A stretch of DNA of 39,625 nt from Gammaproteobacteria bacterium (GTDB lineage Bacteria; Pseudomonadota; Gammaproteobacteria; GCA-001735895), in NCBI GenBank assembly GCA_030066085.1, contig JASJCI010000031.1, positions 1 through 39,625 on the forward strand, in the 5' to 3' direction. Under the pieces are notes generated by a model that saw only the letters and a program-made list of their open reading frames with translations, searched no databases and was not told the DNA's origin. This document shows, piece by piece, positions 1-39,625 of the stretch. A program made the translations under genes and the position numbers. How positions within the stretch are numbered: the stretch's first letter is position 1; each line of letters opens with the position of its first letter.

Positions 1-746
1 CTCAGGATATCGCCGGCCTCGAGCGCGCGGGTGGTCACCGGGTTGTGCGCCCCGTCGGTATTGAGCCCGGACTGGAACCAGACCCAGCTGTCGCGCAGCT
101 CGCTGTCGGGATAAGCGCGCGCGATCTCCAGCTCCATCGCGTCGCGACCGGCCATGGCGACGTCGATCTCGCGCGTGCCCACGCGAATCGCATCGCGAAT
201 CGCCTCGCCGCCGATATCGGCGGTACGCGCGCCACCCTTGATCAGTTCGATCTCCTCGGCCGACTTGATCATGCGCAGCGCCATGATCTCGCGGTTCAGG
301 TCGAGCGCCTCGGCGCCGCCGAGAAATTCGTGCATCAGCTCGCGCGCGGCCAGGGTCATGTGGTCGCCCTCGACTGCGACGCGCGCGCCGGCAGGGACCA
401 GCGACTTCACTGCCCGCCAGTAATTGTTACGTTGCCAGTCCGTGTAGATCAGGTTGTCGCCGTAACAACGCCGCCACGGCTGACCGAGGTCGATGTTGGC
501 CGACACGGTAACGCAGCGCTCGGCGGTTACCACGCAGGCGTAAGGGCGGCCGAAGGAACAGTAGAGGAACCCGGAGTAGTAGGCGATGTTGTGCATCGAA
601 GTCAGCAGCGCGGCGGTCACGTCGTGCTGTGCCATCAGGTCGCGCAATTGCGCCAGGCGGCGTTCGTACTCGGCGTCGGAAAACGGCAACGGGGCCTTGT
701 CGCCGTTGTGCAGTTCGAAAAAATCGGGACGGTCGTGTTGGGTCAT
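1..746 (-). CDS. Creatinase (creatine amidinohydrolase), C-terminal part beyond the window edge
   Basis: Hydrolyses creatine to sarcosine and urea in the cytoplasm (EC 3.5.3.3). I translated 248 residues from ATG at 746; known creatinases have about 403, so roughly the last 155 residues are missing. The N-terminal half closely follows Pseudomonas creatinase: CSFGRPYA (63-70), SANIDLGQPWRR (82-93), YTDWQRNNYW (101-110) and WFQSGLNTDGAHNPVTTR (223-240). His234 is the equivalent of the catalytic His232, and Phe65 and Arg67 match the substrate pocket. The fold is the M24 pita-bread fold without peptidase activity. A GGAG ribosome site (754-757) lies 7 bases before the start. It is divergent from the acetyltransferase, so 747-924 should hold its promoter. 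The motifs distinguish it from prolidase and from DddP. Confidence 0.93.
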   Translation of the reverse strand, partial: MTQHDRPDFFELHNGDKAPLPFSDAEYERRLAQLRDLMAQHDVTAALLTSMHNIAYYSGFLYCSFGRPYACVVTAERCVTVSANIDLGQPWRRCYGDNLIYTDWQRNNYWRAVKSLVPAGARVAVEGDHMTLAARELMHEFLGGAEALDLNREIMALRMIKSAEEIELIKGGARTADIGGEAIRDAIRVGTREIDVAMAGRDAMELEIARAYPDSELRDSWVWFQSGLNTDGAHNPVTTRALEAGDIL

Positions 747-924
747 GGCATCACTCCGAAAGCTTCCGGGTGACGCGGCACCCGGTCATCAATCCGGGCG
801 TACAGGATCGGGATACTCGCTCGTTGTGCAACGACGCCATCGTTGCCGGCGGCCGGAATTTTATGCAACCCGCCGACCCGAGGCAAGTTATAATCGGCCG
901 CGTCGCAGTAACGGGAAACCGCCA

Positions 925-1389
925 ATGACCCAGGCCGAATTCAGCCTCCGCGCGCCGCGGAAAGACGACTTCGATCAATGGCACATACTGTGGCAGGGTT
1001 ACCTCGAGTTTTACCGCTCGAGCCTCGATGGCGCGATAACCGACAACCTGTGGCGACGCCTGCTCGACGAATCCGAGCCCGTCGAGGGACGGGTCGCCGC
1101 AGCGGCCGACGGAAGCCTGCTGGGGCTGGTGCATTTCTTCCCGCACCCGCATACCTGGTACCTGCAACCCGTGTGTTACCTCAACGACCTGTTCGTCGAT
1201 CCGGGAACTCGCGGCGGGGGGATCGGGGAAGCGCTGATCGCGGCGGTCGTCGACATCGCGAAGGCGCGCGGATGGGCCGAGGTTTACTGGCAAACCCAGT
1301 CGCACAACACGGTCGCCCGCGGCCTGTACGACAAGGTTACCGGCGGCGCCGACGGATTCATCACCTACTCGATCGCGACCAGCGGCTGA
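925..1389 (+). CDS. GNAT family N-acetyltransferase
   Basis: A 154-residue acyl-CoA-dependent acetyltransferase of unknown substrate. The acetyl-CoA pyrophosphate loop is visible as RGGGIGEAL (96-104), preceded by the beta-4 strand LNDLFVDP (86-93) and followed by the usual helix and WQTQSHNTVARGLYDK segment typical of motif B. Length is normal for a single GNAT domain. The ATG at 925 was chosen because the longer upstream frame runs into the divergent creatinase promoter and because family members start just before the first beta strand. The gene faces a small unknown gene on the opposite strand. Context does not reveal the acceptor; an amine or amino acid is plausible but unproven. Confidence 0.85.
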   Translation: MTQAEFSLRAPRKDDFDQWHILWQGYLEFYRSSLDGAITDNLWRRLLDESEPVEGRVAAAADGSLLGLVHFFPHPHTWYLQPVCYLNDLFVDPGTRGGGIGEALIAAVVDIAKARGWAEVYWQTQSHNTVARGLYDKVTGGADGFITYSIATSG

Positions 1390-1411
1390 GCGCCCCTCGG
1401 GTAGTCAGGTA

Positions 1412-1675
1412 TCAGCGCATCGCCGACAGGTTTGCGATCAGCGCCTTGTGCTTGCGCTCGATTTCCTCGGCAATCTTGTGCGCCAGGTCCTTCTCGGGGC
1501 CACAGCAGGCCGCGGTTGTCTCCTGGTACTCGCTGGCCGCTTCCTCGACCGTCTGCACGATCGATTTCTCGATAATCTTGAGAATTGCTTTACGTTCCGC
1601 ATCGGACAGGTCGTAGCCGTCCAGCGCCTCGTCGATTTTACGCGCAGCTTTCAGCGCGGTCTTTACCAGTGCCAT
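1412..1675 (-). CDS. Small helical protein of unknown function
   Basis: An 87-residue protein that I do not recognise. It is rich in Ala, Glu, Lys and Ile and looks almost entirely alpha-helical, with two charged amphipathic stretches (about residues 1-45 and 60-87). Adjacent cysteines occur near the middle (ACCGPEKD). There is no signal peptide or membrane segment. GC-rich codon use agrees with the neighbours, and the frame is free of stops between two well supported genes, so I regard it as real. It lies 38 bases downstream of metC on the same strand and could share its transcript. Confidence 0.6.
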   Translation of the reverse strand: MALVKTALKAARKIDEALDGYDLSDAERKAILKIIEKSIVQTVEEAASEYQETTAACCGPEKDLAHKIAEEIERKHKALIANLSAMR

Positions 1676-1713
1676 TTTTCCTCCCGTTTTCGCCCGGCTG
1701 TTTGTCAGGCATT

Positions 1714-2865
1714 TTATACTTGCTCGAGCGCCTGCTCGAGATCGGCCAGCAAATCGTCGGCGTTTTCGATTCCGATCGACAGCCGCAACAGGTTTTGCGG
1801 TACCGCGCTGTGCGGACCTTCCACCGCGGCGCGATGTTCGATCAGGCTTTCGACGCCACCCAGCGACGTGGCAGGAACCAGTACGCGCGTGCTCGATGCG
1901 ATCGACCGCGCCGTTTCGCCGCCGCCCCTGACCAGTAATGATAGCATCCCGCCGAAGCCGCGCGTCATTTGCCGCGCCGCGATTTCGTGCCCGGGATGAC
2001 TCTCGAGACCCGGGTAGAGTACGCGCTCGATCAGCGGATGATGCTCGAGACGGCGCGCGATAGCCAGCGCGTTGGCCGAGGCGCGATCGAAACGCAGCGC
2101 CAGCGTGCGCATGCCGCGCAGCAGCAGCCAGGCCTCGAACGGGCCGAGCACGCCCCCGGTCAACAGGCGAACCTGCTCGATCTCGGCCCAGCGCTCGTCC
2201 CGGCGCGCGCTCACCAGGATTCCCGCGAGCAGGTCGCTGTGGCCGTTGAGATACTTGGTCGCCGAGTGGAACACGATGTCGGCGCCATGTTCGAGCGCGC
2301 GCGTGGTCACCGGCGGACAGACCGTTGCGTCGACTACCAGCAGCGCGCCGGCCGCGTGCGCGAGCTCGGCGGCTGCAGCGATATCGATCACGTCCCAGGT
2401 CGGGTTAAGCAGCGGCTCGATCCATACCAGCGAGGTTTTTCCCGGGCGAATGGCGGCGGCGAGCGCGCCGGGGTCGGTCGCATCGAACAGCGCCAGGTCG
2501 ATCGCACGCCTGTCAGCGATCCGGCGCAGCCAGTCCTGCGATCCGTGATACATGACGCGCGGCGCCACCACGCGCTCGCCGCTGGCAACCGTTTCCAGCA
2601 CGGAGGTGACCGCTGCCATGCCGGAAGCGAAACACAGTGCCGCGGCGCCGCCGTCGATGTCGGCGCAAACATCCTCCAGCACCCGCCAGGAGGGGTTGCC
2701 GGAGCGGCTGTAACTGAAATCGCCGATATGCCGGTATTGCGCGTCGCGCGCATAAGTCGACGACGGATGGATCGGGGGACTGATGCCGCCCGTTTCAGTC
2801 TCGATAAAATGGCAGGCCTGCGCTAGTCGGGTATCGAGATCCCGGGGTCGGTCTGGTTCGCTCAT
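1714..2865 (-). CDS. metC: Cys/Met-metabolism PLP enzyme, cystathionine beta-lyase-like
   Basis: A 383-residue fold-type I PLP enzyme of the trans-sulfuration family, probably cleaving cystathionine or a related thioether in the cytosol. YSRSGNP (52-58) contacts the phosphate of the neighbouring subunit; the Schiff-base lysine is Lys204 in SATKYLNGHSD; the cofactor Asp lies in LLVVDATV (175-182); the C-terminal LRLSIGIEN binds the substrate carboxylate. Full length for the family. It is divergent from the DMSP lyase across a 109-base gap. Beta-lyase, gamma-synthase and methionine gamma-lyase cannot be cleanly separated by eye, so the symbol is tentative. A role in sulfur-compound turnover beside dddP is possible. 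Confidence 0.75.
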   Translation of the reverse strand: MSEPDRPRDLDTRLAQACHFIETETGGISPPIHPSSTYARDAQYRHIGDFSYSRSGNPSWRVLEDVCADIDGGAAALCFASGMAAVTSVLETVASGERVVAPRVMYHGSQDWLRRIADRRAIDLALFDATDPGALAAAIRPGKTSLVWIEPLLNPTWDVIDIAAAAELAHAAGALLVVDATVCPPVTTRALEHGADIVFHSATKYLNGHSDLLAGILVSARRDERWAEIEQVRLLTGGVLGPFEAWLLLRGMRTLALRFDRASANALAIARRLEHHPLIERVLYPGLESHPGHEIAARQMTRGFGGMLSLLVRGGGETARSIASSTRVLVPATSLGGVESLIEHRAAVEGPHSAVPQNLLRLSIGIENADDLLADLEQALEQV

Positions 2866-2974
2866 GGTTTTTTCGCTGGAGGTAATCGGGAAATTTCATC
2901 GCCGACGGGGTTTAAATTTAGCGGCGTTACTCTATCATTCAGAACGCTTCGTTCCGAACATCGAGATTTACCGC

Positions 2975-4318
2975 ATGGCCGCATCACCCTACTCCATCGA
3001 TCCTGCAGCACGCAAGATCGATCCCTCGCGGAGACCCGAATGCGCGCTCAAACCCGATGGCACGCCGGACGATAACGATCGCGTCGAAATCGGCCCGACC
3101 GCGCTGGCGTTTACCGAGTGGGCCGAGCTCGGACTCGAATGCCCGCAGCTGAACGCAATGCGTGAATTTCGCCTGCAGCGCCTGGTTGCCGAACTGCAGC
3201 GGCAGGATTACGGCGGCATCGTGCTGTTCGATCCGCTGAATATTCGCTACGCCACCGACACCACCAACATGCAGCTGTGGATCACGCACAACCCGGCACG
3301 CGCCTGTTTCGTTGCCGCCAGCGGCTATGTCGTACTGTTCGACTTTCACAGCTGCGAACACCTCTCCGATCACCTGCCGCTGGTGCGCGAGGTGCGCGGT
3401 GGCGCATCCTTCTTTTATTTCGAATCGGGCCCGCGCGGCGACGAGCACGCCGGCCACTTCGCCGCCCAGATCGATGAACTGATGCGCACCCATGCCGGCA
3501 ATAATCGCCGGCTGGCGGTGGACAAGATCGAGATTGCCGGTCTGCGCGCGCTGGAAAAGGCCGGCCTCGAGGTGTTCGAAGGCCAGGCCGTTACCGAACA
3601 CGCGCGCCTGATCAAGGGCGAGGAAGAGATCCGCGCGATGCGCTGCTCGATCGCGGCCTGCGAGGCCGCCATGTACGAGATGGAAGCCGCGATCGAGGCC
3701 GGCAAGAGCGAGAACGAAATCTGGTCGGTGCTGCACGCGGGCAACATCAAGCGCGGCGGCGAATGGCTGGAGACCCGTATTTTTTCCTCGGGCCCGCGCA
3801 CCAATCCCTGGTTCCAGGAATCCGGGCCGCGCATCATCAGCGACGGCGAACTGGTGGCACTGGATACCGACATGGTTGGCGTCTACGGCATCTGTTGCGA
3901 TATTTCGCGCACCTGGCTGTGCGGCGATGTCGAACCCACCGCCGAACAGAAGCGGCTGTACCGGATCAGTCACGAGCACATCATGACCAACATGGAGTTG
4001 CTGCGTCCCGGGGTGACCTTCAGCGAAATCACGCAAAAGGCCCATCGCCTGCCCGACAGCTGCGTGCCGAACCGTTACGGGGTCGTCATGCATGGCGTCG
4101 GCCTGTGCGACGAGTACCCGTCGATCCGTTACCGCGAAGACTACGATGCGCACGGCTACGATGGCGTGGTCGAGCCCGGCATGGTGCTGTGCGTCGAGGT
4201 TTACTGTGGTGAAAAGGACGGCCACGAGGGCGTCAAGCTCGAGGACCAGGTGCTGATCACCGAGGACGGTTACGAGAATCTCACCCGCTACCCGTTCGAG
4301 GAGCGCCTGCTGAGGTAA
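2975..4318 (+). CDS. dddP: DMSP lyase DddP (M24 fold)
   Basis: Cleaves dimethylsulfoniopropionate to dimethyl sulfide and acrylate. The protein is 447 residues, the usual DddP length, starting at ATG 2975; the open frame runs back to 2783 but that part overlaps metC and has no DddP counterpart. The N-terminal RKIDPSR and IGPTALAFTEWA, then FDPLNIRYATDTTNMQLW (85-102) and SGPRTNPWFQESGPRII (272-288), match known DddP. Expected metal ligands are all present: Asp297, Asp299, Asp309, His373, Glu408, Glu423, and the catalytic Asp379 in HGVGLCDE. As I recall the Ruegeria lacuscaerulea enzyme numbering, each is shifted by exactly two. True M24 aminopeptidases lack that Asp. It is transcribed alone, convergent with the next gene. 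Confidence 0.93.
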   Translation: MAASPYSIDPAARKIDPSRRPECALKPDGTPDDNDRVEIGPTALAFTEWAELGLECPQLNAMREFRLQRLVAELQRQDYGGIVLFDPLNIRYATDTTNMQLWITHNPARACFVAASGYVVLFDFHSCEHLSDHLPLVREVRGGASFFYFESGPRGDEHAGHFAAQIDELMRTHAGNNRRLAVDKIEIAGLRALEKAGLEVFEGQAVTEHARLIKGEEEIRAMRCSIAACEAAMYEMEAAIEAGKSENEIWSVLHAGNIKRGGEWLETRIFSSGPRTNPWFQESGPRIISDGELVALDTDMVGVYGICCDISRTWLCGDVEPTAEQKRLYRISHEHIMTNMELLRPGVTFSEITQKAHRLPDSCVPNRYGVVMHGVGLCDEYPSIRYREDYDAHGYDGVVEPGMVLCVEVYCGEKDGHEGVKLEDQVLITEDGYENLTRYPFEERLLR

Positions 4319-4332
4319 ACCCGCGGGCGCGC

Positions 4333-4692
4333 TCAGCCCATGCGCAGGCGATGGACGACGTAACGATCGTAATACTCCTGCGCCAGCCAGCGGCCGCGGC
4401 GCAGCTGCTGCAGGTCCAGGCGAGATTCGATCAGGGGTAGTTTACGGCGCGCGCAGCGCGAACTCTGGAAGACGGCAACCTTGCACCAGGCATAGGCCCG
4501 CGCGAGATCCTGCTGTGTACCCTGCCCGCGCGCGTATAGCGAGGCGAGCCTGTGCTGCGCCTTGCGCGAGCCCTTGCGCGCGGCCTTGCGATACCAGTTG
4601 AAGGCCTGTTCGAAATCGCCTTCCTGCTGGTCGTAGAGCTCACCCAGTTCGAACTGGGTGGTACTGCCTCGGTCTTCCGCGTAGATCACCAT
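4333..4692 (-). CDS. Sel1-repeat protein, short cytoplasmic form
   Basis: A 119-residue protein with Sel1-like (TPR-related) repeats, which normally mediate protein-protein contacts. One full repeat is clear: AFNWYRKAARKGSRKAQHRL followed by ASLYARGQGTQQDLARAYAW (about residues 29-68), and partial repeats flank it. The ending is basic and aromatic. There is no signal peptide, unlike the Sel1 protein at 8022. The stop lies 14 bases from the dddP stop, so the genes converge. The partner is unknown. Confidence 0.7.
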   Translation of the reverse strand: MVIYAEDRGSTTQFELGELYDQQEGDFEQAFNWYRKAARKGSRKAQHRLASLYARGQGTQQDLARAYAWCKVAVFQSSRCARRKLPLIESRLDLQQLRRGRWLAQEYYDRYVVHRLRMG

Positions 4693-4857
4693 GGTGGCAT
4701 CCCCGGTTTCATCGAACGCACAACGTGATCATGGTAATCAAACGGCTGCGGGCATTTCGTGATCCGTTTGGCACAAGATCGAGATGCCATCAGCCGCCGC
4801 AAGTCGGGTTCGACCAGCGTGCTATACTGTCCGACCTCACTACGTACGGAGAAGACC

Positions 4858-5181
4858 ATGTCGGATCCGGAACAGGGTATCGCCCAGACCCAGATCGAAG
4901 CCGCGCGGCGGCAGGGCGCAGATGGACTGGCCAGGAGTCAACAAAGCAGCATCGCCTACCTCGACGAGCGCATCGTCATGTTTCTCTGTGTACTCGGCTT
5001 GCTCGGGCTGCTGGTGGTATGGGCGACAGCGAAGTCGGCGTGGCTGTTGTACGGTTCGCTGGCGCTCGTCATCGCGCTCGTCGTTTTCTGGGGTTATGCC
5101 CGCATCCAGCGTATCGAGCGACTGCGGGCCGAGCGCGCCCGCGAGGCGGCCAGCTGGCAAAAGGAACAGGGCGACACCTGA
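4858..5181 (+). CDS. Small inner-membrane protein of unknown function
   Basis: A 107-residue protein with a soluble, Gln/Ala-rich N-terminus (1-36), two adjacent hydrophobic segments (about 38-56 and 62-81) and a charged helical C-terminal tail rich in Arg, Glu and Ala. This suggests a hairpin in the inner membrane with both ends in the cytoplasm. The start at 4858 is supported by a GGAG ribosome site 6 bases upstream, and TATACT at 4823-4828 could be the -10 element. I recognise no family. It is convergent with the MttB-like gene. Confidence 0.65.
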   Translation: MSDPEQGIAQTQIEAARRQGADGLARSQQSSIAYLDERIVMFLCVLGLLGLLVVWATAKSAWLLYGSLALVIALVVFWGYARIQRIERLRAERAREAASWQKEQGDT

Positions 5182-5238
5182 AGCCTGCCGCCTCCCGACC
5201 GGTAAATCGCGAGCCGTGAAACAACCCGGCCCGCTCGT

Positions 5239-6789
5239 TCAGTCGGTGGGCTCCAGCAGGGGTTCGTCGCCGCCAAGCGTTTCCTTGCGCCGCGCCATGT
5301 AGGCTTCGAGCGACTCGCGCACGGCCGGGTCGACCGGCGGCGGCGTGAAATCTTCGAGCACCTTCGGCCACAGCTCGGTAGCACGCGTGGTGGCATCCTT
5401 GGCGCCGGCCAGGGTCCAGTTTTCGCTGTTCTGCCAGTCACTGATGAAGGGTTCGTAGAACGCGGTCTTGTAGCGTTCCATGGTGTGCGCGCAGCCGAAG
5501 AAGTGACCGCCCGGTCCCACCTCGCGCATCGCTTCGAGTCCGGTTTCCTCGAGATCGATCTTGAGCGGCTCGAGCATCCGGCTCATGTGCTGCAGCATTT
5601 CGACATCGATGATCAGCTTCTCGAACGAAGCCACCAGCCCGCCCTCGAGCCAGCCGGCGGTATGGTAGATCAGGTTGCCGTAGCCCATCACCGAACCCCA
5701 CAGTGCCATCTGGGTTTCGTAGGTTGCCTGTGCATCCACCGCGTTCGACGCGTTACAGGCGCTGGAGCGGTAGGGCAGCCGGTAGCGCCGGGCGAGCTGT
5801 CCACCGGCAATGTTGGCCAACGCATTTTCCGGCGTGCCGAAGGCCGGCGAACCGGAGCGCATGTCGACGTTCGAGGTAAACCCGCCGTAGACCACCGGCG
5901 TACCGGGGTTGGTCAGCTGCAGCAGCGCGATACCGACCAGCGCCTCGGCATTTTGCTGGGCGAGCGCGCCGGCCATGGTCGACGGCGTCATCGCACCCAT
6001 CAGCGTAAACGGGGTCACGGTCACCGGCTGGCCGAACATGGCCATCTGCATCGCGCCATAAGCCATCGCGTCGTCGAGCTTGCGCGGCGAATTGACGTTG
6101 ATATTGGTCATCACGCTGGGGCTGGCTTTCATCTGCTCCATGGTCAGGCCGCGGGCGATCGCGCTCATCTCGATCGCGTCGCGCGCACGACCACCGCCGA
6201 TGCCGGTGGCAAAAAACGGTTTGTCCGACAGCGTCAGGTTGATGTAGGTCGTGTCGAGATGACGCGAATTGGCCGGCATGTCGGTCGGCGCGGTGGCCTG
6301 GTTGCCATAAAAGGTCAGCACGTTGAAATACTGGCCGAAGCTGATCAGTTTCTTGTAGTCCTCGAAATTTCCGGCACGCCGGCCGTTGATATTATCGTGT
6401 ACGTTGGGTGTGCCCGACACCAGGCCGAAGTTGATCACGTCACCGCCGACCTCGAGTACCTGCTCGGGGTTGCGCGGCGTCACCGCGAAGGTTTCCGGCG
6501 CCTGCGCTACGGTATCGAGCAGCAGCGCGCGGTCCATGCGCACGACGCCCTGCGCGTCGACCGAGGCCCCTGCCCGGCGAAACAGGTCCAGCGCCATGTC
6601 GCCGAGCACTTCGATACCCTCTTCCTCGACGATGCGCATCGATACGTCGTGCACGAACTCGAGCTGCTCTTCGTCGAGCGCTGCGAGTGGCTGAAAACGG
6701 TTGCGCAGGACCTTGCGATCGAGTTGATGAATCAGCGCGGCAGGTGTTTCGGGCCGGGCGCGTCCGCGGCGACGGCTGGGTCTGGCCAT
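5239..6789 (-). CDS. MttB-family methyltransferase, non-pyrrolysine type
   Basis: A 516-residue member of the trimethylamine methyltransferase (MttB) family, TIM-barrel enzymes that pass a methyl group from a quaternary amine to a corrinoid protein. No in-frame amber codon is present, so this is the non-pyrrolysine branch; characterised relatives (for example MtgB) use glycine betaine or other betaines. Family features include the basic N-terminus RRRGR, the SMRIVEEEGIEVL segment and the long central region with SNAVDAQATYE. The ATG at 6789 follows GGAAAG; in-frame codons upstream run into the araC promoter. No corrinoid protein or reactivase is in the window, so substrate and acceptor are unknown. 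It is divergent from an AraC regulator. Confidence 0.85.
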   Translation of the reverse strand: MARPSRRRGRARPETPAALIHQLDRKVLRNRFQPLAALDEEQLEFVHDVSMRIVEEEGIEVLGDMALDLFRRAGASVDAQGVVRMDRALLLDTVAQAPETFAVTPRNPEQVLEVGGDVINFGLVSGTPNVHDNINGRRAGNFEDYKKLISFGQYFNVLTFYGNQATAPTDMPANSRHLDTTYINLTLSDKPFFATGIGGGRARDAIEMSAIARGLTMEQMKASPSVMTNINVNSPRKLDDAMAYGAMQMAMFGQPVTVTPFTLMGAMTPSTMAGALAQQNAEALVGIALLQLTNPGTPVVYGGFTSNVDMRSGSPAFGTPENALANIAGGQLARRYRLPYRSSACNASNAVDAQATYETQMALWGSVMGYGNLIYHTAGWLEGGLVASFEKLIIDVEMLQHMSRMLEPLKIDLEETGLEAMREVGPGGHFFGCAHTMERYKTAFYEPFISDWQNSENWTLAGAKDATTRATELWPKVLEDFTPPPVDPAVRESLEAYMARRKETLGGDEPLLEPTD

Positions 6790-6865
6790 GAGTCTTTCCG
6801 AAATAAGCTTAGAGATTCGATTATGCAGGAACCCGGGGGCATTTCTTTCAGATTCGAGACAATTA

Positions 6866-6871
6866 ATTATA
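6866..6871 (-). promoter_or_regulatory. Possible -10 element for the MttB-like gene
   Basis: A perfect TATAAT on the minus strand in the 94-base gap between the divergent mttB-like and araC genes. The hexamer 17 bases upstream is poor, as expected for an activator-dependent promoter. The site lies just before the araC start, so AraC binding there could affect both genes. This is a sequence match only. Confidence 0.3.
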
Positions 6872-6883
6872 GAATTGGGCAAC

Positions 6884-7873
6884 ATGTCTCGCCATATCGT
6901 CTTTTGCCTGTGTCCCGGCTTGCCGCTGTTCTGCCTCGCCTCCGCGCTCGAAGTGTTGCGCCACGCCAACCGTTTTGCCGGCGAGAAAACCTATCGCTGG
7001 ACACTGCTGTGCGAAAACGATCGTCCCGTGCAGGACGGCAACGGCATCTGGTGGAATCCGGGCACGAGTATCGACGAGGCCGATCCCGCGGATGTCGCCT
7101 TTATCGTGGCCGGGTTCGACGCGGGGCACCTCGACCTGCCGCAGCTCGGCACCTGGCTCGGCTCGCAGGCGCGCGCGGGACGCTCGATCGGCGGTCTTTC
7201 CAACGGCGCCTTCATCCTCGCGCAACAGGGTTTGCTCGACGAGCATGCCGCCACCACGCACTGGGAAGACTTCGAAAGTTTTTACCTGAATTTCCCGCGG
7301 GTCAGGGCACGCTACCAGCGGTTCGTGGTTGATCGGCGGCGGCTGACCTGCTCCGGGGGTTCGGCAACCCTGGACCTGTTCATCGAGATTCTGCGCCAGG
7401 ACCTCGGCAACGAGCTTGCACTGCGCGTATCGCGCCAGATGTTGCTGCAGGAGGCCCCGGATGTGCTGCCCGGCATTCCGACACGTCGCCAACTCGGGCA
7501 ACGCGTGTCGCCGCTGGTACAGGATGCCCTCGGCCTGATCGACTCGGGCTTCGGCGAATCCCTCGGTGTCGAGGAACTGGCGCAACGGGTCGGCCTGAGC
7601 AGACGCGAACTGTTGCGCCGGTTTCGCGGCGAACTGAACACGACCCCGTCCGCCATCCTGGCGCAACGCCGGCTCGAGCGCGCGCGCTCGCTGATCCTGA
7701 ACAGCCGGCTGCCGATGGCGGCTATTGCGAGCGCGGTCGGCTTCAGCTCGCAGGCACACCTGACCAGCAGCTATCGCCGCCATTTCGGCATTACGCCGGC
7801 GCAGCAACGGCGCGAGTACCTGCGCGCGCGCGAGCGTTTGCCGCTGCGCGAGCGTGAACTGCGTGACTGGTAG
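6884..7873 (+). CDS. AraC-family regulator with GATase1-like sensor (GbdR/CdhR type)
   Basis: A 329-residue transcriptional regulator. Residues 1 to about 190 form a DJ-1/PfpI (class I glutamine amidotransferase-like) ligand domain, including FCLCPGLPLF, IVAGFDAG and SIGGLSNGAFILAQQGLL. Residues about 215-320 carry two helix-turn-helix units, LGVEELAQRVGLSRRELLRRF and the AraC signature around VGFSSQAHLTSSYRRHFG. Regulators of this architecture (GbdR, CdhR, ArgR of Pseudomonas) sense glycine betaine metabolites, carnitine or arginine. The ATG at 6884 gives the standard N-terminus. Divergence from the MttB-like gene makes that gene the likeliest target (inference). Confidence 0.88.
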   Translation: MSRHIVFCLCPGLPLFCLASALEVLRHANRFAGEKTYRWTLLCENDRPVQDGNGIWWNPGTSIDEADPADVAFIVAGFDAGHLDLPQLGTWLGSQARAGRSIGGLSNGAFILAQQGLLDEHAATTHWEDFESFYLNFPRVRARYQRFVVDRRRLTCSGGSATLDLFIEILRQDLGNELALRVSRQMLLQEAPDVLPGIPTRRQLGQRVSPLVQDALGLIDSGFGESLGVEELAQRVGLSRRELLRRFRGELNTTPSAILAQRRLERARSLILNSRLPMAAIASAVGFSSQAHLTSSYRRHFGITPAQQRREYLRARERLPLRERELRDW

Positions 7874-8021
7874 CTATACCCGCAGCAGGCGCGACCGGTA
7901 ACGGATTTAGTGAACCGGTTGGCCGCAGCGGCAGGCTCGGATTGGCTAAACTGTGATCTTGTCCACAATCCAGATTCCTGCCGACAGCGTACCTATTGCC
8001 AACGATTAACCGGGTCAGCAG

Positions 8022-8588
8022 ATGAAATTCACAACGCTTGCTATTGCCATCGGCCTGCAGCTCGCCGCTGCTGGAGCGCTTGCGGGTGAGTCCGTGGCCA
8101 CCGTAAACGACGGTCACGCCAGCGCCGAGCGCGCGCCCGACCGGACCGATCTCAAGGTGCGCATGAAAATGGCGGCCATGTACATCAGCGGCGCCGGCGT
8201 CGAGCAGGACATAGACCGCGCGATTGCGATCTACGAGGCCGCTGCGGCTGAAGACGTCGCCTTCGCCCAGTATCGCCTGGCCCGCATTTATCTCGATGGC
8301 GAACTGCTGCCGCCCGCACCCGCCAGGGCCTTCGACTGGCTGCAGCGCGCGGCACGCCTCGGTTTCGTCGACGCCCAGCTGGAACTCAGCCGGCTCTATG
8401 CCGAGGGCCGCGGTGTCGACGCCGACGATGTCGAAGCCCACAAGTGGCTGAATCTCGCCGGCTCGCTCGGCGCCGTGGGTACCGACGAACGCCAGGCCGA
8501 GCTCGAGGCGCGGATGTCGTTCGGCGACCGCGTGCACGCGCGCTACCTCGCCAACAAGTGCAAAATGAATCGCTACGAAGACTGCTGA
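8022..8588 (+). CDS. Exported Sel1-repeat protein
   Basis: A 188-residue protein with a Sec signal peptide (MKFTTLAIAIGLQLAAAGALA, cleavage after about 22) followed by three Sel1 repeats: around 49-83 (AAMYISGAGVEQDIDRAIAI), 84-119 (RIYLDGELLPPAPARAFDWL) and 120-155 (LYAEGRGVDADDVEAHKWL). It is probably periplasmic and involved in protein-protein contact. Two cysteines near the C-terminus (CKMNRYEDC) could pair. It stands alone between the AraC gene and the gabD promoter. The specific role is unknown. Confidence 0.8.
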   Translation: MKFTTLAIAIGLQLAAAGALAGESVATVNDGHASAERAPDRTDLKVRMKMAAMYISGAGVEQDIDRAIAIYEAAAAEDVAFAQYRLARIYLDGELLPPAPARAFDWLQRAARLGFVDAQLELSRLYAEGRGVDADDVEAHKWLNLAGSLGAVGTDERQAELEARMSFGDRVHARYLANKCKMNRYEDC

Positions 8589-8698
8589 TCGCGTAGACAA
8601 TGCGGGCCGAGAGACGCGCCTGCATCCGCACCATCTCCAGTTCATATCCACACGCTTCCTGCCAACTGGCCTGCAGCCCGGTGCAGCGCCGATAGTGA

Positions 8699-8727
8699 TT
8701 GTCCTCGCCGGGCGAAATGGTTATGCT
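8699..8727 (+). promoter_or_regulatory. Candidate sigma-70 promoter of gabDT
   Basis: TTGTCC (8699-8704), a 17-base spacer, then TATGCT (8722-8727). Both hexamers match consensus at four of six positions and the spacing is ideal. Transcription would start near 8734, right at the palindrome described next, and about 30 bases before gabD. Confidence 0.4.
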
Positions 8728-8735
8728 CTTCGCCC

Positions 8736-8747
8736 TTGTGATCACAA
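8736..8747. promoter_or_regulatory. Operator-like palindrome TTGTGATCACAA upstream of gabD
   Basis: A perfect 12-base palindrome lying over the predicted start of transcription and 16 bases before the gabD start codon. That is a classical repressor position. The half-site TTGTGA resembles both CRP and GntR-type half-sites, but the zero-base spacing argues against ordinary CRP binding. No local repressor gene is obvious. Confidence 0.4.
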
Positions 8748-8763
8748 ACGCGGGAAGACAGTC

Positions 8764-10227
8764 ATGAGTATCCAGCTTTCAGACCAGGGCCTGCTCAAAA
8801 CCCAGGCGTACATCAACGGCCAGTGGGTCGATGCCGACAGCGGCGAGACCGTACCCGTGAACAACCCGGCCACCGGCGAAATTATCGCCGAGGTGGCCAA
8901 GTGCAGCACCGCCGAAACCCGCCGCGCGATCGAGGCCGCCGAGGCAGCGTTCGTCGACTGGCGCCAACGCCCGGCCAAGGAACGCGCCAACCTGCTGCGC
9001 AAGTGGTTCAACCTGATGATGGAGGCGCAGGAAGACCTGGCGCTGATCATGACCCTCGAGCAGGGTAAGCCGCTGGCCGAATCGCGCGGTGAAATCGCCT
9101 ATGGCGCCAACTACATCGAGTGGTTCGCCGAGGAATCCAAGCGCATCTACGGCGACACCATCCCGGCGCCGTCGGGCGACAAGCGCATCGTCTGTATCAA
9201 ACAGCCGGTGGGCGTGGTGGCCTGCATCACGCCGTGGAACTTCCCCAACGCGATGCTGACGCGCAAGATCGCGCCGGCGCTCGCGGCGGGCTGCACCGTG
9301 GTGTGCAAGCCCGCCAACGCCACCCCGCTGTCGGCTTACGCCTTCACCGAGCTGGCCGAGCGCGCCGGCATCCCGCCCGGCGTCATCAACATGGTCACCG
9401 GCCAGACTTCGGCCATCGGTGAGGAACTGACGTCGAACCCGACCGTGCGCAAGCTGACCTTCACCGGCTCGACCCCGGTCGGCAAGCAACTGATGGCGGC
9501 CTGCGCGGCCACGGTCAAGCGCACGTCGATGGAACTCGGCGGTAACGCGCCGTTTATCGTGTTCGACGATGCCGATCTCGACGCCGCGGTGGCCGGTGCG
9601 CTGATCAGCAAGTACCGCAATGCCGGCCAGACCTGCGTCTGCGCCAACCGCATCCTGGTGCAGGAAGGCGTTTACGACGCCTTCGCCGCCAAGCTCGCCG
9701 ACGCGGTCGGCGGCCTCAAGATGGGTCCCGGCACCGAGGACGGCGTCACCGTCGGCCCGCTGATCAACGAGCAGGCGGCCAACGACATGGAAGCCTTCGT
9801 CGCGGACGCGGTTTCCAAGGGTGCGCAGAAAGTCGTCGGCGGCAATCGCTCCGATCTCGGCAGCCACTTCTTCGAGCCCACCGTGCTGACCAACGTCAGC
9901 GGTGAAATGCGCGTATTCCGCGAGGAAATCTTCGGCCCGATCGCGCCGCTGTTCAAGTTCAGCACCGAGGCAGAGGCGATCCAGATGGCCAACGACACCG
10001 AGTTCGGCCTCGCCTGTTATTTCTACGCGCGCGACCTGGGCCGCGTCTGGCGCGTGGCCGAAGGTCTCGAGTACGGCATCGTCGGCATCAACGAAGGCAT
10101 CATTTCCAACGAGATGGCGCCGTTCGGCGGGGTCAAGGAATCCGGCCAGGGGCGCGAAGGTTCCAAGTACGGCCTCGACGACTACGTCGAGATCAAGTAC
10201 ATGCTGATGGGAGGTATCGATCAATGA
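8764..10227 (+). CDS. gabD: Succinate-semialdehyde dehydrogenase, NAD(P)+
   Basis: Oxidises succinate semialdehyde to succinate, the last step of GABA degradation. The 487-residue aldehyde dehydrogenase has VVACITPWNFP with Asn159, cofactor Lys182, FTGSTPVGK (233-241), the general base Glu257 in MELGGNAPF, and the nucleophile Cys291 in NAGQTCVCANR. The second Cys two residues on is typical of redox-sensitive SSADH. Length is standard. The start at 8764 follows GGAAG at six bases. Its stop overlaps the gabT start (ATGA), so the pair is translationally coupled. The paired gabT supports the substrate, though glutarate semialdehyde is a possible alternative. Confidence 0.9.
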   Translation: MSIQLSDQGLLKTQAYINGQWVDADSGETVPVNNPATGEIIAEVAKCSTAETRRAIEAAEAAFVDWRQRPAKERANLLRKWFNLMMEAQEDLALIMTLEQGKPLAESRGEIAYGANYIEWFAEESKRIYGDTIPAPSGDKRIVCIKQPVGVVACITPWNFPNAMLTRKIAPALAAGCTVVCKPANATPLSAYAFTELAERAGIPPGVINMVTGQTSAIGEELTSNPTVRKLTFTGSTPVGKQLMAACAATVKRTSMELGGNAPFIVFDDADLDAAVAGALISKYRNAGQTCVCANRILVQEGVYDAFAAKLADAVGGLKMGPGTEDGVTVGPLINEQAANDMEAFVADAVSKGAQKVVGGNRSDLGSHFFEPTVLTNVSGEMRVFREEIFGPIAPLFKFSTEAEAIQMANDTEFGLACYFYARDLGRVWRVAEGLEYGIVGINEGIISNEMAPFGGVKESGQGREGSKYGLDDYVEIKYMLMGGIDQ

Positions 10228-11549
10228 GCGTTGCAGAACTGTCCAGCAGTCAAACCGAATCGCTGACCAACGCCGACTGGCAGGCGCGCAAGGAAGACGC
10301 GGTTGCGCGCGGCCAGGGCAACATCGCCCCGGTTTACATCGCGCGCGCGCAGGGCTCCGAACTGTGGGATGTCGAGGGTAAACGCTACATCGACTTCGGC
10401 ACCGGCATCGCGGTGGTCTCGGCCGGCCACTGTCACCCGAAAATCACCGCCGCGGTGACCGGGCAGGTGCAGAACTTCAGCCACACCTGCGTCATGGTCA
10501 CGCCCTACGACACGTCGGTACGACTCGCCGAGAAACTCAACGAGCTGGTCCCGGGCCCGTCGAAGAAAAAGTCGATCTTCGTCACCACCGGCGCCGAGGC
10601 GGTCGAAAACGCGGTCAAGATCGCGCGCGCCCATACCGGTCGCCGCGGCGTGGTTGCGTTCAACGGCGGTTTTCACGGCCGCACCATGCTGGCCATGGGG
10701 CTGACCGGCAAGGTTACGCCGTACAAGAACCTGTTCGGCCCGTTCCCGGCCGAGATTTACCACGTCCCGTTTCCGATCGAGTACCACGGCCTGAGCTGGC
10801 AGCATTCGATGCTGGCGCTCGAGGAAATGTTCAAGGTCGACCTCGCGCCATCGGACTGCGCCGCGATCGTGATCGAGCCGGTGCAGGGCGAAGGCGGTTT
10901 TTACCCGGCGCCGGTCGAGTTTCTGCAGGCCCTGCGCAAGCTGTGCGACGACCACGGCATCGTGCTGATCGTCGATGAGATCCAGAGCGGCTTCGCGCGC
11001 ACCGGCAAGTGGTTCTGCCACGAGCGCGCCGGCATCGAGGCCGACCTGGTCACGATCGCCAAGGGCGTCGCCAACGGCTACCCGATCGCCGCGGTGACCG
11101 GCAAGGCGGAGATCATGGACGCGCCGCTGCCCGGTGGACTCGGCGGCACCTATGCCGGTTCGCCGGTGGCCTGCGCCGCGGCGCTGGCGATGATCGAAGT
11201 TATCGAGGAAGAAAACCTGAACGCGGCCGCGCTCCACGTCGCCGAGGTCTTCTCCGCGCACCTGCAGGCGCTGCAGCAAAAGCACCCGCAAATCATCGGC
11301 CAGCTGCGCACCGATCACGGCGCGATGATGGCGATGGAGCTGGTCACCAACGGTGACGCCGCGCAGCCGAATCCGGAGCTGACCAGGGCGCTGGTCGGCA
11401 AGGCCTACGAGAACGGGCTCGCGCTGCTGTCCTGCGGCATGCGCGGCAACGTCATTCGCTTCCTGCCGGCACTCAATATCAGCGACGACCTGGTCAACGA
11501 GGGTTTCGATATTCTTGCCGGCTGTCTCGACGAGTTGGCTGCAGGCTAG
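10224..11549 (+). CDS. gabT: 4-Aminobutyrate aminotransferase
   Basis: Transfers the amino group of GABA to 2-oxoglutarate, giving succinate semialdehyde for GabD. It is a 441-residue class III aminotransferase: TTGAEAVENA (121-130) binds the PLP phosphate, Asp251 in IVDEIQSGFARTG contacts the pyridine nitrogen, Lys280 in TIAKGVANGYP forms the Schiff base, and GGTYAGSPVACAA follows. The start overlaps the gabD stop by four bases. 5-Aminovalerate or another omega-amine is possible as an additional substrate. With a PuuB-like oxidase and an AruI-like decarboxylase nearby, it could drain GABA from polyamine or arginine breakdown. Confidence 0.9.
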   Translation: MSVAELSSSQTESLTNADWQARKEDAVARGQGNIAPVYIARAQGSELWDVEGKRYIDFGTGIAVVSAGHCHPKITAAVTGQVQNFSHTCVMVTPYDTSVRLAEKLNELVPGPSKKKSIFVTTGAEAVENAVKIARAHTGRRGVVAFNGGFHGRTMLAMGLTGKVTPYKNLFGPFPAEIYHVPFPIEYHGLSWQHSMLALEEMFKVDLAPSDCAAIVIEPVQGEGGFYPAPVEFLQALRKLCDDHGIVLIVDEIQSGFARTGKWFCHERAGIEADLVTIAKGVANGYPIAAVTGKAEIMDAPLPGGLGGTYAGSPVACAAALAMIEVIEEENLNAAALHVAEVFSAHLQALQQKHPQIIGQLRTDHGAMMAMELVTNGDAAQPNPELTRALVGKAYENGLALLSCGMRGNVIRFLPALNISDDLVNEGFDILAGCLDELAAG

Positions 11550-11586
11550 GATATCCGGCGGATCCCGCGCCGGCACGGGCGCGATG

Positions 11587-11606
11587 ACGCCAGCTGCAGC
11601 TGGCGT
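11587..11606. repeat. Perfect 20-base palindrome downstream of gabT
   Basis: The half-site ACGCCAGCTG is followed at once by its exact reverse complement. It lies 38 bases after the gabT stop in a 208-base gap. No T-tract follows on either strand, so it is a poor intrinsic terminator; a protein-binding site or a transcript-stabilising hairpin are alternatives. No other clear signal is visible in the gap apart from the GGAG ribosome site of the next gene. Confidence 0.45.
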
Positions 11607-11757
11607 GGGCGATAGACGCGAACGATCCGCTGTTCGGCGGCCAGTCGCGATCGACGCGGCTGTGCCGGCACTATTATCGGCTTGATTAGCCGCATCCCCG
11701 GCCGGATATTCAAAGCCTGAACCAAGTGGTATCCACGAAAACCGGAGCTCGACCGAC

Positions 11758-14211
11758 ATGACCCCAGGGACAGACCTGCCGTCCGAGGCACGGATCGTCG
11801 TCATCGGCGGCGGCATCATCGGCTGCTCGACCGCTTACCACCTGGCGAAGCTGGGCTGCAGCGAAGTGGTCCTGCTGGAAAAACACAGGCTGACCTCGGG
11901 CTCGACCTTTCATGCCGCCGGGCTGGTCGGCCAGTTACGCACCAACGCCAACATCACCCAGCTGCTCGGGTACTCGGTGGAGCTGTACCAGAAGCTCGAG
12001 CAGGAGACCGGGCTCGCGACCGGCTGGAAGATGAATGGCGGACTGCGCCTCGCCTGCAGCCCGGATCGCTGGGTGGAAGTCAGGCGCCAGGCAACCACGG
12101 CACACTCCTTCGGTCTCGAAATGCATTTGCTGACCCCCGCGGAAGCGCGCGAGCTGTGGCCGATCATGGAAATCGACGACCTCGTGGGCGCGGCTTACCT
12201 GCCCACCGACGGCCAGGCCAACCCGTCGGATATCACCCAATCGCTCGCCAGCGGCGCCCGCCGGGATGGCGTAATGATCTGCGAGGAAGTCGAGGTCACC
12301 GGTTTCGAGTTCGACGGCGATAACATCCGCGCGGTAACAACCGACGCCGGGCGCATCAGCTGCGAACGCGTGGTGATCTGCGCCGGCCAGTGGTCGCAGG
12401 AACTCGGCAGGCTGGCCGGAATCAACGTGCCGCTGGTGTCGGTGCAGCACCAGTACCTGGTTACCGAGGCGATCGACGGCGTCGCGCCCGACCTGCCGAC
12501 GCTGCGCGACCCGGATCGCCTGACCTATTTCAAGGAAGATGTCGGCGGCCTGGTGATGGGCGGTTACGAACCCAACCCGATCCCGTGGGCCGAGGACGGA
12601 ATACCGGCGGGCTTCAACTTCACCCTGCTGGACAACAACTGGGATCACTTCGAGCCGCTGATGCAACAGGCGATCGCGCGCGTACCGGCACTGGCCGACG
12701 CCGGCGTGCGGCAGATGTACAACGGCCCGGAAAGCTTTACCCCGGACGGCAATTTTATTCTCGGCGAAGCGCCCGAGCGCAGCGGCGTGTTCGTCGGCGC
12801 CGGGTTCAACGCTTTCGGTATTGCATCGGGTGGCGGCGCCGGCATGGCGCTGGCGGAATGGGTCCATAATGGCGCCCCGCCCTTCGACCTGTGGCCGGTC
12901 GACATCCGGCGCTTCGGTCAACCGCACCGCGATATCGAGTGGGTGCGGCGGCGCACGCTGGAAGCCTATGGCCGGCATTACACGATGGCCTGGCCATTCG
13001 AGGAGAACCGCTCCTGCCGGCCCAGCCGCCGATCACCGTTGTACGAGACCCTGCGGGCACGCGGCGCCTGTTTCGGTGAAAAACTCGGCTGGGAACGGCC
13101 GAACTGGTTTGCCGAGGATCCCGCATCGGCGCGGGACGAATACGGTTTCGGCCGCCAGAACTGGTTCGACGCGGTCGGCCGCGAACACCGGGCGGCGCGC
13201 GAACGCGTCGTGCTGTTCGACCAGACGTCGTTCGCCAAGTATCGCGTCAGCGGACGCGACGCGGAGCGCGCGCTGTCGCGGATCTGCGCCAACCGGGTCC
13301 CGCGCGAAGACGGCGGCGCGGTCTACACCCAGATGCTCAACCCGCAAGGCGGTATCGAGTGCGACCTGACCGTAACCCGGATTGCGGCCGACGAATACTA
13401 CCTCGTAACCGGGACCGGTTTCGCCACCCACGACCTGGACTGGATCCGGCGCCAGCTGCCGCCGGATGGCGACGTTCGCGTCGACGACGTTACCCCGGCC
13501 TGGGCGGTGCTGTCGTTGATGGGGCCGAAATCGCGCGAGGTGCTGCAATCGCTGGTGCGCGACGACCTGTCCGACGACGCGTTCCCGTTCGCGCGCCTGC
13601 GCGAGCTCGCGGTCGCGGGCGCGACCCTGCGCGCGCTGCGCGTCAGCTATGTCGGCGAGCTGGGCTGGGAGCTGCACGTGCCGGTAGAATCGGCCCTGAC
13701 GATATACCAGGCGCTGATGGCTGCCGGGGCCGATCACGGCATCGCCGACGCGGGCTACCGCGCGATCGAATCCCTGCGCCTGGAAAAAGGCTACCGCGCC
13801 TGGGGCGCCGACATCGGGCCGGACCACACGCCGCTGGAAGCCGGGCTCGGCTGGGCGGTCGACCTCAAAAGCGGCAAGGATTTCATCGGCCGCGCAGCCA
13901 TCCTGCAACAGCTCGAACAACCGTTGACCAAGTCGCTGGCCTGCTTTACCCAGCCGGACCCCGAGGTCGTGTTGCTCGGTCGTGAAACCATCTACCGGGA
14001 CGGTGAACGCGTGGGCTGGCTGTCGAGCGCCGGCTGGGGCTACACGGTGGCTGCCAACATCGGCTTCGGCTACGTGCGCAATGCCGGCGGTGTCGACCGG
14101 GCGTATCTCGAGAGCGGTCGTTACGAACTCGAAGTGGCGGGTGAACGCGTCGCCTGCGAATGGCACCCGGGACCGCTATACGATCCCGCGATGCGCAAAA
14201 TGAAATGCTGA
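11758..14211 (+). CDS. Dimethylglycine/sarcosine dehydrogenase-like flavoprotein with GcvT domain
   Basis: An 817-residue enzyme with DMGDH/SARDH architecture: a DAO-type FAD domain (about 12-370), a short central FAO_M-type region, and a GcvT folate-binding domain (about 435-810). VIGGGIIGCSTAYHLAKLG (15-33) is the dinucleotide motif. His52 in SGSTFHAAGL corresponds to the His that carries covalent FAD in DMGDH. Relatives demethylate dimethylglycine or sarcosine and trap the formaldehyde unit on tetrahydrofolate. Length equals mature DMGDH. Creatinase in the same window would supply sarcosine. Dimethylglycine, sarcosine and related N-methyl amino acids cannot be told apart by sequence. GGAG precedes the start. 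Confidence 0.85.
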   Translation: MTPGTDLPSEARIVVIGGGIIGCSTAYHLAKLGCSEVVLLEKHRLTSGSTFHAAGLVGQLRTNANITQLLGYSVELYQKLEQETGLATGWKMNGGLRLACSPDRWVEVRRQATTAHSFGLEMHLLTPAEARELWPIMEIDDLVGAAYLPTDGQANPSDITQSLASGARRDGVMICEEVEVTGFEFDGDNIRAVTTDAGRISCERVVICAGQWSQELGRLAGINVPLVSVQHQYLVTEAIDGVAPDLPTLRDPDRLTYFKEDVGGLVMGGYEPNPIPWAEDGIPAGFNFTLLDNNWDHFEPLMQQAIARVPALADAGVRQMYNGPESFTPDGNFILGEAPERSGVFVGAGFNAFGIASGGGAGMALAEWVHNGAPPFDLWPVDIRRFGQPHRDIEWVRRRTLEAYGRHYTMAWPFEENRSCRPSRRSPLYETLRARGACFGEKLGWERPNWFAEDPASARDEYGFGRQNWFDAVGREHRAARERVVLFDQTSFAKYRVSGRDAERALSRICANRVPREDGGAVYTQMLNPQGGIECDLTVTRIAADEYYLVTGTGFATHDLDWIRRQLPPDGDVRVDDVTPAWAVLSLMGPKSREVLQSLVRDDLSDDAFPFARLRELAVAGATLRALRVSYVGELGWELHVPVESALTIYQALMAAGADHGIADAGYRAIESLRLEKGYRAWGADIGPDHTPLEAGLGWAVDLKSGKDFIGRAAILQQLEQPLTKSLACFTQPDPEVVLLGRETIYRDGERVGWLSSAGWGYTVAANIGFGYVRNAGGVDRAYLESGRYELEVAGERVACEWHPGPLYDPAMRKMKC

Positions 14212-14270
14212 CTCCCAGCTAATGGGGCCAGAGTCAATCGGTCAAACCCATAGCCTCCCCGCGAACCGGG

Positions 14271-15899
14271 TCAGCTCGCGTGGACGACCTGTTCGTCCGC
14301 GACTAGCCAGGGATCGTTTTCGTTGACGATGACCAGGCTGGGCCCCGGGTGCTCCAGCGCGGCGGCCAGGCGCGCGCGGAATTCTGCGGCATTACCAACC
14401 ACCGCGCCCGGACAACCGAAGGCCTCGGCGAGCGCGACGAAATCGGGGGCGCGCGGATTGACGCCGATCTCGCCAATGCCGCGCTTGACCATGCCGTCAC
14501 GAATCATGGCGAAGCTGTGGTTGTGCCAGACGATGACCGGGATCGACAGCTGTTCTTCGACCGCGGTCATCAGTTCGTTGACGGTGAACATCAGGCCACC
14601 GTCGCCGGCGAGCGCCACGACCGCGCGTTCTGGCACGGCGAGCTTGGCGCCGACCGCGCCCGGCATGGCACATCCGAGCGTACCGAAACCGGCCGGGTAG
14701 AACCAGCAGCGCGGATGCTCCATCGGCATGAACTCGGTACCGGTATAAACCAGCATGGCAATGTCGCCCATGATGATCGCGTCTTCGGGCAGGCACTCCC
14801 GCAACAACAATAGCAGCATGACGTGCTGTTGCTGCAACGGCGTATAGGTGTTCACCTGCTCGGTCCTGACAGCCTCGACCTCGGCAGCCGCATTGCGATT
14901 GCGTGCGCGGTAGTCGCGGCGGCGCAGTTCCTGCAGCAGGTCACGACAGGCGCCTCCCGCATCGCCGAGGACCGGGACGCTTGCCGGAAAAGCGTCGTCG
15001 AAACGGTCGGGATCGATGTCGATCCGGACCACCTTCCCATTCACCGGCAGGTCGTAGATGAAGCTGTCCGCTTCGCCGAGCTCGGTGCCGATCGCGAGCA
15101 CGACGTCGGCACGCGACAGGTAGGCCTGCACCGGTGGCGAAATCACGCCGCCGGTCAACGACAGCGGGCTGGAATCGGGCACGACACCCTTGCCGGCGTT
15201 GGATGATACGACCGCCGCGTCGAGCAGCTCGGCCAGCTCGGTTACCACCGGCCCGGCATCCTGCGCGCCGCCACCGACGACCATCAGCGGACGTTCGGCG
15301 TGCTCGATCAGATCCGCGGCGGCGGCGATCGAAGCGGCATCGGCGTGGCTTCGAGGCGGCGGCGTTACCGCCTGCCAGGTAGCGTCGACCGTTACATCGA
15401 GCAGGTCGATCGGAATCGCGATATGAACCGGGCGCGGCCGGCCGGACTTGAACACGGCCCATGCGCGCGCCAGCAGCGCCGGCAGCTCGGCGGGATCGGT
15501 CACCATTACGCTGAACGCGGTGATCGGCGCGGTAATGGCGCACAGGTCGCGGGTCTCGTGCAGGCGTCCCCAGCCCTTGCCGAGCGAGGGCGTATCGTTG
15601 GCGCTGGATATCACCAGCATCGGCACCGAATCGGCGTAGGCCTGGCCGATGCCGGTGGCGGCATTGGTGACACCGGGCCCGGTAATCAGCATGCAGACGC
15701 CCGGCTCGCCGGTTACCCGCGCGTAACCGTCGGCCATGAAGCTGGCGCCCTGCTCGTTGCGTGGCGTGATCGCGCGCAGGCCGCCGCGTTCGATACCGCG
15801 GTAGAGCTCCAGCGTGTGCTCGCCGGGAATGCCGAACACGGTCGACACGCCGTAGGCCCGCAGTAACTCGACCAGCGCCTCGCCACAGGTTTTAGCCAT
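14271..15899 (-). CDS. Thiamine-diphosphate decarboxylase, possibly 5-guanidino-2-oxopentanoate decarboxylase (AruI-like)
   Basis: A 542-residue ThDP enzyme of the acetolactate synthase/benzoylformate decarboxylase superfamily. The catalytic Glu is Glu49 in RNEQGASFMADGYAR; the middle domain is about 190-325; the Mg/ThDP motif begins at GDGGLMFTVNEL and ends in WHNHS. The N-terminal KTCGEALVELLRAYGV and FGIPGEHTLELYRG resemble proteins annotated as 5-guanidino-2-oxopentanoate decarboxylase (AruI, about 559 residues), which acts in the arginine transaminase route to 4-guanidinobutyrate and then GABA. GabDT nearby fits. No AruH transaminase is in the window, so another 2-oxo acid is possible. 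It is convergent with the DMGDH-like gene. Confidence 0.7.
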   Translation of the reverse strand: MAKTCGEALVELLRAYGVSTVFGIPGEHTLELYRGIERGGLRAITPRNEQGASFMADGYARVTGEPGVCMLITGPGVTNAATGIGQAYADSVPMLVISSANDTPSLGKGWGRLHETRDLCAITAPITAFSVMVTDPAELPALLARAWAVFKSGRPRPVHIAIPIDLLDVTVDATWQAVTPPPRSHADAASIAAAADLIEHAERPLMVVGGGAQDAGPVVTELAELLDAAVVSSNAGKGVVPDSSPLSLTGGVISPPVQAYLSRADVVLAIGTELGEADSFIYDLPVNGKVVRIDIDPDRFDDAFPASVPVLGDAGGACRDLLQELRRRDYRARNRNAAAEVEAVRTEQVNTYTPLQQQHVMLLLLLRECLPEDAIIMGDIAMLVYTGTEFMPMEHPRCWFYPAGFGTLGCAMPGAVGAKLAVPERAVVALAGDGGLMFTVNELMTAVEEQLSIPVIVWHNHSFAMIRDGMVKRGIGEIGVNPRAPDFVALAEAFGCPGAVVGNAAEFRARLAAALEHPGPSLVIVNENDPWLVADEQVVHAS

Positions 15900-15985
15900 G
15901 GGAGTCTAGCTGCCAGACCGATGTTTTAGTCACGATCAGAGTACCCGCCCCCGCTTACGCTCAGCTATAAGCGATTTTTTTAAAC

Positions 15986-16080
15986 ACGTCTCCCCGCGGC
16001 TTGGACCCAAAGGGCCTAAAACCGCGGGGTCCATTTTCGCCCCGCCCGCTGGATCCCGCGGACAAGCCGCGGGATGACAT
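15986..16080. repeat. REP/BIME-type double hairpin, copy A
   Basis: Two GC-rich hairpins facing each other. The first has CCCCGCGG (15992-15999) and CCGCGGGG (16022-16029) with an enlarged 22-base loop. The second has ATCCCGCGG (16053-16061), a five-base loop and CCGCGGGAT (16067-16075), followed by GACAT. The inner flanks GTCCA and TGGAT are inverted copies. The same layout occurs at 19885-19970. This resembles repetitive extragenic palindromes spread by REP-associated transposases; none is encoded here. Confidence 0.75.
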
Positions 16081-16110
16081 GCCATTAGCAGCCCGCGGGA
16101 GGCTGACTTC

Positions 16111-16153
16111 AGGCCTGTTTGCCGAGGGGTTCGTTGAGTTCGATGACGTAGCC
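16111..16153 (-). pseudogene. Duplicated 3' end of gloA (remnant)
   Basis: On the minus strand this encodes GYVIELNEPLGKQA and a stop, nearly identical to the GYVIELNEPLGNS end of the intact gloA 113 bases away. The 32 bases 16122-16153 and 16235-16266 match at 31 positions. No preceding coding sequence for the rest of the protein exists. It is a direct repeat left by a duplication, or an att-like scar. The 81 bases between the copies (16154-16234) contain nothing I recognise. Confidence 0.7.
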
Positions 16154-16224
16154 AATACATGAGGATTCGAGTGGGCGGCATGCCGTCACGGAGCTGACGC
16201 CGCTATCGCGGAAAAAGCGCGTGC

Positions 16225-16641
16225 CTACGAGTTCCCGAGGGGTTCATTGAGTTCGATGACGTAGCCGTTCGGATCCTTGAAGAAGGCGATGATACGCGTG
16301 CCGGCGTTCATCGGGCCGGGTTCACGTACAAATTCGACGCCTTCGGACTTGAGGTACTCGGCGGTCTTGTAAACATCCGAGACCTTGAGCGCAAAGTGTC
16401 CCCAGGCGTTGCCCATGTCGTAGGGTTCCTGCTGGTCCCAGTTGTAGGTCATCTCGATGGTGGTGCCGTCGTCCTCGCCCTGGTAGCCGACGAAGGTGTT
16501 GGTGAAGCGGCCCTCGGGGTACTCGTTCTGGCGCAGGATTTTCATGCCGAGAATACGGGTGTAAAAATCCAGCGTCTTGTCCTGGTCGAACACGCGGATC
16601 ATCGTGTGATCGAGACGAAAGTCGGGTTTTTCCTGGCTCAT
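16225..16641 (-). CDS. gloA: Lactoylglutathione lyase (glyoxalase I)
   Basis: Converts the methylglyoxal-glutathione hemithioacetal to S-lactoylglutathione. It is a 138-residue vicinal-oxygen-chelate protein with metal ligands His12 (DHTMIRV), Glu63 (IEMTYNW), His82 (WGHFALKV) and Glu130 (YVIELNEP). The SMIRV/DFYTRILGMKILR and TYNW motifs are GloA hallmarks. The Ni/Co-type length agrees with E. coli GloA (135). It lies nine bases downstream of the Rieske gene on the same strand and probably shares its transcript. The last residues (GNS) differ from those of the duplicated remnant (GKQA), so the 3' end may have been rewritten. Confidence 0.9.
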   Translation of the reverse strand: MSQEKPDFRLDHTMIRVFDQDKTLDFYTRILGMKILRQNEYPEGRFTNTFVGYQGEDDGTTIEMTYNWDQQEPYDMGNAWGHFALKVSDVYKTAEYLKSEGVEFVREPGPMNAGTRIIAFFKDPNGYVIELNEPLGNS

Positions 16642-16650
16642 TGTTAACCT

Positions 16651-17775
16651 CTATTCTGTCAATTCGGTACGGACCGAGTCCGCGATCATTTCCTGGAATC
16701 GGCGCACGCTGTTTTCCCAGTGCGGCGACAACACGCCGCCGTCTGCCGCCAACGGCGACTGCCTGCCCTGCTGCATGCGCCGGCACATCGCGTGATCCTC
16801 GAGATGCACGTCGTGCCACAGGGTCTCGAGCCCGCGGATCTGTTCGGCACTGTAGGCGGAATCGCGATGGGTGTAAATGACCCGCGTCTGGCGCGTACGG
16901 TCGGGCGCCAGCGGCTCGTGCAGGTACACGCCCATCTGGTCGGGCTGATACGTTCCCATGATGAACATCGGAAACAGCGTCAGGTAGTGCGAGGTCACCC
17001 CGAGGGCGCCCGCCTTCGCCTTGGCCACCTGTTCCTCGCTGAGTTCGACCGCGCTGCCGACGCAGTGCTCGTCGATCACGGTGCGATGATCCTCCAGTGG
17101 CTGCTCGGTCGTTTTTTGATGCACGAACTGCACGTGGTAAGGCTCGATGAAGTTTTCCATCAACAGCTTCCAGTTGCATTCGACTTCACCGAACTCGAGC
17201 CTCGCCACCGGCACGTAATCATGCACGTCGACATCGCCGAGCTGACGCCGGATCGGTGCGAGGAAGTCCTCGAACGGCAGCGGTGCATCCGCGAGATTGA
17301 CGAACACCCAGTCGTGCCAGGTTTCGCAGCTCACTGGCAACAAGCCGTAATCGGCGTAGTCGAATCCCTCGGGCAGGTCGCGCAGGCCGCCGCCGAAATA
17401 AGGCGCGTTTTTGAGCGCGCCGCAGAGATCGTAGCTCCAGCTGTGATAGGGACAGCGAATCAGTTTGCCGCAATTGCCGGGAGCGTCGACCAGGGCCAGG
17501 TTGCGATGGCGACAGATATTGTGGAACGCGGCGATCCTGCCGCTCTCGTCACGCACCAGGAACAGCGGCAGGCCGGCGACCCGGATCGGTTGCACGTCAC
17601 CCGGCTTCGCCAGCTGGTGCGCGTAAGCGACGAACACCCAGTTGTCGCGAAACAGGCTGGCCTGCTCGATGCGCAGGAACTCGGCGCTGATATAGGCCTC
17701 GCCCGGCAGCCCGTGCGCGACCGGCGACTCGGCATCAAAGGCATCCAGCAGGTTTCGGCTCGGCATCTTGGTCAC
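16651..17775 (-). CDS. Rieske non-heme iron oxygenase, large subunit (betaine-demethylase-like)
   Basis: A 374-residue terminal oxygenase. The Rieske cluster ligands are Cys88-X-His90 and Cys108-X2-His111 (ICRHRN and CPYHSW). The mononuclear iron ligands are His214, His219 and probably Asp327 (LEDHAM), with bridging Glu211 in ENFIEPYHVQFVH. This layout is shared with GbcA, choline monooxygenase and stachydrine demethylases, which act on quaternary amines, so a betaine substrate is inferred. No ferredoxin reductase (GbcB type) is nearby and one must come from elsewhere. It is divergent from an Lrp-type regulator and followed closely by gloA. Aromatic substrates cannot be excluded. Confidence 0.85.
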   Translation of the reverse strand: MTKMPSRNLLDAFDAESPVAHGLPGEAYISAEFLRIEQASLFRDNWVFVAYAHQLAKPGDVQPIRVAGLPLFLVRDESGRIAAFHNICRHRNLALVDAPGNCGKLIRCPYHSWSYDLCGALKNAPYFGGGLRDLPEGFDYADYGLLPVSCETWHDWVFVNLADAPLPFEDFLAPIRRQLGDVDVHDYVPVARLEFGEVECNWKLLMENFIEPYHVQFVHQKTTEQPLEDHRTVIDEHCVGSAVELSEEQVAKAKAGALGVTSHYLTLFPMFIMGTYQPDQMGVYLHEPLAPDRTRQTRVIYTHRDSAYSAEQIRGLETLWHDVHLEDHAMCRRMQQGRQSPLAADGGVLSPHWENSVRRFQEMIADSVRTELTE

Positions 17776-17860
17776 CTCGCAGCAAGGTGGTTAAGGTAGC
17801 ACAGGAATTTATGGTTTCGAAGTATTTGTGCACCAAAAATTACGTTTTCAGCAGTAGATT

Positions 17861-17889
17861 TTGCAAGTTTTTACTTTTTCGTCAATAAT
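17861..17889 (+). promoter_or_regulatory. Sigma-70 promoter of the lrp-glnT unit
   Basis: TTGCAA (17861-17866), exactly 17 bases, AATAAT (17884-17889). The -10 matches consensus at five of six, the -35 at four of six. It lies in an AT-rich stretch, unlike the surroundings, 30 bases before the Lrp start codon. The Rieske gene reads away from the same gap, so autoregulation and control of both sides are plausible. Confidence 0.55.
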
Positions 17890-17919
17890 GCGGCCCTCAA
17901 ATCACTATTCCGACAATCC

Positions 17920-18429
17920 ATGACCGATCCGGCCGTCCCGCTCGAAACCGGCAAAGCCCGCGGCATCGCCTCCGCCGATGATCACCTGAATCGCGAGATT
18001 ATCCGCATGCTGCAGCAGGACGGTCGCCTGCCGTACAAGGACATCGCGCTCGAACTCAAGGTCTCGGAAGGCACGATCCGCAACCGCATCCAGTCGATGA
18101 AACAGAGCGGCGCGCTCAAGATCGTCGCGCTCGCCGACCCGATGGCGATCCGCTACAAGGCCGACGCGATGATCGGCATCAAGGTCGCGACCCCGGCCAC
18201 GCCGCGCGACGTCGCCACCCGCCTCGCCGGGCTCGGCGAAGTCGTCTACGTGCTGTGGGTGTCGGGCCGCTATGACCTGTTGATCGAAGTCGTCTGCGAA
18301 ACCAGCGGCGCTTTCCAGCAATTTCTCGAAACGCACTGCTTCGGCCACGACGATATCGATTCGATTGAGGTCATGAGCGGCATCGAAATGTTCAAGAACC
18401 AGTTCCTGCTGAAAAGGCAGGCGCAATAA
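17920..18429 (+). CDS. Lrp/AsnC-family transcriptional regulator
   Basis: A 169-residue regulator with an N-terminal winged HTH (about 22-70: LNREIIRMLQQDGRLPYKDI, then VSEGTIRNRIQSMKQSG) and a C-terminal RAM ligand-binding domain (about 80-160, with VSGRYDLLIEVVCE). About 20 residues precede the usual start, which is slightly long. Lrp-type proteins form octamers and sense amino acids or related metabolites. It sits 30 bases before the glnT-like gene, presumably in one transcript, and diverges from the Rieske gene; both are likely targets. Confidence 0.88.
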   Translation: MTDPAVPLETGKARGIASADDHLNREIIRMLQQDGRLPYKDIALELKVSEGTIRNRIQSMKQSGALKIVALADPMAIRYKADAMIGIKVATPATPRDVATRLAGLGEVVYVLWVSGRYDLLIEVVCETSGAFQQFLETHCFGHDDIDSIEVMSGIEMFKNQFLLKRQAQ

Positions 18430-18459
18430 GTCAACCGAAAAAATACCGAGGAGTCCCCG

Positions 18460-19872
18460 ATGAGCAACACCTATTACGAAAAAATGGAGCAGTCGTTCCC
18501 GAGCAAGGCGCGCATCCGCAAGGAGCAGAAAAAGCTCGAAGCGGCCGGCGTGAAATACATATTGTCGTGCTGGATCGACATGCTCGGCGTGCCCAAGACC
18601 AAGCCGGTGCCGCTGTGCGACTTCGAGCCGCTGTGTCTCGGCAAGGGTCCGCAGTTCGCGGTGCACTCCGTTTCCTTCGTACCCGAACTCGGTCCGGCCG
18701 ACTCTGACCAGATCCCGGTACCCGATCTCGACACGCTGGTGATCTGCCCCTGGGATCCGACCTGCGCCTGGGTATTCGCCGACCTGTGGTGGGAAGGCAG
18801 ACCCTACAACATGTGCCCGCGCCAGGCGCTCAAGCGCCAGATCCGCGATGCCGGCAAGAAAGGTTACGCGATGATGGCCGGCGTCGAGCCCGAATTCATC
18901 ACCATGCAGTGGGACGAGAACGGCCAGCCGGTCAAGGCTTACGACGACGACCCGGTCGAGGGCGTGCGCCCGCGGCGGCAGGCTTTCGGCTACGACGTCG
19001 AGTACTCGATCGACGCGATGGGTTTTCTCGGCGAACTGATCGACATCCTCAACGGCCTCGGCTGGGGACTGCACGACGTGGTCGCCGAGGGCGCCTACTC
19101 GCAGTTCGAACTCGACTTTCACTACACCGACGTGCTGACCATGGCCGACCGGCTCGTGTTCCTGCGCGTATTGCTGAAAGAGGTCGCCAAGAAGCACGGC
19201 ATGTTCGTAACCTTCATGCCCAAGCCGACCACCGGTGACTGGCGCTCCGGCGCACACATGAACACGTCGATCGTCAAGGTCAGGCAACCGGGCAAGAACA
19301 TTTACGAAGGCGCGCGCGGCAAGTTCAGCCAGACCGCCTACCACGCGGTCGGCGGCCTGCTCAAGCACGGTGCCGCGATCACCGCGGTGGCCTGCAGCAC
19401 GGTCAACTCCTACAACGGCCTGGTTCCGAAGGTTGCCGGTTTCGAGGGTGGCGTCTACACCTGGGCGCCGACGCACATTACCTACGGCCACAACAACCGC
19501 TCGGCGATGCTGCGCATGCCGCAGAACCGGTTCTGCATCGAGAACCGCGCCGCCGACATGTGCATGAACCCGTATCTCGGTCTCGGCATGTCGCTGGCGG
19601 CCTCGGTCGACGGCATCGTCAACAAGATCGATCCCGGCCCGTCGGCGGACGAAGATCTTTACGTCATGGACAGCAAACGCCAGAAGAAGCTGACCGCGCT
19701 GCCGCGCAACCTGCTCGAGGCCACCGAACAGCTCGGCAAGAGCGCGCTGGCGAAGGAAGTGCTGGGTGAGCAGATGCTGTCTTCGTTCATCGCCTACAAG
19801 GTCGACGAGTGGGAGCGCTACCACCAGACCACCACCGACTGGGAGCTGCAAGAATACCTGCGGTTGTATTGA
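18460..19872 (+). CDS. Glutamine synthetase-family ligase, GlnT / gamma-glutamylmethylamide synthetase-like
   Basis: A 470-residue ATP-dependent gamma-glutamyl ligase of the GS fold. Visible active-site motifs are GVEPEF (Glu143, Glu145), AEGAYSQFELDF (Glu210, Glu217), SGAHMNTS (His266), NNRSAMLR (Arg347) and ENRAADMCMNPYL (Glu361, Arg363). GlnT/GMAS relatives join glutamate to methylamine, ethylamine or ammonia. The segment NSYNGLVP (316-323) has Asn-Gly where glutamine synthetases have NSYKRLVP, removing an Arg thought to hold the glutamate carboxylate, so the substrate may differ. GAGGAG gives a strong ribosome site. It is cotranscribed with the Lrp gene. A gamma-glutamylpolyamine synthetase (PuuA-like) role is an alternative. 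Confidence 0.8.
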   Translation: MSNTYYEKMEQSFPSKARIRKEQKKLEAAGVKYILSCWIDMLGVPKTKPVPLCDFEPLCLGKGPQFAVHSVSFVPELGPADSDQIPVPDLDTLVICPWDPTCAWVFADLWWEGRPYNMCPRQALKRQIRDAGKKGYAMMAGVEPEFITMQWDENGQPVKAYDDDPVEGVRPRRQAFGYDVEYSIDAMGFLGELIDILNGLGWGLHDVVAEGAYSQFELDFHYTDVLTMADRLVFLRVLLKEVAKKHGMFVTFMPKPTTGDWRSGAHMNTSIVKVRQPGKNIYEGARGKFSQTAYHAVGGLLKHGAAITAVACSTVNSYNGLVPKVAGFEGGVYTWAPTHITYGHNNRSAMLRMPQNRFCIENRAADMCMNPYLGLGMSLAASVDGIVNKIDPGPSADEDLYVMDSKRQKKLTALPRNLLEATEQLGKSALAKEVLGEQMLSSFIAYKVDEWERYHQTTTDWELQEYLRLY

Positions 19873-19884
19873 TTGTTCGCTCTT

Positions 19885-19970
19885 GTCACCCCGCGGTTCA
19901 ACCGCGGGGTCCAGGGCAGCAGGTTCGAGATGTCCATCCTGGATACCGCGGCTAAACCGCGGTATGACAA
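19885..19970. repeat. REP/BIME-type double hairpin, copy B
   Basis: Hairpin one: CCCCGCGG (19889-19896), loop of five, CCGCGGGG (19902-19909). Hairpin two: ATACCGCGG (19943-19951), loop of five, CCGCGGTAT (19957-19965). Outer flanks GTCA and TGACA and inner flanks GTCCA and TGGAT are inverted, so the halves are mirror copies. The stems differ from copy A by compensating bases (TCCCG with CGGGA, versus TACCG with CGGTA), which shows selection for pairing. It fills the 120-base gap after the glnT-like gene. Confidence 0.8.
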
Positions 19971-19992
19971 ACCAAAAATATCGAGCGTAGAA

Positions 19993-20997
19993 ATGGATCA
20001 CGAAATCTTCCGCCTCCGGGACTTCGAGCTGCAATCCGGCGTTACCCTGCCCGATGCGCAGCTCGCGTACAGAACCTACGGCGAGCTGAACGCCGCCGGC
20101 GACAATGTTGTCGTGTTGCCGACCTTCTACACCGGCAATCACATGCGCAACGAGGGCTTCTTCGGGCCCGGCCGCGCAATCGATCCGGCGCGACACTTCA
20201 TCGTCTCGGTCAACCTGTTCGGTAACGGCATATCGTCGTCGCCAAGCAATACGCCGCCACCGTTCGACGCCGCAGGTTTTCCCGACATTACCTTTTACGA
20301 CAACGTGCGCGCGCAGCACGCGCTGCTCACCGAGGGCCTCGGCGTTCGGCGCATCGCGCTGGTGACCGGCTGGTCGATGGCCGGCTGCCAGAGTTTCCAG
20401 TGGGGCGCGCAGTACCCGGACATGGTCGATGCGATCCTGCCGTTCTGCGGCTCGGCGAAGACCTCGGAACACAACATCGTTTTCCTCGAGGGCGTCAAGG
20501 CCGCGCTGACCGCCGACGGCACTTACGATGGCGGCAATTACAGTGAACCCCCGACCCGCGGCCTGAAGGCTTTCGGCCGCGTGTACGCAGGCTGGGCCTT
20601 TTCGCAGACCTTCTACCGCGAGCAAATGTATAAACTCAAAGGCTTCGATACCGCCGAAGGCCTGCTGCAGGACTGGGAACAGGATCACCTCGACTGGGAC
20701 GCCAACGACCTGCTGTGCAAGCTGTGGACCTGGCAGCGCGGCGATATCAGTGCGCAACCGGCTTACGGCGGCGACTTCGTCGCCGCGCTGAACGCAATCC
20801 GTGCCAGGACTATCGTCATCGCCTGCAACAACGACCTCTACTTTCAGCCGGCCGACAACGCACTCGAGGTGCCGCATATCGCCAATGCCGAACTGCGGGT
20901 GTACGAGTCGCCCTGGGGTCACTGCGTCGCATCGCCGGGCAACGACCCGGCATTCGAAACATTCCTCGATTCGGCGATTCGCGAACTGCTGGCCTGA
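19993..20997 (+). CDS. Alpha/beta hydrolase of the homoserine acetyltransferase (MetX) fold
   Basis: A 334-residue protein of the MetX-like alpha/beta hydrolase family with a full triad: Ser128 in TGWSMAGCQ, Asp281 in ACNNDLYF and His310 in WGHCVASPG. Genuine MetX proteins have GGSMGG at the nucleophile; here it is GWSMAG, and the region around the substrate pocket also differs, so I do not call homoserine transacetylase. The ATG at 19993 was chosen because the longer frame (from 19873) would run through the REP hairpins. The gene follows the glnT-like gene; hydrolysis or acyl transfer on a product of that gene is a guess. Confidence 0.75.
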   Translation: MDHEIFRLRDFELQSGVTLPDAQLAYRTYGELNAAGDNVVVLPTFYTGNHMRNEGFFGPGRAIDPARHFIVSVNLFGNGISSSPSNTPPPFDAAGFPDITFYDNVRAQHALLTEGLGVRRIALVTGWSMAGCQSFQWGAQYPDMVDAILPFCGSAKTSEHNIVFLEGVKAALTADGTYDGGNYSEPPTRGLKAFGRVYAGWAFSQTFYREQMYKLKGFDTAEGLLQDWEQDHLDWDANDLLCKLWTWQRGDISAQPAYGGDFVAALNAIRARTIVIACNNDLYFQPADNALEVPHIANAELRVYESPWGHCVASPGNDPAFETFLDSAIRELLA

Positions 20998-21081
20998 ATT
21001 CCCGCTCCGGCACCCTGCCCGGCTCGAAAACCGCTGATTTTTTAGCTTCCGAAGACGCAGACTGGAATAACATTAGTACCC

Positions 21082-21810
21082 ATGTTTTCTCGTCGTCGTC
21101 GGAAATCAACAGCGTCGAAACGCAGCAACCCGTTGCGGCGGCTGTTCAGGTGGACATTCACAATCCTGCTGGCCGCCGCCGCGGTGGATGCCGTTTACCT
21201 GTTCACGATCTGGCCGGACTGGCAGCAATACCGCGCGGGATCGATTCCCGCCTCCAGCTTCATGCGCCGCTACGAGGCCGAACGCGAACAGCGCGCCGAC
21301 TGGCCACCGCTACGCTGGCAACCCGTGTCGATCAACCGCATCCCGCGCCACCTGGTACGCGCGGTGATCGTGGCCGAGGACGCGCGCTTCTATGAACACG
21401 ACGGCGTTGACCTCGAGGCACTGAAGGATGCGATGGAAACCAACCTGTCACAGAAGCGTTTTGCCTACGGCGGCAGTACCCTGTCACAGCAAACGGTCAA
21501 GAACCTGTTCCTGAGCCCATCGCGCAACCCGCTGCGCAAGTGGCATGAACTGGTGCTGACACTCGGCATGGAGCGCAACCTGTCCAAGCGCCGGATTCTC
21601 GAACTGTACCTGAACGTTGCCGAGTTCGGCCGCGGTATCTACGGCGTCGGCGCTGCCGCCGAGTATTACTGGAACGTGCCGGTCGCTTATTTGACCCCGC
21701 GCGAATCGATCGAGCTTGCCGCAACGCTGCCGTCACCGGTGCTGAACAATCCGCGCAGCAATACGCGCGCATTCCGCAACCGGGTCAACCGGATCCGACG
21801 CTACTTCTGA
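21082..21810 (+). CDS. mtgA: Monofunctional peptidoglycan transglycosylase
   Basis: Polymerises lipid II glycan strands at the outer face of the inner membrane (GT51). The 242-residue protein has a basic N-terminus, one membrane anchor (about 24-43), the catalytic Glu99 in AEDARFYEHDG, GGSTLSQQTVKNLFL (130-144), the second Glu in LELYLNVAEFGRGIYG (173-188), and no transpeptidase domain. Length matches MtgA (about 240). It starts 84 bases after the hydrolase and faces the DMT transporter, from whose stop it is four bases away. Confidence 0.93.
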   Translation: MFSRRRRKSTASKRSNPLRRLFRWTFTILLAAAAVDAVYLFTIWPDWQQYRAGSIPASSFMRRYEAEREQRADWPPLRWQPVSINRIPRHLVRAVIVAEDARFYEHDGVDLEALKDAMETNLSQKRFAYGGSTLSQQTVKNLFLSPSRNPLRKWHELVLTLGMERNLSKRRILELYLNVAEFGRGIYGVGAAAEYYWNVPVAYLTPRESIELAATLPSPVLNNPRSNTRAFRNRVNRIRRYF

Positions 21811-21814
21811 CGAT

Positions 21815-22780
21815 TCAGCCAGGTTCGCTGACCGCGATCCGGCTGCGCGGCGCCTCTGGGCGTACCAGGCTGATGCCGAGCAGGGTCAAAAGCAGCGCCG
21901 ACCAGATGTAGACCGAATGCGTTTCGCCGAACAGGATCATGCCCCAGGCCACGCCCGCGAGGGTGATCACGTACGCGGTCTGGCTGGCGAACACCGGGCC
22001 CGCGGTGCGGATGACATACAGCAGGATCGTGAAAGCGGTGCCGCTCAACAGTCCGTTGCCGGTAGCGGCATACTGCGCCACGCCCCAGGACTCGAATGCC
22101 GTGACCGTGGTGCCGGTTGCAAACGCCAGCGGCGCCAGCATCAACGCGGCGGTGGCCTGGCGCACGAAGCTCAGTTCCATGGAACCAGTCCCGGGCGGAC
22201 GGAAGCCACCGGCATAAGTGTTTTCCACCGACATGCTGACACTTGCGACCAACGCCAGCAGCACCCAGGGCGCGAGCCCGGGCTCCGGCAGGGCGCTGTC
22301 GGGCAACACCAGCAGGGCCATCGCCGCCAGGCCGATACCCACGCCGAGCAGGCGTCGCCGATGGGCGGGTTCGATGCCGAGCATGGCCGATAACAGGTAA
22401 GTAAACAGTGGCATGCTGGCGAACGCGATGGCCACCACGCCGGCCGGCAGGTAGAGCGCACACCAGAACAGCGCGATCGCCGGAAAGGCTACCCCGGCGC
22501 CGCCGCAAACCAGGCCGAAACGCGCGATGTCGCCGCGCAACGGCAGGCGCCGGCCTCGCAGCAGCATCAACACCAGCATCAGTGTCGAACTGGTCACGAC
22601 CTGCCACAGGCCCATGCCGACCGGGTGACCGCCGGCCTCGACACCGATCTTGGCGAGCGACAGCGCCAGGCCCCAGAGCACACCCATGAGCAACAGCAGC
22701 ACGTAGTGCCGCGGTCGCACGCGCACGGGTGCCGTCGCCAGGGATGCTGTATCTTGCTGCCGGTCCATATCGCCGGCCAT
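21815..22780 (-). CDS. EamA/DMT-superfamily transporter
   Basis: A 321-residue inner-membrane protein with ten predicted hydrophobic segments arranged as two EamA halves of five helices, the standard DMT exporter plan. The first half begins at LLLMGVLWGLALSLAKIGVE and the second around WVLLALVASVSMSVENTYAG. Substrates in this family range from amino acids to metabolites and cannot be inferred here. An internal ATG (MDRQQD) is a possible alternative start. The gene follows the iron-binding protein on the same strand, separated by a GC-rich hairpin. Confidence 0.85.
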   Translation of the reverse strand: MAGDMDRQQDTASLATAPVRVRPRHYVLLLLMGVLWGLALSLAKIGVEAGGHPVGMGLWQVVTSSTLMLVLMLLRGRRLPLRGDIARFGLVCGGAGVAFPAIALFWCALYLPAGVVAIAFASMPLFTYLLSAMLGIEPAHRRRLLGVGIGLAAMALLVLPDSALPEPGLAPWVLLALVASVSMSVENTYAGGFRPPGTGSMELSFVRQATAALMLAPLAFATGTTVTAFESWGVAQYAATGNGLLSGTAFTILLYVIRTAGPVFASQTAYVITLAGVAWGMILFGETHSVYIWSALLLTLLGISLVRPEAPRSRIAVSEPG

Positions 22781-22796
22781 GGTACCCGGAAATCCC

Positions 22797-22815
22797 GGCC
22801 GGGGAAGCCCCGGCC
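22797..22815. terminator. GC-rich stem-loop between the iron-binding protein and DMT genes
   Basis: GGCCGGGG, a three-base loop, then CCCCGGCC, lying after the stop of the iron-binding protein gene and just before the DMT start. There is no U-tract in the minus-strand transcript, so it may be a weak attenuator or an mRNA end-protecting hairpin instead of a complete terminator. Confidence 0.3.
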
Positions 22816-22846
22816 AGGATCGGGAGGTGAAAGCTTCGAGTGCGCG

Positions 22847-23890
22847 CTAGCGCCAGCCGGCGCGATCCATCAACTCGACCGCGGCGCGGTTGTTTTCGCC
22901 GAGCTTCGTCAGGTTCAGGCTGTCGGCCTTGAAACTGCCGAATGCCTTCAGCGTATCCGAGATTCTGGCATCGGCAACTACCGGGTACTCGTTATTGACC
23001 TCGGCATACCAGGCCTGCGATTCGGCGCTGACGAGGTATTCGAGCAGGCGCTCCGCGGCAGCCGGGTTCTTGGCGTGCTTCGTGATGCCCGCGCCGCTGA
23101 CGTTGACGTGGGTGCCGCGATCAGCCTGGTTGGGCCAGAACACGCCCAGCGCCTTCGCGACCTTCTGGTCCTCGGGCTTGTCGCTGTTGACCAGGCGTCC
23201 GAAGTAGTAGGTATTTGCAATCGCGATATCGCACTGGCCGGCCGCGGCCGCACGCAGCTGGTCGGTATCGCCACCGGCCGGCTTGCGTGCGAAGTTGGCG
23301 ACCATTCCGCGCGCCCAGGCTTCGGTCTTGTCCACGCCGCGCGACTCGATCATCGACGCCACCAGCGACTGGTTGTAAATATTGCCGGAGGAACGAATAC
23401 AAATACGGCCCTTCCACTGGTCGTCGGTCAGCGCTTCGTAAGTCGAAAGCTCCGCCGGGTCGACCTTGTCCTTGACGTAAAAAATGACGCGCGCGCGTTG
23501 CGACATGCCAAACCACTGGTTGTCGGCATCACGCATCGCTGCGGGCACGCGCTGTTGCAACAGGGTATTGTCGAGCGTACGCAGAACCCCAGCTTCCTTG
23601 GCGCGCTGCAGGCGCCCGGCATCGACGGTGATGAACACGTCGGCCGGCGTCGAGCGACCTTCCGACTCGAGGCGCTTGAGCAGCGCATCGGCCTTGCCCG
23701 TCACGAGGTTGACCTCGATGCCGGTCTCCTTCTCGAAACGCTGCAGCAGCGGCAGGATCAGGGCCTCTTTACGAGCCGAGTAGACGTTTACCTCGGAATC
23801 CGCGGCATATGCCGGGGTAAAACCAATACCGGACAGCAGCGCCGCCAGGCATAAGCTGCGCGACCATCGTCGCAAACGAAGCGCGAACAT
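22847..23890 (-). CDS. Fe(3+) ABC transporter periplasmic binding protein (FutA/FbpA type)
   Basis: Captures ferric iron in the periplasm for an ABC importer. The 347-residue precursor starts at ATG 23890, with AGGAG (23899-23903) upstream; the longer frame covers the promoter. The signal peptide is residues 1 to about 29 (ending TPAYA). Mature features are VNVYSARKEA with Tyr37, SSGNIYNQSL with Tyr172, and ANTYYFGRL with Tyr228 and Tyr229, matching the four-tyrosine iron site of FutA-like proteins. No permease or ATPase gene is adjacent, so these must be encoded elsewhere. A Fur box at 23953 predicts iron repression. Confidence 0.9.
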   Translation of the reverse strand: MFALRLRRWSRSLCLAALLSGIGFTPAYAADSEVNVYSARKEALILPLLQRFEKETGIEVNLVTGKADALLKRLESEGRSTPADVFITVDAGRLQRAKEAGVLRTLDNTLLQQRVPAAMRDADNQWFGMSQRARVIFYVKDKVDPAELSTYEALTDDQWKGRICIRSSGNIYNQSLVASMIESRGVDKTEAWARGMVANFARKPAGGDTDQLRAAAAGQCDIAIANTYYFGRLVNSDKPEDQKVAKALGVFWPNQADRGTHVNVSGAGITKHAKNPAAAERLLEYLVSAESQAWYAEVNNEYPVVADARISDTLKAFGSFKADSLNLTKLGENNRAAVELMDRAGWR

Positions 23891-23952
23891 GAGTGAATCT
23901 CCTGTACTTAGAAAACTGAGGATGCGCAAATTAGCAAACCCGTGATGGGAAT

Positions 23953-23977
23953 GCAAATGCCAATCATTCTTATTTGC
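23953..23977. promoter_or_regulatory. Fur box upstream of the Fe3+-binding protein gene
   Basis: An imperfect 25-base palindrome centred at 23965. Against the half-site GCAAATGAGAAT the left arm matches 10 of 12 and the right arm 11 of 12. It lies 63 bases before the start codon of the iron-binding protein, consistent with Fe-Fur repression. Confidence 0.75.
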
Positions 23978-24094
23978 ATTTTACTTGATCTGCGTCAAAT
24001 TCGCTGGCTGGCAACATGCGTGACACCCGATTCCACGGCTATTACCCGGAAACGCTTTTGCTCATGTCAGTGTTAAATCGGATAGCGTTTTAAA
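23978..24094. other. Intergenic remainder between the Fur box and the bfr terminator
   Basis: The 346 bases 23891-24236 hold no gene. Apart from the ribosome site, the Fur box and the terminator listed separately, this part is of mixed composition. On the minus strand TTGACG (23995-24000) could be a -35 element for the iron-binding protein gene, with a weak -10 overlapping the Fur box. I see no RNA gene. Confidence 0.4.
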
Positions 24095-24126
24095 CAATAA
24101 AAAAGGGAAGACCAGGAGGTCTTCCC
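24095..24126 (-). terminator. Rho-independent terminator after bfr
   Basis: On the minus strand GGGAAGACC pairs perfectly with GGTCTTCCC across a four-base loop (24105-24126) and is followed directly by a T-run (TTTTTTATT, 24095-24104). It sits about 110 bases after the bfr stop and would end the bfd-bfr transcript. Confidence 0.85.
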
Positions 24127-24236
24127 CGAAAAATCTCCCGCCTGGCGAGGAGAGTGCAGAAATCAAAAAAACCGATCAGGCTAGCCTCGATAACAGGTTC
24201 ATCCGACAACCCCTGTCCCGCCAAAGCGGTTGACGA

Positions 24237-24716
24237 TCAGTTACCGCCCCCGTGCATCTTTTCGGCGAGGTAGTTCTCGAGGCCCATCTTGTCGATCAGC
24301 CCGAGCTGGGTTTCGAGCCAGTCGACATGCTCTTCCTCGCTGGAAAGAATGTCCGCGAGCAGATCGCGGCTGGCATAATCGCGGACTTTTTCGCAATACT
24401 CGACGCCGTCCCTGAGATCGGGGATCGCATCCATCTCGAGCGCCAGGTCGCAGTTGAATATCTCGGTCGTATCTTCGCCGATGCGCAGTTTGCCCAGGTC
24501 CTGCAGATTCGGCAGGCCCTGCAGGAACAGGATCCGCTGCACCAGCGCGTCCGCGTGTTTCATTTCGTCGATTGATTCATGGTACTCGTGATCTTCGAGT
24601 TCCTTGAGGCCCCAGTCGCCGAACATGCGGGCATGCAGGAAATACTGGTTGATAGCGACGAGTTCGTTCGCCAGTACCTTGTTCAGTATCGCGATGACCT
24701 TGGGATCACCCTTCAT
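24237..24716 (-). CDS. bfr: Bacterioferritin (heme-containing ferritin)
   Basis: Stores iron in a 24-subunit shell. The 159-residue four-helix protein carries the full ferroxidase site: Glu18, Glu51, His54, Glu94, Glu127 and His130. It also has the heme-ligating Met52 in DEMKHAD, so it is the heme-binding type. Length is standard. The start has AGGAG nearby (24720-24724). It lies downstream of bfd on the same strand, and releases its iron with the help of Bfd. A perfect -10 upstream suggests its own promoter as well as possible read-through from bfd. Confidence 0.96.
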
Positions 24717-24754
24717 AAGAGGCTCCTCGTGTTACATGATTGCGAAAGCCGCGC

Positions 24755-24760
24755 ATTATA
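24755..24760 (-). promoter_or_regulatory. -10 element of bfr
   Basis: TATAAT on the minus strand, 38 bases before the bfr start codon. The region 17 bases further upstream has only a weak -35 (GGTCGG-like). No Fur palindrome overlaps it, so bfr may be transcribed when Fur silences bfd. Confidence 0.45.
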
Positions 24761-24824
24761 TCAGCCGGAAATCTAAACCGACCTGGAAAAAAGGCCCGCG
24801 ACTGCCAACCAGGAACATCCAGGC

Positions 24825-25025
24825 TCAGGCGTAAACGGCTTCGGGTGACCGTGATTCGTTGGTACCGGAGTGTTCGCGCAGCATTTGCTTGGCCATCTTG
24901 GCGCACTTGCCACACTGTGTCGCAACGCCGAGTCCGCTTCGCAAACAGCCGATACAGCGAGCACCTTGGCCAATCGCCTGCCGGATCTGCTTATCGGTAA
25001 CGCCATTACACAGGCAAACATACAT
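24825..25025 (-). CDS. bfd: Bacterioferritin-associated ferredoxin
   Basis: A 66-residue [2Fe-2S] protein that docks on bacterioferritin and reduces stored iron for release. MYVCLCNGVTDKQIRQAI opens the protein, and the cluster ligands Cys4, Cys6, Cys38 and Cys41 keep exactly the spacing of E. coli Bfd. Two extra cysteines (24 and 27) are present in the loop. It lies about 110 bases upstream of bfr on the same strand, behind a consensus promoter covered by a Fur box, so it should be induced under iron shortage. Confidence 0.95.
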   Translation of the reverse strand: MYVCLCNGVTDKQIRQAIGQGARCIGCLRSGLGVATQCGKCAKMAKQMLREHSGTNESRSPEAVYA

Positions 25026-25058
25026 CGAACTAACGCCCTGCGGATAATCTTGTACGCG

Positions 25059-25086
25059 AGTATATGCAAATGAGAATGATTGTCAA
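25059..25086 (-). promoter_or_regulatory. Strong sigma-70 promoter of bfd
   Basis: On the minus strand: TTGACA (25081-25086), 16-base spacer, TATACT (25059-25064). The -35 is perfect and the -10 matches five of six. The predicted start is about 30 bases before the bfd ATG. The Fur box covers the -35 and the spacer, the usual arrangement for full repression. Confidence 0.75.
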
Positions 25087-25090
25087 TTGC
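25066..25090. promoter_or_regulatory. Fur box over the bfd promoter
   Basis: GCAAATGAGAAT (25066-25077) is a perfect half-site; the opposing arm (25079-25090) matches 10 of 12. A further inverted half-site ATTCTCATTT follows at 25091-25100, making a perfect 10-base inverted repeat with 25068-25077, so more than one Fur dimer could bind. Confidence 0.85.
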
Positions 25091-25140
25091 ATTCTCATTT
25101 AGAGCTGGAATTCTCGATCCCCCTGCTCGACAATAGGTGG

Positions 25141-25476
25141 ATGAATTTCGGCATCACCAAGACTATCCCGGCCGCGGCCGGCATCGAAACGCTCGACTCG
25201 CTCTACGACGGCAGCATCGACGAGTACGAATTTCACATGGCCGGCGTCGAGCCCAAGCGCCTCAAGGTCGGCGACTGGGTCTACACGATTTTCAACCACC
25301 AGCTACATGGCCGCCTGCGGATCAAGCGCTTCGTGACCGGCGCAACCAACCCGTCGTCCGGCAAACCGCGCATCCTGATTTACGTCGAGGCGCCGGGCGT
25401 GCGTCTCGCGACCCCGGTACCGAAGCGCGGGCACCAGGGCACGCGTTACACCGACGGCGAAGACTGGCCGGCCTGA
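25141..25476 (+). CDS. Conserved-looking small soluble protein of unknown function
   Basis: A 111-residue protein that I cannot assign. It has no signal peptide or membrane segment. The middle (VGDWVYTIFNHQLHGRLRIK, then RILIYVEAPGVRL) reads as alternating beta strands and hints at a small beta-barrel of PUA/ASCH kind, but that is only an impression. The start is uncertain: the ATG at 25141 has AGGTGG directly adjacent, closer than usual. A TTG at 25087 would place the start inside the Fur region. It is divergent from bfd, so Fur bound there might also affect it. It is convergent with an Lrp gene. Confidence 0.6.
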   Translation: MNFGITKTIPAAAGIETLDSLYDGSIDEYEFHMAGVEPKRLKVGDWVYTIFNHQLHGRLRIKRFVTGATNPSSGKPRILIYVEAPGVRLATPVPKRGHQGTRYTDGEDWPA

Positions 25477-25492
25477 AGCAGCCCTGCCCGCT

Positions 25493-25957
25493 TCAGTTTG
25501 CCGGCAGCGGTATGCCCGGACGCTCGCGCCCCTCGTAGACGATCGAGGTTTCGAAACGCGCGATCAGCTCGCGACCGGTGAAATGCTCGTAGGCGAGATC
25601 ACGCAGGTGATCCATGTCGCGCGCGATGACGTTGACCACGAGATCGTAGTGGCCGGTGATCAGGTAAGCCGACTGCACTTCGTCGACCGCGAGCAGTTCG
25701 TCCAGCAGGGCATCGATGGTGGGCTGCTCGTGACGCGAAATCCCGATCATGAACAGCGCGGCGATACCGAAACCGAGACGCCCGGCATCGATATTGATAC
25801 GCGACCCGGTAATCGCACCGGATGACCAGAGTCGCCGCACCCGTTCGTGACAGGTCGACTGCGCCAGGCCCACGGCGGCGGCAAGCTGCTTGTTGGATAA
25901 CCGCGCATCGTTCTGTAAAAGCCGCAAAAGTTCGAAATCTGTTCGGTCCAGTTCCAT
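25493..25957 (-). CDS. Lrp/AsnC-family transcriptional regulator
   Basis: A 154-residue regulator of standard Lrp length. The winged HTH covers about residues 3-50 (LDRTDFELLRLLQNDARLSN and VGLAQSTCHERVRRLWSSG), and the RAM domain about 65-145, including the ligand-pocket GHYDLVVNVIARD. It is divergent from the phyH / binding protein / oxidase series over an 88-base AT-rich gap with dyad symmetry, so it most likely autoregulates and controls that series. The ligand is unknown. Confidence 0.9.
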   Translation of the reverse strand: MELDRTDFELLRLLQNDARLSNKQLAAAVGLAQSTCHERVRRLWSSGAITGSRINIDAGRLGFGIAALFMIGISRHEQPTIDALLDELLAVDEVQSAYLITGHYDLVVNVIARDMDHLRDLAYEHFTGRELIARFETSIVYEGRERPGIPLPAN

Positions 25958-25987
25958 TTAACTGCCTAATAGCCGTAAATTATTCGT

Positions 25988-26017
25988 TTGATATGTCAGT
26001 TAATTGTTAATTATACT
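25988..26017 (+). promoter_or_regulatory. Promoter and dyad-symmetric operator of phyH
   Basis: TTGATA (25988-25993), 18 bases, TATACT (26012-26017), ahead of the ATG at 26046. Within it TCAGTTAATT (25996-26005) faces AATTATACTGA (26009-26019), an imperfect palindrome. GTCAGTT (25995-26001) also pairs with AACTGAC (26030-26036). AT-rich dyads at a divergent lrp gene are typical Lrp-family binding sites. Confidence 0.55.
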
Positions 26018-26045
26018 GATTTTTTGCATAACTGACGAATCTGAG

Positions 26046-26912
26046 ATGATGCTGCACGAGATAACCACGGCCGATCGCGAGCATTTTGCCGAGGACGGCT
26101 ACCTGGTCGTCGACGACCTGATCGATCCGGCACACATCCCGGTGCTGCACCAGGCCTTCGATGACCTGTTCCACGGTCGTTTCGAAACCGGCGTGCGCCC
26201 CGACGAGGTCAACTGGCAGGTGGCGGACGGCGACCCGAGCCGTACACGCCAGATCTGCAACGGCTGGAAAGCCAACCGTGAAATTGCGCGAGTGGTACTC
26301 GACGAAGGCATCGGCCGCGCCATCGCCGAGTTGGCGGGCTGGCCCGGCGCGCGCATCATGATCGACAACGTGCTGTGGAAACCGCCTGCAACCAAATCGC
26401 TCGGATTCCACCAGGACAGCGCCTACCTGTCGTGGTTTACACCCTCCGACCTGTGCACCTGCTGGATCGCGCTCGACGCCACCCGCGCCGACGGCGGCAC
26501 GATCGAGTTTGTCCCCGGTTCGCATCGCTGGGCGCACAGTGAGCCGGAGGGCGAGTTCCACGCGCCCGAAGACTACCGCGCACCGATGCGCGATGCGGCC
26601 GCACGCGAAGGCACTGAACCCGGTATCACCTATGTCGAGGTTCCTGCCGGTGGCGGCTCTTTCCACCACGGCTGGACCTGGCACGGCTCGGGCGAAAACC
26701 TGAGCCCGAACCCGCGCCGCGCGCTGGTGCTGCACGCGATGCGCAGCGACGTCGAATACGACCCGGCGCAATTCGCGCAGGGCATCGGCCCGATCTATAG
26801 CCGTTACAAGCGGCTCGGCGACAACCGGCTCGACGAAAACTACTTCCCGGTCCTGTGGCGCAAGGACGGTTATCGCACCCCGCAGATCACGGACTATCTC
26901 GACGGTCGCTGA
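26046..26912 (+). CDS. Phytanoyl-CoA dioxygenase (PhyH) family Fe(II)/2-oxoglutarate oxygenase
   Basis: A 288-residue hydroxylase of the PhyH superfamily. The iron ligands are His122 and Asp124 (GFHQDSAYL) and His213 (TWHGSGEN); Arg224 or Arg225 in NPRRAL would bind 2-oxoglutarate. Family members include phytanoyl-CoA and ectoine hydroxylases and many small-molecule enzymes; the substrate here is unknown. Two adjacent ATGs (26046, 26049) are possible starts. It opens a same-strand series with a leaderless binding-fold protein (three-base gap) and a flavin oxidase, under likely control of the divergent Lrp. A hydroxylated amine or amino acid passed to the oxidase would fit, but that is inference. 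Confidence 0.85.
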   Translation: MMLHEITTADREHFAEDGYLVVDDLIDPAHIPVLHQAFDDLFHGRFETGVRPDEVNWQVADGDPSRTRQICNGWKANREIARVVLDEGIGRAIAELAGWPGARIMIDNVLWKPPATKSLGFHQDSAYLSWFTPSDLCTCWIALDATRADGGTIEFVPGSHRWAHSEPEGEFHAPEDYRAPMRDAAAREGTEPGITYVEVPAGGGSFHHGWTWHGSGENLSPNPRRALVLHAMRSDVEYDPAQFAQGIGPIYSRYKRLGDNRLDENYFPVLWRKDGYRTPQITDYLDGR

Positions 26913-26915
26913 ATC

Positions 26916-27644
26916 GTGTCGACCCCCACCGTCGAAGCCGGTCGGCTGACGCTGATCTGTGCCGACCTGGACGCGAGGCCGCTGTTCTGGACCGACGCCG
27001 ACGGTGAGCGCCACGGTTACGAACCAGCGGTGGCCAGCGCGGTAGCGGCCGAACTCGGGCTGGCACTGCGGTGGAAATTCCTGCGCTGGTCCGACTTTGT
27101 CCCCTGCCTGCAGGCGGGCGACGCCGACGCGATCTGGTGTGGTGCCGCAATCACGCCGGCACGCGAACGCGAGATGCTGTTTAGCCGGCCTTACGCGGTG
27201 TTCGACGAATCGGTGCTGGTGCGCGCCAGTGACCCGATCACGCAACCGGAAGACCTGCGCGGTCGGCGAGTCGGCGCGATCGCCGGCAGTACCAACATGG
27301 TGCTGGCCGAAACCTGGCCCGGTTGTGAACGCATCGGCTTCGACGGCACCTCGGACGACGTTTTCGCCGAGATGATCGCGGCGCTGCGCAACGGTGATAT
27401 CGATCCCGTGGTCGACGACGAACCGGCTTTCGGCGGACTGCTGGCGGATCCCGAACTGCGCCTCGCGTTTACCGTCGCAACCGGTAACCGCTGGGGCGCG
27501 GCCCTGCGACTCGACAATACGCGACTGAAGCGGGCGCTGGACAGCGCGCTGCAGACCCTGCACGCAAACGGAAGCCTGCGCGACAGCTGGCAGCAATGGC
27601 TGCCCGCAATCGACTGGCCCGGGACATCGATGCACCCGGGCTGA
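26916..27644 (+). CDS. Solute-binding protein family 3 fold, without signal peptide
   Basis: A 242-residue protein with the periplasmic amino-acid-binding (SBP_bac_3) fold: LTLICADLDARPLFW and GYEPAVASAVAAELGL at the start, WCGAAITPARE and FSRPYAVFDESVLV at the first hinge, LRGRRVGAIAGST opening lobe two, then MIAALRNGDIDPVVDDEPA. Normal members begin with a signal peptide; here the fold starts within about ten residues of the GTG at 26916, three bases after the phyH stop, leaving no room for a leader. It should therefore be cytoplasmic. No permease or ATPase is nearby. It could be a ligand carrier, sensor or enzyme partner of PhyH. Confidence 0.82.
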   Translation: MSTPTVEAGRLTLICADLDARPLFWTDADGERHGYEPAVASAVAAELGLALRWKFLRWSDFVPCLQAGDADAIWCGAAITPAREREMLFSRPYAVFDESVLVRASDPITQPEDLRGRRVGAIAGSTNMVLAETWPGCERIGFDGTSDDVFAEMIAALRNGDIDPVVDDEPAFGGLLADPELRLAFTVATGNRWGAALRLDNTRLKRALDSALQTLHANGSLRDSWQQWLPAIDWPGTSMHPG

Positions 27645-27756
27645 TGGCCCGGCGAAAAATCCACCCTCGGCGTCGCCTGCGTCTTGGTCATCGATAGCCG
27701 CTTTGCGCTAGACTAGCCCGACAAAAACACGAGGTACCGCCCGCGAGGTGGAAATC

Positions 27757-29166
27757 ATGACCGATACCACGGGCCAGGCGCTGCAAGCGCTGGCCGGCAC
27801 GCGCTACACGACCTTCTGGCTGGACAGCCTCGAACCCGTCGCGGACCAGGCGCCGCTGCGCGAGCACGGTTTTTGCGACCTGCTGGTGGTTGGCGGCGGA
27901 TTCTGCGGCCTGTGGGCCGCGATCCAGGCCAAGGAACAGGATCCGGCGCGCGACGTTGCGCTGATCGAGGCGAAGAGCGTCGCCAACGGTGCCAGCGGCC
28001 GCCCGGCGGCGATCATGTCGACCTCGGTCATGCACGGCATCGACAACACCGAGCGCCTGTTTCCGGACGACGTCGTCGAACTCGAACGTCTCGGCCAGCA
28101 AAACATGGACGAGTTTCGTGCGGCGATCGATCGTTACCGGATCGACTGTGACGTCGAGTGGGGCGGCGAGATGAAGGTCGGGATCGGCGAGGAGGGTATT
28201 CCGACCGTCGACGAAGATCACGCGCTCTACCTCAAGTACGGGCACGACGCGGTGCGCCTCGACCGCCAGGCCATGCAGGCCGAGGTCAACTCGCCGCTGT
28301 TTTTCGGCGGTACCTGGTCACGCCAGCGCAGCGGCACGGTGCATCCCGGCAAGCTGGTGCGCGAACTCAAACGGGTTGCGCTCGAACTCGGCGTGCGCGT
28401 GTTCGAAAACACGCCGATGCTGCGTAACCGCAAACAGGCCGGCGGCATCGTCGTCGAAACTCCGCTGGCCAACATCACCGCGCGGCGCGTGCTGCTCGCC
28501 ACCAACGCCTGGGCCACCGGTCACCCGCATATCAGCCGCCGCGTGGCCGCGATTCGCGACCGTATCCTGGTTACCGAGCCGCTGACGCCGGACCAGCGGC
28601 AAAAAATCGGCTGGCACAACCGCCAGGGGATCTACGATACGCGCACCCAGCTGAATTACATGCGCCTGACACCCGATGACCGCATCCTGTTCGGCGGCAG
28701 GCTGGGATATTTCTTCGGCAATAACACGGATCCCGCGCAGGACAGGACAGCGGAGCCCTATATTCGCCTGGTGCAGTCGTTTTATCGCACTTTTCCGCAG
28801 CTGGCGGACGAGATCCGCTTTTCGCATGCCTGGAGCGGCCCGATCGGACTGACCACGCGCATGGCGGTGCACTACCAGAAGTACCATGACGGCGACATGG
28901 TGTTCGCCGGCGGCTACTCCGGCTTCGGCGTGACCGCGTCGCGCTTCGGTGCGCGCATCGGGCTCGCGATCCTCGACCGGCAGGATATCCCCGAGACGCG
29001 CATGCAGTTCGCGCAAACCCTGCCCAACTATATTCCGCCCGAACCTTTCCGCTGGATCGGCGCACAGGTGACCATGTACGCGCTCGATACGGTCGACGAA
29101 AAGGGTGGCTGGCGCAAACCCTGGATCGCGATGGTGCAGAAAATGGGTTTTCCCATTACGCTCTGA
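27757..29166 (+). CDS. FAD-dependent amine oxidoreductase, gamma-glutamylputrescine oxidase (PuuB)-like
   Basis: A 469-residue DAO-family flavoprotein. LLVVGGGFCGLWAA (42-55) is the FAD-binding motif; SVANGASGRPAAIM (75-88) lies next to the flavin; GGYSGFGVTASRFGARIG near the C-terminus closes the FAD site. An N-terminal extension of about 40 residues with TTFWLDS is typical of PuuB-like and related proteins. These oxidise secondary amines such as gamma-glutamylputrescine to an aldehyde. The ATG at 27757 was preferred over GTG 27748 because GAGG (27745-27748) sits eight bases upstream. It is on the same strand as phyH and the binding protein, after a 112-base gap, so it may have its own promoter. 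Confidence 0.82.
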   Translation: MTDTTGQALQALAGTRYTTFWLDSLEPVADQAPLREHGFCDLLVVGGGFCGLWAAIQAKEQDPARDVALIEAKSVANGASGRPAAIMSTSVMHGIDNTERLFPDDVVELERLGQQNMDEFRAAIDRYRIDCDVEWGGEMKVGIGEEGIPTVDEDHALYLKYGHDAVRLDRQAMQAEVNSPLFFGGTWSRQRSGTVHPGKLVRELKRVALELGVRVFENTPMLRNRKQAGGIVVETPLANITARRVLLATNAWATGHPHISRRVAAIRDRILVTEPLTPDQRQKIGWHNRQGIYDTRTQLNYMRLTPDDRILFGGRLGYFFGNNTDPAQDRTAEPYIRLVQSFYRTFPQLADEIRFSHAWSGPIGLTTRMAVHYQKYHDGDMVFAGGYSGFGVTASRFGARIGLAILDRQDIPETRMQFAQTLPNYIPPEPFRWIGAQVTMYALDTVDEKGGWRKPWIAMVQKMGFPITL

Positions 29167-29249
29167 TGCGCCCACTGTCGTCAATCCCGCCGGGCGCAAC
29201 GACGATCTCGTGAACGGTCAGCCACCACCGATCGTTCCCCCTGCGCTCG

Positions 29250-29789
29250 ATGACCCGCGGCAATGAAAACAGCGTGATGCAAACCGACGCCAGCACCCCG
29301 CACAGGATCAAGATCGTGTCGGGCGGACAGACCGGTGTCGACCGTGCCGCGCTCGATGCCGCGCTTGATGCCGACGTAGACTGCGGCGGCTGGTGCCCGC
29401 GCGGTCGGCGCGCCGAGGACGGCCCTATCCCGTCACGTTATCCGCTCGCGGAAAGCGGCAGCGAAAACTACGCGGTACGCACGCGGCAAAACGTCGTCGA
29501 CGCCGATGCCACCGTCATCATCTATTTCGACCGGCCGCGTGGCGGCACCGAGCTGACCCTGCAATGCTGCCTGCAGCTGGAAAAGCCGCACCTGCTGCTC
29601 GATGCCGGTGAAATAGCGCCGCCGCAGGCGGCCCGACGTATTGCCGAGTTCTGCGCCGATACCGGCGCGCGGGTCGTCAATTTCGCCGGCCCGCGCGCGA
29701 GCGGCGAGGCACGCGCCTACACCTACGCGCTGCAAACCGTGACCACCCTGCTGACCAACCTGGGCCACGATTATGGCGAGGCAGGATGA
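29250..29789 (+). CDS. Circularly permuted YpsA (cpYpsA) / putative molybdenum carrier family protein
   Basis: A 179-residue Rossmann-like protein of the SLOG-related cpYpsA group (Pfam putative molybdenum carrier). Motifs are VSGGQTGVDRAALDAAL, then GWCPRGRRAEDGPIP, RTRQNVVDADATVI and RGGTELTLQ. The family is predicted to bind nucleotide-derived ligands; the carrier name rests on weak evidence. An ATG at 29277 is an equally good start and would leave a shorter N-terminus. Its end overlaps the next gene by four bases, so they are coupled. Confidence 0.8.
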   Translation: MTRGNENSVMQTDASTPHRIKIVSGGQTGVDRAALDAALDADVDCGGWCPRGRRAEDGPIPSRYPLAESGSENYAVRTRQNVVDADATVIIYFDRPRGGTELTLQCCLQLEKPHLLLDAGEIAPPQAARRIAEFCADTGARVVNFAGPRASGEARAYTYALQTVTTLLTNLGHDYGEAG

Positions 29790-30160
29790 CCAGCCTGCTG
29801 TACGCAGCGGCGCTGATGGCGGTTGCGATCGGGCTCGCGCATTCGCTGCTCGGTGAACGCTACATCCTGCAGCGCCTGTTTCGCCGCGGTGGACTGCCGC
29901 CGCTGTTCGGCGGCACCGGGTTCACGCGCAATACACTGCGCTTCGCCTGGCACCTGACCACGCTCGCCTGGTGGGGATTTGCCGCCGTGCTGGTCGCGTT
30001 GGCACAGCCAACCCTCGAGCGCAGCATCCTAGGCAACATCGTCGGCATCGTTTTCCTGCTGCACGCGCTGGTGGCACTAGCTGGCTCGCGCGGAAAACAC
30101 TTCTCCTGGTTGGTTTTTCTCGCCATCGGAACCTGTACACTACTCACAGTTCGCATGTAA
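29786..30160 (+). CDS. Small integral membrane protein of unknown function
   Basis: A 124-residue protein with four hydrophobic segments (about 3-20, 52-73, 82-100 and 107-121) separated by a basic loop (LFRRGGLPPLFGG). The start overlaps the cpYpsA stop (ATGA), so the two are translationally coupled. I recognise no family with confidence. Positive charges in the first loop suggest that loop faces the cytoplasm. Confidence 0.7.
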   Translation: MTSLLYAAALMAVAIGLAHSLLGERYILQRLFRRGGLPPLFGGTGFTRNTLRFAWHLTTLAWWGFAAVLVALAQPTLERSILGNIVGIVFLLHALVALAGSRGKHFSWLVFLAIGTCTLLTVRM

Positions 30161-30211
30161 CAAGGTAACACGTACCTGTTGCATTCAATTCATATAACTA
30201 CGAGGAAACTC

Positions 30212-30550
30212 ATGAAAGTCGCTTACATTTTTTCCAGCCAGGGTCATACCGTCTCCTACAAACTCGGCAAGATGATCCTGCCGCAGCTCGAGGAAGGCAC
30301 CCATGGCCCCGAGGTTGTCGGCATGTTCTTTTTCGAGGACAACAACTACGTACTGGTCAAGGGCGACCCGATCGGCGAGCGGCTGGCGAAGGTTGCGCAA
30401 GAGCAGGGCATCATGCTAATGGGCTGCGACCAGTGCTGCTGGGAGCGCGAAATCGACGGCAAGCTGGTCGAGGGCGCCACCATCGGCTGTTTCCCCAACC
30501 TGTACGAGGGTCTCGCGGGCAACATGCCGGACCAGGTGATAACGCTCTAG
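30212..30550 (+). CDS. SaoD/DsrE-like sulfur-relay family protein
   Basis: A 112-residue DsrE-fold protein. MKVAYIFSSQGHTVSYKLGK opens it, and the conserved cysteines fall in MGCDQCCWER (Cys72, Cys75, Cys76) and GCFPNLYEGL (Cys93). The ending NMPDQVITL matches what I remember of proteins named SaoD/DsrE family. DsrE-like proteins carry persulfide sulfur on such a cysteine. None of the other sao genes is present. The ATG at 30212 has GAGGAA upstream. The role here is unknown. Confidence 0.75.
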   Translation: MKVAYIFSSQGHTVSYKLGKMILPQLEEGTHGPEVVGMFFFEDNNYVLVKGDPIGERLAKVAQEQGIMLMGCDQCCWEREIDGKLVEGATIGCFPNLYEGLAGNMPDQVITL

Positions 30551-30560
30551 CCGCGCCGCC

Positions 30561-30845
30561 GTGGACCGGCAACGAGTCGACTACGACGAATACACCGGCG
30601 ATGACCTCGATTGTCGCCTTGCCGGCGCCGTGATCAGCGGTGGTGTCGGGATTCGCAAGTCCGGTCCCGATATTTACCAGATTCTGTTAGATAGCGCCAT
30701 TTTCGCCCCTGAAGACCTGATTTTCAGCGACGATCGCGGCAAGAAAGTTTCCGCGGCACGGGCTCCAGGGATCGAAACCAGCGCTTTCGATCCCGCCAGC
30801 GGTTACGCGCCCGTGCTGACGGCGCTCGAGGCGGCGGGCAAGTGA
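30561..30845 (+). pseudogene. Truncated HAD-family hydrolase (C-terminal half only)
   Basis: A 94-residue frame starting at GTG 30561. Residues 30-92 resemble the second half of a HAD-IA phosphatase: GIRKSGPDIYQILL supplies the motif III lysine (Lys33) and LIFSDDRGKKVSAAR the motif IV aspartates (57, 58). The nucleophile motif DxDxT and the cap, normally about 100 residues earlier, are absent, and the upstream DNA belongs to the DsrE-like gene. Without the nucleophile it cannot be a phosphatase. It is either a decayed gene or a small reused domain. Confidence 0.5.
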
Positions 30846-30902
30846 TTCGGACAACCGCGAGCGGATCACGGTGATACCCGCACATCGGCGACAGGTGATA
30901 GC

Positions 30903-31562
30903 TTGAACCTGCTGTTCGACCTCGACGGCACCCTGACCGACCCGCGCGAGGGTATCCTGGCCTCGTTGCGCCACGCGCTCGCGCAACTGTCGATCGATGT
31001 TGCCGACGACCGGGCGCTGGAAAACTGTATCGGCCCGCCGCTGCGCGATGCGCTCGCGGGCCTGCTTCCGGATCCCGCGCAGATCGAACCCGCGGTGCGG
31101 CACTACCGCGAACGTTTCGACGGTATCGGCTGGCGCGAAAACCGGGTTTACGACGGCATCGCGGAAAGTCTCGCGCTGCTCGGGTCGCGTGGTCACCGCT
31201 GCTTCGTGGCAACCTCCAAGCCGACCGTGTTCGCCGATCGCATCATCGCACATTTCGGCCTCGGCGAGTTTTTCCTGCGGGTCTACGGCAGCGAACTCGA
31301 CGGCCGCCGCGGCGACAAGACCGAACTGCTGGCGTGGATTCGACAGCACGAGGGACTCGCAGCGGCCGACACCGTCATGATCGGTGATCGCAAGTTCGAC
31401 ATGATCGGCGCACGAAATCACGGTATGCGCGCGATCGGCGTACTCTGGGGTTACGGTTCGGCCGACGAGTTGCGCGGGGCCGGGGCGGCCACGCTGTGCG
31501 AACGCCCGGCCGAACTGCCAGCGGCGCTGGCGACCGCTGACACGCAAGCGGGTCGCGGCTAA
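30903..31562 (+). CDS. HAD-IA phosphatase, phosphoglycolate phosphatase-like
   Basis: A 219-residue HAD hydrolase with all motifs: nucleophile Asp6 and Asp8 in FDLDGTLTD, motif II in ATSKP (103-107), Lys139 in GDKTELL, and Asp162/Asp166 in IGDRKFDMIGAR. A helical cap lies between motifs I and II, as in Gph. The start is TTG at 30903, supported by AGGTGA five bases upstream and by the position of the first strand. Its 3' end overlaps the convergent TauE gene by four bases. The substrate may be phosphoglycolate or another small phosphate ester. Confidence 0.85.
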   Translation: MNLLFDLDGTLTDPREGILASLRHALAQLSIDVADDRALENCIGPPLRDALAGLLPDPAQIEPAVRHYRERFDGIGWRENRVYDGIAESLALLGSRGHRCFVATSKPTVFADRIIAHFGLGEFFLRVYGSELDGRRGDKTELLAWIRQHEGLAAADTVMIGDRKFDMIGARNHGMRAIGVLWGYGSADELRGAGAATLCERPAELPAALATADTQAGRG

Positions 31563-32290
31563 CCCGCCAGGGCCACGGTCGCAATACCCCCGCACAACAG
31601 CACTCCCAGCACCACCTGGTTGAAACGACGATCGCCGAGCCGGGTGTAAATGCGCCGGCCGAGCCAGGCGCCGGCAAGGGTGCCGGGCAGGGCATAGCAC
31701 AGGAGAACAGCGAACTGCCCGTCGAGATAACCGCTGAATCCCTGGGTTACCAGCGCAAACCCGAGGATCGCGGTGTTGAACGCCTGGAACATACCGCGCT
31801 GGCGCTGCTTGCCCCAGCCGCGCAGACCGGCCCATAGCGTCGGTAACGCACCCGACAACCCGCCGAGTCCGCCAAGCACGCCGCCGCCGAGCCCGATCCC
31901 GGCATCGGCGAGGCGCCCACCAGCTTGCAGCCCCGGTAATCCGCGCAGCGCCAGCATCAACGTGCAGTAAGCGATCAGGAACCAGCCGAAACCCGCATGC
32001 AGCGACGTCGTCGGCACATAGCCGAGCAGCCAGGTTCCAAGCGGCACACCCAGCAGGCCACCGACGAGAAAAGGCGCGACCACGCGCCATTCGATATGGC
32101 GCCAGATCGCCGGCAACGTGGCCAGCTGGGCAACCAGCGAGCACACCACGACCAGTGGTACGGCCCGTACCGGTGCCAGTACCAGCAACCACAGGGGCAA
32201 GGCCGACAGACCGGTGCCAAAACCGGTCAGGCCGGAAACGAAGCCGCCGACGAAGGCGCCGCTCAAAACCAGTGCTTCGTTAAATCCCAT
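31559..32290 (-). CDS. TauE/SafE-family membrane transporter
   Basis: A 243-residue inner-membrane protein with about eight hydrophobic segments and two inverted halves, each opening with a glycine-rich segment (GGFVSGLTGFGTGLSALP and GGVLGGLGGLSGALPTLW). That is the hallmark of TauE/SafE permeases. Proposed substrates in the family are sulfite, sulfoacetate and other organosulfonates. With DddP and a DsrE-like gene elsewhere in the window a sulfur compound is conceivable, but nothing here proves it. It is divergent from the DUF1272 gene. Confidence 0.85.
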   Translation of the reverse strand: MGFNEALVLSGAFVGGFVSGLTGFGTGLSALPLWLLVLAPVRAVPLVVVCSLVAQLATLPAIWRHIEWRVVAPFLVGGLLGVPLGTWLLGYVPTTSLHAGFGWFLIAYCTLMLALRGLPGLQAGGRLADAGIGLGGGVLGGLGGLSGALPTLWAGLRGWGKQRQRGMFQAFNTAILGFALVTQGFSGYLDGQFAVLLCYALPGTLAGAWLGRRIYTRLGDRRFNQVVLGVLLCGGIATVALAG

Positions 32291-32346
32291 CGTGCGATAA
32301 TACCCGCCGGCGATTATTGCCGCGACCAGACCAGGCGAACGACGAC

Positions 32347-32655
32347 ATGCTCGAACTCAGACCCAACTGTGAATTCTGCGACCGTGAATTGCCGCCGGCT
32401 TCCACCGCCGCGCGGATCTGCAGCTACGAATGCACGTTTTGCGCCGACTGTGTCGAACAGGTCCTGCACAACGTCTGCCCCAATTGCGGCGGCGGCTTCA
32501 CGCCGCGGCCGATTCGACCGCGCGGCGAATATCGCCCCGGTGTCGGACTGGGGCATCACCCGGCATCGACCCGGCGCGTGCACGCCAATCGTAAGCGCGC
32601 GGATATCGACGGGCTCAGCAGGCGCCTGCGCGACCTCGCCCCGGAACTTCGCTGA
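32347..32655 (+). CDS. DUF1272 cysteine-rich zinc-ribbon-like protein
   Basis: A 102-residue protein whose first half carries eight cysteines (8, 11, 25, 29, 32, 35, 44, 47) in CxxC-type pairs, such as CEFC, CTFC and CPNC. It opens with MLELRPNCEFCDRELPP, the DUF1272 signature. It probably binds two zinc ions. The second half is basic and poorly structured. The ATG at 32347 gives the canonical start. Function unknown. It lies six bases before an isochorismatase-like gene. Confidence 0.85.
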   Translation: MLELRPNCEFCDRELPPASTAARICSYECTFCADCVEQVLHNVCPNCGGGFTPRPIRPRGEYRPGVGLGHHPASTRRVHANRKRADIDGLSRRLRDLAPELR

Positions 32656-32661
32656 ACGAAG

Positions 32662-33213
32662 ATGGCGCAGCCGCTACTGATGATAATCGACGTCCAGGTC
32701 GGTCTCGACGACCCGGCACAGGGTGAACGCAACAATCCCTCGGCGGAGCGCAACATTGCCGCGCTGCTGGCCGCCTGGCGACGGCACGAACGGCCGATCG
32801 TGCACGTACAGCACGATTCGGTCGAGGCCGAGTCGAAGCTGCGCCCGGAACTGCCTGGCAATGCGATCAAGCCCGAGGCGAGGCCGCTGCCGGGTGAGAC
32901 CGTGATCCGCAAACGGACCAACAGCGCGTTCGTCGATACGGGCCTGGAGCAGCTGCTGCGTTCACGCGGTATCGAACAGCTGGTGGTCGCGGGCCTGACC
33001 ACCGATCATTGCGTGTCGGCCACGGTTCGTTCGGCCGCCGATCTCGGCTTCGACGTCACCCTCGTGCGCGACGCCTGTGCCGCCTTCGGTCGCACCGGTT
33101 TCGACGGCCGTTTTTACTCCGGCGACGAAATCCATCGCAACAACCTGGTCAGCCTCGATGGTGAATTCTGCCGGCTGCGCGGCAGCGACGAGCTGCTGGC
33201 GGAACTCTGGTAG
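32662..33213 (+). CDS. Isochorismatase-family cysteine hydrolase
   Basis: A 183-residue hydrolase with the family triad Asp10 (MIIDVQ), Lys84 (VIRKRTNSAF) and Cys117 (GLTTDHCVSATV), and the cis-peptide region VVAGLTTDHC. Members act on nicotinamide, carbamoylsarcosine, ureidoacrylate, biuret or isochorismate. A carbamoylsarcosine link to creatine breakdown is tempting, but the gene lies 32 kb from the creatinase and there is no specific support. It is closely spaced with the DUF1272 and GFA genes, so probably in one transcript. Confidence 0.85.
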   Translation: MAQPLLMIIDVQVGLDDPAQGERNNPSAERNIAALLAAWRRHERPIVHVQHDSVEAESKLRPELPGNAIKPEARPLPGETVIRKRTNSAFVDTGLEQLLRSRGIEQLVVAGLTTDHCVSATVRSAADLGFDVTLVRDACAAFGRTGFDGRFYSGDEIHRNNLVSLDGEFCRLRGSDELLAELW

Positions 33214-33219
33214 CGCGGG

Positions 33220-33690
33220 GTGAGCATACTTGCCGGTCGAACAGGAGGCTGCCAGTGCGGCGATATACGCTACCGGCTGCGGGCCGAACCGCTGATGCTC
33301 TACGCCTGTCACTGCAGCGACTGCCAGAAACAGTCGGCCAGCGCCTTCGGCCTGTCGCTGATCGTCGCGTCCGCCGACCTCGAGTTCACCCGCGGCGCCG
33401 ACCAACTGCGGTGCTGGCAAACGCACGCTGACGACGGGTCCGCCAAACCCTGCCATTTTTGCCCGCGTTGCGGCACGCGGCTTTACCACGGCAATCTCGA
33501 TGCCGACGACTCGGTCAGCGTCAAGGGCGGCACGCTGGACCAGACCGGCGACCTGGAGCCGGTGGCGCACATCTGGTTACGCAGCGCGCAACCCTGGATC
33601 GAGATCGACCGCGCTCGCTACGCCTGCTTCGATACCGAGCCCGACGACCGGGACGAACTGATGCGTCGCTGGCGGGCCCGGGGAAAATGA
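33220..33690 (+). CDS. GFA / CENP-V family zinc protein
   Basis: A 156-residue protein of the glutathione-dependent formaldehyde-activating (GFA) family, named after Paracoccus Gfa. Zinc cysteines are visible as CQC (11, 13), CHCSDC (30, 32, 35) and CPRC (81, 84). Most members are not proven to act on formaldehyde. The start is GTG at 33220, seven bases after the preceding stop. It is probably cotranscribed with its neighbours. Confidence 0.85.
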   Translation: MSILAGRTGGCQCGDIRYRLRAEPLMLYACHCSDCQKQSASAFGLSLIVASADLEFTRGADQLRCWQTHADDGSAKPCHFCPRCGTRLYHGNLDADDSVSVKGGTLDQTGDLEPVAHIWLRSAQPWIEIDRARYACFDTEPDDRDELMRRWRARGK

Positions 33691-33744
33691 GTAGAATCGC
33701 GCGGGTAACCGGCACCCCGGGCCGGAGCTCGACAATCAAACGAC

Positions 33745-34407
33745 ATGCCTGATATCCAGTTACTCGGTCTTCGCATCAGCGTCTACACGCGCATTGCCCG
33801 CCTCGCGCTGGAAGAGAAAAACGTGCCTTACACGCTCGAGGAAGTCGATATCTTCGCCGACGCGGGCCCTCCGACCGATTACCTCGTGCTGAATCCCTTC
33901 GGCACCATCCCGAGCCTGTGTTACGGCGAGTTCCACCTGTACGAGACCGCCGCGATAACGCGCTGGGTCGATGACGGTTTCAGCGGCCCGGCGTTGCAGC
34001 CGACCTCGGCGCAGGAACGCGCGCGCATGAACCAGGCCATCGGTATCCTCGACAGTTACGCCTATCGACCGATGGTGTGGGACGTCTATGTCCAGCGCCA
34101 CGTGATTCCCGCGAGTGGCGGCAGCGCCGACGAAGCGCAGATCGCCGCGGCGCTGCCACGCATCAGGTTAGTGCTGCAGGAACTCGACAGGCTGGGGGCA
34201 GGGCAGCCATTCCTGCTCGCCGGCAGCCTGTCACTGGCCGACCTGCACGCCTACCCGATGCTGCGCTACTTCGTCGAAACGCCCGAGGGGCAATCGATGC
34301 TGAACGAATTTCCCCGCCTGTCCGACTGGCTGCAGGGCATGACGGTGCGACCGAGTGTGCGGGCTACCAGCTACCACTCGCCGGGTGGCAGCGAAGACGG
34401 CTTCTGA
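33745..34407 (+). CDS. Glutathione S-transferase family protein
   Basis: A 220-residue GST. The N-terminal thioredoxin-like domain (1 to about 80) has SVYTRIARLALEEKNVPY, the cis-Pro loop NPFGTIPSL and LYETAAITRWVDD for glutathione binding. The all-helical C-terminal domain has the N-capping motif SLADLHAYPML. Typical cytosolic length. Substrate unknown. It follows the GFA gene, also from a glutathione-linked family. Confidence 0.88.
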   Translation: MPDIQLLGLRISVYTRIARLALEEKNVPYTLEEVDIFADAGPPTDYLVLNPFGTIPSLCYGEFHLYETAAITRWVDDGFSGPALQPTSAQERARMNQAIGILDSYAYRPMVWDVYVQRHVIPASGGSADEAQIAAALPRIRLVLQELDRLGAGQPFLLAGSLSLADLHAYPMLRYFVETPEGQSMLNEFPRLSDWLQGMTVRPSVRATSYHSPGGSEDGF

Positions 34408-34419
34408 TACGCCTGGCCC

Positions 34420-34917
34420 GTGCTGACCGTCACCAAAACCGATACCGAACTGCGCCTCGACTCGCGCCACTACCTGCTGCCTTGCCTGGCGCTGGTGCTG
34501 ATTCCGCTACTGCTTTACGAATTTGGCCCGGCACTGCTGCGGGGTGAACTCGATCGCAGCGACCTCGTCGGCCTGTTGCTCGGAATCGCCATGCCGATCT
34601 TCTTCGCGTTTTTTTTCATCGAGTTCGGTCACTTCCGCCTGTCGCTGGCGGACGGTTTATTCAGCTGGCGCTGGCGCAACCTGCTCGGCAGCGAGGAGGG
34701 CGAAGTCGAACTCAAGAGGGTTATCGGCGCGCGGCGCGAGACCCTGGAAACTTCGGATCGGCTGGGCTGGCAAAACCTGCACCGCTTGATCCTGCTGCTG
34801 GACGACGGGCGCGAGGTTGGCCTGACGCGCGGCTATACCACGATTCAACGCCGGCGCATGGACGAGATCATCGAACAGGTCCGGGATTACCTCGAATACG
34901 TCAACCCGGCGCGCTGA
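34420..34917 (+). CDS. Membrane protein of unknown function (PH-like C-terminus)
   Basis: A 165-residue protein from GTG 34420, 12 bases after the GST stop. Two hydrophobic segments (about 19-36 and 49-68) are followed by a soluble beta-rich part (FSWRWRNLLGSEEGEVELKR, later LILLLDDGREVGLTRG) and a final helix. The pattern of short strands ending in a helix resembles bacterial PH-like (bPH) domains attached to membrane hairpins, but this is an impression only. Probably in the same transcript as the GST. Confidence 0.65.
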   Translation: MLTVTKTDTELRLDSRHYLLPCLALVLIPLLLYEFGPALLRGELDRSDLVGLLLGIAMPIFFAFFFIEFGHFRLSLADGLFSWRWRNLLGSEEGEVELKRVIGARRETLETSDRLGWQNLHRLILLLDDGREVGLTRGYTTIQRRRMDEIIEQVRDYLEYVNPAR

Positions 34918-35107
34918 CGCTCCCGCGGCGGATCCGGCCGCGTCATTCGACCGGCAGGCCCGAACCCGGCAGTCGAGGGCAAAGCCTGCGCCGATAGCGG
35001 ATTAACGGCTTTCATCGATACCGTCAGCTTCGAATGACTGGTTTTGCCGCCACGGGCACGGTAAGTTAACCCCAACGGGACTTCCCCGAACGCAACCGGA
35101 GTTAACC

Positions 35108-35422
35108 ATGTTTATTTACAGGCTATCGATTCTGCTGGCTCTCGGATTGTTCGCCGCAGGCTGCAAAACCGTCAACTGGTACCCGATCGATGGCGCCAGC
35201 GGCGAAGAGAAAGCAGTGGCGGAAGCTCGCAAGGCCTGCCGCATCGATGCCAAGCTCGCCGGGCTCGAGCGCGCGGAAGAACAACGCGACGAGGACTTAC
35301 GCCAGGCCGCCAGCAACGCATCGAAGATGGTCGCGCGCGAGGACTACGAACAGGTGCGCCGCCAGGTGTGGCGCGAAATCGATATCTGCATGGCTCGTCG
35401 CGGGTACCGGCGTGAAGACTGA
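35108..35422 (+). CDS. Small lipoprotein of unknown function
   Basis: A 104-residue precursor with a type II signal peptide: positively charged start, hydrophobic core and lipobox LFAAGC, with Cys19 as the lipidated residue. The mature part is charged and helical, with paired cysteines possible at 43 and 93 (KACRID and DICMARRGY). The Lys at +2 suggests transport to the outer membrane. A ribosome site GGAG is upstream. I do not recognise the family. Confidence 0.78.
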   Translation: MFIYRLSILLALGLFAAGCKTVNWYPIDGASGEEKAVAEARKACRIDAKLAGLERAEEQRDEDLRQAASNASKMVAREDYEQVRRQVWREIDICMARRGYRRED

Positions 35423-35525
35423 TCGCCCGTGAGCCCTGTCCCCAGGCAGATGCACACATGGCAGACCGGGCCTGCAGGTCACCGACGCGCGGGCCCGGCA
35501 CGCGCGCACTCGTGAGTCGGCAACC

Positions 35526-35918
35526 GTGGAACAGTGGCTCTACCTGGTCGCGGCCGACACCATCCTGGTAGTGCACTTCCTGTTCGTCGCCTTTGTCGTC
35601 GGCGGACTGGTACTCGTATTCATCGGCCACTGGCGGGGATGGCGCTGGATCTACAGCCTGCGCTTTCGTGTGCTGCACCTCGTCGCCATCGGCTATGTCG
35701 TGCTGCAATCCTGGCTCGGCGCGATCTGCCCGCTTACGCTCTGGGAAATGCAGTTGCGCGGACTCGCCGGGGACATGACCTACGAAGGCAGCTTTGTCGC
35801 CTACTGGCTGCACCGCCTGCTGTTCTTCGAGGCGCCGGCGATGGTTTTCGTAGTGGCTTACTCCGCATTCGGCGCGCTGGTCGTCGCCAGCTGGTACTGG
35901 ATCCGTCCACGCCGGTAG
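35526..35918 (+). CDS. DUF2784 integral membrane protein
   Basis: A 130-residue inner-membrane protein with four hydrophobic helices. The first, AADTILVVHFLFVAFVVGG, carries the DUF2784 motif (LHxxFVxFVVxG-like), and the loop ICPLTLWEMQLR with its Cys-Pro-Leu-Thr is also characteristic. The start is GTG at 35526. Function unknown. Confidence 0.82.
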   Translation: MEQWLYLVAADTILVVHFLFVAFVVGGLVLVFIGHWRGWRWIYSLRFRVLHLVAIGYVVLQSWLGAICPLTLWEMQLRGLAGDMTYEGSFVAYWLHRLLFFEAPAMVFVVAYSAFGALVVASWYWIRPRR

Positions 35919-35977
35919 CGACCGGCGAGGTCACGCAAATCAGGGTTTGAAAAGGTTTCCACGGGGAAACAGGCGCA

Positions 35978-36802
35978 TCATCCGCCCGGGTTGACGGCCT
36001 GTACCGAGGCGAACTCGGCCTCGAGGCGGCTACCGAGCTCCGCCAGCCGGTTGCGGCTGACGGGCACGCGGTTACCGTCGCGCAGATGCAGCTCACCCTG
36101 CCGACCCTTGCGCACCAGTTTCTCGATCGCTGCGAACGCCACCCAATAGGAGCGGTGCACCAGCATTCCGGGTACCTTTTCCAGCTGCTCGACCGCGTCG
36201 CCGAGGTTATACAGGATGAGTCCACTGCCGCGCTCGGTAACAACCTGCAGGTAATGCAGCTCGGATTTAAGCATCAGCACGCGTCCGCGGCGCTCGAGCG
36301 GCAGCAGGTCGATGAATTCCGGTAACGGCGCCTCCGTGGCGGGCGGTTGGCCCGGCGCCTCCGTCTGCCCCGGGCCCTGCAGGCGATATCCCAGCTGCCA
36401 GGGCGCGTTCAGCGCCAGCCAGCACAGCGCCACCGGCGGTACCACCGCGAGCCACTCGGCCGGCAGCTCGGCGGCAAACTGGTGCAGCTGTACCGAGGGA
36501 TCGAGCCAGATATCGATCGCTAGCGCAAGCGGGGTAAACAGGGTACCGCCGACAATGCCGGACAAGCCCAGCGCGAACCAGCGGTTCATGGCAGCGAAAC
36601 CAGCGCTGCGCAGCAACAGCATGTGGGCCCCGATCAACAGCGCCATTGGCACCAGGGTTTGCAGTTGCCACTGCAAACCGACTATCCACGCCGGGTGGTC
36701 CGGATCGCTGCTGATCATCGCAAACAGCAGGCCGAGCACCACCGCGATCGAGAAAAAATAACGCGAGGGCGTCACTCCACCGATTTCGATCTGCCCATTC
36801 AT
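35978..36802 (-). CDS. Membrane-anchored LytTR-domain DNA-binding protein
   Basis: A 274-residue protein with four membrane segments (about 15-31, 45-65, 74-96 and 113-133), a proline-rich linker, and a C-terminal LytTR DNA-binding domain (about 172-268) showing LMLKSELHYLQVVTERGSG, VHRSYWVAFAAIEKL and VPVSRNRLAEL. It would bind DNA while held in the inner membrane. There is no receiver domain or histidine kinase nearby, so it is a one-component type, possibly sensing a membrane signal. It is divergent from the beta-barrel gene, a candidate target. Confidence 0.85.
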   Translation of the reverse strand: MNGQIEIGGVTPSRYFFSIAVVLGLLFAMISSDPDHPAWIVGLQWQLQTLVPMALLIGAHMLLLRSAGFAAMNRWFALGLSGIVGGTLFTPLALAIDIWLDPSVQLHQFAAELPAEWLAVVPPVALCWLALNAPWQLGYRLQGPGQTEAPGQPPATEAPLPEFIDLLPLERRGRVLMLKSELHYLQVVTERGSGLILYNLGDAVEQLEKVPGMLVHRSYWVAFAAIEKLVRKGRQGELHLRDGNRVPVSRNRLAELGSRLEAEFASVQAVNPGG

Positions 36803-36911
36803 GTCAAAAAACTGCCTGTTCGTGCATTAGCCGGTTAATCCCGCGAACTCGGGCCGGAATTATCGCGTAATCACCGGCGAAACCCAACGTGACTCAACCC
36901 AGGAGATTAGC

Positions 36912-37562
36912 ATGCAGCACAAACAACTGATCGCGGGCGTCGGCCTGCTCATCCTGACCGCCACCCCGGTCATGGCCGAGGACAACTGGTTCGTACGTCC
37001 CTATATCGGGCTGAGCGAGATGTCCGATCTCGACGCCGATTTCAGCAATATCGACAGCCTGTCGGGCAAAGCCGATATCGATCTCGACACCGGTTTTACC
37101 GGCGGCATCGGCATCGGTTACAACTACAGCGACAACTTCGGCGTCGAGGTAGGCTGGGAGTACCGCTCCAACGATTCCGAGGTGGTGCTGGCCGGCAGCT
37201 CCGAGTTCGACGACGGCAACTACGCGTCCAACATTTTTTACCTCAATGGCCACTACCGCTTCGCGCCGAACGGCGACTGGCGACCCTATGTTGGCGGCGG
37301 GCTGACCTGGGTCGAGGAAATCGACATAGACCTCGAACGCAGCGGCGAGGAATTGTCCTACTCCGGCGATGGCGACGTCGGTTACCAGCTGTTCGCGGGC
37401 GTCGACTACCGGATCAACCCGGACTGGAGCCTGCAGGGCGAACTGCGTTACGGCAGTATCACCGGCATAGATCTCGACGGCGAGTCCGGCGATCCGGGTG
37501 AAATGGAGGATCTCGATTACGAAACCACCACCCTGCAGGTCGGTCTCGTCTACCAGTTCTGA
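36912..37562 (+). CDS. Outer-membrane beta-barrel protein (OmpA/OprF-barrel-like)
   Basis: A 216-residue precursor with a Sec signal peptide (1-22, ending PVMA). The mature part consists of alternating amphipathic strands with acidic loops (FVRPYIGLSEMS, GIGIGYNYSDNFGVEVGWEYR, FYLNGHYRF, YVGGGLTWVEE, YQLFAGVDYRINPDWSLQGELRYG) and ends in aromatic YQF, the outer-membrane assembly signal. That gives about eight strands. There is no peptidoglycan-binding domain. AGGAG precedes the start. Confidence 0.88.
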   Translation: MQHKQLIAGVGLLILTATPVMAEDNWFVRPYIGLSEMSDLDADFSNIDSLSGKADIDLDTGFTGGIGIGYNYSDNFGVEVGWEYRSNDSEVVLAGSSEFDDGNYASNIFYLNGHYRFAPNGDWRPYVGGGLTWVEEIDIDLERSGEELSYSGDGDVGYQLFAGVDYRINPDWSLQGELRYGSITGIDLDGESGDPGEMEDLDYETTTLQVGLVYQF

Positions 37563-37583
37563 TCCGGCCCGGGCGCGGCGCGG

Positions 37584-38645
37584 CTACTCCATCCGATCGG
37601 GGTAGTAGCGCCGCGCGATTTCCGGGTAGCTGCGGATCCAGCGCTGCCAGTATTTTTCGCCGAACACCAGTGGTCGATCACGGCTCGCCATGTTCGCGGT
37701 ACCGGCGGCCATTTGCGCCCGCGAAGCCATCAGGCCCTCGTCTCGATGTCGCGCGCTGGCTTCGACCCTCGCCAGCAGTTCCGGCGCCACGGGCAGCGGA
37801 TCCAGCCGGGTATCGAGGTCGGGACTGTAAAAGAATGCCGACGAGAGTCGCTCGTGGCGCGTGTCGTTGATCACGCGGTGCGGCGTGGCAATGAAATAAT
37901 TCGACGTGATCAGTTGTAGCAGCTCGCCGGTATTGACGACAAAACTACCCGCTAGCGGATCGACCCGGTACCAGGTGTCGTCGTTGGCCTGCGCCTCGAG
38001 CCCCGGGGTTTCGTCCTGTAGCAGCAGGGTCAGAAAGCCCGAGTCCTTGTGGATGCCGACACCCTGGCCGCCGTCCTGCGTCGGCGGATAACGGATCAGC
38101 TTCAGGTAGGGAGACGGCTCCGCGCCGAAGCAACGTTCGATGTATTCCTCGTCGAGCCCAAGCGCAAGCGACATGATGCGCAGCAGCTCGCGCGCGAGAT
38201 CCGACAGGCGTGCAAAGTAATCCTCGACGCAGGCGCGAAAACCCGGCAGTGCCGACTCCGGTGGCCACTGGTTCGGACCGATCAGGGCCCGGTACCAGGG
38301 ATCGGGCTCGACCAGCGCTTCGCGTTCGACACCGATGTCGATCTGTTCGCGATAGTCGACGCGATTGCCGGTCAGTTCCGAGCCAAGGCGCTCCCAGCCG
38401 CGAAACTGCGGCGAAGCACGCTTGTCGATTGCCTCGCGCACCGCCAGCGGCAGGGCAAAGAATTCACGCGCCATGGCAATGTAATCCCGGCTGACGCGTG
38501 CCGGCACCGGGTGATTGACGAGGTAAAAGAAACCGACGCCATGGCAGATCTCGCCGACTTCCCGCGCCAGCCGGCGGCGCGCGGCCGGGGCGCCGTCGCT
38601 CCAGCGGGACATATCGACTATCGGCGGTGTTTGCTGCATTGACAT
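37584..38645 (-). CDS. Isopenicillin N synthase-like Fe(II)/2-oxoglutarate dioxygenase
   Basis: A 353-residue oxygenase of the IPNS-like family. The iron triad is His199, Asp201 (GIHKDSGFLTLL) and His256 (TPHRV); Arg266 and Ser268 in ERLSSAFF form the RxS motif that binds 2-oxoglutarate. The DIOX_N domain (about 8-120) opens with PIVDMSRW. Family members hydroxylate or cyclise diverse small molecules, and the substrate cannot be predicted. It lies 87 bases from the start of the next gene on the opposite-facing side, on the same strand as the dehydrogenase. Confidence 0.88.
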   Translation of the reverse strand: MSMQQTPPIVDMSRWSDGAPAARRRLAREVGEICHGVGFFYLVNHPVPARVSRDYIAMAREFFALPLAVREAIDKRASPQFRGWERLGSELTGNRVDYREQIDIGVEREALVEPDPWYRALIGPNQWPPESALPGFRACVEDYFARLSDLARELLRIMSLALGLDEEYIERCFGAEPSPYLKLIRYPPTQDGGQGVGIHKDSGFLTLLLQDETPGLEAQANDDTWYRVDPLAGSFVVNTGELLQLITSNYFIATPHRVINDTRHERLSSAFFYSPDLDTRLDPLPVAPELLARVEASARHRDEGLMASRAQMAAGTANMASRDRPLVFGEKYWQRWIRSYPEIARRYYPDRME

Positions 38646-38732
38646 CGGGGTCGGAAGCGGTCAGCCAGTCGCGCGAGCGTAGCATACCCGACCTGGCGGT
38701 GCCGCCCCGTACCTCGCGTCGCCGTCGCCGGC

Positions 38733-39593
38733 TCAGGCTGGCAGCCGCACCACCGCGTTGATGTTGCGTTCACCAAGCCCGGCCGCCACGGCGGCATCGA
38801 AACTGGCGCGCGCGGCGGCAGCCACCTGCCACCCGGCCGAGGCAGCCGACATTTCGCCAAAATACCGCAGGTCCTTGGCCACGAGATCGATAGGAAAACG
38901 GGGTTCGTCGTCCCGTGCCGCGACCAGGCTGCCAATCCCCGCCAGTGCCGGGCTCGTAACCGGCAGGCCGGCGAACAGGTCCGCAACCTCGGGGGTCGAC
39001 AGGCCGGCCTGGCGCAGCGCCTGCACGACTTCGGCGAAAGCGCTGACCTGGATCGCAAACAATGCGTTGACCGCGAGCTTCGCCGCCATCCCCGTGCCGA
39101 CGGACCCGACGTGACGAATCACTGCCGCGCTGGCCTCCAGCACCGGCCGCACGCGCTCGAGATCTGCGGCGAGGGCGCCGACCAGGTGCACGAGTTGCGC
39201 GGCCTCGGCCTGCGGTCGCGAACCGACGACCGGCGCCTCGACATAGGCCGCGCCGCGCGCCCGCAGCGCGCCTGCCAGCTGCCGGCTCCAGGCGGGTGAT
39301 ATCGAGCTGCACTCGATCGCCGTGGCATCGTCGCGCAAACCGTCGACTGCTGCCGCTTCGTGCTCCAGCCAGACCCGGCGCGACGCGTCATCGTCGGTCA
39401 GCATCGAAATCACGATATCCGCGGCCGACGCCGCCGCCGCGGGTGTCGACGCCGGCCTGGCACCGGCCTCGACCAGCGTCGACAGGCGCGCCTCGCTGCG
39501 ATTCCACACGGTAACGTCGAATCCCGCGCGCAGCAGGTTGGTGATCATGCGGGCACCCATCGCACCGGTGCCGAGAAAAGTAACCTGGGTCAT
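38733..39593 (-). CDS. NAD(P)-dependent beta-hydroxyacid dehydrogenase (3-hydroxyisobutyrate dehydrogenase-like)
   Basis: A 286-residue beta-hydroxyacid dehydrogenase. The Rossmann motif is FLGTGAMGARM (6-16), with Asn31-Arg32 after strand two, which favours NADP. The substrate motif EAPVVGSR (119-126) replaces the usual DAPVSGG, and the catalytic Lys172 is in GTGMAAKLAVN. The SGG-to-VGS change points to a substrate other than 3-hydroxyisobutyrate; imine reductases and glyoxylate reductases share this fold. Complete within the window. It may be cotranscribed with the IPNS-like gene. Confidence 0.85.
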   Translation of the reverse strand: MTQVTFLGTGAMGARMITNLLRAGFDVTVWNRSEARLSTLVEAGARPASTPAAAASAADIVISMLTDDDASRRVWLEHEAAAVDGLRDDATAIECSSISPAWSRQLAGALRARGAAYVEAPVVGSRPQAEAAQLVHLVGALAADLERVRPVLEASAAVIRHVGSVGTGMAAKLAVNALFAIQVSAFAEVVQALRQAGLSTPEVADLFAGLPVTSPALAGIGSLVAARDDEPRFPIDLVAKDLRYFGEMSAASAGWQVAAAARASFDAAVAAGLGERNINAVVRLPA

Positions 39594-39625
39594 GTCGAGC
39601 TCATCAATTTAGCGTATCGCTATGT

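Follow-up and report, generated by a model that had tools for sequence, protein, structure and literature searches.

The window, i.e., the whole 39,625-nucleotide stretch of DNA analyzed here, contains an AsnC/Lrp-type regulator gene on the reverse strand (positions 25493 to 25957), divergent from three genes on the forward strand. These encode a PhyH-family Fe(II)/2-oxoglutarate (2OG) oxygenase (26046 to 26912), a leaderless family-3 solute-binding-fold protein (SBP_bac_3; 26916 to 27644, with a GTG start), here called SBP, and a DAO-family FAD oxidase (27757 to 29166). The products of all four genes passed the Pfam cutoffs in a profile search (AsnC-type HTH, 61.3 bits; AsnC_trans_reg, 53.5 bits; PhyH, 96.9 bits; SBP_bac_3, PF00497, 89.5 bits against a cutoff of 26.4; DAO, 171.6 bits), and the regulator was also assigned by NCBIfam. 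The initial annotation had described these four genes, and its positions, strands, and families hold, as does the distance of 3 bases between the stop codon of the PhyH gene and the GTG of the SBP gene. The listed open reading frame of PhyH begins with TTG at 26004, and the likely start is the ATG at 26046. The DAO frame is listed from 27748, and its likely true start is the ATG at 27757, which is preceded by GAGG.

The DAO gene is located directly 3' of the PhyH gene in 13 of the 17 PhyH-bearing genomes of the genus. A gene for a DUF1489-like small protein (25087 to 25476 on the forward strand of the window; 25.5 bits, cutoff of 25) lies 5' of PhyH in 14 of the 17, and its end overlaps the start of PhyH by 4 bases in the relatives L075, L076, L077, and L079. 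The conserved unit is the DUF1489-like gene, PhyH, and DAO, although no PhyH was found at an E value of 1e-40 in 8 of the 22 DAO-bearing genomes of the genus. PhyH and DAO quite likely form a functional pair; these odds were set lower because of the eight DAO-bearing genomes that show no PhyH. In the relative L081, the PhyH-DAO gap of 292 bases is overstated, as the DAO match there begins at residue 75. A second, partial PhyH-DAO pair was observed in G022 on contig C94, where PhyH is cut by the contig end and lies about 300 bases 5' of DAO; this pair is excluded from the counts.

The SBP gene and the facing regulator gene are distributed differently. Among the 13 genomes with a PhyH-DAO pair, the SBP gene is intact between the two in the window only, is a broken remnant in G001, and is absent in 11; over the 17 PhyH-bearing genomes, the order PhyH-SBP-DAO is thus intact in one and a remnant in one more. 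The remnant count includes G001 only: SBP remnants in the gaps of other relatives had no nucleotide support, and L078 gave only a 25-residue match (E value of 0.23). Since 12 of the 13 pairs have either no SBP gene or a broken one, it is dispensable for them. The facing AsnC gene was found in 1 of 31 genomes of the genus, the other 30 giving no match at an E value of 1e-25. The trio of PhyH, SBP, and DAO had been proposed as a module to be looked for in other genomes, and as a conserved module it was rejected. What survives of the module idea is the PhyH-DAO neighborhood, whereas SBP and the facing AsnC are not conserved there.

In the facing regulator, both the HTH domain (PF13404) and the ligand domain (PF01037) scored over the cutoff. 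The AT-rich region between AsnC and PhyH (25958 to 26045), a candidate regulator site, holds imperfect inverted repeats and two of the four promoter-like sites of the 4.6-kb region (1.1 expected), one per strand, all of these sites being consensus matches only. The facing AsnC is probably a local addition and a candidate controller of itself and PhyH.

The PhyH residues H122-x-D124, H213, and R224 are invariant in 18 aligned sequences, the window included. The alignment shows the HxD...H metal-site pattern and the 2OG arginine, the roles that these positions have in human PHYH. PhyH shares its family and the metal-site pattern with EctD and other PhyH enzymes but scored 34.6 bits against the cutoff of 336.5 for ectoine hydroxylase, and this function was rejected. 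DAO is 28.8% identical to Escherichia coli PuuB over 430 amino acids (E value of 1.8e-38). It fell below the TIGR03329 and AmaA cutoffs, and assignments as L-pipecolate oxidase or aminophosphonate oxidoreductase were discarded. No match to DAO was found among solved structures at an E value of 1e-8. Plasmids carry DAO relatives with 51 to 66% identity, and some of these loci also contain genes for a polyamine ABC transporter, agmatinase, aldehyde dehydrogenase, and cupin; PhyH had no match on plasmids at an E value of 1e-30.

Upstream of the four genes, the window also holds genes for a glutamine synthetase (GS)-like ligase, a second AsnC regulator, a Rieske oxygenase, a GABA transaminase (GabT), and a succinate-semialdehyde dehydrogenase (GabD), none of which the initial annotation of the module had pointed out. 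The GS-like gene (18460 to 19872, forward strand), encoding a candidate gamma-glutamyl-amine ligase, is present upstream in the window and eight relatives, i.e., in 9 of the 13 genus stretches that cover 5 kb or more upstream of PhyH, and is missing in G004, G010, G012, and G016. Eleven of the 13 stretches have the DUF1489-like gene, and the GS-like gene occurs in 9 of these 11. In the window and the eight relatives, the neighborhood comprises the second AsnC gene (17920 to 18429, forward strand; conserved in synteny and adjoining the GS-like gene), the GS-like gene, and a MetX-like alpha/beta hydrolase gene (19873 to 20997, forward strand) located 3' of the GS-like gene in the window and in 8/8 relatives, with the DUF1489-like-PhyH-DAO unit at its end. 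The gene for the Rieske oxygenase alpha subunit (16651 to 17775, reverse strand) adjoins the AsnC/GS pair in the window and in seven of the eight relatives with the GS-like gene. FbpA is encoded in the neighborhood in the opposite orientation, and a cupin gene is found in most relatives' neighborhoods and was not seen in the window.

The window resembles the gamma-glutamylated putrescine (Puu) pathway, which in E. coli K-12 consists of PuuA to PuuE, in combining a GS-like ligase, a DAO-family FAD oxidase, a GABA transaminase, and a succinate-semialdehyde dehydrogenase in one region. GabT (PuuE type; 10224 to 11549, forward strand) and GabD (8695 to 10227, forward strand) scored over the curated cutoffs (TIGR00700, 530.5 bits against 506.65; TIGR01780, 706.2 bits against 646.35), and GabT is 48.6% identical to PuuE. 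In contrast, identity to PuuA and PuuB is 26 to 29%, that of the GS-like protein to PuuA being 25.8%, and DAO and the GS-like protein scored under every NCBIfam cutoff listed (for the GS-like protein, NF045547 with 184 bits against 650 and TIGR03105 with 371.6 against 469.6). The window proteins that were scanned included neither a PuuC-type dehydrogenase nor a PuuD-type hydrolase. The sole aldehyde dehydrogenase found in the window is the succinate-semialdehyde type, with 35% identity to PuuC. In the whole genome, seven partial Peptidase_C26 matches exceeded the cutoff of 20.5, all weak (best, 34.7 bits, or 34.9 bits after joining of one frame); as this family was also matched in 14/14 control genomes, these matches are hardly informative. 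Unlike the Puu region, the window adds the PhyH and Rieske oxygenases and the leaderless binding protein.

The SBP frame is open over 243 codons. Its structure model (pLDDT of 80.4) has no N-terminal extension, the first strand beginning at residue 10, and the maximal 12-residue hydropathy at the N terminus is 1.05, versus 2.23 to 2.47 in E. coli ArgT, HisJ, and GlnH with signal peptides. The claim that the protein is leaderless therefore stands. No hydrophobic N-terminal stretch was found in 7/7 aligned members of its family, window included; starts were chosen by the analyst in members with longer open frames, and on visual inspection the longer N termini of L053, L056, L057, and L131 do not resemble signal peptides. 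Export is the norm for the binding proteins of ABC importers. In the ORF list and a Pfam scan of chosen ORFs, neither a permease nor an ATPase of an ABC transporter was encoded between the DUF1489-like gene and a YpsA-like gene; the absence of an adjacent transporter was thus corroborated, and a role as a transporter part was rejected. SBP has the fold of the family-3 periplasmic proteins ArgT, HisJ, and GlnH, and the positions of ArgT D11, R77, and D161 are D, R, and D in all seven aligned members. Several pocket positions of ArgT, however, carry other residues in the family (A for Y14, C for S69, and A or G for S72), and invariant residues of the family include W58, C75, N127, D147, and D148. 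The 50 fold matches listed for SBP comprise amino-acid- or opine-binding proteins together with relatives of these that are ancestral or engineered. We propose that SBP is a cytosolic binder of an amino-acid-headed compound, acting as an accessory buffer, sensor, or delivery factor, and its ligand may perhaps be a gamma-glutamyl-amine.

SBP belongs to a small family whose members outside the genus are 44 to 49% identical to it. A GS-like gene is located directly 5' of the SBP gene in all seven genomes examined outside the genus (five halomonads and two Rhodococcus), compared to 0 of 30 control SBP_bac_3 loci. These counts leave out locus L058, with 29% identity, and a second Rhodococcus plasmid hit (H2). 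In the halomonad loci, the end of the GS gene and the start of the SBP gene share 4 bases; in Rhodococcus, SBP follows GS within about 80 bases. The halomonad clusters also contain genes for P450 (4/4 loci compared), amidotransferases (4/4), and ferredoxin reductase (3/4), and an aldehyde dehydrogenase in the Litchfieldella cluster is 54% identical to PuuC. The window shares with the halomonad and Rhodococcus clusters the SBP family, a GS-like gene, and aldehyde dehydrogenase and amidotransferase-type genes, and with the halomonads an oxygenase. It differs in that SBP adjoins GS in those clusters, whereas some 7 kb separate the two in the window, and in that the oxygenase there, where seen, is P450 and not PhyH; the four halomonad loci that were compared contained no match to PhyH or DAO. 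The leaderless SBP family linked to GS-like genes is new here; the papers listed in literature searches included nothing relevant on leaderless binding proteins accompanying GS-like genes or on PhyH in amine clusters.

The initial annotation had placed the binding protein in a catabolic pathway that it could not name. Amine catabolism is a fair reading because the GS-like ligase shares the conserved neighborhood and GabT and GabD are in the window, and the linkage of the SBP family to GS-like genes elsewhere lends support to the notion that a binding protein in the cytoplasm serves catabolism. The neighborhood probably breaks down an amine, perhaps via gamma-glutamyl conjugates. In our preferred reading, to which we assign a probability of about 0.45, PhyH-DAO would be the distal end of a conserved amine-catabolic neighborhood made up of GabT, Rieske, AsnC, GS-like, MetX-like, cupin (in most relatives), FbpA, DUF1489-like, PhyH, and DAO. 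The GS-like ligase would join glutamate to the amine, the PuuB-like FAD oxidase and one or more oxygenases (PhyH and Rieske) would oxidize the amine or the conjugate, and GabT and GabD would drain the product via GABA to succinate. SBP would close on the alpha-amino-acid head of its ligand, most plausibly a gamma-glutamyl conjugate or glutamate/glutamine, and may buffer, present, or sense it as an optional cytosolic accessory, with PhyH and the facing AsnC itself probably controlled by that regulator.

The alternative that survives best, though we hold it to be somewhat improbable, is a free-amine route. DAO would be an oxidase of agmatine or a similar guanidino-amine, yielding 4-guanidinobutanal, then 4-guanidinobutyrate, GABA, and succinate; the GS-like gene would serve something else, and SBP would bind arginine or another ordinary amino acid. 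The plasmid DAO relatives adjoin agmatinase-annotated ureohydrolases and aldehyde dehydrogenases with no annotated GS (in an incomplete gene table), which fits a free-amine oxidase equally well. A 5-guanidino-2-oxopentanoate decarboxylase (NF005712, 610 bits, cutoff of 500), whose product is likewise 4-guanidinobutanal, is encoded in the window along with GabT and GabD. The genome has five Arginase-family matches, and one PhyH relative, L051, is divergent from a gene whose product resembles dimethylargininase (75.2 bits against a cutoff of 300). However, none of the five ureohydrolase matches is on the contig of the window, the decarboxylase has a counterpart in the stretch of only one relative (G004), and the conserved neighbor is the GS-like gene.

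The preferred gamma-glutamyl reading also has to be weighed against other roles for SBP. The close spacing to GS in halomonads and Rhodococcus would suit an allosteric or stabilizing partner of GS-like ligases that senses glutamate or glutamine. This appears distinctly unlikely: in the window, SBP sits with PhyH and DAO and away from the GS, whose subgroup is another one (its identity to the halomonad GS is 29%, compared to 42% between halomonad and Rhodococcus GS). We likewise give little credence to AsnC and SBP being chance insertions without a role for PhyH-DAO. Each has an intact copy in just a single genome of the genus, with the SBP remnant in G001, but SBP has an undisrupted frame, retains the ArgT anchors, reads in the direction of PhyH-DAO 3 bases after PhyH, and belongs to a family tied to GS-like genes elsewhere. 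Least probable is that SBP is a cytosolic enzyme like cyclohexadienyl dehydratase, which evolved from amino-acid-binding proteins: the ancestral proteins 5t0w and 5jos are among the distant sequence and fold matches, and the invariant residues and altered pocket positions would fit, but the Asp/Arg/Asp anchors are kept in 7/7 members, the listed matches are mostly binding proteins, and no catalytic set was identified.

Within the preferred reading, the SBP family may have moved into the cytosol and become a sensor of gamma-glutamylated amines or a chaperone for these metabolites. It would travel with GS-like ligases and accompany oxygenases (P450 in halomonads, PhyH here), gripping the free glutamyl head of the conjugate during oxidation of the amine end. 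We consider this extension speculative and rather unlikely in full. If true, a leaderless family adjoining glutamate-amine-type ligases in halomonads and Rhodococcus and flanked by two oxidases here would be a clear case of a binding fold acting in cytosolic catabolism, with gamma-glutamyl-amines as a concrete ligand hypothesis, and the analysis would point to an uncharacterized PhyH-DAO pair in amine breakdown. Against the preferred reading, another locus of the genome (C17) has a ureohydrolase gene adjoining a GS paralogue, and polyamine work may therefore be done there.

AsnC (25493 to 25957, minus strand), PhyH (26046 to 26912), SBP (26916 to 27644) and DAO (27757 to 29166, all three on the plus strand) were found where the initial annotation had placed them, each scoring above its Pfam cut-off. 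PhyH belongs to the Fe(II)/2-oxoglutarate oxygenase family, SBP has the SBP_bac_3 solute-binding fold, and DAO is an FAD oxidase. The 3-base spacing between the PhyH and SBP genes was confirmed, and SBP has no export signal, in agreement with its description as leaderless. The most likely starts are ATG 26046 for PhyH and ATG 27757, preceded by a GAGG ribosome-binding sequence, for DAO. AsnC and PhyH diverge from an AT-rich gap that contains a promoter-like site on each strand and imperfect inverted repeats; in the 4.6-kb region, four promoter-like sites were observed versus 1.1 expected, all of these features being consensus matches only.

At E 1e-40 or better, 17 of the genus's 31 genomes contain PhyH, and the 16 copies outside the window are 71 to 80% identical. 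When the surroundings of PhyH were inspected at all 17 loci (the window and stretches from 16 relatives), DAO immediately followed PhyH at 13, including two where DAO ends at the contig edge with the junction still visible. A DUF1489-like gene (25087 to 25476, plus strand, in the window) lies ahead of PhyH at 14 of the 17. The exceptions without an adjacent DAO are genomes G012, with DAO on a different contig, G010 and G011, where a glutamine amidotransferase and a PLP enzyme follow PhyH instead, and G016. Counted from the DAO side, the pairing is looser: DAO occurs in 22 of the 31 genomes (E 1e-100), and no PhyH was found at E 1e-40 in 8 of these 22, some of which are incomplete.

The PhyH-SBP-DAO trio had been proposed as a module, but among the 13 PhyH-DAO pairs SBP is intact in the window alone. 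In genome G001 it is a remnant, with an N-terminal stretch fused to residues about 161 to 205 before the frame is lost, and the PhyH-DAO gap of the other 11 pairs (24 to 311 bases) contained no SBP. A search of 57 genomes, 30 of them other members of the genus, gave a next best match of 53.5 bits and 31% identity beyond the window and this remnant. No SBP trace was found in G005, the nearest relative of G001 in both the PhyH and the DAO trees. The AsnC facing PhyH had no match at E 1e-25 elsewhere in the genus (30 further genomes). These counts indicate that PhyH and DAO are the conserved pair and that SBP and the facing AsnC are accessory. PhyH and DAO probably form a functional pair (probability about 0.75).

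Between PhyH and DAO, loci L078 and L082 have a small open reading frame of about 77 amino acids with CxxC pairs (zinc-ribbon-like by eye), and similar DNA is present in L084 and L087. The PhyH of G010 and G011 (L088 and L090) forms a subclade with 71 to 72% identity, accompanied by the class-I glutamine amidotransferase, the Cys/Met-type PLP enzyme and an isochorismatase-like gene; the L050 copy of the amidotransferase scored above the NF005743 cut-off.

The cluster is real, but it had been read too narrowly. PhyH-DAO appears to be the distal part of a larger amine-type catabolic neighbourhood. In the window, GabD (8695 to 10227) and GabT (10224 to 11549) scored above curated cut-offs. Domain scans located a Rieske oxygenase (16651 to 17775, minus strand), a second AsnC (17920 to 18429) and a MetX-like hydrolase (19873 to 20997), and a family search a glutamine-synthetase-like (GS-like) ligase (18460 to 19872). 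The common order in relatives is GabT, Rieske, AsnC, GS-like, MetX-like, cupin, FbpA (reversed), DUF1489-like, PhyH and DAO; no cupin match was found in the window. Of the 13 genus stretches covering 5 kb or more upstream of PhyH, nine (the window and eight relatives) contain the GS-like gene; the four without it are those of G004, G012 and, with no DUF1489-like gene either, G010 and G016. The eight relatives have AsnC (8), MetX-like (8), FbpA (8), Rieske (7), cupin (6) and GabT (3, some stretches stopping short of its expected position).

A role of this neighbourhood in amine catabolism is likely, and gamma-glutamylation of the substrate is an even proposition. Passages of PMC9397018 and PMC8437039 describe the steps of the Escherichia coli Puu pathway, in which putrescine is gamma-glutamylated. 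A Puu-style route fits the gene content, and DAO shares 28.8% identity with PuuB and the GS-like protein 25.8% with PuuA, but both proteins score below every NCBIfam cut-off listed. Against it, the window has no PuuC-type dehydrogenase, and there is no clear PuuD-type hydrolase (seven weak partial matches, the family being present in every control genome). A scheme in which a free guanidino-amine is oxidised without gamma-glutamylation also fits and is favored by a 5-guanidino-2-oxopentanoate decarboxylase in the window (610 bits versus a cut-off of 500). The decarboxylase gene (14271 to 15899, minus strand) adjoins a DAO-GCV_T fusion of the dimethylglycine/sarcosine dehydrogenase type (11758 to 14211, plus strand).

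Relatives of DAO occur in 44 plasmid records (E 1e-40). Six loci (51 to 66% identity) were examined, one without annotation. Among the other five, the Ensifer locus has a polyamine ABC transporter gene, those of Pannonibacter and Caballeronia an agmatinase with an aldehyde dehydrogenase, and that of Thioclava an aldehyde dehydrogenase; three of the five have a cupin, and the Paracoccus locus has none of these genes. The window locus may not be the sole polyamine locus of its cell, since a ureohydrolase directly adjoins a GS paralogue on contig C17 of the same genome (about 116 to 138 kb), with a further GS about 20 kb away; C17 is a second candidate polyamine locus.

Beyond the genus, the nearest SBP relatives share 44 to 49% identity. 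They came from two plasmid records of Rhodococcus (the others among the 60 listed of 197 matches being at most 34% identical), one genome among 397 others sampled from the phylum, five loci in a non-exhaustive contig scan with two short peptide patterns (a sixth, at 29%, was left out), and five genomes among the 201 of a single family. These overlapping sets comprise seven distinct genomes: Aidingimonas halophila, A. lacisalsi, Litchfieldella qijiaojingensis, Chromohalobacter nigrandesensis, G785, Rhodococcus koreensis and R. opacus. A GS-like gene lies immediately upstream of SBP in all seven, which are effectively two lineages. In the scored comparison, 7 of 7 SBP loci from six of these genomes follow a GS-like gene, versus 0 of 30 control loci of other SBP_bac_3 genes with similar flanks (2.6 to 3.7 kb; 28 from the 57-genome search and two from the same genomes as family members). 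The family was distinct in two scored genomes (176.8 and 233.3 bits versus a next best of 59.8).

All four halomonad loci compared (L054, L055, L056 and L131) have a P450 and amidotransferase genes, and three, G785 being the exception, a ferredoxin reductase, a permease and a PuuC-like dehydrogenase, which in Litchfieldella is 54% identical to PuuC. These clusters, with their GS-like and leaderless SBP genes, look like a separate uncharacterised amine-degradation cluster. In the R. opacus stretch, where no P450 is annotated, a gene of the gamma-glutamyl-GABA hydrolase family is accompanied by genes for aldehyde dehydrogenases, an aminotransferase, a ferredoxin and an FAD oxidoreductase. SBP, optional and cytosolic, belongs to a small GS-linked family. 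The family is apparently undescribed, as a full-text search, whose coverage excludes most subscription journals, found no paper on it.

In alignment with E. coli ArgT, HisJ and GlnH, D11, R77 and D161 are kept in 7 of 7 members (D17, R83 and D168 in the window); position 69 is Cys, 52 Trp and 14 Ala throughout, and 72 is Ala or Gly. LAO mutants at D11, S69, S72 and R77 are among the PDB entries matched by fold, consistent with these being ligand positions. Binding proteins for arginine, tryptophan, glutamine, glutamate and opines match the AlphaFold model (pLDDT 80.4, pTM 0.74, five sequences), as do ancestral proteins from the line of cyclohexadienyl dehydratase, an enzyme of the same fold. 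The kept residues and the matches to amino-acid and opine binders make a ligand with an alpha-amino-acid head likely, as judged from model and alignment, and binding of such a ligand in the cytosol has somewhat better than even odds. A gamma-glutamyl-amine is proposed, at well below even odds, because such compounds carry this head; glutamate, glutamine or arginine may be bound instead.

PhyH is rare outside the genus: a sample of 369 genomes from across the class gave matches at E 1e-40 only in the window, in G010 and in G248, which belongs to another family. H122-x-D124, H213 and R224, which we take from human PHYH to be the metal and 2-oxoglutarate ligands, are kept in 18 of 18 aligned sequences. 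In G248 (L051 and L091), PhyH (63% identity) is divergent from a dimethylargininase-like gene and shares 4 bases with a gene that, by eye, looks photolyase-related. The genome holding the window has ten PhyH-family matches, each above the family cut-off. Elsewhere in the window, the protein encoded at 2783 to 4318 (plus strand) exceeded the NCBIfam threshold of DddP, a DMSP lyase (633.8 versus 600 bits). An MTTB-family methyltransferase gene (5239 to 6969, minus strand) adjoins a GbdR-like AraC regulator (6788 to 7873, plus strand; 217.5 bits, below the cut-off of 480), which suggests betaine or methylamine use.
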